Of a DNA stretch of 64,000 nt, positions 1-64,000 are shown piece after piece (position 1 is the stretch's first letter; each line of letters begins with the position of its first letter). The notes under the pieces are model-generated. The model was not told the origin of the DNA and searched no databases. It saw only the letters and a list, made by a program, of their open reading frames with translations. A program made the position numbers and the translations under genes. Source of the stretch: Demequina soli (GTDB taxonomy: Bacteria; Actinomycetota; Actinomycetes; Actinomycetales; Demequinaceae); the NCBI RefSeq assembly GCF_000971195.1, contig NZ_BBLZ01000003.1:395642-459641 (forward strand), read 5' to 3'.

Positions 1-45
1 TGCCGTCGCGAGCGCGGATCCACGGGTGCCGAGGCGGAGATTCAT
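1..45 (-). CDS. hemC: Hydroxymethylbilane synthase, first 15 codons only (cut by the window edge)
   Basis: The reverse strand reads M-N-L-R-L-G-T-R-G-S-A-L-A-T-A from an ATG and then runs off the window. The LRLGTRGSALA stretch is the characteristic N-terminus of porphobilinogen deaminase, which joins four porphobilinogens into hydroxymethylbilane in tetrapyrrole (haem) synthesis. There is no ribosome binding site. A TACCCT hexamer lies 7 nt before the ATG, so the message is probably leaderless. Only the N-terminus is visible, so the assignment rests on this motif. Confidence 0.8.
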   Translation of the reverse strand, partial: MNLRLGTRGSALATA

Positions 46-58
46 GCGGTCAAGGGTA
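46..58 (-). promoter_or_regulatory. Leaderless promoter -10 element of hemC
   Basis: TACCCT followed by 7 nt and the hemC ATG. It fits the actinobacterial TANNNT -10 placed so that transcription starts at or next to the start codon. No purine-rich Shine-Dalgarno fits in between. Confidence 0.5.
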
Positions 59-85
59 GTCGCCGCGCGCGGCACCCCGTGCCCA

Positions 86-1300
86 TCAGCGGCGGTAGCC
101 GGGCCCCACGAAGACCAGCGCGACGGCCACGAGCGCGAGGCCCAGCGCCACCCACGCGGGCGCGACGAAGCCCAGACCGCCAGCGATGACGATCGCGCCC
201 AGGCCCGTGCCCAGCACGGTCGCGGCGTTGAGCGCCGAGTGCGCGAGCGCCGCGCCCAGCGACGGCGACGTGTGGGTCGCGTCCATGAGGTGCGCCTGGG
301 CGGCCTGCGAGAAGGTCTGGATGCACGCGCCGAGCAGCACGAGCGCGACGACGACCGGCCACCCGAGCGTGCCGACTAGCCCGAGCAGCAGCAGGGTCGC
401 GGCCACCCCGATGATGCCGACCCGCGAGGTCAGCAGCACCGAGCGGTCGGTGAGGCGGCCGCCGAGGAACGCGCCCGCGGTCATGCCGAGCCCGAACAGC
501 ACGAGGATCACTGTGACCGCGGTGCTCGAGAACCCGTTGGTCTCCTCGAGCAGCGGCACGATGTACGACTGCACGGCGCCGAGCCCCGCGAAGCCCACGG
601 TCACGGTGAGGATCGCCGTCCACAGCACCTTGCCGCGCAGCGCCGCCAGGTCGCCGCGGAAGCCCCCTCCCGGGCTGCCCGGCACCGACGGCGCGAACGC
701 CCACATGAGCACGAAGCCGAGCAGGCCGACCGCGGTCACGACCGCGTACGCGACGCGCCAGCCCGCGTGGACGGACAGCCACTGCATGCCGGGCACGCCG
801 ATCACGGCCGCCGCCGTCAGCCCGTACATGAGCGTCGCGATCGCCTGACCGCGGCGCTCGGGGCCGAGCGCGAGCACGCCCACGTAGGTCGCGGTGCCGA
901 GCAGCGCGCCGTGCGGGAGCCCGTTGAGGAAGCGGATCGCCATGAGCGTCTGCACGTTCGGCGCGAGCGCGGTGGCCGCAGCGGTGACCACGAAGAAGCC
1001 GGACATCGTCAGGAGCAGGCGGCGGCGGTTCCACCCCGCGAGCCCGACCATCAGCAGCGGCGCGCCGACCACCACGCCCAACGCGTACGCGACGATGGTC
1101 CAGCCCAGGGTGTCGACCGCGGTGCCGAGGTCGCTGGTCTGGTCGAGGATCACGCCGGCGGCACCCTGCTGCGACAGGCCTATCGCGAATCCCGCGACCA
1201 CGAACCCCGCGAGGACGAGCGCGGGGTTGGCGGCGTGGGCGGTGCGCGGCAGCAGCCAGCGCGGGGTACCGGCCTCGGAGGCCGGAGGCAGAGCGGTCAT
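86..1300 (-). CDS. Major facilitator superfamily transporter
   Basis: This 404-residue protein has about twelve hydrophobic segments and the usual MFS length. It belongs to the drug/arabinose-efflux-like branch (AraJ/YdhP type). A short soluble N-terminus is followed by TM1 near residues 27-47, and the loop after TM2 carries the basic NRRRLLL stretch typical of MFS loop 2-3. Its ATG overlaps the TGA of the upstream metal-type regulator by one base, so the two are co-transcribed and translationally coupled. The substrate cannot be read from the sequence. Because of the MntR-like partner, a metal, metallophore or stress-related efflux role is possible, but that is inference. Confidence 0.85.
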   Translation of the reverse strand: MTALPPASEAGTPRWLLPRTAHAANPALVLAGFVVAGFAIGLSQQGAAGVILDQTSDLGTAVDTLGWTIVAYALGVVVGAPLLMVGLAGWNRRRLLLTMSGFFVVTAAATALAPNVQTLMAIRFLNGLPHGALLGTATYVGVLALGPERRGQAIATLMYGLTAAAVIGVPGMQWLSVHAGWRVAYAVVTAVGLLGFVLMWAFAPSVPGSPGGGFRGDLAALRGKVLWTAILTVTVGFAGLGAVQSYIVPLLEETNGFSSTAVTVILVLFGLGMTAGAFLGGRLTDRSVLLTSRVGIIGVAATLLLLGLVGTLGWPVVVALVLLGACIQTFSQAAQAHLMDATHTSPSLGAALAHSALNAATVLGTGLGAIVIAGGLGFVAPAWVALGLALVAVALVFVGPGYRR

Positions 1301-1971
1301 CAGCTACCTTGCGTGACGAGCCACACCGCGGACGCGGTGGCGGGCGGGACGACGATCACGGTCGCCTCCGCGGTCTCCACTCGGATCCCGCCGCCGTCGC
1401 CGGGGCCGTGCACGCGGATCGAGGCGTCCACCGTCAATCCTAGGGTCGCGAGGTCCCGCAGCACGCCGGGATCCGCGTCCGACAGCCGCACGACGGTCCA
1501 GTCGCCGGGCGCGGCATCGGCGAGGTTGGTGCCGTCGAGGGTGACGATGCGTCCCGCGGCCGTGGGGATGGGGTCGCCGTGGGGGTCGCGCGTGGGGTGG
1601 CCCAGCAGCCTGTCGATCGCGTCGATCATGCGGGCCGAGCACGCGTGCTCGAGCACCTCGGCCTCGTCGTGCACCTCGTCCCACGCATACCCCAGCTGGG
1701 TCACCAGGAACGTCTCGATGAGCCGGTGGCGGCGGACCATGTCGAGGGCCTGCCGCTCGCCCGCCTCGGTCAGCGTGATCGCGCCGTAGGGGCGGTGGTC
1801 GAGCAGTCCCGCCGCGACCAGCTTGCGCACGTTCTCCGAGACGGTCGGCGCGGACACCCCGAGCCGCTCCGCGAGGAGCTTGGTGGTGACGGGCGTGTCG
1901 GACCACTCGGTGGCGCTCCACACCACCTTGACGTAGTCCTGCGCGGTCGGCGTCAGCGGCGCGTCGGTCAT
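1300..1971 (-). CDS. DtxR/MntR-family metal-dependent transcriptional regulator
   Basis: This 223-residue protein has the DtxR architecture: an N-terminal winged helix (about residues 10-65, TKLLAERLGVSAPTVSENVRKL), a metal-binding dimerisation domain (about 66-145) ending in DPHGDPIP, and a C-terminal SH3-like FeoA domain. In the dimerisation domain the ligand stretch reads AEVLEH, as in MntR-type manganese sensors, rather than the Cys-containing EEACRWEH of iron-sensing DtxR. However, the position of the MntR N-terminal Glu ligand appears to be Lys (QDYVKVVW). Metal specificity is therefore open. It is the first gene of a coupled pair with the MFS transporter. GGGAGGGACG before the ATG gives a good ribosome binding site. 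Confidence 0.85.
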   Translation of the reverse strand: MTDAPLTPTAQDYVKVVWSATEWSDTPVTTKLLAERLGVSAPTVSENVRKLVAAGLLDHRPYGAITLTEAGERQALDMVRRHRLIETFLVTQLGYAWDEVHDEAEVLEHACSARMIDAIDRLLGHPTRDPHGDPIPTAAGRIVTLDGTNLADAAPGDWTVVRLSDADPGVLRDLATLGLTVDASIRVHGPGDGGGIRVETAEATVIVVPPATASAVWLVTQGS

Positions 1972-1999
1972 CGTCCCTCCCGGTGCAGCGCGGCCGCGG

Positions 2000-2602
2000 T
2001 CAGTCGTCGCGCTTGTTGCGCATCGCGATGACGAGGGCGACGATCGCGGCGCCGACGGCGAAGAGGATCACGTAGACCGCGGGGTTGGTGCCCGGCTGCT
2101 CCGTGAGGTAGGGCGCCTGGTAGCTGGGCGTGGTCGACGGGGTCGGCGCGACCGCGCCGGCGCTCGCGGAGGCCGACGGGGACGCGCTCGGCGAGGCCGA
2201 TGCGGAGGGCGAGGCCGACGCCTCACCCGGCGGCGCGTAGGTGAAGGTGACGGTGCCCTCGATGGGGTGGCCGTCGGCGGACACGACTCGGAAGCTCAGC
2301 ACGTTGTCCCCGGCCTGCAGCGTGCCGGCGGGCACCTGGGCCGTGATCGTCTCGGTGACGGGGGTGTCGATCTCGAGCGCCGTGCGGGTGCCGTCGGGCG
2401 CCTCGAGCGCGAGCTCGTTGCCGATGTCGAGCAGCTGCTCGGTGAACTCCAGCGAGACCTCGCTCAGCTCGGTCACCGTGGCACCCTCGACGGGCGTCGA
2501 GGAGACGAGCGCGGTGTGGGCGGACGCGGGTGCCGCGGCGAGCGCGACGGCGCCGGCGGCCGCCGCCAGGGCGGCGAGGGAGCGGGTGAGAACGCGGGGC
2601 AT
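2000..2602 (-). CDS. CopC-domain secreted, membrane-anchored protein
   Basis: The product is about 200 residues. It has a signal peptide ending in ASA just before His-Thr-Ala-Leu, a CopC domain of about 95 residues (VSSTPVEGATV... VVSADGHPIEGTVTFTY), a low-complexity Ala/Ser/Pro linker, and a C-terminal membrane helix (VYVILFAVGAAIVALVIAM) followed by Arg/Lys. The mature N-terminal His and the DGHP His match the copper ligands of CopC/YcnJ-type domains, so copper binding at the cell surface is likely. I chose the ATG beginning MPRVLT because the signal peptide starts there. A longer form from 2638 is possible. No CopD partner lies next to it. Confidence 0.8.
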   Translation of the reverse strand: MPRVLTRSLAALAAAAGAVALAAAPASAHTALVSSTPVEGATVTELSEVSLEFTEQLLDIGNELALEAPDGTRTALEIDTPVTETITAQVPAGTLQAGDNVLSFRVVSADGHPIEGTVTFTYAPPGEASASPSASASPSASPSASASAGAVAPTPSTTPSYQAPYLTEQPGTNPAVYVILFAVGAAIVALVIAMRNKRDD

Positions 2603-2716
2603 GGGGAAAGTCTCGCACGCGGCCGCCACAGCCTTCATCGACCCGTCACCCGATGGTCACGCGACATCAAGCCCCACGCAACCGGGGGTTCGCCCGCGGT
2701 CCCGAGACTGGCGGAC

Positions 2717-3838
2717 GTGAAGGTCGCGCTGGTCGCAGAGTCGTTCCTGCCGCACACGAACGGCGTCACGCATTCGCTCCTGCGGGTGCTCGATCACCTC
2801 GCCGCCCGCGGCGACGAGGCGGTCGTCATCGCCCCCGAGGCGCCCGGTGCCCCCGAGGCCGTCGCGGGCGCCCCCGTCATTCACGTCCCCGCCGTCGGCT
2901 GGCCTGGCTATCGCGACGTCCGGGTCGCGCTGTCGACGGTGCGGCGGCTCACCCGGCTGCTCGACGAGGTGCGTCCCGACGTGGTCCACCTCGCGTCGCC
3001 GTTCATGCTGGGCTGGGCCGCCGTGCGCGCCGCCGCGGACCTCGGGCTGCCGACGGTCGCGGTCTACCAGACCGACGTGCCGTCCTACGCGGCGTCGTAC
3101 CGCGCGCCCTGGGGCGAGCCGCTGCTGTGGGCGCGCGTGCGCCAGATCCACGCCGCGGCGGACCTCACGCTCGCGCCGTCGACCGCCGCGATGGGCCAGC
3201 TCGCATCGCTCGGCGTCGACAGGCTCCGGCTGTGGCCGCGCGGCGTCGACACGGCGCGCTTCTCTCCCGCGCATCGGGACGATGCGCTGCGGGCCGCGTG
3301 GGCGCCCGGCGGCGAGGTGGTGGTCGGGTACGTGGGCCGGCTCGCGGCCGAGAAGCGCGTCGGGGACCTCGCCCGGCTGTCCCGGATCCCCGGGGTGCGG
3401 CTGGTCGTCATCGGCGAGGGGCCCGAGGGGCCCCGCCTGCGGCGCGCGATGCCGGACGCGGCCTTCGCGGGCTTCCTCGGCGGCGGCGAGCTCGCGCGCG
3501 CCGTCGCGAGCCTCGACGTGATGGTCCACCCGGGCGAGCTCGAGACCTTCGGGCAGTCCATCCAGGAGGCGCTCGCGTCGGGCGTCCCGGTGGTGGCACC
3601 GCGCCGCGGGGGACCGATCGACCTCGTCGAGCACGGTACGAACGGCTTCCTCTACGCTCCCGGGCGGCTCGATCACCTCGAGGACGCCGTCGCGTCGCTG
3701 GTCGCGCAGGAGGACATGCGCTGGCTCCAGGGCGCCCACGCGCGGGTCTCGGTCGAGGGCCGCACGTGGCCGCGCGTGTGCGAGGCGCTCGTGCGCCACT
3801 ACGAGGCCGCGATCGCGGCGCGGGCGGTGACGCGATGA
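2717..3838 (+). CDS. GT4 glycosyltransferase, GDP-mannose-dependent alpha-mannosyltransferase type (MgtA/PimB-like)
   Basis: This 373-residue cytosolic GT-B enzyme opens with VKVALVAESFLPHTNGVTHSLLRVL, the N-terminus of actinobacterial mannosyltransferases that act on glycolipids. The C-terminal nucleotide-sugar half holds GYVGRLAAEKRV, ELETFGQSIQEALASGVPVVAP and the E-x7-E motif typical of GT4 enzymes. I start at the GTG because conserved sequence begins there, although the frame stays open far upstream. Its stop overlaps the next glycosyltransferase ATG (ATGA). It probably elongates mannolipids such as phosphatidylinositol mannosides or a diacylglycerol-based glycolipid. The acceptor is inferred from family membership. 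Confidence 0.85.
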   Translation: MKVALVAESFLPHTNGVTHSLLRVLDHLAARGDEAVVIAPEAPGAPEAVAGAPVIHVPAVGWPGYRDVRVALSTVRRLTRLLDEVRPDVVHLASPFMLGWAAVRAAADLGLPTVAVYQTDVPSYAASYRAPWGEPLLWARVRQIHAAADLTLAPSTAAMGQLASLGVDRLRLWPRGVDTARFSPAHRDDALRAAWAPGGEVVVGYVGRLAAEKRVGDLARLSRIPGVRLVVIGEGPEGPRLRRAMPDAAFAGFLGGGELARAVASLDVMVHPGELETFGQSIQEALASGVPVVAPRRGGPIDLVEHGTNGFLYAPGRLDHLEDAVASLVAQEDMRWLQGAHARVSVEGRTWPRVCEALVRHYEAAIAARAVTR

Positions 3839-4959
3839 GGATCGCCCAGGTCGCGAACTTCCACGGCCCCCGTTCGGGCGGGCTGCGCACCGCGCTGCAC
3901 GCGCTCGGGAGGGGCTACGTGGAAGCGGGCGACGACGTGCTCCTGGTGGTCCCCGGCGACCACGACGGGGTCCGCGACACCCCGCACGGGCGCGTCCTCA
4001 CGCTCCACAGCCCGCCCCTGCCCGGCAGCGGCGGCTACCGCGTGCTCACGCGGCTCGGCGCGGTCGAGGACGCGCTCACCGCCTTCGCGCCCGACGCGCT
4101 CGAGGTGTCGGACCGCACCACGCTGACGGGCCTCGGCACGTGGGCCCGCGCGCGCGGCATCCCCGCCGCGTTCGTCGCGCACGAGCGCGTCGACGGGCTC
4201 CTCCGGGAGGCGCTGCCACGCCTCCCGGAGGCCACGGTCGCGCGCCTGGCCGACGCGCACGCGCGCCGCATCGCCGGCCGCTTCGACACCCTCGTCGCGA
4301 CGACCGCGTTCGCGGGCGAGGAGCTCGCCCGGGTCGGCGCGCCCGTCGAGACCGTGCCGCTCGGCGTCGACCTCGACCGCTTCCACCCGCGTCACGCGAG
4401 CGCCGCCACGCGCCGCGCCCACGCCCCCGACCACGCGCCCCTGCTCGTGCTCGCCTCGCGGCTGTCGCGCGAGAAGCGGCCCGGGCTCGCGATCGACGCG
4501 GTCCGCGTGCTCGCCGCGCGGGGCCGGCCGGTGCGGCTCGCCGTGGCGGGCGACGGGCCGGCCGCCGGGCGCGTGCGCCGAGCCGCCGCCGGCCTCGACG
4601 TCGAGCTGCTCGGCTTCGTGTCCGACCGCGCCGCGTTCGCCGCCCTGCTCGCGAGCGCGGACGTCGCGGTCGCCCCCGGACCCATCGAGACGTTCGGGCT
4701 CGCCGCGCTCGAGGCGCTCGCGTCCGGCACCCCGGTCGTCGTGAACGCCGCCTCGGCCCTGCCCGAGGTCGTGGGTGACGCGGGGCTCGCCGCCGCGGGC
4801 ACCCCCGAGGCGTTCGCGGACGCGATCGAGCGCCTGCTCGCGCGCGACGCCCGGGAGCGCCGCCTCGCGGCGCGGGCCCGCGCGGTCGCGTTCCCGTGGT
4901 CCGCGTCCGTCGCCCGCATGCGCGCGCTCCACGCGCGGAGCCTGGCGGGCGTGCCGTGA
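3835..4959 (+). CDS. GT4 glycosyltransferase, second enzyme of the pair
   Basis: The product is 374 residues and has a GT-B fold. The N-terminus MRIAQVANFHGPRSGGLRTALHAL resembles the same mannosyltransferase group as its neighbour but is clearly diverged. The donor-binding half shows LASRLSREKRPGLAIDAV and GPIETFGLAALEALASGTPVVVN, with the two Glu of the E-x7-E motif. It overlaps the upstream transferase by 4 bp and the downstream SGNH hydrolase by 4 bp, so the three genes form a tightly coupled operon that probably builds and trims or acylates one cell-envelope glycoconjugate. Donor and acceptor are not visible in the sequence. Confidence 0.85.
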   Translation: MRIAQVANFHGPRSGGLRTALHALGRGYVEAGDDVLLVVPGDHDGVRDTPHGRVLTLHSPPLPGSGGYRVLTRLGAVEDALTAFAPDALEVSDRTTLTGLGTWARARGIPAAFVAHERVDGLLREALPRLPEATVARLADAHARRIAGRFDTLVATTAFAGEELARVGAPVETVPLGVDLDRFHPRHASAATRRAHAPDHAPLLVLASRLSREKRPGLAIDAVRVLAARGRPVRLAVAGDGPAAGRVRRAAAGLDVELLGFVSDRAAFAALLASADVAVAPGPIETFGLAALEALASGTPVVVNAASALPEVVGDAGLAAAGTPEAFADAIERLLARDARERRLAARARAVAFPWSASVARMRALHARSLAGVP

Positions 4960-5750
4960 CCGGGCCGCGCATCGTCGCGCTGGGCGACTCCATCACGCTC
5001 GGCGTCGGCGACGGGGTCCAGCACGCGCGCGGCGACGTCGGCTGGGCGGCGCTCGCCGCGGCAGCGCTCGGCGCCTCAACTTTCGTCAACCTCGCCGCCA
5101 ACGGGGTGCGGGCCCGCGACCTGCACCAGGTCCAGGTGCCGCGCGCGCTCGCCGCGCGCCCCGACATCGTCCTCCTCACGGCGGGCGGCAACGACGTGCT
5201 GCGCGGCGACTTCTCCCCCGCCGAGGTCGAGCGCGCCCTCGGCGCGTGCCTCGACGCCCTCGCCGGGCCCGGGCGGCGCCTCGTCACGGTGTCGCTCGAC
5301 CGCATCGGCCTGTTCGACCTCGTGCCCCGCCGGGTCGGCGACGCCATGGCGCGTCGCATCGGCCTCGCGAACGCGGCGATCGCGCGCGCCGTCGCGCCGC
5401 GAGACGTCGCCGTGATCGACGGCGCGACGTTGCTCGCCGGCCTGGGCCGCGGCGCGTGGCACATCGACCGCATCCACCCGTCGCCGGCCGGGCATCGCGC
5501 GCTCGCCCGGGCCGCCGTCGACCTGGTCGCGCCCGACTGGCCCGCGCGGGGCCCCGTCCCTCCGCCGCCCCCGGCGCCCGGGCGCGCCGCGGTCGCGGCC
5601 TGGCTCGCGGTCAACGGCGTGCCGTGGGCGCTCAAGCGCAGCCGGGACCTCATCCCTCAGGTCACGCGGGTGGTCGCGCACGAGCTGCGCGAGGAGCGTG
5701 CGGAGCGCGCCGGGCGCCGCTCCGCGGGCCGGGCGCGGGCCGACGCCTGA
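4956..5750 (+). CDS. SGNH/GDSL-family esterase
   Basis: This 264-residue protein begins VTGPRIVALGDSITLGVGDG, which is block I of SGNH hydrolases with the nucleophile Ser in GDS. Block III is GGNDVL, and the catalytic Asp and His lie in DRIHPSPAGH. No signal peptide is seen, so it acts in the cytosol or at the inner membrane face. The GTG start overlaps the preceding stop (GTGA). Its place behind two glycolipid-type glycosyltransferases suggests a deacylation or acyl-transfer step on the same product. The C-terminal 60 residues are basic and variable. Confidence 0.85.
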   Translation: MTGPRIVALGDSITLGVGDGVQHARGDVGWAALAAAALGASTFVNLAANGVRARDLHQVQVPRALAARPDIVLLTAGGNDVLRGDFSPAEVERALGACLDALAGPGRRLVTVSLDRIGLFDLVPRRVGDAMARRIGLANAAIARAVAPRDVAVIDGATLLAGLGRGAWHIDRIHPSPAGHRALARAAVDLVAPDWPARGPVPPPPPAPGRAAVAAWLAVNGVPWALKRSRDLIPQVTRVVAHELREERAERAGRRSAGRARADA

Positions 5751-5769
5751 CCGGGCCCGGACACGACGA

Positions 5770-5793
5770 GGGCGGGACCCGAAGGCCCCGCCC
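5770..5793 (-). terminator. Terminator hairpin between the SGNH and DoxX-like genes
   Basis: GGGCGGG and CCCGCCC arms, plus an inner CC/GG, enclose a CGAA-type tetraloop. It lies just past the stop of the reverse-strand DoxX-like gene and 20 bp past the forward SGNH stop, so it can serve both converging transcripts. No strong T-run follows. Confidence 0.5.
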
Positions 5794-5810
5794 CGCGTGC
5801 GCGCGACGCG

Positions 5811-6386
5811 CTAGACCAGCCAGCTCTTCTCGCCGACGAGGCCACGCCACCACTTCCCGATGCCGATGGTCTGGTGCTCGAGCTCCAGGTACACCGCGGA
5901 GAAGATGGCCAGGATGTAGATGATGTGCTCGTCGAACAGGGGGTTGGTCGACGGGAACATCTGCGTCATGTACATGAACAGCAGCATGAGGCCGCCGGCC
6001 CACGCCGCGACCTTGGTGCCGATGCCGAGCATGAGCGCGAGACCGACGCCCAGCAGGCCGAGCATGAACGGCCAGTCGGTCCACCGGTCGGCGCCCAGGT
6101 TGACGAAGAAGTCGTGGAACGGGCTGTTCACGTTGCCCGCGTACACGAGGTAGCCCTCGGTGACGTGCCCGCCCTTGACCCACGCGCTGTCGCACAGGGT
6201 GGAGATGGAGTAGCTGCCGTCGTCGTTCGTGGTGCGACACGTGGAGTACCCCAGGCCCAGGAGCTTGTCCAGGAAGGCCCAGAGGAAGTAGAAGCCCAGC
6301 ACGATGCGCGTCAGGCTCAACATGACCCAGCCGAACTTGCTGCCCGTCTGACTGGTCGTGGTGGTGGTCGGTTCGGTGCTGCTCAT
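5811..6386 (-). CDS. DoxX-like membrane protein, copy 2 of a tandem pair
   Basis: This 191-residue protein has a short Thr/Ser-rich N-terminus, TM1 (WVMLSLTRIVLGFYFLWAFLDKLL, about 20-43), a roughly 55-residue outside loop with two Cys (STCRT, TLCDSAW), then three more membrane helices ending in FDEHIIYILAIFSAVYLEL. It is about 60% identical by eye to the preceding gene and shares motifs such as VTEGYLVY and NSPFHDFFVNLG. I chose the second of two adjacent ATGs because it sits 5 nt from a clear AGGAGG. DoxX proteins are linked to thiosulphate:quinone oxidation or to redox-stress membrane complexes. The exact role here is unknown. Confidence 0.8.
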   Translation of the reverse strand: MSSTEPTTTTTSQTGSKFGWVMLSLTRIVLGFYFLWAFLDKLLGLGYSTCRTTNDDGSYSISTLCDSAWVKGGHVTEGYLVYAGNVNSPFHDFFVNLGADRWTDWPFMLGLLGVGLALMLGIGTKVAAWAGGLMLLFMYMTQMFPSTNPLFDEHIIYILAIFSAVYLELEHQTIGIGKWWRGLVGEKSWLV

Positions 6387-6528
6387 CATTGCCTCCTGGG
6401 GATGCGATGCGGTGCGGTCCGAGGCCCTTGGCCCCACGGACGCCGTTGTCCGCACCGCCCACGCTACGCCGGATCGCGCATCGTCGCTGGAAGCGGACGA
6501 AAACGCGGGCCGCCTCGGGGGAAGCACA

Positions 6529-6559
6529 ACGGGGCCCCGCGGATCGCGCGGGGCCCCGT
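6529..6559 (-). terminator. Strong hairpin after the first DoxX-like gene
   Basis: Perfect 13-bp arms (ACGGGGCCCCGCG and its complement) surround a 5-nt loop, beginning 17 bp beyond the stop. It probably ends or attenuates the first doxX transcript before the second copy. Confidence 0.6.
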
Positions 6560-6575
6560 GAGCACTGCAGGGAGG

Positions 6576-7160
6576 CTAGACCAGCCAGGCGTTCTTCTGC
6601 ACGATGGGGAGCTTCCTCCACCAGGTGCCGAGCCCGACGTCCTGACGGGCGAGCTCGACGTGCACGATGCCGAGGATCGCGACGATGTAGATGATGTGCT
6701 CGTCGAGGATCGGGTTGGTGGCGGGCCACATCTGCGTCATGTACATGAAGAGCAGCATGAGCATCGAGGACCAGGCGGCGACGCGGGTGCCGATGCCGAG
6801 CATGAGGGCCAGGCCGATGCCGAGCAGGCCGAGCATGAAGATCCAGTCGGTCCAGCGCTGCGCGCCGAGGTTCACGAAGAAGTCGTGGAACGGGCTGTTG
6901 GTGTTGCCGCCGTAGACCAGGTAGCCCTCGGTGACGTGGCCGCCGTTGATCCACGCCTTGTCGCAGAACGCGTCGATGGTGACGGCGCCGCTCTCCGCGA
7001 CGGTGCGGCAGGTCGAGAACCCGAGGCCCAGAAGCTTGTCGAGGAAGGCCCACAGGAAGTAGAAGCCGAGCCCGATGCGGGTGACGCTGAGCATGACCCA
7101 GCCGAGCTTGCTTCCAGTGGTGGCGGTCGCGCTCTCGGCGACCTGCGAGTTGACTGCCAT
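6576..7160 (-). CDS. DoxX-like membrane protein, copy 1 of a tandem pair
   Basis: The product is 194 residues with the same layout as the next gene: N-terminal soluble tail, TM1 near 20-44, an exterior loop with two Cys (STCRTVAE, AFCDKAW) and the GGHVTEGYLVYGGNTNSPFHDFF block, then three helices including MLGLLGIGLALMLGIGTRV and the DEHIIYIVAIL helix. AAAGGAG sits 8 nt before the ATG. A perfect GGGAC-N4-GTCCC box lies 90 bp upstream with a TAGCGT -10 between, which suggests control by the DosR-like regulator found at 51.4-52.1 kb. Catalysis is not established. Membrane-bound redox or quinone chemistry is the family expectation. Confidence 0.8.
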   Translation of the reverse strand: MAVNSQVAESATATTGSKLGWVMLSVTRIGLGFYFLWAFLDKLLGLGFSTCRTVAESGAVTIDAFCDKAWINGGHVTEGYLVYGGNTNSPFHDFFVNLGAQRWTDWIFMLGLLGIGLALMLGIGTRVAAWSSMLMLLFMYMTQMWPATNPILDEHIIYIVAILGIVHVELARQDVGLGTWWRKLPIVQKNAWLV

Positions 7161-7220
7161 TGTCGTTCTCCTTTGTCGCGGACCTTGTGGGCCCTGGGCA
7201 CCGGGGTAGCGCCTACGAGA

Positions 7221-7263
7221 ACGCTATGGCCGCGACATCACCGCTGGCAGGGACCAGGGTCCC
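7221..7263 (-). promoter_or_regulatory. Candidate DosR box and -10 upstream of the doxX pair
   Basis: GGGACCAGGGTCCC (7250-7263) has the arms and 4-bp spacing of the DosR/DevR box core. On the reverse strand it is followed after 23 bp by TAGCGT (7226-7221), a plausible -10, with no convincing -35 between, as expected for an activator-dependent promoter. The same arrangement recurs upstream of cydA. Confidence 0.5.
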
Positions 7264-7277
7264 AGATTCATGCGCAG

Positions 7278-7856
7278 TCATGGGAATTGTGCGGACAGGT
7301 GCGCCTCGACCGCCGCGACCATGTCCACCGACGGGTCCAGCAGCCACTGGACCTGGAGCCCATCCATGACCGCGACGAGCTGCGCGGCCGCCAGGCCGGC
7401 CCCTCCGACGGGCTCGCGCGCGCCGTCCTCGACGGCCTCGCGGTAGGCCCGCGCGACGGCCGCGCGCAGGTTCGCGTAGCGGCGCGCGAAGTACGCGTGG
7501 GCGGGATGGCCCGCGTCCGTCGCCTCGGCGGACAGGGTCGCGTAGAGGGAGACGATGCCGGGGCGGCCGACGTTGCGCCTCACCGTCGCGACGAGCTCGT
7601 CGAGCAGCGCCCGCCCGCGCAGCTCGTCGAAGCTGACGGCGCGACCCTCGGTGTCGTCGCGGCGCTCGAGGACGGCCATGAGCAGCGCCGCCTTGGTCGG
7701 GAAGTGGTAGATCAGCGCCGGGTGGGTCAGCCCGCAGCGCGCCGCGATCTCGCGCACCGAGGTGCCCTGGAAGCCCGCCTCGGCGAACGCCTGGGTCGCC
7801 GTGTCGAGGATGTGCTCGCGCGTGGCCCCGCCGCGGTCCGACAGCTCTCTCGCCAT
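7278..7856 (-). CDS. TetR-family transcriptional regulator
   Basis: The product is 192 residues from the chosen ATG (MARELSDRGGATREHIL), which sits the usual distance before the helix-turn-helix. A longer form from 7901 is possible. The HTH is IAARCGLTHPALIYHFPTKAALLMAVLE, typical TetR, and the C-terminal ligand domain is unassigned. It is transcribed away from the GH3 glycosidase gene, and a TACCA-TG-TGGTA palindrome lies in the shared gap. It is therefore likely the local repressor of the glycosidase/MFS operon. The inducer is unknown. A LacI-type regulator would be more usual for such sugar genes. Confidence 0.85.
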   Translation of the reverse strand: MARELSDRGGATREHILDTATQAFAEAGFQGTSVREIAARCGLTHPALIYHFPTKAALLMAVLERRDDTEGRAVSFDELRGRALLDELVATVRRNVGRPGIVSLYATLSAEATDAGHPAHAYFARRYANLRAAVARAYREAVEDGAREPVGGAGLAAAQLVAVMDGLQVQWLLDPSVDMVAAVEAHLSAQFP

Positions 7857-7906
7857 GCCCCGCCCCCCGTCCCGACCTCGCGGTCGCATCGTTTCGAGCA
7901 TTGTTT

Positions 7907-7918
7907 TACCATGTGGTA
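7907..7918. promoter_or_regulatory. Palindromic operator between tetR and the GH3 gene
   Basis: TACCATGTGGTA is a perfect 12-bp palindrome (5-bp arms around TG) in the roughly 107-bp divergent gap, 45 bp before the GH3 ATG. Location and symmetry fit a TetR operator. Confidence 0.5.
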
Positions 7919-7963
7919 GAACTCATCCCAGAGTAGCCCACCGCCGCGCGAGAGGATCCGCCC

Positions 7964-10201
7964 ATGACCACCCCGTACCTCGACCCGTCGCTGACGACCG
8001 CCGCGCGCGTCGCCGACCTCCTCGGCCGCATGACGCTCGCCGAGAAGGTGGGCCAGATGATCCAGATGCACACGTACGACGGCGTGCCCCATCTCATCGA
8101 GGAGATGCACGTCGGCTCGATCCTGCACGCCTCCCCCGAGCGCCTCGCGCAGGCCCACGCCCTCGTCGCGGAGACGCGCCTGCGCATCCCGCTGCTCATC
8201 GGCGAGGACTGCATCCACGGCCACTCGTTCTTCAAGGGCGCGGAGATCTACCCGACGCAGCTGGGCATGGCCGCGACCTTCGACGCGGGCCTGCTCGAGC
8301 GCGTCGCGCGCGCCACCGCCGTCGAGGTCTCGGCGACCGGCATCCACTGGACCTTCTCCCCCGTGCTGTGCATCGCGCGCGACCTGCGCTGGGGCCGCGT
8401 GTCCGAGACCTTCGGCGAGGACCCCTACCTGCTGGGCGAGCTCGGCGCCGCGATGGTACGCGGCTACCAGGGCGACGGCCTGTCCGACCCGACCGCGATC
8501 CTCGCGACCGCGAAGCACTTCGCGGGCTACTCCGAGACCCAGGGCGGCCGCGACGCCTCCGAGGCCGACATCTCGCGCCGCAAGCTGCGCTCCTGGTACC
8601 TGCCGCCCTTCGAGCGCGTCGCGCGCGCCGGCTGCGGCACGTTCATGCTCGGCTACCAGGCCACCGACGGCGTGCCGATCACCATCAACGAGTGGCTCCT
8701 GGGCGACGTGCTGCGCGGCGAGTGGGGCTACGAGGGCACCCTCATCACCGACTGGGACAACGTCGGCAACCTCGTGCGCGAGCAGCGCCTCTTCCCCGAC
8801 TACGCGCAGGCCGCCGCCGCGGCCGTCAACGCGGGCAACGACATGATCATGACCACGCCCGCGTTCTTCCAGGGCGCGCAGGACGCCGTCGCGCAGGGCC
8901 TGCTCGAGGAGTCGCGCATCGACGAGGCCGTCGCGCGCATCCTCACCCTGAAGTTCGACCTCGGCCTGTTCGAGGACCCGCGCCTCGCGGACGTCGAGCG
9001 CCAGGCCGCGGTGATCGCCCAGCCCGCGCATCGTGCCCTCAACCTCGAGGTCGCGCGCCGCTCGCTCGTGCTGCTCGAGAACGACGGCACCCTGCCGCTC
9101 GCCGCGGACCGCCCGCTGCGCCTGGCCGTCGTCGGCCCCAACGCCGACGACCCCGACACCACGCTCGGCGACTGGGCCGGCGCGTCCGGCCAGGCCGACT
9201 GGCTCATGGAGGGCCACCCGCGCGAGATGATCGCGACCGTGCTCGACGGCCTGCGCGCGCTCGCGCCCGCGGGCTCGGAGGTCACGTACGCGAAGGGCGC
9301 CGAGATCATCACCACCGGCCCCGACCCCAAGGGCGCCTACTTCCCCGACGGCCAGCCGCGCCCGCACATCGCGTTCCCCGTCGAGCCCGACGCCGCCATG
9401 ATCGCGGAGGCCGTCGCGGCCGCGCAGGGGGCCGATGCGGTGGTCGCCGTCGTGGGCGACCGCATCCAGCTGGTGGGCGAGGGCAAGTCGACCGCGACCC
9501 TCGAGCTGCTCGGCGGCCAGGTCGCGCTGCTCGACGCCCTCGTGGAGACCGGCACGCCGGTGATCCTCGTGGTGCTCGCCTCGAAGCCGCACGTGCTGCC
9601 CGCGTCCGCGGACCGCGCCGCGGCCGTGATCTGGGCCGCGAACCCCGGCATGGCCGGCGGCACCGCGGTCGCCGAGCTCCTCCTGGGCGCGATCGAGCCC
9701 AGCGGCCGCCTGCCGATCTCGTGGCCGCGCCACGTGGGCCAGCAGCCCACGTTCTACAACCAGATCGACGCGCAGCACGGCTACCGCTACGCCGACCTCA
9801 CGCAGGACCCGCGCTGGGTGTTCGGCGACGGCCTGTCGTACTCGTCGGTCGCCTACGCCGACCTGCGCCTCGCCGCGACGGAGCTCACCGCCGCCGACAC
9901 GATCGAGGCGACCGTCACCGTCACCAACACCGGCGACCGCCCCGTGCTCGAGACCGTCCAGGGCTACGTCCGCGACGTCAACACGTCGGCCACGTGGGCC
10001 GACCGCGAGCTCAAGGCCGTCGCGCACGTAACGATCGAGCCGGGCGCATCCGCGGAGGTCGCGCTTCGGATCGCCGTCGCCGACTGCACGATCGTGAACG
10101 CGCGCGGCGAGCGCGTGGTCGAGCCGGGCGCGTTCCAGGTGCTCGTCGGCCCCACCTCGCGCCTGTCCGACCTGCTCACCGCGGACCTCTCGGTAGCGTG
10201 A
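7964..10201 (+). CDS. Glycoside hydrolase family 3, beta-glucosidase/beta-xylosidase type (cytoplasmic)
   Basis: This 745-residue protein has the standard GH3 plan: an N-terminal TIM barrel (about 10-330), an alpha/beta sandwich (about 360-590) and a C-terminal fibronectin-III-like domain (about 640-745). Visible motifs are GRMTLAEKVGQM, IGEDCIHGHSF, RDLRWGRVSETFGEDPYLL, KHFAGY and ITDWDN, whose Asp (about residue 263) is the expected catalytic nucleophile. There is no signal peptide, so it hydrolyses imported oligosaccharides inside the cell. It starts 7 nt after GAGAGGA. It is followed after 4 bp by an MFS permease and preceded by a divergent TetR gene, which suggests an uptake-plus-hydrolysis unit for plant oligosaccharides. 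Confidence 0.92.
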   Translation: MTTPYLDPSLTTAARVADLLGRMTLAEKVGQMIQMHTYDGVPHLIEEMHVGSILHASPERLAQAHALVAETRLRIPLLIGEDCIHGHSFFKGAEIYPTQLGMAATFDAGLLERVARATAVEVSATGIHWTFSPVLCIARDLRWGRVSETFGEDPYLLGELGAAMVRGYQGDGLSDPTAILATAKHFAGYSETQGGRDASEADISRRKLRSWYLPPFERVARAGCGTFMLGYQATDGVPITINEWLLGDVLRGEWGYEGTLITDWDNVGNLVREQRLFPDYAQAAAAAVNAGNDMIMTTPAFFQGAQDAVAQGLLEESRIDEAVARILTLKFDLGLFEDPRLADVERQAAVIAQPAHRALNLEVARRSLVLLENDGTLPLAADRPLRLAVVGPNADDPDTTLGDWAGASGQADWLMEGHPREMIATVLDGLRALAPAGSEVTYAKGAEIITTGPDPKGAYFPDGQPRPHIAFPVEPDAAMIAEAVAAAQGADAVVAVVGDRIQLVGEGKSTATLELLGGQVALLDALVETGTPVILVVLASKPHVLPASADRAAAVIWAANPGMAGGTAVAELLLGAIEPSGRLPISWPRHVGQQPTFYNQIDAQHGYRYADLTQDPRWVFGDGLSYSSVAYADLRLAATELTAADTIEATVTVTNTGDRPVLETVQGYVRDVNTSATWADRELKAVAHVTIEPGASAEVALRIAVADCTIVNARGERVVEPGAFQVLVGPTSRLSDLLTADLSVA

Positions 10202-10205
10202 CGCC
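10194..10205 (+). promoter_or_regulatory. Possible internal leaderless promoter of the MFS gene
   Basis: TAGCGT-GACGCC-ATG: a TANNNT hexamer ends 6 nt before the MFS start and overlaps the end of the GH3 gene. The same 15-base string, including the ATG, appears before the Nudix gene that starts at 22075. This could let the permease be expressed apart from the glycosidase. Confidence 0.4.
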
Positions 10206-11462
10206 ATGACGGTCCCCACCCCCGCCGCCGCGGTCGCGCCTCACCTCAGGCGCGCCCGCATCGGCGTGTCGATGATCTTCTTCACCAACGGCATCGTGCT
10301 GGGCGGCTTCGCGCCGCGTGTGCCCGAGATCCGCGCGTCTCTCGGCATCTCGTACGGCACGCTCGGCGTCGCCATGGCGATGTGGTCGGTCGGCGCGCTC
10401 GCGCTCGGCCTCCTCGCGGCCGTGATGATCCGGCGCTTCGGCTCCGCGAGGGTCGCGACGATCACGATGGCGGTGAGCGCCACGGCCATGCTCGCCGCGG
10501 GCCTCGCCCCGAACGTGTGGACGTTCGGCGCCGCGCTGTTCGTGGTCGGCGTCACCGACGCGTGGGTGGACGTCTCGCAGAACGCCCATGGCCTCGAGGT
10601 GCAGAAGCTCTACAAGCGCTCGATCCTCAACGCGTTCCACGGCCTGTGGTCCATCGGCGCCGTCGCGGGCGGCCTCATGGGAGGCGCCGCCGCGGGCCTC
10701 GGGATCGCGGTGCCGTGGCAGTTCGCGGCGTCGCTCGCGATCGTCGTGGCGGCGAACCTGGTCGCCTACCCGATGCTCCTCAAGAAGGACACTGCGACCC
10801 CGGACGAGGTCGACCACGCCGCCGACGAGGCCGCCGTCCCGCAGCACACGCCGCTGCGCCAGATCCCGGTGAGGGTGTGGGGCACGCTGCTGGCGCTCAC
10901 CGTCATCGCGATCGCGGGCGGCTGGGCCGAGGACGCCGCCGCGACCTGGTCCGCCAGCTACCTCACCGACGAGCTGCTCGCCGGCGCGACGCTGGCTTCG
11001 CTCGCGTTCGTGTCGATGCAGGGCTTCCAGTTCGTGGGCCGCATGGTCGGCGACCGCATGGTCGACCGCTGGGGCCAGCGCGCCGTGGCACGCTTCGGCG
11101 GCGTCCTCGTCGCGGTGGGCATGGGCCTCGCGCTCGCCTTCCCGTCGGCCTGGGGCACCATCGCGGGCTTCGGCGCGGCCGGCTTCGGCGTGGCCACGCT
11201 CATCCCGGGCGCGATGCACGCCGCGGACGAGCTCCCCGGCCTCCGCGCGGGCACCGGCCTGACGATCCTGTCGTGGCTGCTGCGCCTCGCGTGGCTGCTG
11301 TCGCCGCCCGTCGTCGGTGCGATCGCCGACGCCACGTCGCTGCGCGTGGGCCTCACCCTCGTGCCGGTCTTCGGGATCCTGGTGGTGGTGTTCGCGGGCA
11401 GCATGGCGCCGCGCAAGGAGACCGCGCCCTCCGCCGCCCTTCGGGACGCTCAGTCCTCCTGA
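10206..11462 (+). CDS. Major facilitator superfamily transporter, YbjJ-like
   Basis: The product is 418 residues with about twelve membrane segments. The N-terminal FFTNGIVLGGFAPRVPEIRASLGISYGTLG and VDVSQNAHGLEVQKLYKRSILNAFHGLWSIGAVAGG stretches are typical of the YbjJ-type MFS group. A central hydrophilic loop (about residues 190-220) links the two six-helix halves. The gene follows the GH3 glycosidase by 4 bp and probably brings in or balances the sugar that enzyme uses. The substrate is not determined. The last codons lie in a 22-bp sequence repeated before the next gene. Confidence 0.85.
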   Translation: MTVPTPAAAVAPHLRRARIGVSMIFFTNGIVLGGFAPRVPEIRASLGISYGTLGVAMAMWSVGALALGLLAAVMIRRFGSARVATITMAVSATAMLAAGLAPNVWTFGAALFVVGVTDAWVDVSQNAHGLEVQKLYKRSILNAFHGLWSIGAVAGGLMGGAAAGLGIAVPWQFAASLAIVVAANLVAYPMLLKKDTATPDEVDHAADEAAVPQHTPLRQIPVRVWGTLLALTVIAIAGGWAEDAAATWSASYLTDELLAGATLASLAFVSMQGFQFVGRMVGDRMVDRWGQRAVARFGGVLVAVGMGLALAFPSAWGTIAGFGAAGFGVATLIPGAMHAADELPGLRAGTGLTILSWLLRLAWLLSPPVVGAIADATSLRVGLTLVPVFGILVVVFAGSMAPRKETAPSAALRDAQSS

Positions 11463-11504
11463 ATCGCCTCCGCGGCCGGATCTCGGGACACTGAGTCCTC
11501 ATGA
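11441..11504 (+). repeat. Two 22-bp near-identical direct repeats flanking the MFS stop
   Basis: Positions 11441-11462 and 11483-11504 match at 19 of 22 bases (TCGGGAC-N-CT-N-AGTCCTC-N-TGA). One copy ends at the MFS stop codon and the other overlaps the next gene's ATG. Each has GGAC/GTCC half-arms 5 bp apart. The 42-bp period is four helical turns, as in paired regulator sites. Confidence 0.5.
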
Positions 11505-12259
11505 CCGTCACCAAGGCCGACCCCGCCGCCCCGCCCGGCTTCTTCGAGGCGGAGGCGGCGGGGCTGCGCTGGCTCGCCGAGGCGGGCGGCGCCCACGTCG
11601 CGCGCGTCGTCGACGTGGCCCCCGGGCGCATCGTCCTCGAGCGGATCGCGCACGCCCGCCCTACCCCCGCGGCCGCCCGCACCTTCGGTCGCGACTTGGC
11701 ACGCACGCACGCGGCCGGCGCGGCGGCGTTCGGCGCGCGCCCGGACGGCTGGGCCGGGCCGCTCTTCATCGGCAGCCGCGAGATGCCCGCGCTCACCTCC
11801 CCGACCTGGGGCGCGTTCTACGCCGAGGCCCGCGTGCGACCCTTCATCGACCCCGCGCTCGCCGCCGGGTTCCTCGCCCCGGACGAGGCGCGCATCGTCC
11901 ACCGCGCGTGCGACGCCATCGCGGACGGCGCGTTCGACGACGACGCCCCGCCCGCGCGGATCCACGGCGACCTGTGGGCCGGCAACGTCCTCTTCTCCCC
12001 CGCGGGCATGGTGCTCATCGACCCGGCCGCGCACGGCGGCCACCCGGAGACGGACCTCGCGATGCTCGCGCTGTTCGGGCTGCCTTTCCTGGACGATGCG
12101 CTCGCCGGGTACGCCGACGAGGCGCCCCTGCGCGTCGGCTGGCGGACCCGCGTGCCCCTCCACCAGCTGCACCCGCTGGCCGTCCACGCCGCGGGGCACG
12201 GGAGGGGCTACGGGGTCGCACTGGCGGACGCGGCCGCGGCGGTGCTGCGGCTCGCCTAG
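11501..12259 (+). CDS. Fructosamine/ketosamine-3-kinase family protein
   Basis: This 252-residue protein has the APH-like kinase fold of fructosamine kinases. The catalytic loop reads ARIHGDLWAGNVLF (Asp and Asn expected to be catalytic and metal-binding), followed by LIDPAAHGGHPETDLAMLALF with the DPA metal-binding Asp. Family enzymes phosphorylate the sugar moiety of glycated amines or proteins for deglycation. The N-terminal lobe is shorter than in enzymes of about 290 residues. It follows the GH3/MFS genes in the same direction and could deal with glycation by their sugars. The stop overlaps the convergent MBL-fold gene by 4 bp. Confidence 0.85.
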   Translation: MTVTKADPAAPPGFFEAEAAGLRWLAEAGGAHVARVVDVAPGRIVLERIAHARPTPAAARTFGRDLARTHAAGAAAFGARPDGWAGPLFIGSREMPALTSPTWGAFYAEARVRPFIDPALAAGFLAPDEARIVHRACDAIADGAFDDDAPPARIHGDLWAGNVLFSPAGMVLIDPAAHGGHPETDLAMLALFGLPFLDDALAGYADEAPLRVGWRTRVPLHQLHPLAVHAAGHGRGYGVALADAAAAVLRLA

Positions 12260-12900
12260 AGCTCGACCGACTCCCCCGGAGCGAGCCGCTCGACCGACAC
12301 CGGCACCAGCGCCCCGGCGCTCAGGAACCGCGTCGCCGAGGCCAGCCCGATCTCGGACAGCATCGCGTCGTGGATCTGGAAGGCCCGTACGGGTGCGACC
12401 GCGCGCACGAGGTCCGCGGCATCCCCGAAGCGCGCCCACGGCCCGCTCACCGGCACGAGCAGCACCTCGACGTCGACGGGCGGCGCCTCGTACGAGTCGC
12501 CGGGGTGGAACACCCGCCCGTCGACCACGTACCCGACGTTCTCGAACAGCGGCAGGTCGGGGTGGATGACGGCGTGCGTGCCGCCGTGCACCGTCACGGA
12601 CAGCCCGCCCGCGGAGAACGCGTCGCCGGGCGCGACCGCCGTCACCTGCGCCGGGAACCGCTCCTCCCACTCCGCCACCACCGACGCGGGGCCGAACACG
12701 CGCAGCTCGGGCCGCGCCGCGAGCGCGTCGAGGATCGGCTCGGCATCCACATGGTCGGGATGCACGTGCGTGTAGAGCACGGCGGGCGCGGCGGCGATGA
12801 GGGCGGCCGAATCCGGCTCGTAGACGCCGGGGTCGACCAGCAGGCTCCCCGCATCGGAGGCGAGCGAGACGCACGCGTGGACATGCTTGGTGAGACGCAT
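12256..12900 (-). CDS. Metallo-beta-lactamase-fold hydrolase (UlaG-like)
   Basis: The 214-residue protein carries the H-x-H-x-D-H motif as THVHPDHVDAEPIL, a second-shell His in GGTHAVIHPD and the metal Asp in VFHPGDSYE. The pattern fits the UlaG/YcfG-like MBL branch of small cytosolic metal-dependent hydrolases. The C-terminal FQIHDAMLSEIG supplies the last His. The substrate is unknown. Its stop is interleaved with the kinase stop on the opposite strand, and its start faces the promoter of the LLM operon. Confidence 0.8.
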   Translation of the reverse strand: MRLTKHVHACVSLASDAGSLLVDPGVYEPDSAALIAAAPAVLYTHVHPDHVDAEPILDALAARPELRVFGPASVVAEWEERFPAQVTAVAPGDAFSAGGLSVTVHGGTHAVIHPDLPLFENVGYVVDGRVFHPGDSYEAPPVDVEVLLVPVSGPWARFGDAADLVRAVAPVRAFQIHDAMLSEIGLASATRFLSAGALVPVSVERLAPGESVEL

Positions 12901-13003
12901 ACCCCCAGTTCACCACGCGCATCGTCCCGCGCCGGCCAATGCCCCGAAGGTCCCGGGCGCACGCGCCCGCGCGCCGGTGGAATAGATCCGAGGGGCTGGC
13001 GTT

Positions 13004-13027
13004 GATTACATGCGTACGCATATAATC
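13004..13027. promoter_or_regulatory. 24-bp palindrome over the -10 box of the LLM operon (MarR operator candidate)
   Basis: Arms GATTA/TAATC enclose the palindrome ATGCGTACGCAT, and only one base pair breaks full 24-bp symmetry. The right arm contains TATAAT (13021-13026), a perfect sigma-70 -10 that is rare in this G+C-rich DNA, with transcription expected near 13033. A protein bound here would block RNA polymerase. The operon's second gene encodes a MarR regulator, the natural candidate. Confidence 0.65.
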
Positions 13028-13090
13028 GGCGGCATCGGCCGGGGCGAAGGTCCCGGGCCCGGCAGCGACAGCCCCCGAAGGAGGCACACC

Positions 13091-14278
13091 ATGCAGTTCG
13101 GCATCATGTCCGTCTCGGACATCACGCGCGACCCCGTCAGCGGCCACACGCCCTCGGAGGCGGAGCGCATCAAGAACATCGTCCGCATCGCGGTCCACGC
13201 CGAGGAGGTGGGCCTCGACGTCTTCGCCGTCGGCGAGCACCACAACCCGCCGTTCTTCTCCTCCTCCCCCACCACCCTGCTCAGCCACATCGCGGCCCTC
13301 ACCGAGCGCCTCGTGGTCACCACCTCCACGACGCTCATCACCACGAACGACCCCGTGCGCCTCGCCGAGGAGTACGCGATGCTGCAGCACCTCTCGGGCG
13401 GCCGCATGGACCTCATGCTCGGCCGCGGCAACACCGCGCCGGTGTACCCGTGGTTCGGCCAGGACATCCGCCAGGGCCTGCCGCTCGCGCTCGAGAACTA
13501 CAACCTGCTGCACCGCCTGTGGCGCGAGGACGTCGTGGACTGGGAGGGCCAGTTCCGCACCCCGCTGCAGGGCTTCACCTCGACGCCGCGCCCGCTCGAC
13601 GACGTCGCGCCGTTCGTGTGGCACGGCTCGATCCGCACCCCGGAGATCGCCGAGCAGGCCGCCTTCTACGGCAACGGCTACTTCGCGAACAACATCTTCT
13701 GGCCCAAGGAGCACTACCAGCGCCTCATCCGCTTCTACCGCCAGCGCTTCGAGCACTACGGCCACGGCACCCAGAAGCAGGCGATCGTCGGGCTCGGCGG
13801 CCAGGCGTTCATCGCGAAGAACAGCCAGGACGCGCACGACCAGTTCCGCCCGTACTTCAACGAGGCCCCCGTCTACGGCAACGGCCCGACGATGGAGGAC
13901 TTCGAGTCCATGACGCCGCTGAGCGTCGGCAGCCCGCAGGAGGTCATCGACAAGACCCTGACCTTCCGCGACGCGTTCGGTGACTACCAGCGCCAGCTGT
14001 TCCTCGTGGACCACGCGGGCCTGCCCGTCGACATGGTCCTCCACCAGCTCGACCTGCTCGGCGAGCACGTCGTGCCCGTCCTGCGCGCGGAGCTCGAGAG
14101 CCGCCGCGACCCCGAGGCGCCGGCGAACCCGCCGTCGCACGCGGACCTCGTCACGGCCAAGTACGGCGACGAGTCCCCGCGCCAGCCGCGTCCCAACGCC
14201 AACCGCGGCGACAACGTCACGGGCGGCTCCCCGTACCAGGACTCCGAGACCGCCGTCTCGGAGTACCCGACGCTCTAG
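13091..14278 (+). CDS. LLM-class flavin-dependent monooxygenase (bacterial luciferase-like)
   Basis: This 395-residue protein has a TIM-barrel luciferase fold: MQFGIMSVSDIT at the N-terminus, VGEHHNPPFFSSSPTTLLSHIAALTERL as the flavin-pocket signature, and GRMDLMLGRGNTAPVYPWFG. The start is set by GAAGGAGG, 6 nt before the ATG; the frame is open further upstream through the operator. It needs reduced FMN, and the FMN reductase two genes on is of the type that partners such enzymes. The variable, hydrophilic last 40 residues are probably disordered. The oxidised substrate is unknown. Confidence 0.9.
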   Translation: MQFGIMSVSDITRDPVSGHTPSEAERIKNIVRIAVHAEEVGLDVFAVGEHHNPPFFSSSPTTLLSHIAALTERLVVTTSTTLITTNDPVRLAEEYAMLQHLSGGRMDLMLGRGNTAPVYPWFGQDIRQGLPLALENYNLLHRLWREDVVDWEGQFRTPLQGFTSTPRPLDDVAPFVWHGSIRTPEIAEQAAFYGNGYFANNIFWPKEHYQRLIRFYRQRFEHYGHGTQKQAIVGLGGQAFIAKNSQDAHDQFRPYFNEAPVYGNGPTMEDFESMTPLSVGSPQEVIDKTLTFRDAFGDYQRQLFLVDHAGLPVDMVLHQLDLLGEHVVPVLRAELESRRDPEAPANPPSHADLVTAKYGDESPRQPRPNANRGDNVTGGSPYQDSETAVSEYPTL

Positions 14279-14286
14279 GAGGGACG

Positions 14287-14775
14287 ATGTCCACCGCACC
14301 CGACGCTCCCGCCGTCACCCGCGCATCGTCCCGGGGCCGCACGCGGCTCGCGAACGAGGCCTGGGAGGCCGCGTTCACCGCGCACTCGACGCTCATGCGC
14401 CGCTTCGCCGAGGAGGACGTGTGGGCGGGCCTGTCGATGCGGGAGTACGACGTCCTCTACACCCTGTCCAAGTGCGACGGGCCGCAGCGGCTCGGCGACC
14501 TCGGCGCCCACGTGCTGCTCAGCCAGCCCGGGCTGTCGAGGCTCGTCGACCGCCTGGTCGAGCGCGGGCTCATCAGCCGCTGCGTCGACCCGACCGACAA
14601 GCGCGCGGCGCACCTCAGCCTCACGGACGAGGGGCGCGCGATCCAGCGCACGGTGGGCCGCGCGCACGGCGCGTCCGTCGCCGCGGCCATGACGGCCCGC
14701 CTCACCGACGAGGAGCTCACGCTCCTCGAGACCCTCTCCCGCAAGCTCATCTCCGACCCCGAGGAGACCCCATGA
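14287..14775 (+). CDS. MarR-family transcriptional regulator
   Basis: The product is 162 residues. The winged helix spans about residues 60-125: LSMREYDVLYTLSKCDGPQRLGDLGAHVLLSQPGLSRLVDRLVERGLI and then RCVDPTDKRAAHLSLTDEG, the beta-wing with the Asp-Lys-Arg signature. It lies between the monooxygenase and its flavin reductase and overlaps the latter by 4 bp. The near-perfect palindrome on the operon promoter is its likely site, giving autorepression released by a substrate, phenolic compound or oxidant (inference). Confidence 0.9.
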   Translation: MSTAPDAPAVTRASSRGRTRLANEAWEAAFTAHSTLMRRFAEEDVWAGLSMREYDVLYTLSKCDGPQRLGDLGAHVLLSQPGLSRLVDRLVERGLISRCVDPTDKRAAHLSLTDEGRAIQRTVGRAHGASVAAAMTARLTDEELTLLETLSRKLISDPEETP

Positions 14776-15476
14776 CCGACTACCGCCTCGTCGTCGTCAG
14801 CGCCGGCGTGTCCGACCCCTCGTCCACGCGTCTGCTCGCCGACCGCGCCACCCAGCGCGTGACCGACCTCGCCCGCGAGCGGGGCCACGCCGTGTCCATC
14901 ACCACGGTCGACCTGCGCGAGCTGCTGCAGGAGCTGCCCGCGGCGCTGTCGAGCCAGCTGCTCGGCCCGCGCTTCACCCGCGCGATCGACGCGCTCGGCG
15001 CGGCCGACGCCATCGTCGCCGCCACGCCCGTCTACAAGGCGGGCGCGTCCGGCCTGTTCACGAGCTTCTTCCAGGTGCTCGACAACGACCTCCTCATCGG
15101 CAAGCCCGTCATCCTCGCCGCGACGGCGGGCACCGCGCGCCACGCGCTCGTGGTCGACGAGGAGATGCGCGCGCTGTTCGCCTACCTGCGCGCACTCCCG
15201 GTCCCGACGAGCCTGTTCGCGTCGACCGAGGACTGGACCGACACCGCGCTCGGCACGCGCATCGACCGCGCCGCGCGGGAGCTGGTGCTGCTGATGGAGT
15301 CCGGCTTCGCGCGTGCCGTGAGGGACGATGCGTGGGGCGCCTACCAGCACACCTACGGCTCGGCGGGCGGCACGGAGCTGGACATCGACCTGGACTCCGA
15401 CATGATGAGGTTGGCAACCGGCGGCTCGCTCCGCACGAGCGCCGAGGACGACCCGTTCGACCCCAGGAGGGCGTGA
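14772..15476 (+). CDS. NADPH-dependent FMN reductase, CE1759-type partner of an LLM monooxygenase
   Basis: The product is 234 residues. The flavodoxin-like fold begins YRLVVVSAGVSDPSSTRLLADRA, with the phosphate-binding S-x-S/T turn, and continues with AATPVYKAGASGLFTSFFQVLD as the flavin-contact loop. This class reduces FMN with NAD(P)H and feeds it to LLM monooxygenases such as the first gene of the operon. It overlaps both neighbours (ATGA with marR, one base with the GNAT gene), so the four proteins are likely made together. The C-terminal 40 residues are acidic and variable. Confidence 0.88.
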   Translation: MTDYRLVVVSAGVSDPSSTRLLADRATQRVTDLARERGHAVSITTVDLRELLQELPAALSSQLLGPRFTRAIDALGAADAIVAATPVYKAGASGLFTSFFQVLDNDLLIGKPVILAATAGTARHALVVDEEMRALFAYLRALPVPTSLFASTEDWTDTALGTRIDRAARELVLLMESGFARAVRDDAWGAYQHTYGSAGGTELDIDLDSDMMRLATGGSLRTSAEDDPFDPRRA

Positions 15477-15766
15477 TGACCGTCGAGGTGACCCGCGTCG
15501 CGGACGCCGGCCGCTACGAGATCACGGTGGACGGCACCCTCGCGGGGGTGGCCGAGTTCCGCTTGCGGTCGGGGCGCATCGTCTTCACGCACACCGTGAT
15601 CGACGAGGCCTTCGAGGGCCGCGGGCTGGGCTCGACGCTCGCCCGGGAGGCCCTCGCCGACGCGGTCGCGCGCGGCGAGGTGATCGTGCCCCTGTGCCCG
15701 TTCATCCACGACTACCTCGAGCGCCACGACGTGCCCGGCGCCGACGTGGAGTGGCCGGCCGCATGA
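15476..15766 (+). CDS. Small GCN5-like N-acetyltransferase
   Basis: This 96-residue protein belongs to the compact acetyltransferase group (YidJ/GCN5-like, about 90-100 residues). It shows IVFTHTVIDEAFEGRGLGSTLAREAL, with the acetyl-CoA pyrophosphate loop G-R-G-L-G-S, and the conserved C-terminal VPLCPFIHDYLERH. The ATG shares one base with the previous stop. The acceptor is unknown; family members are often stress-associated. Confidence 0.82.
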   Translation: MTVEVTRVADAGRYEITVDGTLAGVAEFRLRSGRIVFTHTVIDEAFEGRGLGSTLAREALADAVARGEVIVPLCPFIHDYLERHDVPGADVEWPAA

Positions 15767-16743
15767 CCCGCCTGGACGCCGGACCCGTGCCCGAGGTGCT
15801 CTGCCCCGGCGCGGGCCGGCGTCCCGGGCCCGTCGCGACGGTGCTCGAGCCGCGCGACGTGCCCCTGGGCGGCCTGCGCGCGATGACCGTCCGCCGCTCC
15901 CTGCCCCAGCGGGGGCTCACGACCATCGGCGCGTGGTGCTTCCTCGACCGGTTCGGCCCGCAGGAGGCGCGCATGCGGGTCGAGCCCCACCCCCACATGG
16001 GCCTTCAGACCGTCACCTGGCCCCTGACCGGGGAGATCCGCCACCGCGACTCGCTCGGCTCCGACGCGGTGCTGCGGCCCGGCGCGCTCAACCTCATGAC
16101 CGCGGGCCACGGCGTCGCGCACTCCGAGTACTCGCTCGGCGAGGCGCCTGTGGCCCTCGACGCCCTTCAGCTGTGGGTCGCGCTGCCCGAGGAGGCACGC
16201 CACGGCGCCGCCGCGTTCGAGTCGCACGCGGCCCTGCCCGAGGCGGCCCTCGGCGACGGCGCCGTCGCGACGGTCATCCTCGGCACGCTGGCCGGTGTGA
16301 CCTCGCCCGCCACCACGTACACGCCCATCGTCGGCGCCCAGGTCTCGCTCGCGCCCGGCGCGAGCGTCGCCCTGCCGCTCGACCCGGCGTGGGAGCACGG
16401 CCTCGTGCCCCTCGCGGGCGACCTCGCGGTCGCTGACGGTTCGGGGACGCTCCCGGCGGCGCCGGAGGGCGGCATCCTCTACCTCGGCACGGACCGGGAT
16501 GCCGTGACCCTGACGTCCGTGCACGGCGCCACCGTGGTGCTGCTCGGCGGCGAGCCGTTCCCCGACGACGTGATCATGTGGTGGAACTTCGTCGCGCGCG
16601 ACCACGACGAGATCGTCGCCGCGCGCGACGCGTGGAACGGCGACGACGGCCGCTTCGGCACGGTCCCCGGCCACGGCGACGTCCGCATCCCCGCGCCGCC
16701 CCTGCCGGAGGTGCGGCTCAAGCCGCGTCGGCGCGGGGCGTGA
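15763..16743 (+). CDS. Pirin-family bicupin protein
   Basis: This 326-residue protein has two cupin domains. The first carries the metal ligands of pirins: EPHPHMGLQTVTW (two His), HRDSLG (His) and GHGVAHSE (His/Glu). It also shows the pirin opening block (VRRSLPQRGLTTIGAWCFLDRFGP). Some bacterial pirins act as quercetinases and others bind partner enzymes. As the last gene of an LLM monooxygenase/FMN reductase operon, a role in aromatic or flavonoid oxidation or redox sensing is plausible. Its 3' end overlaps the convergent glycerate kinase gene by 26 bp. Confidence 0.88.
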   Translation: MTRLDAGPVPEVLCPGAGRRPGPVATVLEPRDVPLGGLRAMTVRRSLPQRGLTTIGAWCFLDRFGPQEARMRVEPHPHMGLQTVTWPLTGEIRHRDSLGSDAVLRPGALNLMTAGHGVAHSEYSLGEAPVALDALQLWVALPEEARHGAAAFESHAALPEAALGDGAVATVILGTLAGVTSPATTYTPIVGAQVSLAPGASVALPLDPAWEHGLVPLAGDLAVADGSGTLPAAPEGGILYLGTDRDAVTLTSVHGATVVLLGGEPFPDDVIMWWNFVARDHDEIVAARDAWNGDDGRFGTVPGHGDVRIPAPPLPEVRLKPRRRGA

Positions 16744-17719
16744 GCTCGCGCGCGGCCGCCCGTCCCGCGTCCTCGAGCCACCGCTCCGGCTCCACCATCG
16801 CCGCCTCGCGCGAGCCCGCGAGCACCGTCAGCGACGCCGACCACACGCCCGGGTCCTCCGCGACCTCGCCGGCGATCACCGCGACGCGCGGGAACGCCGC
16901 GAGCGCGTGCCCGGCCACCTTCCCGCCGCGGGACTGCGCGTCGAAGCGCCCCTCGCCCGTGATGACCAGGTCGGCGGCGCGCCCGGCCTCCTCGAGGCCG
17001 GTGAGGCGCGCGATCTCGGGCGCGCCCTCGCGCAGCGTGGCGCCCCACGCGAGCAGCGCGTAGCCCACTCCCCCGGCGGCGCCCGCGCCGGGCACGTCCG
17101 GGTCCGCGCCGAGCCGCGCCGCGACCCCCGCGAGCCTCGCCTCGAGGGCCGCGACCTCGAGCGGCGTGGCGCCCTTCTGGGGTGCGAACACCGCGGCCGC
17201 CCCGTCGGGCCCGAGCAGCGGCGCCCGCACGTCGGTGAGCGCGATCGCTCCGCCGGGAGGCGGGCGCCGGTCGCCCAGCGCCTCGAGCATCGGCAGCCCG
17301 CCGTCCGTGGAGGCCGAGCCCCCGAGCGTCACCACGAGCCGCTCGCAGCCCGCGTCGAGCACGCGCGCGATCACCTCGCCCAGGCCTCGCGAGGTCGCGC
17401 CGAGCGGGTCGAGGGCGGGCATGAGCCCGATCCCCGCGACCATCGCGAGCTCGACCACGGCGGTGCCGTCGAGGAGGTCGAGGTAGACGCCTCCCGTGCG
17501 GTCACCCGACGGGCCCGTGATCACGCCGACGCTGCGCGGCACGGCCCGCGGGACGGCCCTCATGAGGGCCCGCAGCGTGCCCTCGCCGCCGTCGGCCTGC
17601 GGCAGCTCGACCACCGCATCGTCCGGGCGCACGTCCCGCCAGCCGCGCGCGATCGCCGCCGCGGCCCGTTCCGCGGGGCACGAGCCCTTGAACGAGTCGG
17701 GCGCGACCACGAGGCGCAT
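16718..17719 (-). CDS. Glycerate kinase (GckA/GlxK family 1)
   Basis: The product is 333 residues and starts MRLVVAPDSFKGS, the invariant N-terminus of this kinase family. Further signatures are LPQADGGEGTLRAL, LVVTLGGSASTDGG, GAAGGVGYALLAWGA and LVITGEGRFDAQSRGGK. It phosphorylates glycerate to 2- or 3-phosphoglycerate, feeding glyoxylate or sugar-acid breakdown into glycolysis. The start follows the upstream reductase-like gene by 2 bp, so the two form an operon. The frame stays open upstream, but the conserved start and this spacing fix the ATG. Confidence 0.93.
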   Translation of the reverse strand: MRLVVAPDSFKGSCPAERAAAAIARGWRDVRPDDAVVELPQADGGEGTLRALMRAVPRAVPRSVGVITGPSGDRTGGVYLDLLDGTAVVELAMVAGIGLMPALDPLGATSRGLGEVIARVLDAGCERLVVTLGGSASTDGGLPMLEALGDRRPPPGGAIALTDVRAPLLGPDGAAAVFAPQKGATPLEVAALEARLAGVAARLGADPDVPGAGAAGGVGYALLAWGATLREGAPEIARLTGLEEAGRAADLVITGEGRFDAQSRGGKVAGHALAAFPRVAVIAGEVAEDPGVWSASLTVLAGSREAAMVEPERWLEDAGRAAARELTPRADAA

Positions 17720-17721
17720 CG

Positions 17722-18378
17722 TCACGCCTCCTCGCGCGCCCGCGCGACCACGCGGCCCCGCTGCGAGCGCGGGAAGCGCTCGAGCATGGCGCGGATCTCC
17801 GCCGCGGTGGCGTCGGAGCCGAAGATCTCCGTGGGCGGCTCGAACGCGACGCCGGCGGCGAGGGGGCCGGCGTCGACCGGGTCGAAACCGAGCGCGTCGA
17901 CGAGCGCCGCCACGGCCGCCCGGTCGGCCGCGTCGTCGCCCGCGACCGCGAGGCCGCGCCGCTCGGGGTGGCCCGCGGGGCGCCCGAGGTTCTCGAGCTC
18001 CCACACGCTCGCATGGCCGAACGCCTTGACCACGCGCGCGCCCGCGAGGAACGCCTGCACCGTCTCCGAGGTCGAGGTCGTCGGGTCGTCGAGGTCGGGG
18101 CGCGCGCCGTCGAGCTCCCACCAGTAGTTCATCGCGTCGACCACGAGCCGGCCGCGCAGCAGGTCCGCGGGCAGCGTCCGGTACCGCCCCAGCGGGATCG
18201 CGAGCACCACCACGTCGGCCGCGCACGCCGCGGCCGGGTCGTCGGTGGACGATGCGACGGTCGCCTCGAGCCCCGCCGCCCGGCAGGCGCGCGCGAGGGC
18301 GGCACCCACGCGCCCGGCACCCAGGATGCCCACCGTCCGGGGCGGGGCGGTCACGGTCGTCTCGCGCGCATCGTCCAC
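17722..18378 (-). CDS. NADP-dependent F420 reductase-like oxidoreductase
   Basis: About 218 residues. The Rossmann motif is VGILGAGRVGAALARACRAAG, followed by ADVVVLAIPLGRYRTLP and LVVDAMNYW, and VKAFGHASVWELE resembles the VKAFN segment of F420H2:NADP+ oxidoreductases and related proteins. The hydride acceptor may be F420 or something else. I place the start at the GTG lying 7 nt after TAGCCT, which would make a leaderless message. A GTG two codons upstream (18384) is the alternative. It is coupled to glycerate kinase. Confidence 0.78.
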   Translation of the reverse strand: MDDARETTVTAPPRTVGILGAGRVGAALARACRAAGLEATVASSTDDPAAACAADVVVLAIPLGRYRTLPADLLRGRLVVDAMNYWWELDGARPDLDDPTTSTSETVQAFLAGARVVKAFGHASVWELENLGRPAGHPERRGLAVAGDDAADRAAVAALVDALGFDPVDAGPLAAGVAFEPPTEIFGSDATAAEIRAMLERFPRSQRGRVVARAREEA

Positions 18379-18391
18379 GCGCACGAGGCTA
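18379..18391 (-). promoter_or_regulatory. Leaderless promoter -10 of the F420-reductase-like gene
   Basis: TAGCCT followed by 7 nt and GTG, with no ribosome binding site. The repeated 10-mer GGACGATGCG begins on the third base of this GTG codon. Confidence 0.4.
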
Positions 18392-18399
18392 CCGACGCG

Positions 18400-19326
18400 T
18401 CACGGCCGTGCGACCTCGACCACGGCGTACACGCCGTCGTCGGCGAGGCACACGAGGGCGTCCGCGACGGGGATCCCCGCCACGGCGAGCAGGGCGGCGA
18501 CGTCCTCGAGCGTGCGGCGCCTCACCGGGGGCCACGCGACCACCCCCGACGGCCGCGGGCGCTCCTCGAGCATCGTCGAGAACACGAACGAACCGCCCGG
18601 GCGCACGAGCGCGTACGCCTCCGCGAGCGCGGAGGCCGCCTCGTGCGGCTCGACCGAGTCGAGCAGGCCGAGCGCCTCGACCAGGTCCTGGGTCTCGGCG
18701 CCGATGCGGGCGGCGAGCCCGTCGAACGGCGACGCCGCGATGAACTCGTGGGCCGCGGGGTCGATCCCGTGCCAGAGCGCCACGCGGCGGCTCGCGGCGA
18801 GCACGTCGGTGCACGTCTCGACGAACGTCGCGAACACGTCGGCGCGCGCGTCCGCGGCCGCGCTCATCGCGCCGATGAGCGGGAACGCAGGGCCGCACGC
18901 GAGGCTGGTCCAGCGCACCGTGCGGTCGACGTCGATGACGGAGCGCACCGCGAGCCACTGCAGCACCCGGGCGCGGACGCGGACCGCGCGGGCGTCGACG
19001 TCGTGGGTGAGGTGGCGGCGCAGGGTGCCGTCGAGCGTGGCGCCGGAGAACGGCGCGACCCCGTCGGCGAGCGTCGACAGGCGTGCCGCGTGCGGCACGT
19101 AGACGTTGGGCAGCGCCGCGGGCGTGCCCACGCGCGCGGACCACTCCGCGAACACGCCGGTCGAGACCGGCGAGAGATGCGTGCCGGGGTCCGGCGACTC
19201 GTCGTCGGACTCGTCCCCGACCGCCAGTCGCAGCGCCCTCAGCCCTGACGGATGGAGCGCGGCCTCCCTTACCCGCACGTCGCGCCTCTCGAAGCGTCGC
19301 GCGGCCCCCTCAGCCGTGTGCACCAT
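18400..19326 (-). CDS. SAM-dependent methyltransferase-like protein
   Basis: The product is about 308 residues. WTSLACGPAFPLIGAM matches a class I methyltransferase motif I, and ALAEAYALVRPGGSFVFSTM is the strand 5/6 block usual after the catalytic core. The N-terminal 100 residues are not typical of common families. It is a stand-alone gene, divergent from the MDR transporter across a 187-bp gap. The frame continues open far upstream, but no family-like sequence is seen there, so I start at the ATG after GAGGTTCTG. The substrate is unknown. Confidence 0.7.
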   Translation of the reverse strand: MVHTAEGAARRFERRDVRVREAALHPSGLRALRLAVGDESDDESPDPGTHLSPVSTGVFAEWSARVGTPAALPNVYVPHAARLSTLADGVAPFSGATLDGTLRRHLTHDVDARAVRVRARVLQWLAVRSVIDVDRTVRWTSLACGPAFPLIGAMSAAADARADVFATFVETCTDVLAASRRVALWHGIDPAAHEFIAASPFDGLAARIGAETQDLVEALGLLDSVEPHEAASALAEAYALVRPGGSFVFSTMLEERPRPSGVVAWPPVRRRTLEDVAALLAVAGIPVADALVCLADDGVYAVVEVARP

Positions 19327-19513
19327 CAGAACCTCGCATCCCCCGCCGGCCGGCGGTCCCCCAGGACGAATGTGCCGGCGGGGTGCGCCGCCGGCGGTTG
19401 GCTTGAACGATGTTATGCGCGCCTCCGCCGCCTGACAAGCGCGGGCCGTGCCGCCGGGGTCCCCCGGACTGGGGGCTGACGCGATGTCGGACCCCCGGCG
19501 CACAATGGTCCGC

Positions 19514-21022
19514 ATGACCGACGACCTGGTGACCCGCGACCGCGACGACGACGAGGTACGGGCTCGCGCCGCGGTCGGGAGCGCCTCGGAGCGCGACCCG
19601 GCGACGGCACGGCGGGACTCGATCGTCATCTGGGTGCTCATCGTCGCGGCCTTCGTGGTGATCCTCAACGAGACCGTCATGGGCGTCGCGATCCCCCACC
19701 TCATGGAGGACCTCGGCATCACCGCGGTCGCGGCGCAGTGGCTCACCACGGCGTTCCTGCTGACCATGTCGATCGTGATCCCGATCACGGGCTTCCTGCT
19801 CCAGCGCTTCCCCACGCGACCCGTGTTCCTCACCGCCATGTCGCTGTTCACGGCTGGCACCGTCGGCGCGGCGCTCGCGCCCGGCTTCGAGGCGCTGCTC
19901 GCGGCGCGCGTGGTGCAGGCGGGCGGCACCGCGATCATGCTGCCGCTGCTCATGACCACCGTGATGCAGCTCGAGCCGCCCGCGACGCGCGGGCGCCGCA
20001 TGGGGTCCATCTCCGTGGTGATCTCCGTCGCGCCCGCGATCGGGCCCACCATCTCGGGCCTCATCCTCACGACGTTCTCGTGGCGCTTCATGTTCGTGTT
20101 CGTCGCCCCGATCGCGGCGGCCGTGCTGGTGATCGGGTGGCGCCTCATGCGCAACGTGACGGAGCCCAAGGAGGCCCCGATCGACGCGCTGTCCATCGTG
20201 CTGTCCGCGGTCGGCTTCGGCGGGATCGTGTTCGGGCTGAGCCGCATCGGCGAGGCGCAGGGCGAGGGCGTGCCGCTGTCCGCGATCGCCTGGATCGTCG
20301 TCGGGGCCCTCGCGATCGCGGCGTTCGTGTGGCGGCAGATCGTGCTGCAGCGCGTCGACGACGCGCTGCTCGACCTGCGCACCTTCCGCGAGCGCACGTT
20401 CGCGGTGTCGATCGTGATGTTCGTCATCATGATGATGGCGCTGTTCGGGATGATCATCCTGCTGCCGCTGTTCATGCAGGAGGTGCTGGGCCTGAGCGTG
20501 CTGCAGAGCGGGCTCATGCTGCTGCCCGGCGGCCTGCTCATGGGCCTGTGCGCGCGCCCCGTGGGGCGTGCGGTCGACCGCTTCGGTCCGCGCGTGCTGC
20601 TCGTGCCGGGCGCCGCGATCCTCGCGGCCGGGCTGTGGGTGCTCGCCGCGATCCTCGACGCGTCGACGCCGTGGTGGGCCCTGCTGGCCTGCCATGTGAC
20701 CCTGAGCGCGGGGCTCGCGCTGATGTTCACGCCGCTGTTCACGGCGAGCCTCGGCGCGCTGCCGCGCACGCTGTACTCGCACGGCTCCGCGACCGTGTCG
20801 ACCATGCAGCAGGTCGCCGGCGCCGCGGGCACGGCGCTGTTCGTGTCGACGATGGCCGCGGTCGCGGGCGCCCGCACGGCCGAGGGCGCCGCCCCGCTCG
20901 ACGCGGCCGCGGCCGGCATCGCGACGTCGTTCGCGATCGCCGCGGGGCTCGCGACGTGCGCGGTGGTGGCGGCCTTCTTCATCCAGCGCCCCGTCGACGC
21001 GCCGGAGCACGTGGGCCACTAG
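19514..21022 (+). CDS. DHA2-family multidrug MFS transporter (14 TM)
   Basis: About 502 residues with some fourteen hydrophobic helices. TM1 ends with the LNETVMGVAIPHLMEDLG block (the DHA2 LDxTIVNVALP equivalent), and VVQAGGTAIMLPLLMTTVMQ is motif C-like. A charged, unstructured N-tail of about 40 residues precedes TM1. Drug:H+ antiport in the EmrB/LfrA class is likely, with unknown specificity. Starts at 19484 and 19505 are also possible. None has a good ribosome binding site, and CACAAT lies 7 nt upstream of the chosen ATG. Confidence 0.87.
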   Translation: MTDDLVTRDRDDDEVRARAAVGSASERDPATARRDSIVIWVLIVAAFVVILNETVMGVAIPHLMEDLGITAVAAQWLTTAFLLTMSIVIPITGFLLQRFPTRPVFLTAMSLFTAGTVGAALAPGFEALLAARVVQAGGTAIMLPLLMTTVMQLEPPATRGRRMGSISVVISVAPAIGPTISGLILTTFSWRFMFVFVAPIAAAVLVIGWRLMRNVTEPKEAPIDALSIVLSAVGFGGIVFGLSRIGEAQGEGVPLSAIAWIVVGALAIAAFVWRQIVLQRVDDALLDLRTFRERTFAVSIVMFVIMMMALFGMIILLPLFMQEVLGLSVLQSGLMLLPGGLLMGLCARPVGRAVDRFGPRVLLVPGAAILAAGLWVLAAILDASTPWWALLACHVTLSAGLALMFTPLFTASLGALPRTLYSHGSATVSTMQQVAGAAGTALFVSTMAAVAGARTAEGAAPLDAAAAGIATSFAIAAGLATCAVVAAFFIQRPVDAPEHVGH

Positions 21023-21048
21023 CCGTCGCGCCCGCGTGGGCGCGCGGC

Positions 21049-21537
21049 TCAGGACTCGAAGCGCGTGACGGACCCCGGCGCGAGGGCGGCCTCGAGGCGC
21101 GCCGCCATCTCGGGCGACATGGGCGGCAGCGCGTCGACGTCGAACCACGCGACCTCGGAGTTCTCGCCGTCGGCGGGGAACGGCTCGCCGCTGACGTAGC
21201 GGCACCGGAACGTGAGGTCGAGGAACTGCACCTGGTCGCCGTTGGGATAGGTCGCGGGCGCCTGCACGTGGACCCACGCGAGCACCTCCGGCACGGCGAC
21301 CACGCCGGCCTCCTCGAGCAGCTCCCGCGCGGCCGCGACCGCGGGCTGCTCCCCCGGGTCGATGATGCCGCCGATGGTGCCCCACGTGCGGAAGTCCGAG
21401 CGATGCGCGAGCAGCACCTCACGCGCTCCGGGACGCGAGGCCGAGTCGCGCACCACGACGGCGGTCGCGCTCATGAGCCACAGGCGCTGGGAGCCGACCC
21501 TCTCGCGCAGCTCGAGGATGAAGTCCGGGGTCGCCAT
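21049..21537 (-). CDS. Nudix hydrolase, copy A of a tandem pair
   Basis: The 162-residue protein carries a complete Nudix box, GIIDPGEQPAVAAARELLEEAGV (G-x5-E-x7-R-E-x2-E-E-x-G). A conserved downstream block (FLDLTFRCRYVSGEPFPADGENSEVAWFDVDALP) is shared with its neighbour. Family members cleave nucleoside diphosphates linked to another moiety. The substrate is not determined. The start fits TAGCGT-N6-ATG, a leaderless arrangement. Confidence 0.88.
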   Translation of the reverse strand: MATPDFILELRERVGSQRLWLMSATAVVVRDSASRPGAREVLLAHRSDFRTWGTIGGIIDPGEQPAVAAARELLEEAGVVAVPEVLAWVHVQAPATYPNGDQVQFLDLTFRCRYVSGEPFPADGENSEVAWFDVDALPPMSPEMAARLEAALAPGSVTRFES

Positions 21538-21549
21538 GCGGCCACGCTA
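21538..21549 (-). promoter_or_regulatory. Leaderless promoter -10 of Nudix copy A
   Basis: TAGCGT-GGCCGC-ATG, within the 49-bp gap after Nudix copy B. It matches the element before copy B at the hexamer and the spacing. Confidence 0.45.
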
Positions 21550-21586
21550 CCCCGGCGCGCCGGGCCGCGACCAGGACGGACGGCGG

Positions 21587-22075
21587 TCAGAGGGTCCAGC
21601 GGCACACGTCGTCGTCGACCAGGCACGCGGCGATGCGGTTCGCCATGTCCTCGGGCATGTCGGGCATCTCGTCGAGCTCGAACCACGCCGCCTCGGTGTT
21701 CTCGCCGTCCGCGGGGAACGGCTCACCCGACACGTAGCGGCACCGGAACGTGAGGTCCAGGTACTGGGCGCGGTCGCCGTTGTCGTACTCCATCGGCGGC
21801 AACGCGTGCACCCACATGAGCGCCTCGGCCACGGCCACGACGTCGGCCTCCTCGAGGCACTCGCGCACGGCCGCGACCGCGGGCTCCTCGCCTGGATCGA
21901 CGATGCCCGTGACCGGCGTCCACCAGCCGTTGTCCGCGCGCTTGACGAGCAGCACCTGCCGCGAGCCATCGCGCTCGGGCGAGGGGCGCAGCACCACGGC
22001 CGTCGCGGCGGGCAGCCACAGCAGGTCGGTGCCGATCTTGGAGCGCAGGTCGAGGATGAACTCAGGGATCGCCAT
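21587..22075 (-). CDS. Nudix hydrolase, copy B of a tandem pair (altered box)
   Basis: This 162-residue paralog of the adjacent Nudix gene has the same length, the same MA-x-P-x-FI-L-LR start and the same C-terminal block. Its box reads GIVDPGEEPAVAAVRECLEEADV: the metal-binding REx2EE core is present, but the final conserved Gly is Asp. Activity is probably retained, since the catalytic Glu remain, but specificity or stability may differ. It has its own TAGCGT-N6-ATG element, so the two copies can be expressed separately. Confidence 0.86.
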   Translation of the reverse strand: MAIPEFILDLRSKIGTDLLWLPAATAVVLRPSPERDGSRQVLLVKRADNGWWTPVTGIVDPGEEPAVAAVRECLEEADVVAVAEALMWVHALPPMEYDNGDRAQYLDLTFRCRYVSGEPFPADGENTEAAWFELDEMPDMPEDMANRIAACLVDDDVCRWTL

Positions 22076-22087
22076 GGCGTCACGCTA
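22076..22087 (-). promoter_or_regulatory. Leaderless promoter -10 of Nudix copy B
   Basis: TAGCGT-GACGCC-ATG, identical to the element before the MFS gene at 10206. Confidence 0.45.
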
Positions 22088-22124
22088 CCGCGCGCCGCGC
22101 GCGGCCCCGCCGTCCCCCGTGGCG

Positions 22125-22883
22125 TCAGGCGGCGGGGGCCTCGATCGTCACCCACGTCGGATGCTTGGGCACGCGGCCGTCGCCCGACGAGCGCCCGGTG
22201 AGGCGGCGCCCGATCCACGGCAGCACGTAGCGGCCCACGTAGCGGGCCTGCTCCACCGCCCCGGGCCGGGACGGCCCGCCCGCGGGCGCGATCGGGAGGT
22301 CGGTCTCGACCCCGAGCGCGCCGAGGACGCGCGCGGCGACGCGCGAGTGCCCGAGCGGGTTGAGGTGGAGGCGGTCGTCGTCCCAGTACGCGGCGCGGCG
22401 CATCTCCGGGTCGCGGTAGTTGTCGACGAACGTCACGTCGGGGCGCTCGGCGACCAGGGTGTCGACGATCCCCATGAGCTCATCGGCGCGCGTCGCGAAC
22501 GTCCGCCCGCGGGGCAGCCGCTCCGTCGGGTCGGGGCCCGAGAGGATCACCAGGCGCACGCCGGCGTCCGTGCAGCCGTCCACCACGCGCCGCATGAGCT
22601 CCTCGATGCGGGCGGCGTCCCAGCCGGGCCGCATCATGTCGTTGCCGGAGCCGTTGAAGGTCATGACGTCGGGCAGCGGGTCGAGTGCGAGGGCCGCGTC
22701 GAGCTGCTCGGTCGCGATGGGCTCGATCAGCCGGCCGCGGATCGCGAGGTTCGCGTACTCCACGGATCCGTGCGCCTGCGCGAGCCCGATCGCCACGAGG
22801 TCCGCCCAGCCGCGCACGCCGCCGTCCGGCTGCGGGTCGCCGACGCCCTCGGTGAAGCTGTCCCCGATCGCCACATATCTCAC
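22125..22883 (-). CDS. SGNH/GDSL-family hydrolase
   Basis: This 252-residue protein starts V-R-Y-V-A-I-G-D-S-F-T-E-G-V-G, with the nucleophile Ser in GDS. Block III is GSGNDMMRPGW, and the catalytic Asp/His pair is in DDDRLHLNPLGHSRVA. There is no signal peptide, and the C-terminus is basic. The GTG start lies 8 nt after TACCCT and lacks a ribosome binding site. It belongs to the same broad class as the SGNH gene at 4956 but is not its close copy. The natural ester is unknown. Confidence 0.86.
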   Translation of the reverse strand: MRYVAIGDSFTEGVGDPQPDGGVRGWADLVAIGLAQAHGSVEYANLAIRGRLIEPIATEQLDAALALDPLPDVMTFNGSGNDMMRPGWDAARIEELMRRVVDGCTDAGVRLVILSGPDPTERLPRGRTFATRADELMGIVDTLVAERPDVTFVDNYRDPEMRRAAYWDDDRLHLNPLGHSRVAARVLGALGVETDLPIAPAGGPSRPGAVEQARYVGRYVLPWIGRRLTGRSSGDGRVPKHPTWVTIEAPAA

Positions 22884-22944
22884 GTCTGTCGAGGGTAGCG
22901 CGCCGAGGGGAGCGGCCGTGACGCCGCTCCCCTCGGCGGGCCCG

Positions 22945-24639
22945 TCAGGCCCGGACCGTCGCGTCCGCCCCGGCGGCGGGCGAGGCCTCGCGCGAGGCCG
23001 CGTGCTTGCCGGCGAGGTAGCCGAACACGAGCGCCGGGCCCAGCGTCGAGCCGGCGCCCGGGTACGTGCGGCCGCACACGGACGCGCTGGTGTTGCCGGC
23101 GGCGTAGAGCCCCTCGATGACCCTGCCCGCGGTGTCGAGCACGCGTGCGTGCTCGTCGGTGAGGAGCCCGCCCTTGGTGCCGAGGTCGCCCAGCACGATC
23201 TTGATCGCGACGAAGGGTCCGTGCGCGATCTCACCCAGGTTGGGGTTCGGGCCGTGCCCGGGGTCGCCGTAGTAGTTGTCGTAGGCGTCATGCCCGCGGT
23301 GGAAGTCGCGGTCCACGCCGTCGCGGGCGAAGGCGTTGAAGCGCTGCACGGTCGCCTTGAACGTGTCCTTGTCGACGCCCATCTTGTCGGCGAGCTCCTC
23401 GAGCGTGTCCGCCTTGACCGCGACGCCCTCCTCGTAGAACGTCTTCGCGCCCATGAGGAACGCGTTGTTGAGGTAGCGACGGCGGTGGCGCACGTCGAGC
23501 ACCATCCACGAGTGGTTGGTGCGCTCGAGCCCACGCTCGATCATCGCGTGGCCGAAGTCGACGTAGCTGGTCGACTCGTCGACGTAGCGGCTGCCCTCCT
23601 GGTCCACCACCATCGAGAACGGCATGGACCGCTCGGAGACGATGAAGATCGGGCCGGACTTCGACGTGGGCGCCACCGACGGGCCCCACCACGCATCGTC
23701 CATGAGCGCGACGCCGGCGCCGTGGCGCATCGCGATCGCGATCGCGGTGCCCAGGTTCTCCGGGTTGCCCGACGACGCCTCGACGTCGAGCCCCTGGTAC
23801 TCCTTGCGCCACTCGGCGTTGTGGTCGAAGCCGCCGGCGCCCAGGTGGACGCCGCGGCGCGCGCGGATGCGGCGCTCGCCGTCCGGGCCCGCGACCACGG
23901 CGCCCACGCACGCGCCGTCCTCGATCACGAGGTCCGTGAGCGGGGTGGACAGGCGCACGTCGACGCCCTGCTCGACCTTCGCGATCCACATGAGCCGCGC
24001 CGCGAGCGACGCTCCCAGACCCGTGAGCCTGCGGCCGGTCACCGCGCCGCCGACGGCGCGGAACACGAAGCGCGCGCCGCCGACCATGCCCGAGAACGTC
24101 GACCACGAGCGCGCGAGCAGGTAGGTGTCGCCCGCGAACAGCGGCAGGCCGGGCGGCATCGAGTAGCGCGCGTGGTCGTACCAGTCGCCGAAGCGCTTGG
24201 CGTTGAAGGGCGCGGGCTCGACCGTGCGGCCGCCGGCGCGCCCGCCGGGCAGCGTCGGGTAGTAGTCGGGGTACTCCTTGGCGGTCTGCCACACGAGGCC
24301 GTGGTCCTCGAGCCACCGGTGGACCACCGGCGAGGTCCGCACGAATGCCCGGCGCCGCTCGAGGGACGATGCGGGACCCACCTCCTCGGGCGTGCCGACA
24401 CAGGCGTCGAGGTAGGTGAGCACATCGCCCTCGGAGTCGGGCACGCCGATGTCCTTCATCCCCGGATGCGTCGGCAGCCAGCATCCGCCGCCGCTCATGG
24501 CGGTCGAGCCGCCCCACTTGTCGGAGCCCTCGACGACGAGGACCTCGAGCCCCTCATCCGCCGCCGCGATCGCCGCGGACATCGCCGCCGCGCCGGTGCC
24601 GACCACCAGGAGGTCGACCTCCTCGTCCCACTGCGTCAT
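22945..24639 (-). CDS. FAD-dependent 3-ketosteroid-Delta1-dehydrogenase-like flavoprotein
   Basis: The product is 564 residues. The dinucleotide-binding motif LLVVGTGAAAMSAAIAAADEGLEVLVVEGSDKWGGSTAMSGGG is typical of the fumarate reductase/KstD family. GAGGFDHNAEWRKEYQG, YAAGNTSASVCGRTYPGAGSTLGPALVFGYLAGKHAA and the Tyr-rich HDAYDNYYGDP region also match KstD-like proteins. Such enzymes dehydrogenate ring A of 3-ketosteroids. No other steroid-catabolic gene is nearby, so the substrate may differ. Two inverted repeats sharing CCGGAC/GTCCGG arms lie just upstream and probably bind a dedicated repressor. Confidence 0.83.
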   Translation of the reverse strand: MTQWDEEVDLLVVGTGAAAMSAAIAAADEGLEVLVVEGSDKWGGSTAMSGGGCWLPTHPGMKDIGVPDSEGDVLTYLDACVGTPEEVGPASSLERRRAFVRTSPVVHRWLEDHGLVWQTAKEYPDYYPTLPGGRAGGRTVEPAPFNAKRFGDWYDHARYSMPPGLPLFAGDTYLLARSWSTFSGMVGGARFVFRAVGGAVTGRRLTGLGASLAARLMWIAKVEQGVDVRLSTPLTDLVIEDGACVGAVVAGPDGERRIRARRGVHLGAGGFDHNAEWRKEYQGLDVEASSGNPENLGTAIAIAMRHGAGVALMDDAWWGPSVAPTSKSGPIFIVSERSMPFSMVVDQEGSRYVDESTSYVDFGHAMIERGLERTNHSWMVLDVRHRRRYLNNAFLMGAKTFYEEGVAVKADTLEELADKMGVDKDTFKATVQRFNAFARDGVDRDFHRGHDAYDNYYGDPGHGPNPNLGEIAHGPFVAIKIVLGDLGTKGGLLTDEHARVLDTAGRVIEGLYAAGNTSASVCGRTYPGAGSTLGPALVFGYLAGKHAASREASPAAGADATVRA

Positions 24640-24663
24640 GCGCCCTCCCCTTCGAGAACCGCA

Positions 24664-24717
24664 CCGGACAGCATTGTCCGGATGCTTCGGCCGACATTAC
24701 CGGACAAGTCCGTCCGG
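24664..24717. promoter_or_regulatory. Pair of inverted-repeat operators upstream of the KstD-like gene
   Basis: CCGGACA-GCAT-TGTCCGG (24664-24681) is a perfect 7-bp-arm inverted repeat. CCGGAC-N6-GTCCGG (24700-24717), with an inner CGGAC-AA-GTCCG, is a second. Their centres are about 35 bp apart in the 89-bp gap between the flavoprotein and the alcohol dehydrogenase, consistent with a TetR-type dimer pair. No regulator gene is adjacent. Confidence 0.6.
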
Positions 24718-24728
24718 TTGAAGGGGTC

Positions 24729-25712
24729 TCAGCCCATCCGCACCACGAGCGAGCCGCGGGCGCGGCCCGCGCGCAGGTCGCCCAGCGCATCGTCCACCCC
24801 GTCGAAGCCGTAGGTCGTGACGGCGGGCGCGAGGCGCAGGTTGCGCGCGAGCCGCAGGAACTCGGCGCCGTCCGCCCGCGTGTTGGCGGTGACCGAGCGC
24901 AGGTCGCGCTCGTAGAACAGCGAGCGGTCGTAGTCGATCTCGGGGATGGGCGACATGTGGATGCCGGCGCTCACGACGGTGCCGCCGCGCGCGGTCGCGT
25001 CGAGCGCCTGGGTGAGGATCGCGCCGACGGGGGCGAACACGATGGCCGAGTCGAGCAGCTCGGGCGGGACCGCGCCCTCTCCCCCGACGTAGTCGAGCTC
25101 GAGCTCGCGCGCGAGCGCCTGGTTGCGGTCGCCACGGGTGATCGCGACGACGGTCGCGCCGGCCGCCTTCGCGAGCTGCGCCGTGATCGACGCGCTCGAC
25201 CCGAAGCCGTAGATGCCGAGCACCCCGCCGGGCGGGAGGTTGGCGCGCCGCAGCGCGCGGAACCCGATGATGCCGGCGCACAGCAGCGGCGCGAGCGCGA
25301 GGGCCTCGTCGTCGTGCGGCAGCGGGTAGGCGTACGCCTCGGGCACGGTGAGCAGCTCGGCGTAGCCGCCGTCGCGGTCCCAGCCGGTGAAGGTCGCCTC
25401 GGGGCACAGGTTCTCGCGCCCGGACCGGCACCATCGGCACGTTCCGCACGTGCGGTGGAGCCACGCGACCCCGACCCGGTCGCCCACGTCGACGGACCGC
25501 GCCGCCTCGCCCGCGCCCACGACCGTGCCCACGACCTGGTGGCCGGGGATCACCCCGGGACGATGCACGTCGAGGTCCCCGTCGATGACGTGCAGGTCCG
25601 TGCGGCACACCCCGCATGCCTCGACCCGCACGAGCAGCTCGTCGGCGGCCGGCACCGGGTCGGGCGCCGACTCGCGCCGCAGCCCGCCGTCGCGCACCCT
25701 CCAGGCGTCCAT
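24729..25712 (-). CDS. Zinc-dependent alcohol dehydrogenase (AdhA-like)
   Basis: The product is 327 residues. Catalytic-zinc ligands are in ACGVCRTDLH and GHQVVG. The structural-zinc loop is CGTCRWCRSGRENLC (four Cys), so both metal sites are intact. The coenzyme motif is IYGFGSSASITAQLA. The chosen ATG has GGGAGG 6 nt upstream. It oxidises or reduces a primary or secondary alcohol/aldehyde with NAD(P); the substrate is not set. It is transcribed in the same direction as the KstD-like gene, and the two inverted repeats lie between them, so both could answer to one repressor. Confidence 0.9.
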   Translation of the reverse strand: MDAWRVRDGGLRRESAPDPVPAADELLVRVEACGVCRTDLHVIDGDLDVHRPGVIPGHQVVGTVVGAGEAARSVDVGDRVGVAWLHRTCGTCRWCRSGRENLCPEATFTGWDRDGGYAELLTVPEAYAYPLPHDDEALALAPLLCAGIIGFRALRRANLPPGGVLGIYGFGSSASITAQLAKAAGATVVAITRGDRNQALARELELDYVGGEGAVPPELLDSAIVFAPVGAILTQALDATARGGTVVSAGIHMSPIPEIDYDRSLFYERDLRSVTANTRADGAEFLRLARNLRLAPAVTTYGFDGVDDALGDLRAGRARGSLVVRMG

Positions 25713-25755
25713 GGCGCACCTCCCCGACCAGTGAAGCACCGCGACGCCGCCCCCG

Positions 25756-25767
25756 TAGCCTGGGCGG
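25756..25767 (+). promoter_or_regulatory. Leaderless promoter -10 of the HAD gene
   Basis: TAGCCT-N6-GTG. The same hexamer, spacing and start codon recur at 63801-63815. Confidence 0.45.
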
Positions 25768-26601
25768 GTGACCTCCCCCGCCGCGTCCTCGTCCCACCGC
25801 GCCGTCTTCCTCGACGTCGACGGCACCTACGCGCACCACGGCGTGGTGCCCGACGCCCACGTCGAGGCCGTGCGGGCCGCGCGCCGCGCGGGCCACGTCG
25901 TGCTGCTGTGCACGGGGCGCCCGCTGTCGCTGCTGCCCGACCGGATCACGGCGGCCGGCTTCGACGGCTACGTCGCGGGCGCGGGCGCGTACGCGGTGCT
26001 CGGCGACGAGGTGCTGCTCGACACCCGCTTCCCCGCGGACCTCGCCGCGCGCACGATCGCGGCCCTCGATGCCGCCGGCGCGCTGTTCCTGCTCGAGGGC
26101 CCGTACGCGACGCATGCGCGGCCCGCGACCCTCGCGGCGATGGCGGACCACCTGCCCGCGCGCGGCGACGCCGCCGCGGGTCGCCAGGACATCACGGCGT
26201 CGATCACCGCCGTCGAGGACGTCGGCGCGGTCGCGTTCGGCAAGGTCACGACGTTCCACGCGGACGCGCCCCTCGCCGAGGTCGCCGCGGCCATCGGGCC
26301 CGAGGTCGCGGTCATCCCCAGCTCGATCCCGGACCTGGGCCCCGGGGCGGGCGAGCTGTTCCTCAGCCACGTGCACAAGGCGGTCGGGATCGCCGTCGTC
26401 GCGGAGCGGCTGGGGCTCGCGCGCGAGGACGTGGTCGCGTTCGGCGACGGGCTCAACGACCTCGAGATGCTCGCGTACGCGGGCGTGGGCGTCGCGATCG
26501 AGGGGGCGGACGATGCGGTGCTCGCGGTCGCGGACCGCGTCGCGCGCGGCCCCTGGGAGGCGGGGCTCGCCGACGCGTTCGTCGAGCTCGGGCTGGCCTG
26601 A
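25768..26601 (+). CDS. HAD-superfamily phosphatase, Cof type
   Basis: The product is 277 residues. Motif I is VFLDVDGTY (nucleophile and acid Asp), motif II is LLCTGRPLS, motif III Lys lies in HVHKAVGI, and motif IV is FGDGLNDLEML. The cap domain (about 85-190) is the Cof/YbiV type (IIB). These enzymes dephosphorylate sugar phosphates, FMN or pyridoxal phosphate. Specificity is unclear. The start GTG sits 6 nt after TAGCCT without a ribosome binding site. It converges on the GntR gene with 4 bp between stops. Confidence 0.9.
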   Translation: MTSPAASSSHRAVFLDVDGTYAHHGVVPDAHVEAVRAARRAGHVVLLCTGRPLSLLPDRITAAGFDGYVAGAGAYAVLGDEVLLDTRFPADLAARTIAALDAAGALFLLEGPYATHARPATLAAMADHLPARGDAAAGRQDITASITAVEDVGAVAFGKVTTFHADAPLAEVAAAIGPEVAVIPSSIPDLGPGAGELFLSHVHKAVGIAVVAERLGLAREDVVAFGDGLNDLEMLAYAGVGVAIEGADDAVLAVADRVARGPWEAGLADAFVELGLA

Positions 26602-26605
26602 CCCG

Positions 26606-26959
26606 CTACTCCTCCGCTGCCGCGCGCACGAGCGCGGCCACCGCGTCGGCCCCCACCCCGAGGGCGCGGGCGCGGGCGGCCAGGGCCAGCGCATCGTCCC
26701 GCAGCGCGGCGAGCGCTGCCGCGTGGGCCGACACGACGGCGCCGCGGCCGCGCCGCATCTCGACGAGGCCCTCGTCGCGCAGCAGCTGGTAGGCCTTGAG
26801 GACGGTGTGGAGGTTGACGTCGAGGGCGTCGGCGACCTCGCGGGCGGCGGGCAGGCGGTCCCCGTCGCGCAGCGTGCCGGCGGCGGCCTGGCCGCGCACC
26901 GCGCCCGCGATCTGGTCGTAGAGCGGCTGCGACGACGTCGGGTCAATCCTGAGCAGCAT
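26606..26959 (-). CDS. GntR-family regulator, YtrA subfamily
   Basis: This 117-residue protein has the compact YtrA plan: a winged helix (about 5-70; QPLYDQIAGAVRGQAAAGTLRDGDRLPAAREVADALDVNLHTVLKAYQLLRDEGLVEMRRGRGAVV) and a short helical dimer tail rather than a ligand domain. The ATG is preceded by GGGAGG and lies inside the end of the upstream DUF1648 gene (17-bp overlap). It probably represses this two-gene operon through the GTTATAG-N5-CTATAAC site upstream. Confidence 0.9.
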   Translation of the reverse strand: MLLRIDPTSSQPLYDQIAGAVRGQAAAGTLRDGDRLPAAREVADALDVNLHTVLKAYQLLRDEGLVEMRRGRGAVVSAHAAALAALRDDALALAARARALGVGADAVAALVRAAAEE

Positions 26960-27941
26960 GGGCGGCCTCCCCCGCGGCGGCGAGCACGGCGGCCGCCGTC
27001 GGCGCATCGTCCACCGTGACGACGAAGCGGCGGCCCGAGCGGCGCGTGACCTCGACCGCGCGGCCCGCGCGCGTCACGATGGCGGTGGCGCCCGGGATCT
27101 GCCGGATCCCGTAGCCGCCGAACTGAGCGAGGCCGTGCACCTCGATCACGGTCACCGACGCGATGTCGGCGGCGGGCACACGCATCCGCACGAGCCCGGC
27201 GCCCGACGTGACCGTGAGGCCCGCCGCGTCGACCCGCACGCGGAACACCGTGAAGGTGAACGAGAGCACGGTGAGCAGGACGGCCACCGCGGTGACGATC
27301 CCGGCCGCGGCCGCGTCCCCGCCCACCCACATGAGGACCGCGCCGGCCCACGCCGCGAGCGTGGCTGCCACGATGAACGCGAACGCCCACGGGCTCATCT
27401 CGGAGCGCCCGAGCCACACGGCGCGCTCGCCCGGTTGCAGCGTGAGAGGTTCGACCGCCGCGGCGGGCGCCGCCACCCCGATCTCGCGCGACTGGGCGAG
27501 CCACGCGACGATCCCGACGACCGCGCCGGCGGGGAGCGCCACGAGCATCACGGGGCCGACCCCGCCGGCGTGGTCCGCGGACTCCAGCCCGCGCTGGAGC
27601 ACGAGCATGCCCGCGAGGAGCGTGCCGAGGAACACCGACAGGCCGGCGGCGACGGCGGGCAGCAGGCGCAGCGTGAAGCCGCGCTCGCCGCGCGCGACGG
27701 CCCGCAGGGCGGACACGCCGAGCACGAGCGGCAGGACCCCCGCGACGAGCGCGGTCATGAGCGGCACCGTCCATGCCGGCGCGAAGCCGTTCGGCCCCTG
27801 CGGCCCCCAGTGGGTCGCGACCGGGTCGGGCAGGTCGCCCATCGCCACGAGCTCGACCGCGATCGCGGTCAGGGACGCCACGACGGGCGTCACCACCCCG
27901 GCGCCCAGCGCCCTCGAGAATGCCTTGCCCACCGCCGCCAT
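26943..27941 (-). CDS. DUF1648-domain membrane protein with C-terminal PH-like region
   Basis: The product is 332 residues. The N-terminal part has the DUF1648 hallmark LPDPVATHWGPQGPNGF between TM1 and TM2, and about six membrane helices in total. The last 110 residues are soluble and resemble the bacterial PH-like domain (FRVRVDAAGLTVTSGAGLVRMRVPAADIASV). Such proteins commonly pair with YtrA-type regulators, as here, and are thought to respond to cell-envelope stress. The molecular function is unknown. Confidence 0.83.
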   Translation of the reverse strand: MAAVGKAFSRALGAGVVTPVVASLTAIAVELVAMGDLPDPVATHWGPQGPNGFAPAWTVPLMTALVAGVLPLVLGVSALRAVARGERGFTLRLLPAVAAGLSVFLGTLLAGMLVLQRGLESADHAGGVGPVMLVALPAGAVVGIVAWLAQSREIGVAAPAAAVEPLTLQPGERAVWLGRSEMSPWAFAFIVAATLAAWAGAVLMWVGGDAAAAGIVTAVAVLLTVLSFTFTVFRVRVDAAGLTVTSGAGLVRMRVPAADIASVTVIEVHGLAQFGGYGIRQIPGATAIVTRAGRAVEVTRRSGRRFVVTVDDAPTAAAVLAAAGEAAHAAQD

Positions 27942-27953
27942 CCCTACGCGATT

Positions 27954-27972
27954 GTTATAGATGAACTATAAC
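27954..27972. promoter_or_regulatory. GntR/YtrA-type operator
   Basis: GTTATAG-N5-CTATAAC is a perfect 7-bp-arm inverted repeat beginning GT and ending AC, as YtrA sites do, 13 bp upstream of the DUF1648 start. It is strikingly A+T-rich for this DNA. Confidence 0.65.
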
Positions 27973-28025
27973 TCTTGCGGGCGCACCGGCGCGCCACCGC
28001 ATCGCCCTCCGCACCCGGGAAACAC

Positions 28026-28053
28026 GAAAGGCCGCCCCGAAGGGCGGCCTTTC
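28026..28053 (-). terminator. Terminator after tRNA-Ala
   Basis: Perfect 12-bp arms (GAAAGGCCGCCC and its complement) enclose a 4-nt loop. In the tRNA direction the stem ends in CCTTTC, followed by GTGTTT. Confidence 0.75.
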
Positions 28054-28078
28054 GATCAAGTGCTGTCTCAACACTTCG

Positions 28079-28151
28079 TGGAGCTGAGGGGACTCGAACC
28101 CCTGACCCCCTGCATGCCATGCAGGTGCGCTACCAGCTGCGCCACAGCCCC
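28079..28151 (-). tRNA. tRNA-Ala (anticodon GGC)
   Basis: The 73-nt cloverleaf reads GGGGCUG acceptor (paired with CAGCUCC, one G-U), a GCGC D stem, anticodon stem CCUGC/GCAGG with loop AUGGCAU, a 5-nt variable loop, T stem AGGGG/CCCCU with loop UUCGAGU, and discriminator A. Anticodon GGC (28116-28118) reads GCC/GCU. The CCA end is not encoded. Confidence 0.97.
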
Positions 28152-28217
28152 GTCATCCTTGCGGATTCCGTGCTCCTGAGAGCAAGAAAGACTTTAGCCT
28201 AGATTCTTGATGAAGTG

Positions 28218-28847
28218 TTAATCGGCGAACTCCGAGCCGTCTACCAGGGACGTTGCGGCCGAGTGGCCGTACCGCGCCATGGTCCAGCGGCCGTGGACGC
28301 CCTCGAGGGCGTTCCAGTGGGCGTGCGGGAGCTTGCCGAGCACCGTCGAGTGGACGTCCAGCCCGAGCAGCGCCAGGGAGCCGAGCGTGATCGCCGAGCC
28401 GTGGCTCACGGCGAACACGAGGCGCGCCCCGTCGCACGCCTCGACGAGGCCCTCGGCGACGCGCGCGGCGACGTCGGCAGCCTTGCCCCAGCCCTCGATC
28501 GCGGGGTCGAGGCCGCGGTGGCGGCGGTCGTGGTCCTCGGGCCAGCGCTCACGCACCTCGGCCCAGGTGAGGCCCTCCCACTCGCCGTAGGAGCGCTGCG
28601 TGAGGCGCGCGTCCGGCCGCGCGGGCACGCCGGTGGCGGCGGAGATCGCGGCGGCCGTGTCCGCGGCGCGCAGCAGCGGCGAGGTGACGATGCGGTCCGG
28701 CGTCCCGTACGCGGCGTGCAGCGCGCGGGCGGCCTCGCGGGCCTGCGCACGCCCCTCCTCCCCCAGCGGCACGTCGAGCGAGCCCTGGAGGCGCCCCTCG
28801 GCGTTGTAGCCGGTGCGGCCGTGGCGGACGAGCACGAGGACGGTCAC
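28218..28847 (-). CDS. Histidine phosphatase superfamily protein, copy 2
   Basis: The product is 209 residues. The catalytic motif LVRHGRTGYNAEGRLQGSLDVPL contains the phospho-accepting His, the second catalytic His is in VFAVSHGSAITLG, and SYGEWEGLTWAEV completes the pocket. It resembles the upstream phosphatase in its N-terminal half but is not identical. The GTG start overlaps that gene's stop (GTGA), with GGGAGG 5 nt upstream. The substrate is unknown; a small phosphometabolite is most likely. Confidence 0.88.
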   Translation of the reverse strand: MTVLVLVRHGRTGYNAEGRLQGSLDVPLGEEGRAQAREAARALHAAYGTPDRIVTSPLLRAADTAAAISAATGVPARPDARLTQRSYGEWEGLTWAEVRERWPEDHDRRHRGLDPAIEGWGKAADVAARVAEGLVEACDGARLVFAVSHGSAITLGSLALLGLDVHSTVLGKLPHAHWNALEGVHGRWTMARYGHSAATSLVDGSEFAD

Positions 28848-29464
28848 AGCATCCTCCCCGGGGCCGGGGCGCCGACGTTGTGGGCCTCGAGGGACCAGCC
28901 TCCGCCCGCCGCGGGCACGAGGCGGGACCACGCCGCGTTCTGCAGGTGGCCGAGCGTGCGCCCCTCGAACGGCAGGCCCAGCATCGCGAGCAGCAGCATC
29001 CGCCCCGACGAGCCGTGCGCGACGAGCACGAGGTCGCCCGGCACGCGCGCGACCCACTCCTCGGCGGCGGCGGTCATGCGGGCGGCGACCTCGGCGTGGG
29101 TCTCGTAGTCGTCCAGATCCGGCTCGTAGCCGGCGCGCCAGGCGGCGTCCTCGTCCGGGTAGCGCTCGGCGCGCTCGTGGCCCAGGAGGCCCTCCCACGG
29201 CCCGTAGCGGCGCTCCGACAGGCGCGCGTCGCGGTGCAGCGCGACCGGGCGGTCGCCGACGATGATGCGCGCGGTCTCGGCCGCGCGGCCGAGGTGCGAC
29301 GAGACGACCACCGCATCGTCCGCGAGCACCGGCCACAGGGACGATGCGGCGGCGTGCGCCTGGGCGCGCCCCGTCGCGTTGAGCGGGATGTCGGTCGACC
29401 CCTGCAGGCGACCGTGGAGGTTCCAGTCCGTCTGTCCGTGGCGGACGAGGAAGATCCGGGTCAC
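28844..29464 (-). CDS. Histidine phosphatase superfamily protein, copy 1
   Basis: The product is 206 residues. IFLVRHGQTDWNLHGRLQGSTDIPL gives the catalytic His, RRYGPWEGLLGHERAERYPDE the Glu loop, and LVLVAHGSSGRMLLLAM the second His. In actinobacteria a phosphatase like this commonly follows rsfS, as here, where its GTG overlaps the rsfS stop. The gene contains two copies of the 10-mer GGACGATGCG in inverted orientation (29312-29321 and 29339-29348). Confidence 0.9.
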   Translation of the reverse strand: MTRIFLVRHGQTDWNLHGRLQGSTDIPLNATGRAQAHAAASSLWPVLADDAVVVSSHLGRAAETARIIVGDRPVALHRDARLSERRYGPWEGLLGHERAERYPDEDAAWRAGYEPDLDDYETHAEVAARMTAAAEEWVARVPGDLVLVAHGSSGRMLLLAMLGLPFEGRTLGHLQNAAWSRLVPAAGGGWSLEAHNVGAPAPGRML

Positions 29465-29822
29465 TCCCCGAGCCCGAGGTCGATGACCGGGCAGTCCTTC
29501 CAGAGGCGCTCGAGCTCGTAGTAGCCGCGCTCCTCGTCGTGCATCACGTGGACGATGACGTCGTTGAAGTCGAGCAGCGCCCAGCGGCCCTCGCGGATGC
29601 CCTCGCGGCGCACCGCCTTGGCGCCCAGCCCATGGAGCTCCTCCTCGATCGCCTCGGCGACCGCGACGACGAGCCGCTCGTTGGACGCGGACGCGATCAC
29701 GAACGCGTCCGCCAGCGGCAGGTGCGCGGACACGTCGAGCGCGACGATGTCCTCGGCCTTCTTGGCGTCGGCCGCACGCGCGGCCGCCCTCACCAGCGCG
29801 AGGGCCCGCTCCGAGGCCGCCA

Positions 29823-29823
<1 letters not shown>
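29461..29823 (-). CDS. rsfS: Ribosomal silencing factor RsfS
   Basis: This 120-residue protein matches the RsfS/Iojap family: KKAEDIVALDVSAHLPLADAFVIASASNERLVVAVAEAIEEEL, then AVRREGIREGRWALLDFNDVIVHVMHDEERGYYELERLWKDCPV. It binds uL14 and prevents subunit joining when nutrients fall. It overlaps the upstream gene by one base and the phosphatase by 4 bp, as part of a nadD to phosphatase operon. Confidence 0.95.
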
Positions 29824-31212
<1,389 letters not shown>

Positions 31213-31220
<8 letters not shown>

Positions 31221-31809
31221 CAAGTCCTCCGTAGTAGAGCCCGTTCTCGGCGATGTAGTCGGCCACGGATCGGGGTACAAGGTAGCGGATCGGCAACCCG
31301 GCCCTCACCCGGCGACGCACGTCGGTCGACGATATCGCCAGGGCGGGGGCCTCCACCAGGATATGTGGCCATCCCGACTCCTCCAACGCATGACCCGGCC
31401 GTGTCACTCCCACGAAGGTGGCGAGCTCCGCGAGCCTGTCGGCGTCCTTCCACTCGTCGAGCCGTGCCAGCGCATCGGCCCCGGTGATGAAGAACAGCTC
31501 GGCGTCGGGGCGCTGCTCGCGCAGGTCCGTCAGCGTGTCGACCGTGTAGGTCACCCCCCCGCGCTCGATGTCGACGGGCGACACGGCGAACCGGTCGTCC
31601 TCCGCGGCGGCGAGCTCGCACATCGCCAGCCGATGCGCCGGCGCGGCCGCGTCGATGCCCTGCTTGAACGGCTGCGAGTACGCGGGCGTCAGGAGGACCT
31701 GGTCGAGCCCCAGGCGCGCGCACACCTCCGAGGCCGCCGCGAGGTGGCCGTGGTGGAGGGGATCGAAGGTGCCGCCGAGCACCCCGACGCGCGCGAGGGG
31801 CGCGTCCAC
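31213..31809 (-). CDS. nadD: Nicotinate-nucleotide adenylyltransferase
   Basis: This 198-residue protein shows VGVLGGTFDPLHHGHLAAASEV (the T/H-x-G-H nucleotidyltransferase motif) near the N-terminus, FFITGADALARLDEWKDADRL, and the C-terminal ISSTDVRRRVRAGLPIRYLVP loop. It forms nicotinate adenine dinucleotide from nicotinate mononucleotide and ATP in NAD synthesis. The start is GTG, 1 bp after the upstream small gene. The 3' end overlaps the next gene by 8 bp. Confidence 0.96.
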
Positions 31810-31810
31810 G

Positions 31811-31957
31811 TCAGTGGCGCGTGCCGACGCTCCGGAACGCGAACGTCACGAACAGCAGCGCCATCAGGCCGGTGAACGCCAGCAGGCCGATCGCGGGCGC
31901 GGGGATGGGGAGCTCGTTGACGACGTGCGACGTGGTCTCGACGGCCTCGGTGATCAT
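31811..31957 (-). CDS. Small single-pass membrane protein (48 aa)
   Basis: It begins MITEAVETTSHVVNELP, followed by one membrane helix (IPAPAIGLLAFTGLMALLFVTFAF) and a short basic tail RSVGTRH. A strong AGGAGGAG ribosome binding site 6 nt upstream and tight coupling to nadD (1-bp gap) support it as a real gene. Comparable tiny membrane proteins sit beside nadD in other actinobacteria as I recall, with no known role. Confidence 0.7.
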   Translation of the reverse strand: MITEAVETTSHVVNELPIPAPAIGLLAFTGLMALLFVTFAFRSVGTRH

Positions 31958-32018
31958 GGGGGACTCCTCCTGTTGTCTCCCGAGATTATGGCACCGCCGG
32001 GGACGATGCGGGGACGGC

Positions 32019-33302
32019 TCAGCCGCGGATGTGGCCCTCGCCGTACGCGACCCATGTCGTGGTGGTGAGCTCTCCCAGGCCCATCGGGCCGCGCGCGTGG
32101 AGCTTCTGCGTCGAGATGCCGATCTCCGCACCGAGCCCGAACTCGCCGCCATCGGTGAAGCGCGTCGACGCGTTGACCATCACGGCCGCGGAGTCGACGT
32201 GCGCGACGAAGCGCTGGGCGGCGTCGATGTCGTTGGTGACGATCGCCTCGGTGTGGCCGGTCGAGTAGCGCGCGATGTGCTGGAGCGCCTCGTCCATCGA
32301 GTCGACCACCTTGACCGCGAGGTCGAGCGACAGGTACTCCGTCGCCCAGTCCTCCTCGGTCGCCGGCACCGTGGGGACGTTCGACGGCGCGAGGTCCGCG
32401 GCCGCATCGTCCGTGTGCAGGGTGACGCCCGCGCGGTGGAGCTCCTCGAGGATCACCGGCAGGTTGTCGGCGGCGTCCTTGTGCACCAGCAGCGTCTCGG
32501 CGGCGTTGCACACTCCCACGCGGTGGGTCTTCGAGTTGAGCACGATCGCGACGGAGCGGTCGAGCGGCGCCGACGCGTCGAGGTAGACGTGGCAGTTGCC
32601 CTCGCCGGTCTCGATGGCGGGGACCGTGGACTCGCGCACGACCGTCTGGATGAGGTCGCGGCCGCCGCGCGGCACGAGCACGTCGACCAGGCCGCGCGCG
32701 TTCATCAGGACCTTGGCGCCCTCGCGGCCGTAGGCGTCGATCGACTGCACGGCGTCGCGCGGCAGGCCCACGGACTCGAGCGCGTCCTGCAGGACCGCGA
32801 CGATGACCTCGTTGGAGCTGGCCGCCGCGCTGCCGCCACGCAGCACCGCGGCGTTGCCGGACTTGAGCGACAGGCCGGCGGCGTCGACCGTGACGTTGGG
32901 GCGGGCCTCGTAGATCATGCCGACCACGCCCATGGGAACGGCCTTCTGGATGAGGCGGATGCCGTTGGGCAGCGTCGAGCCGCGGCGCACCTCCCCCACC
33001 GGGTCGGGCAGCGTGGCCACGTAGCGCAGCGCCTCCGCGATCGCGGAGATCCGGTCGGCGTCGAGCGCGAGGCGGTCCAGCAGGCCCGGGCTCATGTCGT
33101 TCGCGCGACCTCGCTCGAGGTCGATCGCGTTCGCCTCGACGATGCGCGGCGCCTGGGCGACGAGCGCGTCGGCCATGGCGTGCAGGGCGTCGTTCTTGAC
33201 CGTCGTGGTCGCGGTCGCGAGCGCGCGCGACGCGAGCTTGGCGCGGCGGCAGGCCTCGAGGACGGCGGACTCGACGTCGGTGGGGGTCGCGGTGTCGGTC
33301 AT
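32019..33302 (-). CDS. proA: Gamma-glutamyl phosphate reductase
   Basis: The 427-residue protein shows [53 protein letters not shown] and [18 protein letters not shown] with the catalytic Cys. It reduces gamma-glutamyl phosphate to glutamate semialdehyde in proline synthesis. It starts at the ATG before TDTATPT, 8 nt after TAGACT. A 68-bp palindrome separates it from proB upstream. Confidence 0.97.
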
Positions 33303-33364
33303 GACATCCGAGTCTAGGAGCGGCGAGGGTGCCTGCCCAGGCCCACCTGGCACCCTCCGATTGC

Positions 33365-33432
33365 CAATGACAGATGTGACCGCTGTGACGGGCGCCTCCG
33401 GCGCCTCGTCACATGCGTCACATCTGTCATTG
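33365..33432. repeat. 68-bp interrupted palindrome between proB and proA
   Basis: Outer arms of 16 bp match perfectly (33365-33380 with 33417-33432, CAATGACAGATGTGAC type). Inside are a GTGACG/CGTCAC pair and a GGCGCC-TCC-GGCGCC core. As RNA it makes a long hairpin in the proB-proA transcript. No U-tract follows. It could be an attenuator, an RNA-processing signal, a small repeat element or a regulator site with TGTGAC half-sites. Confidence 0.8.
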
Positions 33433-33440
33433 CGAATCGT

Positions 33441-34556
33441 CTACAGCACCACGAGGTGGTCGATGTGGATGAGCTCGCGCGCGTAGGCCTCGCCGAGGAG
33501 CTCGCCAAGGGCGTCCGTGGAGAGCCCCTTCATGCGGTCGGCCTCCTCGGAGGAGAAGCCAGCGAAGCCGCGCGCCACGAGCGTGCCGTCGCCGGACAGG
33601 AGGTCGACGGGCTCCCCCGCCTCGAAGTCGCCGTGGATCGCGACCACGCCCGCGGCGAGCAACGACGCATGCCGGCCGCGCAGCGCGCGCACCGCGCCGT
33701 CGTCGAGCACGATCCCGCCGCGGGTCTTCGCCGCGTCGGCGAGCCACTGCAGGCGCGTGCGCTCCGCCTTGCCCGTCGGATGGAACAGCGTGCCGACGTC
33801 CTCGCCCGCGACGGCGCGTCCCGCATCGGCCGCCGCCGCCAGCACCACCGTGACGCCGGAGGAGGTCGCGAGGGAGGCCGCCTCGATCTTGGTGATCATG
33901 CCGCCCGTGCCGACGGCGGAGCCGCGGCGCGAGATGTCGATGCCGTGGAGGTCGTCGGGGCCGTGGACCTCGGCGATGCGGCGCGCGCCCGGGCTGTCGG
34001 GGGCCGCGGTGTAGAGCGCGTCGACGTCGGTGAGCAGCACGAGCGCGTCCGCGCGCACCGCGGTCGCGACGAGAGCGGCGAGGCGGTCGTTGTCGCCGAA
34101 GCGGATCTCGTCCGTGGCGACCGTGTCGTTCTCGTTGATGATCGGCACCACGCCGAGGCTCAGGAGCGACTCGAGCGCGCGCCGCGCGTTGCCGTAGTGG
34201 GCGCGGCGGACCATGTCGTCCGCGGTGAGCAGCACCTGGCCCACGGTGAGGCCGTGGCGCGCGAACGCGACGGTGTACGCGTGGATGAGCTTGCCCTGGC
34301 CGACCGACGCGGCGGCCTGCTGGAGCTCGAGGTTGGTGGGCCGCGCGCCGAGGCCGAGGGGGCCGATGCCGGCGGCGATCGAGCCCGACGTCACGAGCAG
34401 CACCTCGCGGCCGGCCGTGCGGGCCGCGCCCAGCGCGTCGACGAGCGTGCCGAGGCGGGTCTCGTCGAGCTGGCCGTCCGGGCCCGTGAGGGACGACGAC
34501 CCGACCTTGACGACGATCCGCCGTGCCTGCGTCACTCCCGCGCGCGCCTCGCTCAC
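33441..34556 (-). CDS. proB: Glutamate 5-kinase with C-terminal PUA domain
   Basis: The 371-residue protein shows RIVVKVGSSSLTG, VTSGSIAAGIGPLGL, INENDTVATDEIRFGDNDRLAALVA and GTGGMITKIEAASLATSSG, all hallmarks of the amino-acid kinase domain. Residues from about 280 form a PUA domain (GGIVLDDGAVRALRGRHASLLAAGVVAIHGDF). It performs the first, feedback-inhibited step of proline synthesis. The start is GTG. It follows obg by 46 bp. Confidence 0.97.
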   Translation of the reverse strand: MSEARAGVTQARRIVVKVGSSSLTGPDGQLDETRLGTLVDALGAARTAGREVLLVTSGSIAAGIGPLGLGARPTNLELQQAAASVGQGKLIHAYTVAFARHGLTVGQVLLTADDMVRRAHYGNARRALESLLSLGVVPIINENDTVATDEIRFGDNDRLAALVATAVRADALVLLTDVDALYTAAPDSPGARRIAEVHGPDDLHGIDISRRGSAVGTGGMITKIEAASLATSSGVTVVLAAAADAGRAVAGEDVGTLFHPTGKAERTRLQWLADAAKTRGGIVLDDGAVRALRGRHASLLAAGVVAIHGDFEAGEPVDLLSGDGTLVARGFAGFSSEEADRMKGLSTDALGELLGEAYARELIHIDHLVVL

Positions 34557-34602
34557 CGGTGCTCCCTCCGACGGGCCGTGGCGGCCCGGACCTGGGAGAA
34601 GG

Positions 34603-36129
34603 CTACTCGTCGTCCTTGCTCGGATCGGTCCAGTGGCCGGCGTCGCGCTCGGTCCACAGCTCCTTGCGGGCCTCCGCGCGGGCGTCCATCGTCTCCTTGT
34701 GGGCCTGACGCTTCTCCGCGCGGGTGGCGCGGTCGTGACGCTCGTGCTGCTCGATGCGCAGGTCGGAGCCGCGCTGGCCGAGCAGCTCGGCGCCCGCCAT
34801 CATGGTGGGCTCCCAGTCGAACATGATGCCGCCCAGGCGCGGGCCGATGACGACCTCGCAGCCGGGGGTCGCGCCGGCCTTGAACAGCGCGGTCTCGACG
34901 CCCGCCTTCGCGAGACGGTCCGCCAGGTAGCCGACGGCCTCGTCGTTGGCGAAGTTGGTCTGCTTGACCCAGCGCTCGACCTTGGCGCCGCGCACCTGGT
35001 AGTAGTCCTCGGCGCCGTCGCGCACGTGGGTGACGGTGAAGCCGGACTCGTCGACGGCCTTGGGCCGGATGACGATGGGCGCCTTCTCGAGCACCGGGAT
35101 CTTCGCGCGCTCCTCCTCGACCATCGCGGCGAGCGCGAAGCCGAGCTCCTTGAGTCCCTCGTGGCTCACGGCGCTCACCTCGAAGATCGGCATCCCGCGC
35201 TCCTCGAGCTCGGGACGCACGATCGCGGCGAGGTCCTTGCCGTCGGGGATGTCGACCTTGTTGAGGATGATGATCTGGGGGCGGTCGGCGAGCGGCACGC
35301 CGCTGATCGCCTCGTCGCCCGAGTACGCGCGCAGCTCCTTCGCGATGATGTCGAGGTCGCGCAGCGGGTCGCGGTCGCTCTCGAGCGTCGCGGTGTCGAG
35401 CACGTGCGCGATCACCGAGCAGCGCTCGATGTGACGCAGGAAGTCGTGGCCGAGGCCGCGGCCCTCCGACGCACCCTCGATGAGGCCGGGCACGTCCGCG
35501 ATCGTGTAGCGGGTCGAGCCGGACTGCACCACGCCGAGGTTCGGCACGAGCGTGGTGAACGGGTAGTCGGCGATCTTGGGGCGCACGCGGCTCATGGCCG
35601 CGATGAGCGACGACTTGCCGGCGCTCGGGAAGCCCACGAGCGCGACGTCGGCGATCGACTTGAGCTCGAGGACGGCCGAGGCCTCCTCGCCCGGCTCGCC
35701 CAGCAGCGCGAAGCCGGGGGCCTTGCGCTTCATGGTGGCGAGGGCCGCGTTGCCCAGGCCGCCGCGGCCGCCGGCCGCGAGGACGTACTCCGCGCCCTCG
35801 CCCACGAGGTCGGCGAGGACCTCGCCCTCGCGCGTCTTCACGATCGTGCCGTTGGGCACGCCCAGGCGCAGATCCGCGGCGTTGGCGCCGTGACGCATGT
35901 CGCCGGCGCCCTGCTTGCCGTTCTCCGCGGTGCGGTGGGGCGCGTGGTGGTAGTCGAGCAGCGTGGTCACCTGCGGGTCCACCACGAGCACGACCGAGCC
36001 GCCGCGGCCGCCGTTGCCGCCGTCGGGGCCGCCGAGCGGCTTGAACTTCTCGCGGTGGACGGAGGCGACGCCGTGGCCGCCGTTGCCCGCCGTGACGTGC
36101 AGCGTCACGCGGTCGACGAACGATGCCAT
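34603..36129 (-). CDS. obg: Obg-family GTPase
   Basis: The 508-residue protein has an N-terminal Obg glycine-rich domain (1-158; [26 protein letters not shown]), a G domain with G1 [11 protein letters not shown]3 DVPG and G4 NKVD, and a C-terminal OCT domain (about 340-420). A charged tail of about 70 residues follows. It acts in large-subunit assembly and stress signalling. GGAGG sits 6 nt before the ATG. It follows rplU-rpmA but is separated from them by a terminator. Confidence 0.97.
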
Positions 36130-36152
36130 GGGTGCCTCCTGGTGCACGCGGC

Positions 36153-36193
36153 GGGGCGACGATGCGCGCGGGGGTGTCCCCCGCATCGTCCCC
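36153..36193. repeat. Hairpin built from two inverted copies of the GACGATGCG word
   Basis: GACGATGCG (36158-36166) pairs with CGCATCGTC (36182-36190), extended by GGG/CCC outside a one-base bulge, with a G/C-rich inner loop. The right arm is a full copy of the repeated 10-mer, while the left arm has a C inserted after GG. It lies in the obg leader. Confidence 0.7.
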
Positions 36194-36206
36194 AGCCTAG
36201 AAACAA

Positions 36207-36239
36207 GTCAGGGGCGCTGCCTCGCGGCGCGCCCCTGAC
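36207..36239 (-). terminator. Terminator of the rplU-rpmA operon
   Basis: Perfect 11-bp arms (GTCAGGGGCGC and its complement) with an 11-nt loop are followed on the reverse strand by TTGTTT, 22 bp after the rpmA stop. This is a convincing intrinsic terminator. Confidence 0.85.
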
Positions 36240-36260
36240 CGAAGTGTGGGTGTCGAGTGC

Positions 36261-36512
36261 TTACGCCTCGACGATGTCGATGACCTTGCGGCCACGACGC
36301 TGACCGAACTGGACCGAACCGGCGGCCAGCGCGAACAGCGTGTCGTCCTTGCCGCGGCCGACGTTGTTGCCCGGGTGGAAGTGCGTGCCACGCTGGCGGA
36401 CGATGATCTCGCCTGCGTTGACAACCTCGCCACCGAAGCGCTTCACGCCGAGGTACTGGGGGTTCGAGTCGCGACCGTTGCGCGAGGAGCTCGCGCCCTT
36501 CTTGTGTGCCAT
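36261..36512 (-). CDS. rpmA: 50S ribosomal protein bL27
   Basis: This 83-residue protein begins [28 protein letters not shown] and continues [25 protein letters not shown], the bL27 signature. The N-terminal tail reaches the peptidyl-transferase centre. It has no cleavable N-extension of the Firmicutes kind. It is 14 bp downstream of rplU in the same operon. Confidence 0.98.
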
Positions 36513-36526
36513 GAGTGTCTCCTCGC

Positions 36527-36835
36527 TTACTTGATGCCGGTGACCTTGAGGCGCGTCAGGTCCTGTCGGTGACCGATGCGCTTGCGGTAGCCAGTCTTGT
36601 TCTTGTACTTGAGGATGGTGATCTTCGGGCCGCGCTCGTCGCGCACGACCTCGGCGGTCACCTTGACCTTGGCCAGCGCCTTCGCGTCGGAGGTGATCTT
36701 GTCACCGTCGACGAGCAGCACCGGAGCGAGCTCGACGGTCGAACCGGCGTCTGCCTTCAGACGGTCGACCACGACGACGTCGCCCACGGAGACCTTCTCC
36801 TGGCGGCCACCGGCCTTCACAATCGCGTACACCAT
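36527..36835 (-). CDS. rplU: 50S ribosomal protein bL21
   Basis: The 102-residue protein starts [26 protein letters not shown] and ends [19 protein letters not shown], a full-length bL21. The start is the ATG after GAGGAATAGAC; an open upstream extension is not family-like. A promoter lies about 115 bp upstream. Confidence 0.97.
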
Positions 36836-36949
36836 GTCTATTCCTCGTGAAACTCGTTGGTACGACCCCGAATGAGGTCGGATTTCCTGCCGCAGCCGCT
36901 CCCGATGAGGGCGCAGGCAGGGCCTCAGCGCTCGACGCGCCGACGTACA

Positions 36950-36979
36950 AATGTACCCGCTGCACACCTCGCCGGTCAA
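36950..36979 (-). promoter_or_regulatory. Sigma-70-type promoter of rplU-rpmA
   Basis: TTGACC (36979-36974), an 18-bp spacer and TACATT (36955-36950), with transcription expected near 36943, about 108 nt before the rplU ATG. Confidence 0.65.
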
Positions 36980-37232
36980 ACCGGGCGTGTCACCCGCGGA
37001 CGCCGTCGGGACGGCCCGTCCGACACTGCCAACGGATCTCTCCGCGACACGCCGTCGCCGGCGTGTCCGGGCTTCACTCTACCGCCCCCGCCGCTCTTGC
37101 CGAGCGGGGACCGGTGCGCGCGAGTCACGGCGACTCACCCCGGTCCGCCGCAAGTGAACCCGGGGTAACGCTCAGATGAATGTCACCCAGAGGCACTTGC
37201 TGCATTACCAGGGAAATCGGAAACTCGAGCCA

Positions 37233-37250
37233 CTGGCGGCAATCCGCCAG
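37233..37250 (+). promoter_or_regulatory. Leader hairpin before the small secreted protein gene
   Basis: Perfect 7-bp arms CTGGCGG/CCGCCAG enclose the loop CAAT, 12 bp before the AAAGGGA ribosome binding site. It could affect translation or RNA stability. Confidence 0.4.
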
Positions 37251-37274
37251 CACGCGGATCAAAGGGAGTCTGCC

Positions 37275-37595
37275 ATGAGGAAGGTCGTCGAGGTCATCGC
37301 GCCCCTTGCCGTCGGCGCAGCGCTGGTGCTGGGCGTCGCGGCACCAGCGAGCGCCTACGCGGGCGCAGAGCAAGGCACCAAGTACTGCACTGAGGACAGC
37401 CCTGTGGCCACGAAGATCCGTGCCGACGGCACGCACTCCCACACCCAGCGCAACTACACGTCCGTCTTCTCGGACTACGGCTACGTTCACTACAGCTACA
37501 AGGGCTGGGGCTTCGCGTCCGCGTCGTACTACCTCACCGGCGGGATCGGCTACTTCTCGTACACGGACTCCAGTGCCTACTGCGCTGCTGACTGA
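37275..37595 (+). CDS. Small secreted two-cysteine, aromatic-rich protein
   Basis: This 106-residue protein has a clear signal peptide (MRKVVEVIAPLAVGAALVLGVAAPASA, cleavage before YAG). The mature part is about 79 residues, with one Cys near each end (KYC, AYC), which allows a disulphide. It is rich in Tyr, Ser and Gly (YTSVFSDYGYVHYSYKGWGFASASYYLTGG). AAAGGGA precedes the ATG. I do not recognise a family. It lies immediately ahead of a lipoprotein, a peptidoglycan-binding adaptor and an ABC exporter, a setting that resembles bacteriocin operons such as lactococcin 972 types, but the sequence match is too weak to assign. Confidence 0.7.
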   Translation: MRKVVEVIAPLAVGAALVLGVAAPASAYAGAEQGTKYCTEDSPVATKIRADGTHSHTQRNYTSVFSDYGYVHYSYKGWGFASASYYLTGGIGYFSYTDSSAYCAAD

Positions 37596-37641
37596 TCCGG
37601 GGCCCGGCGCCCACCTGATCGCCCGCAGCCGTGAGCGTTCC

Positions 37642-38136
37642 ATGCTCGCGGCTGCGGCTGTGGTCGTCGCCCTCGCGCTCACAGGGTGCACGCACGCCCC
37701 AGTGCCGGTGACGGACTCCGGCACCCTGTCACCCGCTGCCGGCGCGGTCCACCAGGTCGCGGACCGCTACGACGCGATCTACTCCTGCATGGTGGACCGC
37801 GGCCTGCCGATCACCATTGAGAATGGCGGCTACTCCTACGACAACACGGTGCTCGACCAAGGCACCATCGACGCGACCTTCGACACGTGCGAGAGCGAAC
37901 TCATGTCCTCCGGCGAGATCGGCGCCGATCCTCTCGACGACCCGGCGTATCTCAGCGCGGTCTTCGACGATCTCCTGGTTCAGGCCGAGTGTCTGGTTTC
38001 ACACGGCTACCCCGTAGATGAACCGCCGTCGCGCGAGGCATGGATCGACTCGAAGGGAGCGGTGTGGAGCCCGTTCGACGCCGTCGCCGACGGCACCGTC
38101 GAGACGCTCGCCGAGGCGGAGTCCGCATGCCTGTAG
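37642..38136 (+). CDS. Putative lipoprotein with conserved-looking Cys residues
   Basis: About 164 residues. The N-terminus is hydrophobic (MLAAAAVVVALALTGC) and ends in an L-T-G-C lipobox. The mature protein contains paired Cys (YSCMVDRGL, DTCESEL, AECLVSHGY, ESACL) and is acidic. The chosen ATG leaves the signal peptide without a basic n-region. The frame is open back into the previous gene, and a CTG about nine codons upstream would add LIARSRERS, so the start is uncertain. No function is recognised. It may be an immunity or accessory lipoprotein for the secreted protein (inference). Confidence 0.65.
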   Translation: MLAAAAVVVALALTGCTHAPVPVTDSGTLSPAAGAVHQVADRYDAIYSCMVDRGLPITIENGGYSYDNTVLDQGTIDATFDTCESELMSSGEIGADPLDDPAYLSAVFDDLLVQAECLVSHGYPVDEPPSREAWIDSKGAVWSPFDAVADGTVETLAEAESACL

Positions 38137-38152
38137 AGCGAAGGACCGTCAG

Positions 38153-39199
38153 GTGAGACGCCGCATCGCGGCGGCCACGGTGTGGCTCGCGTCGGTCGCG
38201 ATGGTCTCCGTTCTCACGTGGTCCGCGACCGAGCGCGCGCTCGCCTCCGAACCTGCGGGCCACGCGGACGACGCTTCGGTGACCGCGGTGGTGGCCGAGG
38301 GAACGGTGAGCCGCGAGATCCCCGCGACGGCGACGTTGACCTGGCCGGTTATGGCGGAGGTCCAGGCGGGCGCGGACGGTGTGGTCACGCGTCGAGTCGA
38401 CGCTATCGCGGCAGACCAGGGGTCGACGCTCGCTTGGGTAGACGAGCGCCCCATCGTCGTCGCACTCGGCGACGTGCCGATGTACCGTCAGCTGTCGGTG
38501 GGCACGCACGGTCGCGACGTCGAGCAGCTGCAGCGCCTGCTCGTCGAGATCGGCGCGCTCGCCGCCGACGGGGGGATCGACGGAGTGTTCGGCGCGTCGA
38601 CCGCGACCGCAGTGGAACGCTGGGAACGCGCGCTGGGTGGTGCCGCACCCGCGGATGGCGTCGTCGACCTGGGGCAGGTCGTGTTCGTTCCACAGCTGCC
38701 GGCCTCGTTCGCGCCGACGGCGGATCTCTCGGTCGGAGTACGCCTCGCAGCCGGCGAGCCGATCGGGGCCATCCGCGCCTCGACACCCGTGCTGACCATC
38801 CTGACCGAAGGCGACGTCGCACCGACGTTCCGGGTCGGCATGACGGTCAGCGCGGCGACGCCCGCGGGAGATGTCGCGGGCTCCCTCGGTCAGCCCGAGA
38901 AGACCGACGAGGGGCAGACGCGCATCCCGGTCGAGCTCGCGGACCACTGTGCGGCGCAGTGCGCCGACATCGCCGATGGAGCCCAGCTCGCTGTTGTGAT
39001 CCAGGTGGTCTCGCCCGTCACGGGCGCGTGCGTACCGGTCGGCGCGATCCGCCAGGATGCCGTCGGCGAGACGTTCGTCATCACCGCGACCGGGGCGAGG
39101 CAGCGGGTGACGGTCCTGGCAGCGGACCGCGGCGTCGCCGTGGTCGAGGGCGTCGCGATCGGCACCACCGTGGTGCTAGCCGAGGTCGGCGCGTCATGA
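38153..39199 (+). CDS. Membrane-anchored efflux adaptor with peptidoglycan-binding domain
   Basis: The product is 348 residues. One N-terminal membrane helix (about 4-25) is followed by an outside region that begins like a MacA/HlyD-type adaptor (AEGTVSREIPATATLTWPVMAEVQAGADGVVTRRV). It then carries a peptidoglycan-binding domain 1 (about residues 103-160; LSVGTHGRDVEQLQRLLVEIGALAADGGIDGVFGASTATAVERWERAL) inserted before the C-terminal beta-barrel. It would link the ABC exporter to the cell wall. The GTG start follows the lipoprotein by 16 bp, and its end overlaps the ATPase gene by 4 bp. Confidence 0.82.
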   Translation: MRRRIAAATVWLASVAMVSVLTWSATERALASEPAGHADDASVTAVVAEGTVSREIPATATLTWPVMAEVQAGADGVVTRRVDAIAADQGSTLAWVDERPIVVALGDVPMYRQLSVGTHGRDVEQLQRLLVEIGALAADGGIDGVFGASTATAVERWERALGGAAPADGVVDLGQVVFVPQLPASFAPTADLSVGVRLAAGEPIGAIRASTPVLTILTEGDVAPTFRVGMTVSAATPAGDVAGSLGQPEKTDEGQTRIPVELADHCAAQCADIADGAQLAVVIQVVSPVTGACVPVGAIRQDAVGETFVITATGARQRVTVLAADRGVAVVEGVAIGTTVVLAEVGAS

Positions 39200-39867
39200 T
39201 CGCCCTGCGCGACGTCACCTTCCAGTACCGCTCGGACTCCACCCCCGTACTCGATGGGGTCGACCTCACGCTCGCGCCCGGTGCGCTCACCGCGCTGCGG
39301 GGTCCCTCCGGATGCGGCAAGTCGACGCTCATGTACCTCTGCGGACTCATGCTGACGCCGCAAGATGGGGAGGTCCTGCTGAACGGACGTACTGTCTCAC
39401 ACCTGCCGGACCGGCATCGCAGCCGACTGCGCGCCGCGTCCATCGGCTTCGTCTTCCAGGATGCGATGCTCGACACCACGAGGTCGGTGATCGACAACGT
39501 GACCGAGGGCGCGGCCTTCACCGGCCGCGCCCCACGCGACATCGCGGCACGTGCCCACGCCCTGCTCGCCGAGTTCGAGCTGAGCGACCACGCGCGTGCA
39601 AAGGCGAGCTCACTGTCAGGCGGGCAGTCGCAACGCGTGGCGCTTTGCCGTGCGCTCGTCAAGGCGCCGACCGTGATCCTCGCCGACGAGCCGAGCGGAA
39701 ACCTTGACCGCGCGAACGGCGACCGCGTCGTGGACCGGCTCCGGGACGAGGCGCATCGTCACGGCACCAGCGTGCTCGTGGTGACCCACGACGACCGGCT
39801 CGCGGCAAGGTGTGACGCGTCCATCGAGTTCGAGGTACTCAGTGCGCACCGCTCGGCTGCTCCGTGA
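39196..39867 (+). CDS. ABC transporter ATP-binding protein, MacB/LolD type
   Basis: The product is 223 residues. Walker A is GPSGCGKST, the Q-loop is GFVFQDAML, the signature is SLSGGQSQRVALCRAL, Walker B is VILADEPSGNLD, and the H-loop is VVTHD. All catalytic elements are intact. Subfamily features fit the ATPases that drive FtsX-fold permeases (MacB, LolD), matching the next gene. It overlaps both neighbours, so stoichiometric synthesis is likely. Confidence 0.92.
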   Translation: MIALRDVTFQYRSDSTPVLDGVDLTLAPGALTALRGPSGCGKSTLMYLCGLMLTPQDGEVLLNGRTVSHLPDRHRSRLRAASIGFVFQDAMLDTTRSVIDNVTEGAAFTGRAPRDIAARAHALLAEFELSDHARAKASSLSGGQSQRVALCRALVKAPTVILADEPSGNLDRANGDRVVDRLRDEAHRHGTSVLVVTHDDRLAARCDASIEFEVLSAHRSAAP

Positions 39868-40912
39868 AGCGTGGCGCGCGGCCGTGGCCGCGCGCGTGAT
39901 GTCGGCCCTGGTGCTCCTGGTCGTGGCCGCGGCGCTCGTGTCGGCGGCGCTCACCTCGGGCCGCGCCGAGGTCGCGGCCGCCCGCGTTGCCGACGAGCTC
40001 GACTCCCCAGAGTTCCGGGTGACGGTCGTCTCCACCGAGTCCGCCGTCACCATCTCGCGTCTGGCGCTCGAGACCTACGCAGCGCGTTCCGACGTGGATG
40101 TCGTCGTCGCCGTCGGCGACGCGGTGGACATGAGACCGACCGTGCTGGGTGGCGGAGGCGCTCCTGTCCCCGTGCGCGAGGTGGCCCTGGCGGGAGCAGA
40201 ACCGACGCTGATCGCCTTCCCCGGAGGCGGTTTGCCGGGGCTCTACATGCCGTCCTCGGGTCGGGATGTCGCAATCCGCGAGTACGCGCGGCGAGACGGC
40301 GTCGGCATTCCGGTGGCCGGCACGTATCGAGCGGATGCGACCGCCTTCACATCGCTGGCCGGGTCGGGCCTCGTGCTGGACGACGACGAGCCGATCGAGG
40401 CGCGCGCGGTCTACGTCCTGGCACCCTCTCCGGCTCTGGCGGCCCGCCACGCGCTCGATGCCCCGGCGCTCTTCGGCGAGGCTGCGACCCAGGTCTCGAC
40501 CACCGCCGGTTCCCTTGAGTCGCATGAAGCGATCCGCGTCGAGGTCGATCGGTTCTCGCGCTACCTGGTGCTCGCGCTCGCAGGCGGCGGCGCGGCGCTG
40601 ATCGGCATCATCGTGGTGGTGTGGACGCTTCTCCGACAGCGCGACCTCGGGCGTCGCCGTGCGCTCGGCGCAACGCGAACGACAATCGTCGCCATCGCCA
40701 CCGCCCAGGTCGGCCTGCTCGCGGTCGGTGGCACCATGGTCGCGATGGTCACGCTCGGGATCGGCGCGGCGGCCGACGCGGTGAGCGCTCCGTCGGTGAC
40801 CTACCAGCTCGCGATCGGCTGGCTCCTCATAGTCGCCGCATCCGCCGCGACGGCGGTTCCCTCATGGGTGTTGAGCCTGCGAGATCCGGTACGCGTCCTG
40901 CGCCAACCTTGA
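39842..40912 (+). CDS. ABC transporter permease with FtsX-like domain
   Basis: The product is 356 residues. TM1 lies at about 15-38, then a roughly 200-residue outside domain, then three C-terminal helices. RQRDLGRRRALGATRTTIVAIATAQVGLLAVGG is the FtsX/MacB cytosolic coupling segment. The GTG start overlaps the ATPase gene by 26 bp. MacB-type systems do not carry substrate through the membrane but drive its release from the outer leaflet via the adaptor, which fits a secreted-protein or antimicrobial-peptide role. Confidence 0.83.
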   Translation: MRTARLLREAWRAAVAARVMSALVLLVVAAALVSAALTSGRAEVAAARVADELDSPEFRVTVVSTESAVTISRLALETYAARSDVDVVVAVGDAVDMRPTVLGGGGAPVPVREVALAGAEPTLIAFPGGGLPGLYMPSSGRDVAIREYARRDGVGIPVAGTYRADATAFTSLAGSGLVLDDDEPIEARAVYVLAPSPALAARHALDAPALFGEAATQVSTTAGSLESHEAIRVEVDRFSRYLVLALAGGGAALIGIIVVVWTLLRQRDLGRRRALGATRTTIVAIATAQVGLLAVGGTMVAMVTLGIGAAADAVSAPSVTYQLAIGWLLIVAASAATAVPSWVLSLRDPVRVLRQP

Positions 40913-40923
40913 CGGACACGCGT

Positions 40924-40953
40924 CGAGGCGCGCCCCTCGCGGGACGCGCCTCG
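40924..40953. terminator. Bidirectional terminator between the ABC operon and rne
   Basis: Perfect 9-bp arms CGAGGCGCG/CGCGCCTCG with a 12-nt loop, 11 bp after the permease stop and 20 bp after the converging rne stop. Confidence 0.6.
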
Positions 40954-40973
40954 TTCATGATGCGTGGACGGGC

Positions 40974-43427
<2,454 letters not shown>

Positions 43428-43671
43428 CGCGGGTACCTCGAATCGGGACCGCCCACACGCGGTCCCGACCTCATCGTCGTTCGTGGCTCGCAAGCGGCCA
43501 CGGAAGTCTGCTGGTCGCGGCGGACAGCGGCGATCTCGAGCGCCCATCCCCGATTTCTCCGCAGATGGCCTGTAGGCCTGCGTGATCCGGCGGGACTGGC
43601 AGCTACGTCCTCGCTGCGTCTGTCGCGCGGTGGGCATCCGGTGTGGCTGGATGCCTGACCTGCAGGCCATT

Positions 43672-43739
43672 GTGTCACAGGAGGCTCATGACACGGGTAT
43701 CCGGCCGCGTGTCACGCGCCGTGTCCCGATCGAGACACG
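43672..43739. promoter_or_regulatory. Cluster of GTGTC half-sites upstream of cydA
   Basis: GTGTCA-N11-TGACAC (43672-43694), CGTGTCAC (43708-43715) and CGTGTC-N8-GACACG (43720-43739) give five half-sites in 68 bp. Such clustering suggests one or more dimer sites for a respiratory regulator (Rex- or CRP-like), although none matches a known consensus exactly. Confidence 0.45.
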
Positions 43740-43810
43740 ATCCGCCGACGGCCATCCGCCCTGCCACCAGGCCCCTTCGCGGCGTCCTCGCTGGTGCGAT
43801 CGGGCCTCCA

Positions 43811-43854
43811 GGGACCTTTGTCCCGGTGCGCCGAGCCGGCGCCGGCACTAGGTT
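43811..43854 (+). promoter_or_regulatory. Candidate DosR box and -10 of the cydABDC operon
   Basis: GGGACCTTTGTCCC (43811-43824) matches the DosR/DevR core arms GGGAC and GTCCC at the correct 4-bp spacing. TAGGTT (43849-43854) follows after 24 bp, as at the doxX promoter (23 bp). The box is about 65 bp before the cydA ATG. Confidence 0.6.
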
Positions 43855-43888
43855 TCCCGGTAGGAACACCCAAGGAGGTCCCCGTCCC

Positions 43889-45364
43889 ATGGATGCGCTC
43901 GAGCTTGCCCGTTGGCAGTTCGGTATCACCACCGTCTACCACTTCGTCCTCGTCCCCCTCACGATCGGCCTGTCGATCCTCGTCGCGATCATGCAGACCG
44001 CCTGGGTCCGCACGGGCAACGAGAGGTGGCTGCGTCTCACCAAGTTCTACGGGAAGCTGCTGCTGATCAACTTCGCGCTGGGCGTCGCCACCGGCATCGT
44101 CCAGGAGTTCCAGTTCGGGATGAGCTGGTCCGAGTACTCCCGGTTCGTCGGCGACATCTTCGGCGCGCCGCTCGCGATGGAGGCGCTGCTCGCGTTCTTC
44201 CTCGAGTCGACGTTCCTGGGCCTGTGGATCTTCGGCTGGGACCGCCTGCCGAAGAAGGTGCACCTGCTCACCGTGTGGTGCTTCTCGATCGGCTCGCTGC
44301 TGTCGGCCTACTTCATCATCGCGGCGAACTCGTGGATGCAGCACCCCGTCGGCGCGGAGTACAACCCCGAGACCGGCCGCGCCGAGATGAACGACATCGG
44401 CGCCGTGCTGACGAACAACACCACGCTGGTGGCCTTCCCGCACGTCATCGCGACCGCCTTCCTGGTCGCCGGGACCTTCGTGTCGGGCATCGCCGTCTAC
44501 TGGATGGTCCGCAAGCACCGCGAGGACGCCGACCACCCGGATGTGTCGATGTACCGCACCGCGGCGCGCTTCGGCGCGGTCGTCATGATCCTCGCGGGCG
44601 TCGGCGTCCTCATCACCGGCGACCTGCAGGCGAAGCTGATGTTCAAGCAGCAGCCCATCAAGATGGCCGCGGCCGAGGGCATCATCGACACCGAGCAGCC
44701 CGCACCGTTCTCGTTGCTCGCGATCGGCAACCTCGCGGGCGACGACCCTGCCTCCGTCCGCCACCTCATCGAGATCCCCGGCCTCACGTCCTACCTCGCG
44801 ACCGGCGACTGGAACGCCGAGGTCACCGGCCTCGACCAGCTCCAGGAGCAGTACGCGGAGCGCTACGGCGCGACCACGCCCGACGGCGAGACCATCGAGT
44901 ACCGCCCCAACCTCGCGGTCACGTACTGGTCCTTCCGCCTCATGATCGGCCTCGCGGCGTTCTCCGCCGCGCTCGCGCTGAGCATCCTGTGGTTCACGCG
45001 CAAGAAGCGCACCGCGCTGCCCGGCTGGATGAGGACGCTCGCGCTGGTGTCCCTGCCGATGCCGTACCTCGCGGCGAGCTTCGGCTGGATCTTCACGGAG
45101 ATGGGGCGCCAGCCGTTCGTGGTGGCCCCGAACCCCACGGGCTCCGACGAGATCTTCCTCATGACGCAGTTCGGCGTCTCGTCCTCGGTCAGCGCGGGCG
45201 AGATCCTCACGTCGATGATCACGTTCACCGTCGTCTACGCGGTGCTGGCCGTGTTCTGGTTCCGGCTCATCCAGCGCTACTCGGTCGAGGGCGCCCCCGA
45301 GGTCGAGGAGCCCGTGGTCCGCAAGGACGACGACCAGTCCACGCCGCTGTCGTTCGCGTACTAA
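43889..45364 (+). CDS. cydA: Cytochrome bd ubiquinol oxidase subunit I
   Basis: The 491-residue membrane protein begins MDALELARWQFGITTVYHFVLVPLTIG, with the haem b595 His near residue 18, and holds NSWMQHPVG and the quinol-site GRQPF (EMGRQPFVVAPNPTG). It lacks the long Q-loop insertion of E. coli-type CydA, as usual in Gram-positives. It couples quinol oxidation to O2 reduction at low oxygen. AAGGAGG lies 10 nt before the ATG. It is the first gene of cydABDC. Confidence 0.97.
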   Translation: MDALELARWQFGITTVYHFVLVPLTIGLSILVAIMQTAWVRTGNERWLRLTKFYGKLLLINFALGVATGIVQEFQFGMSWSEYSRFVGDIFGAPLAMEALLAFFLESTFLGLWIFGWDRLPKKVHLLTVWCFSIGSLLSAYFIIAANSWMQHPVGAEYNPETGRAEMNDIGAVLTNNTTLVAFPHVIATAFLVAGTFVSGIAVYWMVRKHREDADHPDVSMYRTAARFGAVVMILAGVGVLITGDLQAKLMFKQQPIKMAAAEGIIDTEQPAPFSLLAIGNLAGDDPASVRHLIEIPGLTSYLATGDWNAEVTGLDQLQEQYAERYGATTPDGETIEYRPNLAVTYWSFRLMIGLAAFSAALALSILWFTRKKRTALPGWMRTLALVSLPMPYLAASFGWIFTEMGRQPFVVAPNPTGSDEIFLMTQFGVSSSVSAGEILTSMITFTVVYAVLAVFWFRLIQRYSVEGAPEVEEPVVRKDDDQSTPLSFAY

Positions 45365-45377
45365 GGAGTCCCCGCTC

Positions 45378-46418
45378 ATGGAACTGTCCGACTTCTGGTT
45401 CATCCTCATCGCGGTCCTGTGGACCGGCTACCTGGTCCTCGAGGGCTTCGACTTCGGCGTCGGCATGCTCATGCCGATCATCGGCCGCTCGAACAAGGGC
45501 CGCCGCGTGGTCCTCAACACCATCGGCCCCGTGTGGGACGGCAACGAGGTGTGGCTGCTCACCGCGGGCGGCGCGACGTTCGCCGCGTTCCCCGAGTGGT
45601 ACGCCACCATGTTCTCCGGGTTCTACCTGCCGCTCCTGCTCATCCTCGTCGCGCTCATCGTGCGTGCCGTCGCGATCGAGTACCGGGGCAAGATCAACGA
45701 CCAGGCCTGGCGCTCGCGCTGGGACTACGTGATCATCGGCTCGGCCTGGGTGCCCTCGATCCTGTGGGGCGTGGCGTTCGCCAACCTCGTGCGCGGCGTC
45801 AAGCTGGACGCCGACCACCAGTACGTGGGCAACTTCTTCGACCTGCTCAGCCCGTTCGCCCTGCTCGGCGGCCTGGTCACGCTCGCGATCTTCCTCTCCC
45901 ACGGCGCGATCTTCCTGTCGCTCAAGACCGACGGCGAGATCCGCGAGCGCGCCGAGGCGTTCGCCCGCAAGGCGTCGCTCGCGACCATCGTCGTCGCCGG
46001 CGCGTGGGCCGTCTGGGCCCAGCTGGCCTACTCGCGCAACACGTGGACGTGGGCGGCCGTCGCGCTCGCCGCGGTCGCGCTCGTCGGCGCGTGGTTCTCG
46101 ACCCTCAAGGGCCGCTTCGGGTGGGCGTTCATCGCGAGCGCGGTCGCGATCGTGGGCGCCGTGCTGCTGATCTTCGGCTCGATGTACCCCAACGTCATGC
46201 CCGCCATCAACGACCCGGCGAACTCCCTCACCGTCGACAACGCGTCGTCCACGGACTACACGCTCACGGTGATGACGTGGGTCGCGGTGATCATGACCCC
46301 GGTGGTGCTCGCCTACCAGGCGTGGACCTACTGGGTGTTCCGCAAGCGGCTGTCGATGGAGCACATCCCGGAGCACAGCGAGCTCACGTTCTTCCCCAAG
46401 CGGAAGACCACCGTCTAG
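45378..46418 (+). CDS. cydB: Cytochrome bd ubiquinol oxidase subunit II
   Basis: The 346-residue membrane protein begins MELSDFWFILIAVLWTGYLVLEGFDFGVGML and contains TIGPVWDGNEVWLLTAGGATFAAFPEWYA, the CydB signature. Eight to nine helices are expected. It pairs with CydA. AAGGAGT precedes the ATG 13 bp after cydA. Confidence 0.97.
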   Translation: MELSDFWFILIAVLWTGYLVLEGFDFGVGMLMPIIGRSNKGRRVVLNTIGPVWDGNEVWLLTAGGATFAAFPEWYATMFSGFYLPLLLILVALIVRAVAIEYRGKINDQAWRSRWDYVIIGSAWVPSILWGVAFANLVRGVKLDADHQYVGNFFDLLSPFALLGGLVTLAIFLSHGAIFLSLKTDGEIRERAEAFARKASLATIVVAGAWAVWAQLAYSRNTWTWAAVALAAVALVGAWFSTLKGRFGWAFIASAVAIVGAVLLIFGSMYPNVMPAINDPANSLTVDNASSTDYTLTVMTWVAVIMTPVVLAYQAWTYWVFRKRLSMEHIPEHSELTFFPKRKTTV

Positions 46419-48008
46419 ATGAAGCCCCTGGATCCGCGGCTCATCCGTCGGATCGGCCCGGCCCGCCGTCACATCCTCGTGACGGCGGGTCTGGGCTTTC
46501 TGACGTCCCTGCTCATCCTCGCCCAGGCGCTGCTGCTCGCCCGCATGCTCGCGCCCATCCTGTCCCCCGCCCCGCTGGACGCGGACGGTCTCGGCTGGTG
46601 GGGGCGCATCGTCCCCGAGGGGGCCCGCTCGCTCGCGACCGGGCTCGCGCTGCTCGCGTGCGTCGTCGCCGCGCGCACGGCCGTGCAGTGGCTGCAGGAG
46701 CGCCTCGCGCACCGCGCGGGCGTCCGGGTGGTCTCGCAGCTGCGCGAGATGGTCGTCTCCCATGTCGTCGCGCGCGGCCCGCGCTGGGGCGCCTCACGCA
46801 CCGCCGACGTCGCGACACTCGTCACGCGCGGGCTCGACGACCTCCTGCCGTACTTCGTGCGCTACCTGCCGCAGCTCGCCCTGGCGGCGACCGTCACGCC
46901 CGTGATGATCGTCGTGGTGCTCGGCCTCGACTGGCTGTCCGCGGTCATCGTGGTCGCGACGCTGCCGCTCGTGCCCGCCTTCATGATCCTCGTGGGTCTC
47001 GTGACGCAGGAGCGGTCGGAGCGCCACCTCGAGGCCATACAGCGCCTCGGGACGCGCACGCTCGACCTGATCGAGGGCCTGCCGACGCTCAAGGCGCTGG
47101 GCCGCGAGCGCGGTCCCGCCGCACGCGTGCGCGAGCTCGGCGACGCCCAGCGTCGCGCCACGATGGGCTCGCTGCGCGTCGCCTTCCTGTCGGGCATGGT
47201 GCTCGAGCTGCTCACCACGCTCGCCGTCGCGATCGTCGCGGTGACCATGGGCTTCCGCCTCATCGACGGCGGCATCGGCATCGAGACGGCCCTCGCGGTG
47301 CTCATCCTCGCCCCCGAGGCCTACCTGCCGATCCGCAACGTCGGCACCCACTTCCACGCCTCTGCCGACGGGCTCGCCGCGGCCGACGCCGCGTTCACGC
47401 TGCTCGACGGGGCCGACGGCGCGCGGGAGCGCACGTCCCTCGGGCCCGCGCCCGCGCTGCGCGGCGCCACGCTGACGGTCGCCGGGCTGGCCGTCGCCAC
47501 GCCGGACGGCACGCGCCTCGCCCCCGGCCCGCTCACGTTCGCCGCCGCCCCCGGCACGGTGACCGCCCTGCGCGGCCCCAACGGCGAGGGCAAGTCGACG
47601 GCCCTGCTCGCCCTGACCGGTCTGCTGCCCCTCGACGCGGGAACGGTCGCGGTGGCCGGCGCCGCCGTGCTGAGGGACGATGCGGCGGTCGACGAGCCGT
47701 CCTGGCTCGCCCAGGTCGCGTGGGTGCCGCAGCGCCCCGACCTCGGCCCCTCGGCTCGCACGCTCTCCCTCGGGCAGCGCCAGCGCCGCGCCCTCGCGCG
47801 CGCCTTCGAGTCGGGGCGGCCGCTCGTGCTGCTCGACGAGCCCACGTCCCACCTCGACCGCGCGTCGCGCGCGGACGTGATCGCCCGGATGCGAGCCCTC
47901 GCGGACGCCGGGGCGACGGTGATCGTGGCGACCCACGAGGCCGAGGTCCTCGCCGCCGCCGACGCGGTGGTCGAGGTCACCGCGACCCGCACGGAGGTGG
48001 CCGCGTGA
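46419..48008 (+). CDS. cydD: Thiol reductant ABC exporter subunit CydD
   Basis: The product is 529 residues with an N-terminal six-helix ABC exporter domain (about 1-310) and a C-terminal ATPase. Walker A is GPNGEGKST, the signature is LSLGQRQRRALARAF (Gly to Leu in the second SGG position), Walker B is LVLLDEPTSHLD, and the H-loop is VATHE. The nucleotide domain is shorter than usual. With CydC it exports cysteine/glutathione-type thiols needed for cytochrome bd assembly. It starts directly after the cydB stop. Confidence 0.94.
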   Translation: MKPLDPRLIRRIGPARRHILVTAGLGFLTSLLILAQALLLARMLAPILSPAPLDADGLGWWGRIVPEGARSLATGLALLACVVAARTAVQWLQERLAHRAGVRVVSQLREMVVSHVVARGPRWGASRTADVATLVTRGLDDLLPYFVRYLPQLALAATVTPVMIVVVLGLDWLSAVIVVATLPLVPAFMILVGLVTQERSERHLEAIQRLGTRTLDLIEGLPTLKALGRERGPAARVRELGDAQRRATMGSLRVAFLSGMVLELLTTLAVAIVAVTMGFRLIDGGIGIETALAVLILAPEAYLPIRNVGTHFHASADGLAAADAAFTLLDGADGARERTSLGPAPALRGATLTVAGLAVATPDGTRLAPGPLTFAAAPGTVTALRGPNGEGKSTALLALTGLLPLDAGTVAVAGAAVLRDDAAVDEPSWLAQVAWVPQRPDLGPSARTLSLGQRQRRALARAFESGRPLVLLDEPTSHLDRASRADVIARMRALADAGATVIVATHEAEVLAAADAVVEVTATRTEVAA

Positions 48009-49648
48009 GCGCGCGACCCGAGTCCGACCCCACCGTCCTGCGCGCCGCGATCCGCGACACCGGCGTGACGCGCTGGGCGATCGCCCGCGCGATCCTCGCG
48101 GGCACCATGGCCCTGGGCTCCGCTGTGGGCCTCGCGGCCGTGTCAGCCTGGCTCATCGCGAAGGCCGCCCAGATGCCCTCGCCCGCGGACGTCGCGCTCG
48201 CCGCCACCGTGGTCCGGTTCTTCGGCATCTCGCGCGGCGTGTTCCGCTACGTCGAGCGGCTCGCGTCCCACGACGCCGCGCTTCGCGGCGTCGTCACCCT
48301 GCGCGAGCGGGCCTACGACCGCCTCGCGCGCTCGGGCGCCCGCACCGTGCTCGGCCTGCGCCGCGGAGACATCGTCGCCCGCATGGGCGCCGACCTCGAC
48401 GCGATCGGCGACGCCGTGGTCCGCGCCGTCATCCCGGTCGGCGTCGCGGTCACGGTGTCCGCGATCGCCGTCGCGATCGCGGGCGCGCTCATCCCCCTCG
48501 CGGGGCTCGCGCTCGGCGTCGCGCTGATCCTCGCGGGCGTGGTCCCCGCCGTCCTGACGGCCCGCTCCGCGCGCATCGCGGCGGTGGCGGGCACCCGTGC
48601 CCGCGCCGAGGTCACCGCGGCCGCGCTGTCCGCCATGGACGGCGCCGCCGAGCACCGCGTGTGGGGCACCCTCGACGAGGCGGATGCCGCGCTCGCCGGC
48701 GCCGACCGCGACGCCGAGCACGCGCACGAGCTCGCCGCGCGGCCCGCCGCGTGGGCCGCCGGCGCGCAGGCGCTGTTCCAGGGGCTCGCCGTCATCGCGC
48801 TCGTCGCGCTCGGCGTGCTCGCGGTGCGGTCCGGCGACCTCGACGGGCCCTCGGCCGCGGTGGTGGCCCTCCTGCCGCTCGCGGCGTTCGAGGCCATGGG
48901 CGCTGTCCCCGCCGCGGTCCAGCAGTACTTCCGCTCCGCGGCCGCCGCGCGCCGCCTCGCCGAGCTCACGGCCGAGGACGCGCCCGAGCCGGCGGCGCCC
49001 GCCCGCATGACCGGCGCATCGTCCCTGGTGCTGGACGGCTTGAGCGTCGCGTGGCCCGGCGCGGAGCCCACCCGGCCGGTGACCGCGACGGTCGATGCCG
49101 GGGCGGTGCTCGCGGTGGTGGGCCGCTCGGGCGTGGGCAAGACGACGCTGCTCACGACGCTCGCGGGCGCGCTGCCGCCCGCCGCCGGCACGGCCACGCT
49201 CGGCGGCACGGAGGTCTCCCCCGCGCTCACCGGCACGACGATCGCGATGACGGCCGAGGACGCGCACGTGTTCGGCACCACCGTGCTCGAGAACCTGCGC
49301 GTCGCGCGCGGCGACGTGACCGAGGATGAGGCGTGGGTCGCGCTCGCGCTCGTCGGGCTCGACGCGTGGGTGCGGGGCCTGCCCGCCGGCATCCACACCG
49401 AGCTCGGCCCGGGCGGGCGCACCGTCTCGGGCGGCGAGCGGCGCCGGCTGCTGCTGGCGCGCACGAGCCTGGTGCCGGCGCCGGTGCTCCTCATCGACGA
49501 GCCGGCCGAGCACCTCGACGACTCCGGCGCCTCGGCGCTGCGCGCGATGGTGTCACGGATGACGGCGGAGGGCCGTACCGTTGTCCTCGTCACGCACGAT
49601 CTCAGCCTTCTCGACCTGGCGGATGCGGTGGTGAGCCTCGATGACTGA
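48005..49648 (+). CDS. cydC: Thiol reductant ABC exporter subunit CydC
   Basis: The product is 547 residues. The exporter domain (about 20-310) contains ISRGVFRYVERLASHDAALR, characteristic of CydC. The ATPase shows Walker A GRSGVGKTTL, signature VSGGERRRLLLARTSL, Walker B VLLIDEPAEHLD and VTHD. The GTG start overlaps cydD (GTGA), and the end overlaps the sensor-kinase gene by 8 bp, making one transcript of five genes. Confidence 0.95.
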   Translation: MSARPESDPTVLRAAIRDTGVTRWAIARAILAGTMALGSAVGLAAVSAWLIAKAAQMPSPADVALAATVVRFFGISRGVFRYVERLASHDAALRGVVTLRERAYDRLARSGARTVLGLRRGDIVARMGADLDAIGDAVVRAVIPVGVAVTVSAIAVAIAGALIPLAGLALGVALILAGVVPAVLTARSARIAAVAGTRARAEVTAAALSAMDGAAEHRVWGTLDEADAALAGADRDAEHAHELAARPAAWAAGAQALFQGLAVIALVALGVLAVRSGDLDGPSAAVVALLPLAAFEAMGAVPAAVQQYFRSAAAARRLAELTAEDAPEPAAPARMTGASSLVLDGLSVAWPGAEPTRPVTATVDAGAVLAVVGRSGVGKTTLLTTLAGALPPAAGTATLGGTEVSPALTGTTIAMTAEDAHVFGTTVLENLRVARGDVTEDEAWVALALVGLDAWVRGLPAGIHTELGPGGRTVSGGERRRLLLARTSLVPAPVLLIDEPAEHLDDSGASALRAMVSRMTAEGRTVVLVTHDLSLLDLADAVVSLDD

Positions 49649-51266
49649 ACCTGCCCCCCGGAAGGAGTCGCGCTTGTCCGACGCGATGACGGACGCGATC
49701 GTGTCGCTCAACCTCGAGCTCGACCTCGCCCACACGCTGGACATGCTCCTCACGGCGCTGATGGACCAGACGGACGCCAAGTACGCGGCGATCAACGTCC
49801 TCGACGAGGACGGCATCAGCGTCGACTTCCACTACAAGGGCATGCCGTCGGGCGTGTGGGAGCACATCCGGCGGGCGCCGAACGCGGTGGGCGTGCTGGG
49901 CAACATCCCCGACGAGGGCACGCTCGTGCTCGCGGACCTCACGCAGCACCCCGCGTTCCAGGGGATGCCCAGGCACCACCCGCCTATGGGCTCGTTCCTC
50001 GGCACCGCGCTCAAGGTCCGCGGCAGCGTGTTCGGCTACCTGTACCTCGCGAGCAAGCCCGGCGAGTTCACCCCCGAGGACGAGGCCGCGGTCGAGGCGC
50101 TCGCCGCGGCGGCGTCCGTCGCGATCGACAACGCGCAGCTGTACGAGAAGGCGCTCGCGCGCGAGCGCTGGCTCAACGCGTCGCAGGACATCACCACCGC
50201 GCTGCTCGCGGACCCGGGCGACGAGGAGGTCTTCGAGACCATCGTGCGCTCGGCCAAGGACCTCGCCGGCGCCGTCAACGTGGCGCTCGTGCTGCCCGGG
50301 ATGGACGGCACGTGGACCATGGAGATCACCGCGGGGCCGCAGGCCACCGCGCTCCTGGGGCTCGAGCTGCCCACCGAGGGCCGCGCGTTCGAGGTCATCG
50401 AGTCCGGGCTCGGCGTGATCTCCGCCGAGCCGCCGGGCAACACCGTCCTCGAGGTGGTCCGCGGCTTCGGCCCCACCCTCTACGCGCCCCTGAGCGCCGA
50501 GCACCGTCCCGTGGGGCTGCTCATGCTGTGGCGCGACCGCGGCATGCCGACCTTCACCGCGGAGGACTTGGAGATCGCGCAGCGCTTCGCGACGCAGGCC
50601 GCGATGGCGCTGTCGGTCGCGGAGCTCTCGCACGTCAAGGGCAAGACGCAGCTCCTCGAGGAGCGCCAGCGCCTCGCCGACGACCTGCACGACTTCGTGT
50701 CGCAGGAGCTGTTCGCGACCGCGATGCAGATCGAGGCGATCTCGCACGACGTCGAGCCGCGCATCGCGGCGCGCCTGTCGCGCACGCTCGACCACGTCAA
50801 GCGGGCCCAGCACGAGGTGCGCGGCGTCATGAGCTCGCTGTCCGGGCACCGCACGTCGGAGCCCATCTCGGAGCGCATCCGCCGCGAGATCGTCATGGCG
50901 ACGGACTCGATGGGCTTCGCGCCGCGCGTCCAGGTGGACTGGGGGCAGGTGTCGCACGCCGTGGGCGGCGACCCGTCGCTGTCGGACGACCTCGTCGCCG
51001 TGGTCCGCGAGATGCTCTCCAACGTCGCGCGGCACTCGCAGGCGACCTCGGTGTACATGGCGGTGTCGGGCGCGGACGGCCGCCTCGTCGTCGAGGTGGT
51101 CGACGACGGCATCGGCCCCGGCGGGGCGACCAACCGGCACTCGGGCACGTCGAACCTGGCCAACCGCGCGCTGCGTCGCAACGGCACCTTCACGCTCGCG
51201 CCGTCGCGCCCGGGCGCGGAGCGTCCCGGCACCGTCGCCGAGTGGAACGTCGAGGGCGCCGGCTGA
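49641..51266 (+). CDS. Sensor histidine kinase with two GAF domains (DosS/DevS-like)
   Basis: The product is 541 residues. GAF1 spans about 28-170 and GAF2 about 185-330. A HisKA_3 dimerisation helix has the phospho-acceptor His350 in ADDLHDFVSQ, and the HATPase domain (about 430-541) has REMLSNVARHS and VVDDGIGPGG. GAF1 contains RHHPPMGSFLG (His112/113), which resembles the HPPM segment near the haem ligand in DevS/DosT, so oxygen, CO or NO sensing by haem is plausible but unproven. It is co-transcribed with cydABDC. Its probable partner is the NarL-type regulator convergent just downstream. Confidence 0.9.
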   Translation: MTEPAPRKESRLSDAMTDAIVSLNLELDLAHTLDMLLTALMDQTDAKYAAINVLDEDGISVDFHYKGMPSGVWEHIRRAPNAVGVLGNIPDEGTLVLADLTQHPAFQGMPRHHPPMGSFLGTALKVRGSVFGYLYLASKPGEFTPEDEAAVEALAAAASVAIDNAQLYEKALARERWLNASQDITTALLADPGDEEVFETIVRSAKDLAGAVNVALVLPGMDGTWTMEITAGPQATALLGLELPTEGRAFEVIESGLGVISAEPPGNTVLEVVRGFGPTLYAPLSAEHRPVGLLMLWRDRGMPTFTAEDLEIAQRFATQAAMALSVAELSHVKGKTQLLEERQRLADDLHDFVSQELFATAMQIEAISHDVEPRIAARLSRTLDHVKRAQHEVRGVMSSLSGHRTSEPISERIRREIVMATDSMGFAPRVQVDWGQVSHAVGGDPSLSDDLVAVVREMLSNVARHSQATSVYMAVSGADGRLVVEVVDDGIGPGGATNRHSGTSNLANRALRRNGTFTLAPSRPGAERPGTVAEWNVEGAG

Positions 51267-51413
51267 CGTTCGCGCGCGTGGCGCTGGCGCTGCCCTGATC
51301 ACACACGAAGCCGCGCGAGAGCGCTCTCCACTGCAACTCGCGCGCCAAACCCCGAGGTGAGCGCCCGCAGGTGCAGAAGCCGTGTGGACCAGGGTCGACA
51401 GGCCAAGCCCGCC

Positions 51414-51431
51414 GGCCGGCGGCCGCCGGCC
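51414..51431. terminator. G+C-rich palindrome between the converging kinase and regulator genes
   Basis: GGCCGGCGGCCGCCGGCC is a perfect 18-bp palindrome 8 bp past the regulator stop. It may terminate both transcripts. No T-run is present. Confidence 0.35.
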
Positions 51432-51439
51432 CCGCGCCG

Positions 51440-52057
51440 CTAGCCGCGGAAGGAGTGCGCGCGCTTGGCGGTCGCCCACGCGACCACCTGGGTGCGGCGC
51501 TGGAGGCCCATCTTGGCCAGCACGCTCGTCACGTGGTTCTTCACGGTCTTCTCGGCGATCCCGAGCTTGTCCGCGATCTCGCGGTTCGCGAGGCCCGCGC
51601 CGACGAGGTCGAGCACGCGGCGCTCCATCGGCGTGAGCCGGGCGACCACGTCGTCCTCGTGGACGGAGATGTGCTGGCCGTGCTCGCGACCCGAGGCGGC
51701 GTCGCGGACGGCCTTGAGGACCTCGTGCGAGTCGGCGGTCTTGGCGAGGAACACGTCGGCGCCGGCGTTGCGCGCGGCCGCGCGGGCCTCGTCGTCGTCG
51801 TAGCTCGTGAGCACCACCACGCGGGTCTCCGGCAGCTTGGCGCGGACGTGGTTGATCACGTCGAGGCCGGTGCCGTCGGGCAGGCGCAGGTCGGACAGGA
51901 TCACCTGCGGCCGCACCGCCTCGGCGCGGCGCACCGCCTGCGCGACGGTCGACGCCTCGGCGACGACGGCGATGCCGTCGGCGCGCTCGAGGATGTCGCA
52001 GATGCCACGGCGCACGACCTCGTGGTCGTCGAGGACCAGCACGGTGATGTCAGACAT
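51440..52057 (-). CDS. NarL/LuxR-family response regulator (DosR/DevR-like)
   Basis: The product is 205 residues. The receiver domain (about 4-120) has the acidic pocket LDDHE and the phospho-acceptor Asp56 (VILSDLRLPDG), with Thr and Lys at TSYDDD and FLAKTADS. The LuxR helix-turn-helix spans about 138-200 (LTPMERRVLDLVGAGLANREIADKLGIAEKTVKNHVTSVLAKMGLQRRTQV). Length and layout fit DosR/DevR. Two DosR-type boxes in this window (cydA, doxX) are its likely targets. The start lies 7 nt after TACCAT, so it may be leaderless. Confidence 0.92.
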   Translation of the reverse strand: MSDITVLVLDDHEVVRRGICDILERADGIAVVAEASTVAQAVRRAEAVRPQVILSDLRLPDGTGLDVINHVRAKLPETRVVVLTSYDDDEARAAARNAGADVFLAKTADSHEVLKAVRDAASGREHGQHISVHEDDVVARLTPMERRVLDLVGAGLANREIADKLGIAEKTVKNHVTSVLAKMGLQRRTQVVAWATAKRAHSFRG

Positions 52058-52086
52058 AGGACGAATGGTATCGCGGTCCTAGGACC
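52058..52086 (-). promoter_or_regulatory. Leaderless promoter and palindrome before the response regulator
   Basis: TACCAT (52070-52065) precedes the ATG by 7 nt. The perfect 12-bp palindrome GGTCCTAGGACC (52075-52086) lies 4 bp upstream of that hexamer and contains the mutM stop codon. It is a candidate autoregulatory site. Confidence 0.4.
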
Positions 52087-53017
52087 CGGGACCCGCGCGA
52101 CGCGCGGTCCAACGGCGCTGGCACCGGGCGCACCAATGCGTCGACCGCCCGCCGATGCTCTCGCGCCGCAGCGGCGACCCGCACCGCGAGCACGGCTCCC
52201 CCGCCCTGCCGTACGCCTCGAGCGAGCGCGAGAAGTAGCCGGACTCCCCGTTGACATCGACGTACAGCGCGTCGAAGCTCGTGCCGCCCTGGGCGAGCGC
52301 GCGCTCCATCACCTCGCGCGCGGCTTCCAGCAGCGTGCGCGCGGACGATGCGGTGAGCGCGTGGGCGGGCCGCTCCGGGTGGACGCGGGCGAGCCACAGC
52401 GCCTCGTCCGCGTAGATGTTGCCGATCCCGCTCACGACCGTCTGGTCGAGCAGCACCTGCTTGATCCCGCGTGTGCCGCGCCGCAGCGCCCGGGTCGCCG
52501 CGGTCCGGTCGAGGCCGGGGTCGAGCGCGTCGCGGCCGATGTGCGCCACGGAGGCGGGCAGGAGGGGCAGCGGCGTGCCGCGGCCGCCGGGTCCGCCGTC
52601 GGGCGTGGGCACGAGCGGCTCGACGTGGAGGTAGCCGAACGTGCGCTGGTCGAGGAAGTCGAGGGTGAGCGCGGAGGCATCGGGCGCCGCGAGGGTGAAC
52701 CGCGCGCGGCAGTGGCGGTGCGGCTCAGGGGCATCGGCGTGGACGCGGAACTGTCCCGACATGCCCAGGTGGGCCGACAGGGCGAGCACCGGCGCATCGT
52801 CCCCCGCCGTGGGCGCGAGCTCCGCCCACAGGAACTTGCCGCGACGGACCAGGCGCGACAGGGTGAGGCCGGTGACCTGGGCGGAGAATTCGGCGGGGCC
52901 GCCCGACAGCAGGCGGACGCAGGAGTCGCGGCGGATCTCGACGGCGTCGATGCGGGTGCCCGCGACCAGGGTCTCGAGGCCGCGACGGACGGTCTCGACC
53001 TCGGGGAGCTCGGGCAC
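52079..53017 (-). CDS. mutM: Formamidopyrimidine-DNA glycosylase
   Basis: The 312-residue protein starts (GTG) PELPEVETVRRGL, with catalytic Pro2 and Glu3. RRGKFLWAEL holds the conserved Lys, and the C-terminal zinc finger is C-SRC-...-C-ARC. It removes 8-oxoguanine and formamidopyrimidines. It is 25 bp after rnc in an actinobacterial rpmF-rnc-mutM operon. A short Pro/Gly-rich insertion lies near residues 137-147. Confidence 0.96.
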   Translation of the reverse strand: MPELPEVETVRRGLETLVAGTRIDAVEIRRDSCVRLLSGGPAEFSAQVTGLTLSRLVRRGKFLWAELAPTAGDDAPVLALSAHLGMSGQFRVHADAPEPHRHCRARFTLAAPDASALTLDFLDQRTFGYLHVEPLVPTPDGGPGGRGTPLPLLPASVAHIGRDALDPGLDRTAATRALRRGTRGIKQVLLDQTVVSGIGNIYADEALWLARVHPERPAHALTASSARTLLEAAREVMERALAQGGTSFDALYVDVNGESGYFSRSLEAYGRAGEPCSRCGSPLRRESIGGRSTHWCARCQRRWTARRAGPGS

Positions 53018-53042
53018 GGCGGAGGGGGTGGGGCCCGGCGGC

Positions 53043-53741
53043 TCAGGCGTCGGCGGTGACGGCCGCGTAGGCCTCCGCGGCGGCGTCCTGCTCGGCGTGC
53101 TTCTTGGCGGTGCCGGTGCCGGTGCCCTTGGGCTCGCCGGCGATCACGACGGTCGCCGTGAAGCGGCGCGCGTGGTCGGGGCCCTCGCCGACGACCTCGT
53201 AGACGGGGCTGCCGAGGCCGCGCTCGGCGCATGCCTCCTGCAGGGAGGTCTTCCAGTCGAGCGCGACGCCCGACGTGGCGGCGATCGCGAGGCTCGGACC
53301 CACGAGGCGCAGGACCACCTCGCGCGCGACGTCGATGCCGTGCGTGAGGTAGATCGCGCCCAGGATCGCCTCGAAGGCGTCGCAGAGGATCGAGTCCTTG
53401 TCGTTGCCGCCGGTCGCGCGCTCGCCCTTGCCCAGCAGGATGCAGGGGCCGAGGCCGATCTCGCGGGCGACCTGCGACAGGGCGCGCTGTGAGACGCACG
53501 CGGCGCGCATCTTCGCGAGCTCCCCCTCGGGGAGGTCGGGATGCGCGTGGTACAGGCGGTCCGTGACGATGATGCCGAGCACGGAGTCGCCCAGGAACTC
53601 CAGGCGCTCGTTCGTGGGGAGGCCGCCGGCCTCGTACGCGAACGAGCGGTGCGTGAGAGCGAGCACCAGCAGGTCGGGGTCCACCTGGACACCCAACCTG
53701 CTGATCAGGGCGTCAGCTGCCTGCTGCCCCGGAATGCTCAT
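53043..53741 (-). CDS. rnc: Ribonuclease III
   Basis: The 232-residue protein has the RNase III signature NERLEFLGDSVLG at about 44-56 and the second catalytic acidic patch DAFEAILGAIYL. The C-terminal dsRNA-binding domain (about 160-230) contains DWKTSLQE and ATVVIAGEPKGTGTGTAKKHAEQDAA. It cleaves double-stranded RNA in rRNA maturation and antisense decay. It follows rpmF by 30 bp. Confidence 0.97.
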   Translation of the reverse strand: MSIPGQQAADALISRLGVQVDPDLLVLALTHRSFAYEAGGLPTNERLEFLGDSVLGIIVTDRLYHAHPDLPEGELAKMRAACVSQRALSQVAREIGLGPCILLGKGERATGGNDKDSILCDAFEAILGAIYLTHGIDVAREVVLRLVGPSLAIAATSGVALDWKTSLQEACAERGLGSPVYEVVGEGPDHARRFTATVVIAGEPKGTGTGTAKKHAEQDAAAEAYAAVTADA

Positions 53742-53771
53742 ATGCTCGCGTCACGCCGTGAGGCGTGAACC

Positions 53772-53966
53772 TCAGCCCGCGTGCTCGGTGCGCAGCGCCT
53801 CGACGTACTGGCGGCCGTTGTAGGCGCCACACGAGGGGCAGGCGGTGTGCTGCAGCTTGTCGGCCTTGCACTGAGGGCAGGTCGAAAGGTTGGCAGCGGT
53901 CGTCTTCCACTGCGAACGACGTGCACGCGTGTTGCTGCGCGACATCTTGCGCTTCGGAACAGCCAC
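53772..53966 (-). CDS. rpmF: 50S ribosomal protein bL32
   Basis: The 64-residue protein reads [53 protein letters not shown], with a four-Cys zinc ribbon (zinc form). The GTG start is 2 bp after the DUF177 stop, the classic yceD-rpmF pairing. Confidence 0.97.
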
Positions 53967-53968
53967 GG

Positions 53969-54526
53969 CTAACTCTCTTTCTCGTTGATGAAACTCTGGA
54001 GCGCGGCCCATCGAGGGTCCCGCACATCATGCGTGTGGTCCGGGTCGTCCGCGAGCCGCGCGCCGCATTGGTCGCACAGCCCGGGGCAGTCCGGGCGACA
54101 CAGGGGTGTGAACGGGAGGCTCGTCACCACCGCGTCTCGCACCACCTCTTCGAGCTCGAGGTTCTCACCGTCGAACTTGAAGACGTCCTCCGAGTCCTCG
54201 TCCTCGCCCGCGGAGCGCGTGTCGGGATACTCGAACAGCCCCTGCACCGGCGCGGCGATCTCTTGCCGCACCTCGTCCAGGCACCGTCCACACTCCCCGA
54301 TCGCCGTCCCGTTGACGGTTCCGGAGACCCAGATGCCCTCCTGCACGGATTCGAAACTCAGCTCGAGCCTCACCTCCGCGCCTTCGGGCACGCCGATCAG
54401 GTCGGTGCCGAGGACCGCGGGGGCCGGGAAGGCCTCGGAGACGATGCGCTGCGCACCCGGGCGCCGCACGACATCTCGAACAGAGAAGGTGTACGGCGAG
54501 GGGGCAGGGCGTGAAGTGTGAGCCAC
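53969..54526 (-). CDS. DUF177 (YceD) protein, 23S rRNA accumulation factor family
   Basis: This 185-residue protein has the DUF177 layout: [36 protein letters not shown] and the C-terminal [24 protein letters not shown] with four Cys that may bind zinc. YceD homologues are tied to large-subunit rRNA maturation and are nearly always next to rpmF. GGAGG is 6 nt before the GTG start. The 193-bp gap before it contains only its promoter region as far as I can see. Confidence 0.92.
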
Positions 54527-54719
54527 ACGCGCCTCCTGGTCGTTCCGGTCCGCGGGGACCTCGGCCTCGCCTTGTCGGCAGGGCCAGCCCACAACTGTAC
54601 GCGATGAGGGCCGATTCGGCCAATTGCTCGGCCTCGTGCGACCCCCCTCCCCGGATGGGTGAGGTGCGGCCGCCTCCGGGGAGTCTACCCGCGGCCCGCG
54701 CGGGGGCCGCCGGCGCGCG

Positions 54720-55205
54720 TCAGGCGCGCCCGGTCGCGAGCGCCGCGGAGACCGCGTCGACGACGCCCTCGGGCACGTAGCGGCCGATGGCGCCGCCGTG
54801 GCGCGCGACGTCGCGCACGAGGGACGACGCCACGTGGCTGAGCGCGTTGTCGCCCGTGATGAACACCGTCTCGATGCCGGTGAGCGAGCGGTTCATGAGC
54901 GCCATGGGGCGCTCATAGTCGTAGTCGGAGCCGCCGCGCAGGCCCTTGACGATCACGCCGGCGCTGACGTCGCGGCAGAAGTCGACGAGCAGCCCGTCGA
55001 CGGCGACGACCTCGACGCCGTCGAGCGGCGCGACGGCGCGGGTCGCGAGCGCGACGCGGGTCTCGAGGTCGAGCAGCGGGGTCTTGGTCGAGTTGTGGGC
55101 GACGGCGAGGATCACGCGGGAGAACATCGAGCGGGCGCGCGTCGCGATGTCGACGTGCCCCCACGTCACGGGGTCGAAGGTGCCAGGGAAGACTGCGGTG
55201 GTCAT
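54720..55205 (-). CDS. coaD: Phosphopantetheine adenylyltransferase
   Basis: The 161-residue protein begins MTTAVFPGTFDPVTWGHVDIATRA, with the T/H-x-G-H motif, then VKGLRGGSDYDYE and HVASSLVRDVARHGG. It makes dephospho-CoA. It overlaps rsmD by 4 bp, yet also has a TAGCGT-N6-ATG element in the rsmD 3' end, allowing separate leaderless expression. Confidence 0.97.
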   Translation of the reverse strand: MTTAVFPGTFDPVTWGHVDIATRARSMFSRVILAVAHNSTKTPLLDLETRVALATRAVAPLDGVEVVAVDGLLVDFCRDVSAGVIVKGLRGGSDYDYERPMALMNRSLTGIETVFITGDNALSHVASSLVRDVARHGGAIGRYVPEGVVDAVSAALATGRA

Positions 55206-55795
55206 GCGTCGACGCTACCGCCGTCGGCATTGGCGTCCAACCGGACCGCCGCCGACTCGGCGTAGTGCACGGCCGTCTCCCCGTAGGCCTTCGCGGCGAC
55301 CGGCCGCAGCTGCGCCGGCCACGGCGCCTCGCCCGCCCGCGACGCCCACTCGAGCACCACCATCCCGCCGGGCGCGAGGCGCGTCGCGACGGCCTCGAGC
55401 ACCGCGGCGAGGTCCTCACGGGGGATGTCGTACGGAGGGTCGAGGACGATGACGTCCCACGGCCCCGCCTCGCGCGACAGGAAGGGACGGACCCGCTCCT
55501 TGACCACGCGCGCGCTCGTGCCGGCGGCCAGGTCGCGGACGTTGCCGCGCAGGACCGCCACGGCCCGCGCATCGGCCTCCACCAGGGTCGCGTGGGACGC
55601 GCCGCGGCTCAGCGCCTCGAATCCGAGCGCGCCCGAGCCGGCGAACAGGTCGAGCACGCGGGCCCCCCGCAGCACATCCTGGTGGTCGAGGCGGCTGAAG
55701 ACGGCCTCGCGCACGCGGTCGGTGGTGGGGCGCGTGCCGCGGGGCGGCACCGCGAGGCGTCGGCCACCCCAGCGGCCGGAGATGATCCTGGTCAC
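55202..55795 (-). CDS. rsmD: 16S rRNA (guanine966-N2)-methyltransferase
   Basis: The 197-residue protein starts (GTG) TRIISGRWGGRRLAVPPRGTRPTTDRVREAVFSRLDH, with SAM motif I VLDLFAGSGALGFEALSRG and the N6/N2-methyltransferase motif IVLDPPYD. It methylates 16S rRNA during 30S assembly. The start follows TAGGCT by 6 nt, with no ribosome binding site. It is paired with coaD as in many actinobacteria. Confidence 0.95.
   Translation of the reverse strand: MTRIISGRWGGRRLAVPPRGTRPTTDRVREAVFSRLDHQDVLRGARVLDLFAGSGALGFEALSRGASHATLVEADARAVAVLRGNVRDLAAGTSARVVKERVRPFLSREAGPWDVIVLDPPYDIPREDLAAVLEAVATRLAPGGMVVLEWASRAGEAPWPAQLRPVAAKAYGETAVHYAESAAVRLDANADGGSVDA
55206..55217 (-). promoter_or_regulatory. Leaderless promoter -10 of coaD
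   Basis: TAGCGT-CGACGC-ATG inside the last codons of rsmD, the same hexamer and spacing as at 10194, 21544 and 22082. Confidence 0.45.
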
Positions 55796-55807
55796 GCCCC
55801 CAGCCTA
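55796..55807 (-). promoter_or_regulatory. Leaderless promoter -10 of rsmD
   Basis: TAGGCT-N6-GTG in the 16-bp gap after the epimerase gene. Confidence 0.4.
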
Positions 55808-55811
55808 GGGG

Positions 55812-57056
55812 TCAGGCCTCGACGCGGCGCAGCACCTCCAGGCATGCGCGGGCATTGTGGTACGGACACTTCCAGGGCCCCATCTTGAGGTCGCCGGCAC
55901 CGCCCGTGCGGGGCCGGTTCCGCTCGTCGAGCCGCGCGAACCACTCGCCGTGCTCGCGGTCCACCAGGTAGGTCTCGATGTAGTCCCACGCGCGGATCGC
56001 GGCGCGGCGGTCCTCCGCGCGCCCCCCGAGCTGGAAGGCGTTGAGCCAGCCGACCACGCCCTCGGCCTGCGGCCACCAGTGGCGGTCGCGGTCGGTGGGG
56101 CCGTCGGGGGTGCCCGCGTAGAGCACGGCGCCCTCGGCGTCGACGCCCTCGGTGCGGACGGCCTCCGCGAGCGCGAGGGCCGCCTCGCGCACGCGCCACT
56201 CGAGGTCGGCGTCGTCGACGCCGTGCGCCGCGAGGGCCTCCCACGCGTCCCACAGGAGCCACGAGGTCTCGATGTCGTGGCCGTACGAGACACCGTCGGA
56301 GCACGGGTCCCAGCCCTCGTCGAAGTACAGCGCGCAATGCGTGAACGGCGCGGTCACCACGATGGAGTCGAGCGCGGTGCGCAGCAGCGACTCGAGCGCC
56401 TCGCGGGCGGACAGGTCCGCGGAGGCGCGCAGCAGCTCGGCGAGCGCCTCGAGCATGTGGAGGTTGGTGTTCATCGACTTCGGCACGTCGGGGTCGACCT
56501 CGGACAGCGCGAGCCGGTCCGTGGGCGTCCAGTCCCGCGCGAGCGCCTCGACGTAGCCGCCGTACTCCAGGTCGCGGGCCGTGTCGTCGAGGGTGCCGGC
56601 CAGCCACAGGGCCCGCTCGAGCGCGTCCGCGTCGCCGGTCACGCGCGCCCACGCGGCCAGGCCGTACAGGGTGAACGCCTGCGCGTAGACCTGCTTGCGG
56701 TCGTCCGCGACGGTGCCGTCGGCGGCGAGCGCCCAGTACACGCCTCCGTGGTGCTCGTCCCACATGGGGCCGACGAGGAGGTCGAGGGCGCGCCGCGCGG
56801 TCGCGAGGTGCCGCTCGCGCTCGTCGGGCAGCGCGGCAGCCGCGGACGCGAAGGTCCACAGGATCCGGGCCGCGAGCACCGAGTGGCGCGGCAGGTCGTC
56901 GAGGTAGGACAGGTCGTCGCTCACGCCGCCGCGCAGCGTGCCGTCCTCGGCGAACGCGTGCGACTCCCAGAACGGGAGGATCCCGCGCGACAGCTCGCGC
57001 GCGGCGAGCTCACGCAGGGCGGACAGCTGGCGATCGGAGCGGATGGCTTCGGTCAT
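55812..57056 (-). CDS. AGE-family epimerase, cellobiose 2-epimerase type
   Basis: The product is 414 residues with the (alpha/alpha)6-barrel of the N-acylglucosamine 2-epimerase family. SYGHDIETSWLL, HWWPQAEGVVG and KMGPWKCPYHN match the His-containing catalytic blocks of cellobiose 2-epimerases, which convert cellobiose to glucosyl-mannose. There is no signal peptide, so the enzyme is cytosolic. It is divergent from the secreted GH5 cellulase, and the two probably share the LacI-type operator between them. Specificity (cellobiose or mannobiose) needs assay. Confidence 0.85.
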   Translation of the reverse strand: MTEAIRSDRQLSALRELAARELSRGILPFWESHAFAEDGTLRGGVSDDLSYLDDLPRHSVLAARILWTFASAAAALPDERERHLATARRALDLLVGPMWDEHHGGVYWALAADGTVADDRKQVYAQAFTLYGLAAWARVTGDADALERALWLAGTLDDTARDLEYGGYVEALARDWTPTDRLALSEVDPDVPKSMNTNLHMLEALAELLRASADLSAREALESLLRTALDSIVVTAPFTHCALYFDEGWDPCSDGVSYGHDIETSWLLWDAWEALAAHGVDDADLEWRVREAALALAEAVRTEGVDAEGAVLYAGTPDGPTDRDRHWWPQAEGVVGWLNAFQLGGRAEDRRAAIRAWDYIETYLVDREHGEWFARLDERNRPRTGGAGDLKMGPWKCPYHNARACLEVLRRVEA

Positions 57057-57080
57057 GACTACGAATGTAAACGCTCACAT
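57057..57080. promoter_or_regulatory. Promoter and LacI-type operator between the epimerase and cellulase genes
   Basis: ATGTAAACGCTCACAT (57065-57080) is a 16-bp palindrome with two mismatched pairs and a central CG step, typical of LacI-family sites. It overlaps TACATT (57069-57064), the -10 lying 7 nt before the epimerase ATG, and is 57 bp before the cellulase GTG. Confidence 0.5.
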
Positions 57081-57136
57081 GGGGGACCTCATGCACCTGC
57101 CGATATCCCGGTGGACCCCGAGGGAAGGGACGGCGC

Positions 57137-58951
57137 GTGGACGTGAGGACGCTGGTCGAGCGCGTGCCGGGCGGGCTGCGCGCCGCCGCGGCCGCCGTCG
57201 GGATCGTCGCGGCGAGCGTGGGCGGCGTGCTCTCCGTCTCGGCGCTCGCGCGGGACGATGCGCCGGCCCCGACCCCGACCGCCTCGCCTTCCGCCGCGGC
57301 GCGGGCCGTCACCCCGTCGCCGAGCACGACCCCGAGCGCGACGCCGTCGCCGTCCACCACGGTCCGCGCCGAGGAGCCGGCGTGCACGGCCGCGCTCGAC
57401 ATCCGCGACGCGTGGGAGGGCGGCTACACCGCGACGATCACGGTGACGGCCGCCGTCGCGCTCGACACGTGGACCGTGTCCGTCGACGTGGGCTCCTCGG
57501 TGGTGTCGGGCGCGTGGAACACGACCCTGGCGGCGGGCGACACCGGGCGCATGACCGCGGGTCCGGTCGACTGGAACGGCGCCCTCGCGGCCGGGACCTC
57601 CACCGAGGTCGGGTTCACCGCGGACGGCGGCGCCCCCGCGGCGGCGGACCTGCCCTGCACGGGCGGGGCCGAGGCGACGGCGAGCCCCGCGCCCGCCGCG
57701 ACCGGCGCATCGTCCCCCGCGGCGGTCGCCCCCGCCGCGGCAGGCGACGGCGACGACTGGCTGCGCGCGGACGGCGCGCGCATCGTCGACCTCGAGGGTC
57801 ACGACGTGAGGATGACCGGCGCGAGCTGGTTCGGCTTCAACACCTCCGCGCGCGTGCTGCATGGGCTGTGGACCGCGGACATGGACGCCGTGCTCGACCA
57901 GGTGGCGCGGCGCGGCATCAACACGCTGCGCGTGCCCGTCTCGACCGAGCTGCTGCTCGAGTGGAGGGCCGGACGCGCGACCATCTCCGGGAGCGTCAAC
58001 CAGGCCGGGCCGCAGGCGGGCATGACGACGCTCGAGGTGTTCGACGCCTTCCTCGCGGGCTGCAAGGCGCGTGGCGTCAAGGTGATCCTGGACGTCCACT
58101 CGGCGCTGGCCGACGACAACGGCCACATGGCGCCGATGTGGTTCGCGGGCGCGGTGACCTCCGCGGACTTCGTGGACGCCTGGGAGTGGGTCGCCCGGCG
58201 CTACCGGGAGGACGACACGATCGTCGCGTTCGACCTCGAGAACGAGCCGCACGGCAAGGCCGGCGAGAGCCCGCGCGCCACCTGGGGCGGCGGGACGGCG
58301 TCCGGGGACTGGCGGGCGGTGGCACAGGACCTGGCGCTGCGGATCCTCGCGATCCACCCGAATGTGCTGGTGCTGGTCGAGGGCGTCGAGTCCTACCCCC
58401 GGGCGGGCGGGTCGTGGGCCTCCACCGATCCGGCGGACTACGACACCACGTGGTGGGGCGGGAACCTGCGCGGCGCCGCCGAGCACCCCGTGGACCTGGG
58501 CCGCTTCCAGGACCGGCTGGTGTACTCGCCGCACGAGTACGGGCCGCTGGTGTACGAGCAGCCGTGGTTCCGATCCGCGTTCAGCAGGGACTCGCTCGAG
58601 CGGGACGTGTGGGAGCCCCACTGGCTCTACCTCGACTCCGAGGGCATCGCCCCCGTGCTGATCGGCGAGTGGGGCGGTCGGCTCGGGCAGGACGAGCGTC
58701 AGGACCGCTGGATGACGGCGGTGCGCGACCTCATCGTCGAGCGCGGCCTCAGCCACACGTTCTGGTGCGTCAATCCCAACTCAAGCGACACCGGCGGGCT
58801 CCTGCTCGACGACTGGGCGACGTGGGACGAGGACAAGTACGCGCTGCTCGAGCCGGCGCTGTGGCAGGACGATGCGGGGCGCTTCGTCTCGCTCGACCAC
58901 GAGGTGCCGCTGCCGGGCGGCATCACGGTGGCGCAGTACTACGCGGGCTGA
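57137..58951 (+). CDS. Secreted GH5 endoglucanase with N-terminal CBM2-like domain
   Basis: The product is 604 residues. A signal/anchor segment (about 13-40) is followed by a Thr/Ser/Pro linker. A CBM2-like domain (about 83-177) has Cys at both ends, and an Ala/Ser linker leads into a GH5 barrel (about 205-590). The acid/base Glu370 lies in DLENEPHG and the nucleophile Glu511 in LIGEWGG. DVHSAL and SPHEYGPL are further GH5 landmarks. The GTG start has GGGAAGGGAC upstream. It cleaves cellulose or a related beta-glucan outside the cell. The epimerase and cytosolic GH3 enzyme would use the oligosaccharides. Confidence 0.92.
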   Translation: MDVRTLVERVPGGLRAAAAAVGIVAASVGGVLSVSALARDDAPAPTPTASPSAAARAVTPSPSTTPSATPSPSTTVRAEEPACTAALDIRDAWEGGYTATITVTAAVALDTWTVSVDVGSSVVSGAWNTTLAAGDTGRMTAGPVDWNGALAAGTSTEVGFTADGGAPAAADLPCTGGAEATASPAPAATGASSPAAVAPAAAGDGDDWLRADGARIVDLEGHDVRMTGASWFGFNTSARVLHGLWTADMDAVLDQVARRGINTLRVPVSTELLLEWRAGRATISGSVNQAGPQAGMTTLEVFDAFLAGCKARGVKVILDVHSALADDNGHMAPMWFAGAVTSADFVDAWEWVARRYREDDTIVAFDLENEPHGKAGESPRATWGGGTASGDWRAVAQDLALRILAIHPNVLVLVEGVESYPRAGGSWASTDPADYDTTWWGGNLRGAAEHPVDLGRFQDRLVYSPHEYGPLVYEQPWFRSAFSRDSLERDVWEPHWLYLDSEGIAPVLIGEWGGRLGQDERQDRWMTAVRDLIVERGLSHTFWCVNPNSSDTGGLLLDDWATWDEDKYALLEPALWQDDAGRFVSLDHEVPLPGGITVAQYYAG

Positions 58952-59493
58952 GCACCGAACGGCGCAAGGATCTCGCGCAGCAGCGCCGCGGCCGCGGCCT
59001 GGATCCCGGGCGCCTCCGACTCGCGAGGGCCCGCGACGTCGAGCACCGGCGGCGTGCCCGGCGCCTCCCGCAGCGCCCCTACCAGGACCTGGCGCGCGGC
59101 GCCCGCGAGCCACAAGGGCCGCGCGACGTCGATCGGCAGGATGTGCACCGGCCGCCCCTCCTCGTGCGCCGCGCGCAGCGTCTCGCGCGTGCCCGGCGAC
59201 GAGGCGCCCGCGACCTCGACGACGAGCACCGCACCCGCCTCGCGCACATTGAGCCGCGTGCGGGTCGCGGGGTCGGTCGACACCGTCGCCGTCAGTCCCG
59301 GGAACCGTCTCCGCAGGCCGGGAGGCTCCTGCATGTCCTCGGCCCAGCCGCCCGCGGGGCACCAGCCGCCGTACGGGATCCCCAGCCCGACCGCGACCTC
59401 GAGCGCGGCGCGATCCACCCCGCTCTGCCCGCCGGAGACGAGGCGCAGCCCGCGCGCGACGTCGCCCCGCCGCACGCGATGAGGAGGCCGCAT
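58939..59493 (-). CDS. Putative molybdenum carrier-family protein
   Basis: The 184-residue protein carries LVSGGQSGVDRAALEVAVGLGIPYGGWCPAGGWAEDM, the signature of the molybdenum cofactor carrier-like family (Rossmann fold, related to LOG-type proteins), and TRLNVREAGAVLVVE. Cofactor binding here is not shown, and no molybdenum genes are nearby. The start lies 7 nt after TAAGGT without a ribosome binding site. The 3' end overlaps the cellulase gene by 13 bp. Confidence 0.8.
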   Translation of the reverse strand: MRPPHRVRRGDVARGLRLVSGGQSGVDRAALEVAVGLGIPYGGWCPAGGWAEDMQEPPGLRRRFPGLTATVSTDPATRTRLNVREAGAVLVVEVAGASSPGTRETLRAAHEEGRPVHILPIDVARPLWLAGAARQVLVGALREAPGTPPVLDVAGPRESEAPGIQAAAAALLREILAPFGAQPA

Positions 59494-59506
59494 ACCAGCG
59501 ACCTTA
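59494..59506 (-). promoter_or_regulatory. Leaderless promoter -10 of the carrier-family gene
   Basis: TAAGGT-N7-ATG between the recG stop and this gene. Confidence 0.35.
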
Positions 59507-59511
59507 GGCGG

Positions 59512-61752
59512 TCACGAGCGCGCGAGGAAGTCCTCCCGCTCCTCGCCCAGCTGGGCCGCGATGGCGTCCGCGAGCGCGGGGCATCCCTCGAGGGCGGGGT
59601 CGCTCGCGACGAGGGCCGAGGCCTCCTCGCGGGCCTCCTCGATGACCCGGGCGTCGCGCACGACGCGCAGCAGCCGCAGCGAGTTGCGTCCGCCGGACTG
59701 CGCGGCGCCGAGCACGTCGCCCTCGCGGCGCAGCTCGAGGTCCTTCTCGGCGAGCTCGAAGCCGTCGGTGGTGGCGGCCAGCGCGGCGAGCCGCTCGTGC
59801 GCGACGGTGCCGTCCTCGGCGTGGGACACGAGCAGGCAGATGCTCGCCTTGTCGCCGCGGCCGACGCGGCCGCGCAGCTGGTGGAGCTGGGAGATGCCGA
59901 AGTGCTGGGCGTCGAGGATCACCATCACGGTCGCCTCAGGCACGTCGACGCCGACCTCGATCACGGTCGTCGCGACGAGCACGGGCGACGTGCCGGAGGC
60001 GAAGCGCGCCATGGCCGCGTCCTTGTCCTCCGGCGCGAGCCGGCCGTGCATCACCTCGACCCCGACGCCGGCGAGCGCCGGGGTGGCGCGCAGCAGCTCG
60101 GCGACCTCCGTCACCGCGGCCAGCGGCGGACGGTCCGCGGGGGCCTCCCCCGCATCGTCCAACGCGTCGAGCGGCGGCTCCTCGGCCTCCTCCTCGGCAT
60201 CGCCGTCGATGCGCGGGCACACGATGTACGCGCGGCCGCCGCGGTCGACCTCCTCGCGCACGCGTGACCACACGCGCTGCACCCACGCCTCGTTGCCGGC
60301 GGGCACGAGGTGCGTGGCGGTCTGCTGGCGTCCCGCGGGCCTGTCGCTCAGCACCGAGGTCTCGAGGTCGCCGAAGACGGTCATCGCGACCGTGCGCGGG
60401 ATCGGGGTCGCCGTCATCACGAGCGTGTGCGGCACGCGTGCGGCCCGGGCGCGGAGCGCGTCACGCTGCTCGACGCCGAACCGGTGCTGCTCGTCGACCA
60501 CCACGAGACCGAGGTCCGCGAACTGCACCGTCTCGCTCAGCAGCGCGTGCGTGCCCACGACGATCCCCGCGGCGCCGGAGGCGGCCTCGGCGAGCGCCGC
60601 GCGGCGCTCGCGCGAGCCCTGGGAGCCGGTGAGCAGCACCACGCGGGTCGCGTCGTCGGCGGCGGTCAGCATGCCGCCCTCCGCGAGCGGGCCCAGGAGG
60701 GCGCGCAGCGAGCGGGCGTGCTGGGCGGCGAGCACCTCGGTGGGCGCGAGGAGCGCGGCCTGGCCGCCGGCGTCGACCACCTGGAGCATGGCGCGCAGCG
60801 CGACCACGGTCTTGCCGGCGCCCACGTCGCCCTGGAGCACGCGCAGCATCGGGGTGTCGCGCGCGAGGTCCGCGGCGATCGTGTCGCCCACCTCGCGCTG
60901 GCCCGCGGTGAGGTCGTACGGCAGGCGGGCGTCGAGCGCGTCGACGAGCCCGCCGGGGCGGGCGGGCCTCGCGGTGGCGGCCAGCGCATCGTGATCCGCG
61001 CGGCGGCGCGCCAGCGCGGTCTGCAGCACGAGCGCCTCCTCGAAGCGCAGCCTCTCGCGGCCGCGACGGTGGTCGGCCTCGGTCTCGGGCGCGTGGACCA
61101 GGCGCAGCGCCTCGAGCAGCGTGGGCAGACCGCGGCGCTCGCGGAGCTCCGCAGGGACGGGGTCGGGGACGTCGGCCTCGGTCAGCGGGTCGAGCACCGC
61201 ACGCACGGCTCGGCCGATGCGCCACGTGGGGACCGATGCGGCGGCCGGGTACAGCGGGATCGGGCGGGAGGCCTCGGCCATCGCCTCACCCTCGTCGGCC
61301 GCGTCGACGCCGACGAGGATGTAGTCCGGGTGGGTGAGCTGCCGCCGGCCGCGATAGTCGCCGACGGTGCCGGTGAACAGGCCGCGGCGCCCCGGTCGGA
61401 GCTTGTCCTCGTGCATGCGCAGGACGCCGGCACGCTTGGCGAAGAAGGTGAGCTGCAGGCTGTCGCGGCCGTCCGTCACGATCGCCTCGAGCATCGCGCC
61501 GCCGCGCGAGCGCATCTGGCGCACGGTGGCGGTGCGGACCTTCGCCATCACGGTCACATGCTCGCCCACGCGCAGCTCCGCGAGCGCCGTCAGCTCGCCG
61601 GGCGCGCCGTAGCGGCGAGGGTAGTGGCGGAGCAGGTCGCCGACGGTGACGAGGCCGAGCTTCTCGAGCGAGCCCGCGGTGCGCGCGCCGAGGACCTTCT
61701 CGAGCGGCTCGTCGAGGCGGCCCGCGGGCGGCCGGTCGCGCGCCGCGCTCAC
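59512..61752 (-). CDS. recG: ATP-dependent DNA helicase RecG
   Basis: The 746-residue protein has an N-terminal wedge/OB domain (LEKVLGARTAGSLEKLGLVTVGDLLRHYPRRY, HVTVMAKV), Walker A in LQGDVGAGKTVVALRAML, DEQHRFGVEQR (motif II), TATPIPRT and the C-terminal GRVGRGDKASICLL block. It remodels stalled forks and Holliday junctions. An acidic insertion (about residues 525-545) is unusual and holds one copy of the GGACGATGCG word. The GTG start overlaps the upstream DAK-domain gene (GTGA). Confidence 0.96.
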   Translation of the reverse strand: MSAARDRPPAGRLDEPLEKVLGARTAGSLEKLGLVTVGDLLRHYPRRYGAPGELTALAELRVGEHVTVMAKVRTATVRQMRSRGGAMLEAIVTDGRDSLQLTFFAKRAGVLRMHEDKLRPGRRGLFTGTVGDYRGRRQLTHPDYILVGVDAADEGEAMAEASRPIPLYPAAASVPTWRIGRAVRAVLDPLTEADVPDPVPAELRERRGLPTLLEALRLVHAPETEADHRRGRERLRFEEALVLQTALARRRADHDALAATARPARPGGLVDALDARLPYDLTAGQREVGDTIAADLARDTPMLRVLQGDVGAGKTVVALRAMLQVVDAGGQAALLAPTEVLAAQHARSLRALLGPLAEGGMLTAADDATRVVLLTGSQGSRERRAALAEAASGAAGIVVGTHALLSETVQFADLGLVVVDEQHRFGVEQRDALRARAARVPHTLVMTATPIPRTVAMTVFGDLETSVLSDRPAGRQQTATHLVPAGNEAWVQRVWSRVREEVDRGGRAYIVCPRIDGDAEEEAEEPPLDALDDAGEAPADRPPLAAVTEVAELLRATPALAGVGVEVMHGRLAPEDKDAAMARFASGTSPVLVATTVIEVGVDVPEATVMVILDAQHFGISQLHQLRGRVGRGDKASICLLVSHAEDGTVAHERLAALAATTDGFELAEKDLELRREGDVLGAAQSGGRNSLRLLRVVRDARVIEEAREEASALVASDPALEGCPALADAIAAQLGEEREDFLARS

Positions 61753-63263
61753 GCGGGCACCGACTCGACGCCGATGAGGATGGGCGGCCACTCCTGACCG
61801 CCGCGGTAGACGGCGACCTCGGCGCCGGGCGCGCGCGCCTCGACCGACGCGCAGGCCTCGTCGGCGATCCCGGTCGCGACGCCGCGCGCGAGGACGAGCG
61901 TCACGACGTCGGTGGACGGCCCCACGAGCCGGTCCAGGTCCTCGTCGAGCGCGTCGCCCGTGCTCTCGCCGACCGCGGTGGACGCCACCGCGTCCCGCAT
62001 CAGCCCCGCGACGTCCTCGCCCGGCGTGGCGAGCGCGGAGGCGGCGACGGCGGCCACGACGTGCGCCTCGTGGGAGGCGTCGATGAGCACGAGGTCGGGC
62101 TTGCCGCGGCGGTCCGCGAGCTCGCGCGCGGTGGCGAGCAGGGCGGGATCCCCCGCGACGACGATGGCCTCGGCACCGGAGGCGTCCCGCACGGCTCGGC
62201 GCAGGTCGCGCTTGCGCATCGCGGTCGGGTCGGGCACCACGAGCACGACGGCTCCCGCGTCCGCGAGCGGCTCGGCGAGCCCGGGGCACGTGGTGAGCGC
62301 GACCACGCCGGTCGCGGCGCGGTCCTGGAGCATGCTCATCGCGATCGAGCGCACCACGATCTGGTGGGCCTCGACGTCCTCGGCGACCGCGACCGCCCGG
62401 TCGGGATGGTCGGTGTGGACGTGGGCGTGCAGCAGGCCGTGGCCCGTGGTGACGGTGACGGAGTCGCCGACCTCCCCGAGCCGCGCGACCATGGGAGCCC
62501 GCGCGTCCTCGTCGCGATCCGCGACGAACATCACCTCGTAGGCGCCGCCGTGCGGGTCGCCATGACCGGGATGGCCCGGCTGGACCGTGTGGCGGCCGCG
62601 GCCGGGCACGCCCCACGCGACCTCGGGGTGGTCGACCAGCGCGCCCTTGCCGGCGATGGTCTCGGCGAGCATCTCGAGCTGCAGCACGAGCGCCGCCGCC
62701 CCCGCGTCGACCACGCCCTCGGCACGCGCGCTGGGCAGCTGGTCGGTGGTGCGGGCCAGCGCGCCGCGCGCGCCGTCGACGGCCGCGACGATGGTCTCCT
62801 CGCGGGTGCCGCGCCGCGCGGAGACCTCGGCCGCCGCGCCCGCCGCGGCGCGCGACACGGTGAGGATGGTGCCCTCGACGGGCGTGCCGACCGCCGCGTA
62901 GGCCGCCTCCGAGGCGCGCGCGAGCGCGATCGCGAGGCCCTCGGTGCCCACGCTCTCGAGACCGCCGTGCGCGTCGATCACCCGCAGCAGCGCGCTGAGG
63001 TACTGGCTGACGATCACCCCGGAGTTGCCGCGCGCCCCCATGAGCGCGCCGCGCGCGAACGCGGCGGCCACGTCGCGATGCGAGGCGTCCGCGGGAAGGC
63101 GCGCGATGGCGCGGTTGCCCTCCTGAAGGGTGAGGTAGACGTTGGTGCCGGTGTCGGAGTCCGCCACCGGGAAGACGTTGATCGCGTCGAGCCGACCGCG
63201 ATCGCGGCGCACGGCGTCGAGCCCGGACCCGAGCCAGCGGCGCAGGGCATGCGCTTCGCTCAC
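61749..63263 (-). CDS. DAK2-domain fatty-acid kinase-like protein (FakA/YloV)
   Basis: The product is 504 residues. The N-terminal DhaL domain has NVFPVADSDTGTNVYLTL, with the Mg-ATP Asp residues, and GARGNSGVIVSQYLSALL. A C-terminal FakA-like domain follows (GLLHAHVHTDHPDRAV, then a DegV-like fold). With a FakB partner such proteins phosphorylate fatty acids for phospholipid synthesis. No FakB is in this window. GGAGGT is 7 nt before the GTG start. The pairing with recG and the divergent rpmB is the usual actinobacterial order. Confidence 0.9.
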   Translation of the reverse strand: MSEAHALRRWLGSGLDAVRRDRGRLDAINVFPVADSDTGTNVYLTLQEGNRAIARLPADASHRDVAAAFARGALMGARGNSGVIVSQYLSALLRVIDAHGGLESVGTEGLAIALARASEAAYAAVGTPVEGTILTVSRAAAGAAAEVSARRGTREETIVAAVDGARGALARTTDQLPSARAEGVVDAGAAALVLQLEMLAETIAGKGALVDHPEVAWGVPGRGRHTVQPGHPGHGDPHGGAYEVMFVADRDEDARAPMVARLGEVGDSVTVTTGHGLLHAHVHTDHPDRAVAVAEDVEAHQIVVRSIAMSMLQDRAATGVVALTTCPGLAEPLADAGAVVLVVPDPTAMRKRDLRRAVRDASGAEAIVVAGDPALLATARELADRRGKPDLVLIDASHEAHVVAAVAASALATPGEDVAGLMRDAVASTAVGESTGDALDEDLDRLVGPSTDVVTLVLARGVATGIADEACASVEARAPGAEVAVYRGGQEWPPILIGVESVPA

Positions 63264-63375
63264 GGGTCTCACCTCCGGCACTGGATCGGCGCGGGGTCGC
63301 CGCCCGCGTACTATCGTGGCACGGCCCGCCGACAGCGCGGGCACCCCGCCCGACGGCGCCTCGCGTGTCCCGGGT

Positions 63376-63405
63376 TTGCCGCATGAGGGATATCTCGGTT
63401 ACCCT
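63376..63405 (+). promoter_or_regulatory. Promoter of rpmB
   Basis: TTGCCG (63376-63381), an 18-bp spacer and TACCCT (63400-63405), about 80 bp before the rpmB start. Confidence 0.5.
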
Positions 63406-63485
63406 AGTGCGGTTGCCCGAGCACCCGGGCCCCCAATCTTTGTGGATCGAGCCGTCGGTCCGCGCCGGAAACTAGGAGAACTATC

Positions 63486-63677
63486 GTGGCAGCTAACTGC
63501 GACGTCTGCGCCAAGGGCCCGTCCTTCGGCCACAGCATCTCGCACTCGCACCGCCGCACGAAGCGCCGCTGGAACCCGAACATCCAGCGCGTCCGTGCCG
63601 TGGTCGCGGGCACCCCCAAGCGTCTCAACGTGTGCACCTCGTGCCTCAAGGCCGGCAAGGTCCAGCGCGCCATCTGA
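63486..63677 (+). CDS. rpmB: 50S ribosomal protein bL28 (zinc form)
   Basis: The 63-residue protein begins [37 protein letters not shown] and ends [10 protein letters not shown]. The two C-x2-C pairs make it the zinc-containing (C+) paralog type. AGGAG is 6 nt before the GTG start. Confidence 0.97.
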
Positions 63678-63730
63678 TGGTTGCGCGCTCACGCGCGCTC
63701 CGGCGCGGCTGACAGCCGCCTCACCCTGAG

Positions 63731-63762
63731 AACGGACGTCCACCTGGTGGGCGTCCGTTTTC
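63731..63762 (+). terminator. Terminator after rpmB
   Basis: AACGGACG/CGTCCGTT arms with an inner CCA/TGG, followed by TTTTCG, 54 bp after the rpmB stop. Confidence 0.7.
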
Positions 63763-63800
63763 GCATGCCCCGACGCCGTCGGGGGGACGATGCGCGGGCC

Positions 63801-63812
63801 TAGCCTGGAGGC
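63801..63812 (+). promoter_or_regulatory. Leaderless promoter -10 of the last gene
   Basis: TAGCCT-GGAGGC-GTG. The GGAGG here is too close (1 nt) to act as an ordinary ribosome binding site. A copy of GGACGATGCG ends 7 bp upstream of the hexamer. Confidence 0.4.
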
Positions 63813-64000
63813 GTGGCCCCCTTCCTCGCCGCGGCCGCCGTCGTGGTCCTCGCCGTGGCCGTCGCCGCCGCCAGCGCCGTGTGGGTGCTCGGCGACGCGC
63901 GCGCGGCCGAGGCGGAGCGCCGCCCCGTCTCCGCGCGCATCGGCGGCCTCGAGATCGACAGGCCCGAGGTGCGGGCCGCGGCCTGCGCCGTCGTGTGGGT
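63813..64000 (+). CDS. Unknown protein with N-terminal membrane helix (cut by the window edge)
   Basis: Sixty-two codons are visible: V-APFLAAAAVVVLAVAVAAASAVWVLGDAR forms a signal anchor, followed by EAERRPVSARIGGLEIDRPEV. The frame remains open to the end. The family cannot be named from this piece. Confidence 0.5.
   Translation, partial: MAPFLAAAAVVVLAVAVAAASAVWVLGDARAAEAERRPVSARIGGLEIDRPEVRAAACAVVW

Follow-up and report, generated by a model that had tools for sequence, protein, structure and literature searches.

A putative bacteriocin and immunity cassette in Demequina soli built around a secreted two-cysteine peptide, a lipoprotein and a MacAB-like transporter

Layout of the locus compared with described immunity systems

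Two-part lantibiotic immunity is conferred by a LanI lipoprotein together with a LanFEG ABC transporter. In the AS-48/MR10 systems, immunity is given by mr10EFGH, where E encodes 163 aa of unknown function and is followed by adaptor, ATPase and permease genes (PMC8306556); E varies with the enterocin and FGH with the species (PMC10598978). In Bacillus, YknWXYZ protects against the disulphide-bearing SDP toxin, YknW being a Yip1-family protein (PMC4887032), and purified YknX binds peptidoglycan (PMC5985334).

Here, open reading frame analysis of the window, the whole 64,000-nucleotide stretch of Demequina soli DNA under study, revealed five collinear plus-strand genes at 37275-40912. The RBS-like AAAGGGAG (37261..37268, plus strand) lies 5' of the first gene, which encodes a small secreted two-Cys protein of 106 aa (approximately 79 aa when mature; 37275..37595, plus strand; 18-sequence alignment A1) and which we consider a putative bacteriocin. 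Downstream, on the same strand, are the genes for a lipoprotein of 164 aa, the putative specificity/immunity component (37642..38136; alignment A2, 31 sequences), a 348-aa adaptor (membrane-fusion protein) with a PG_binding_1 domain (38153..39199; Pfam, and profile A3 vs. the PDB), a 223-aa ABC ATPase of the FtsE/LolD/MacB class (39196..39867; ABC_tran, E=3.5e-30) and a 356-aa permease of the MacB/FtsX type (39842..40912; profile A4 vs. structures, and FtsX in the aligned relatives). The adaptor and ATPase genes overlap by 4 nt and the ATPase and permease genes by 26 nt, which bears out an earlier, sequence-only reading of this DNA, where five collinear genes with the last three overlapping had been placed at these positions.

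The succession of lipoprotein, adaptor, ATPase and permease is the same as in the EFGH genes of AS-48/MR10, the likeness being one of layout. There, E follows the bacteriocin, and the lipoprotein of the window module likewise tracks its peptide, though weakly. The window peptide, of the Sec type with two Cys, probably differs from the circular or leaderless, saposin-like bacteriocins of AS-48/MR10, and the window module also differs from EFGH in that slot E is occupied by a lipoprotein with four further Cys and that the adaptor carries PG_binding_1. The gene order fits the EFGH layout, with the neighbouring peptide as the putative bacteriocin. YknXYZ is likewise a Gram-positive MacAB-like adaptor-ATPase-permease set directed against a secreted one-disulphide peptide (SDP), as proposed here for the module, but YknW, as a Yip1-family protein, differs from the lipoprotein of the window module. 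Pfam and NCBIfam scans gave no family link between the window peptide and SdpC. The ykn genes are not known to share a cassette with the SDP toxin gene. With LanI and LanFEG, the module shares the combination of a lipoprotein and an ABC transporter, a likeness of layout, but none of the five genes is a lanthionine-synthesis gene and the transporter, which has an adaptor, belongs to a different class from LanFEG.

Family assignment of the encoded proteins

The first product has a signal peptide with a predicted cleavage site after ASA and approximately 79 mature residues with Cys38 and Cys103, in agreement with the secreted peptide with a Cys near each end described previously. Its family had not been recognised at that time, and in profile searches neither the window copy nor the 18 aligned relatives (A1) matched any Pfam or NCBIfam family. 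Instead, the peptide aligns as a family of its own (A1, 18 sequences), as does the lipoprotein (A2, 31 sequences). A PDB search with the peptide profile reached E 0.12 at best, which was taken as chance, and the single-sequence structure model (mean pLDDT 39.9) was too poor for fold comparison, also with saposin-like bacteriocins. As judged from its sequence or from this low-confidence model, the peptide is not assignable to a known toxin. A weak peptide match was also seen in genome G019 (E=0.003); it covered residues 4-58, mostly signal peptide, and yielded no match on profile rescan.

The lipoprotein is characterized by the Cys of an LTGC motif, the presumed lipobox, four invariant Cys and a P-S motif (A2, 31 sequences). 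Profile searches, already suggested for the 164-aa protein by the sequence-only reading, returned no Pfam or NCBIfam family above cut-off. Known lipoprotein families with weak matches were rejected, as each was matched by at most two of the 31 members, with the matches of the window copy lying below the curated cut-offs. The best PDB match of the lipoprotein profile (E 0.044) was also taken as chance.

In the adaptor, Pfam located PG_binding_1 at residues 120-172 (E=1.8e-7), and positions about 119-173 of profile A3 matched PG-binding domains in the PDB, while positions 17-108 matched adaptors (MexC-like, 5.1e-7; ZneB, 8.5e-5; MacA, 0.0075). This is in line with the peptidoglycan-binding domain within a MacA-like adaptor that had been predicted. 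The part beyond the PG-binding domain had no PDB match with profile A3, and the single-sequence structure model of the adaptor had a mean pLDDT of 41.3. The best NCBIfam relatives of the ATPase were FtsE, LolD, YbbA and DevA, and also MacB, all below the curated cut-offs. Searched alone with Pfam, the window permease gave only FtsX at E=0.62, and it is the exception in an alignment where 20 of 21 members match FtsX; profile A4, in turn, matched MacB (5gko, E=3.8e-9) and the permease 5xu1 (E=4.1e-9), as well as YtrF and LolF structures. By ATPase class, permease fold class and the presence of a membrane-fusion adaptor, all assigned by sequence comparison, the transporter is of the MacAB/YknXYZ type.

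Mobility, conservation and peptide loss

An inserted segment of approximately 3.8 kb, flanked by the minus-strand genes rplU and rng, contains the module together with a 5' non-coding stretch (37092..40912; blastn vs. relatives). The site was devoid of the module in all 29 other genomes of the genus examined (29/29); at L152 (G006), for example, homology ended at 37091 and restarted at 40913, with 44 bp in between (blastn). A hairpin at the junction (about 40924-40954), detected by self-complementary matches, had counterparts in L147, L150, L152, L196 and L201. Since it is also present at module-less sites in G006, G008 and G042, it belongs to the site and not to the module, and a scan for T-run terminators did not flag it; the terminator previously placed at the end of the module is corrected in this sense.

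A search of plasmids with the adaptor found one carrying a copy of the module, in Clavibacter, and plasmid searches with the peptide and with the permease gave no match; scans of genome contigs with the adaptor and with the permease gave no relatives. Related modules are patchy across the phylum, where one genome holds four divergent copies, and within the genus the lipoprotein and adaptor occur jointly in 3 of 44 genomes. With its variable chromosomal site and its plasmid copy, the module is a mobile cassette. Patchiness, mobility and a variable site would also suit an anti-phage or other defence module, a role that had been considered in the sequence-only reading. However, PADLOC gave no support for this role, the one similarity being that of the ABC protein through its ATPase domain (best mad3, E=7e-26), and no cytoplasmic effector is found among the five genes, which makes a defence function extremely improbable.

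Adaptor matches at E<=1e-10 were present in 46 of 396 genomes of the order. We counted 46 core-type loci, two of them cut by contig ends, which left 44 uncut; four of the 57 neighbourhoods (L082, L083, L093 and L094) did not yield the adaptor when searched again and were excluded from the counts. A secreted two-Cys ORF was located directly 5' of the lipoprotein gene on the same strand in 23 of these 44 loci, elsewhere in the locus in six and in broken form in three; none was recognised in the remaining 12, where "absent" may mean "not recognised". The rule defining such ORFs was written after the peptides were known, and at least one false ORF (L065) complied with it; its background rate is approximately 0.02 per kb-strand, and no ORF of this kind was found in the 16 parent-type loci. 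This parent family, encountered in several other actinobacterial genomes, comprises a lipoprotein, an adaptor, an ATPase and a longer permease, and the peptide is absent. Together with the 12 core loci, it implies that the pump can serve something else. Locus L138 (G664; lipoprotein E=1.7e-13) is intermediate between the core and parent types and was included in neither count; its peptide-rule ORF seems to change frame.

The lipoprotein profile produced eight matches, of which four (G047) were already in the query alignment, so that only four count as independent. These were found in genomes outside the profile, once in G512 and three times in G729 (E<=1e-19), and 4/4 lay within approximately 3 kb of transporter genes and 4/4 were accompanied by a peptide. 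Joint conservation, on which the earlier proposal depended, was thus observed: tens of loci carry these genes as a group, so that the arrangement is not due to chance.

Mean pairwise identity among 12 complete systems was 24% for the peptide, 27% for the lipoprotein, 35% for both the adaptor and the permease and 51% for the ATPase; L060, where no permease was matched, was left out of the comparison. A partial Mantel test of peptide and lipoprotein given the transporter yielded r=0.30 (P=0.023, 12 systems), a weak signal, since similarity between peptides also goes hand in hand with that between transporters (r=0.29, P=0.023) and only 12 systems were compared. The peptide and the lipoprotein diverge fastest and, weakly, together.

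Two loci, L071 and L077, share 92.4% identity from the lipoprotein through the permease, and L077 is approximately 300 bp shorter, exactly at the peptide gene of L071. With dN/dS values of 0.07-0.29 and no stops in the retained genes, L077 represents a natural loss of the peptide in which the lipoprotein and transporter are under purifying selection. Values of dS were uneven among the genes (0.11-0.39), and recombination may therefore be involved. Over the whole tree (22 rows with the peptide, 12 without and 3 unscored), peptide presence changed 12 times, no fewer than in shuffles, and loss as a single lineage event was rejected. The window module and that of G022 are not sisters (p-AU 0.031).

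These patterns bear on a reading without antagonism, in which the genes serve multidrug efflux or maintain the envelope in general and the small protein is an accessory wall protein. Such a role would agree with the existence of the peptide-less parent family and with LolCDE and FtsEX being among the relatives of MacB, as seen in the structure matches of profile A4 and in a previous study (PMC5985334). However, an insertion-type distribution, a location on a plasmid, a genome with four divergent copies, fast divergence and repeated changes in peptide presence are all unlike maintenance genes, and we regard this explanation as very unlikely.

Lactococcin 972 loci and the proposed function

Membership of the peptide in the lactococcin 972 family was rejected, since neither the window copy nor the 18 aligned relatives matched PF09683, a family that has members in 21 of the 396 genomes of the order, that of the window not being among them. 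In hhalign, the peptide profile compared with a profile of 16 Lcn972 sequences gave a probability of 0.2%. When the signal peptide was included in the profile, four ORFs of Lcn972 loci scored (E 1.7e-6 to 1.9e-4), and a mature-only profile did not match these four at E<=0.5. Against TIGR03608 (L_ocin_972_ABC), the ATPase reached 152.1 bits, below the cut-off of 254.85.

In 2 of 24 lactococcin 972 loci (G287 L222 and G243 L224), the peptide is followed by a lipoprotein, an adaptor, an ATPase and a permease-like ORF of 355 and 374 aa, respectively, in the same gene order as the window module, and both lipoproteins keep all five family Cys. The peptides of these loci are above the PF09683 cut-off, whereas the window peptide is without a match. 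Their lipoproteins match profile A2 weakly (E=8.7e-10 and 9.4e-5), their permease-like ORFs gave no hit with the permease profile at E<=1e-4 and their adaptors, unlike that of the window, show no PG_binding_1 by Pfam. In 20 of the 24 loci of the order, no such module was found, an ATPase being all that was detected downstream. The actinobacterial lactococcin 972 members of these loci are themselves presumed toxins.

We favour a bacteriocin function, for which the two loci with a lactococcin 972 gene ahead of the same kind of lipoprotein-adaptor-ATPase set are part of the evidence, and the cassette probably combines a bacteriocin-like peptide, whose toxicity we infer, with a lipoprotein and a pump acting as immunity. 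The 106-aa protein would be exported by Sec and cut after ASA, and a single disulphide is expected between its two Cys, within a Ser/Thr/Tyr/Gly-rich domain of approximately 79 residues. Once mature, the peptide may act on the envelope of related bacteria, while the lipoprotein on the membrane of the producer would recognise its cognate peptide. The ATPase and permease would constitute a MacB-type pump, connected to the wall by the peptidoglycan-binding domain of its adaptor, and lipoprotein and pump together would prevent the peptide from settling on the membrane of the producer and drive it outward.

The sequence-only reading had envisaged a bacteriocin or toxin with both a release and an immunity apparatus. 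The two lactococcin 972 loci with the same kind of gene set favour a bacteriocin with immunity, while the release part is disfavoured, as the peptide carries a signal peptide of its own and the transporter is retained in copies from which the peptide is missing. As an exporter, the wall-reaching MacAB-like pump would take over the peptide that Sec delivers to the membrane-wall gap and drive it through the peptidoglycan; a PG-binding adaptor would suit such a wall conduit, the genes are clustered and MacB homologues can export protein-like molecules (PMC5985334). Yet 12 of the 44 uncut core loci have no recognised peptide and retain both lipoprotein and transporter, in one case at the low dN/dS reported above, and it is hard to see what the lipoprotein would do in export, so that this role is unlikely.

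Alternatively, the peptide could be a signal or ligand sensed by the lipoprotein and the ABC transporter, in the way antimicrobial peptides are detected by BceAB-type systems. Sensing is among the functions of MacB-like ABC systems (PMC5985334), the lipoprotein could be a receptor and linked divergence fits a ligand-receptor pair as well. Against this, no kinase or regulator is among the five genes, the distribution is patchy (3 of 44 genus genomes), a bacteriocin family occupies the same slot elsewhere and a sensor surviving without its ligand is less expected; sensing is, in our view, distinctly unlikely.

At the sequence level, the peptide and the lipoprotein belong to no known family, and the putative immunity genes are arranged as in AS-48/MR10 EFGH. 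Returning to the bacteriocin function, it seems evenly balanced whether the module belongs to an unnamed class of Sec-exported two-Cys bacteriocins across Actinomycetota, each with its own immunity lipoprotein and wall-reaching MacAB-like pump. The pump would be the conserved part, around which peptide-lipoprotein pairs undergo exchange, duplication and loss. Serving lactococcin 972 family peptides as well, the pump set would be a platform for immunity in general, with specificity cassettes that can be swapped. If the bacteriocin function is right, genome mining of actinobacteria would gain a family of antibacterial proteins, secreted and made by ribosomes, with matched immunity lipoproteins. 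The role of the adaptor and of a small fourth component in Gram-positive MacAB-like pumps would become testable here, since a peptidoglycan-binding domain is part of this adaptor and the fourth component seems to track the peptide, and the strain with the natural copy that lacks the peptide is predicted to be immune without producing it.

The five genes and their insertion between rng and rplU

Re-reading of the open reading frames (ORFs) of the module (37275-40912) recovered all five at the positions proposed by the sequence-only reading, all on the plus strand. The first encodes a 106-aa protein with an N-terminal signal peptide; cleavage following ASA would leave about 79 residues, with Cys38 close to one end and Cys103 to the other; the second, a 164-aa protein, carries the lipobox LTGC. 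Pfam detected PG_binding_1 at residues 120-172 (E=1.8e-7) of the 348-aa adaptor, and a profile of 23 relatives assigned residues 17-108 to the membrane-fusion adaptor type (MexC-like, ZneB, MacA) and gave no match for the part after the peptidoglycan-binding domain. The ATPase belongs to the FtsE/LolD/MacB class, and a profile of 21 permeases matched the MacB, YtrF and LolF structures; Pfam FtsX was found at E<=0.01 in 20 of its 21 members, the sole exception being the window's copy. Single-sequence structure models were of too poor quality for use.

The peptide's family had not been recognised from the sequence alone, and profile searches bore this out: the best library matches were single members at E>=0.02 (106-aa peptide) and E>=0.0025 (164-aa lipoprotein), which we took as chance. 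Peptide and lipoprotein thus appear, from sequence, to represent two new families. Mean column identity was 27% across 18 aligned peptides; the Cys that follows the signal peptide is invariant, and one Trp and the C-terminal Cys are nearly so. In 31 aligned lipoproteins, the lipobox Cys and four further Cys were invariant and a P-S motif contained a nearly invariant Trp. The adaptors also carry a conserved Cys pair (Cys266 of the window invariant, Cys270 nearly invariant), so that three extracytoplasmic parts of the module contain conserved Cys.

rplU was present in all 44 genomes of the genus, and the rng-rplU region was compared at the 30 rplU loci listed, window included. The end of rng lay within 0.9 kb of rplU in 27 of the 30, one with a small negative distance; the remaining three were the window, G008 and G014. 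The intervals of the latter two hold a gene for a 252-aa secreted protein and a 330-aa ORF, which we take to be transposase-like, and no module genes were matched there. The module is therefore missing between rng and rplU in all 29 other genomes examined. Homology with genome G006 ran up to 37091 and restarted at 40913, with 44 bp between in G006, indicating a 3.82-kb insertion transcribed against the neighbouring genes. GC3 was 0.84-0.87 in the module compared to 0.89-0.98 in four neighbouring genes. The rng-rplU interval (36836-40973) is variable in the genus, as seen at the same site in G008, G014, G015, G019 and G021; its occupants in relatives are a gene for a secreted protein, one resembling a transposase gene, or one of about 163 aa.

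Recurrence of the gene set with and without the peptide

A search of 47 family genomes detected the lipoprotein in four (interrupted by a stop codon in G028) and the adaptor, at E<=1e-6, in six; the two lie together in G022, G037 and the window. At order level, the adaptor was matched at E<=1e-10 in 46 of 396 genomes; 57 neighbourhoods were fetched, four of which lacked an adaptor match on re-search. Core-type loci, defined by a lipoprotein matching its family profile at E of about 1e-17 or better, numbered 46: 40 of these neighbourhoods, four phylum-level loci (L130-L133), a plasmid and the window. Conservation of the gene neighbourhood, on which the five-gene proposal depended, was thus confirmed.

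In 23 of the 46 loci, a secreted two-Cys ORF lay immediately upstream of the lipoprotein gene in the same orientation (L072 holds two such adjoining pairs); in six it lay elsewhere in the locus (L054, L055, L066, L067, L079, L080). The peptide gene was broken in three (L015, in-frame stop; L050, frame change; L073, without the second Cys), was not recognised by the two-Cys rule in 12, and two loci were cut by contig ends. An ORF in L065 that satisfied the rule was judged a fragment of what is presumably a regulator, and the locus was counted as absent. ORFs satisfying the rule away from a lipoprotein gene had a density of about 0.02 per kb per strand, or about 0.01 per stretch searched, and none was present in 16 parent-type loci, the wider family with a longer permease. 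As the rule was drawn up after the peptides had been seen, these counts are a description with a background rate and not a blind test.

A phylum search with the lipoprotein profile (396 genomes) recovered the window and G047, both of which had contributed to the profile, together with four further strong matches (one in G512, three in G729). Each of these four has a peptide and is located no more than about 3 kb from transporter genes; in L133 the permease would fall outside the fetched piece.

Several loci showed individual features. The Clavibacter plasmid NZ_CP083440.1 (L207) holds module parts at 4808-6785 and 8570-10628; its PLSDB gene table includes the ATPase and permease and omits the adaptor, peptide and lipoprotein ORFs. 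The G037 module (L015, 2546-6449) appears decayed, with a stop in the peptide gene and the adaptor and permease across several frames, sequencing errors being the alternative. In L078 of G282 (1959-7771), a single transporter is flanked by what seems to be the remnant of a peptide gene, by an intact peptide-lipoprotein pair and, downstream, by a further pair that is partly broken. L073 of G384 (2836-6178), where the peptide is broken, has no matched ATPase.

Medium-strength lipoprotein matches in other actinobacteria lay beside an adaptor, an ATPase and a longer MacB permease (L134-L137, L139-L145, some parts unmatched in some loci), and no peptide was recognised in these loci. Since pump and lipoprotein can exist on their own, the peptide is less likely to be a subunit of the pump, and the pump may serve other substrates. 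The parent-type lipoproteins (L134-L145) have two CMRxxG-like repeats, and upstream ORFs in some of these clusters resemble a two-component system.

Lactococcin 972 in the position of the peptide

PF09683, the lactococcin 972 family, occurred at 24 places in 21 of the 396 genomes of the order, all read with widened flanks. Only an ATPase of the module's class was found downstream in 20, and nothing in two (L217 and L220, the latter at a contig end). In the other two (L222, 3651-7562, in G287; L224, 3983-7716, in G243), the genes downstream of lactococcin 972 encode, in order, a lipoprotein (E=8.7e-10 and 9.4e-5, respectively), an adaptor (E=6.8e-24 and 8.4e-17), an ATPase and a protein of 355 or 374 aa. 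The ORFs in permease position gave no permease-profile match at E<=1e-4, one reaching E=0.012 with FtsX, and Pfam found no PG_binding_1 in either adaptor; the five family Cys aligned in both lipoproteins (33 of 33 sequences). The lipoprotein-pump set therefore accompanies a recognised bacteriocin family elsewhere. The window peptide shares its Cys layout, one near the mature start and one near the C-terminus, with lactococcin 972 ORFs of L187 (G175), L189 (G190) and L190 (G251); however, with signal peptides removed it showed no similarity to that family, and its assignment as a lactococcin 972 was rejected.

Related cases have been described. Mr10EFGH and As-48EFGH, whose layout the module shares, confer immunity and cross-resistance (PMC8306556), and in enterocin systems the E component tracks the enterocin and F, G and H the species (PMC10598978). 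YknWXYZ protects Bacillus against SDP, a one-disulphide peptide (PMC4887032), purified YknX binds peptidoglycan (PMC5985334), and lactococcin 972 binds lipid II (PMC9964109). Among the matches listed, open-access records on lactococcin 972 in actinobacteria, Demequina and Clavibacter bacteriocins named no such system, and targeted open-access searches gave no paper beyond one that looks unrelated.

Pairing, divergence and loss of the peptide

The peptide-lipoprotein pair precedes the transporter in some loci, follows it in the Clavibacter plasmid and L131, lies on the other strand in L047, L072 and L132, and is present in several copies in L072 and L078; tandem lipoproteins occur in L045, L074 and L075. 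In 12 complete systems, peptide and lipoprotein were the fastest-diverging parts, with mean identities of 24% and 27%, compared to 35% for adaptor and permease and 51% for the ATPase. Peptide similarity tracked lipoprotein similarity with the transporter removed (partial Mantel r=0.30, P=0.023), and also transporter similarity alone (r=0.29, P=0.023).

L071 and L077 are 92.4% identical from lipoprotein to permease and 78% upstream, L077 being about 300 bp shorter at the place where L071 carries the peptide gene and its lipoprotein having a different signal sequence. The kept genes contain no stops, with dN/dS values of 0.07 (lipoprotein), 0.29 (adaptor), 0.075 (ATPase) and 0.16 (permease). The simplest reading is that L077 is an immune non-producer; uneven dS (0.11-0.39) allows for recombination.

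Mapped on a rapidly built 37-row tree of the concatenated adaptor, ATPase and permease, presence of a recognised peptide changed 12 times over 34 scored rows, as often as chance allows. On this tree, the window's module did not group with that of G022 (p-AU 0.031), on a window branch flagged by the tool as long, and the four modules of G047 fell at three places.

The sequence-only reading had proposed a bacteriocin or toxin with its release and immunity apparatus, or a peptide-sensing defence module. Variable pairing, the fastest divergence, peptide loss in L077 and repeated changes in peptide presence point to a putative toxin with its immunity, in which the peptide would contain a predicted disulphide, be bound by the lipoprotein and probably be transported by the pump.
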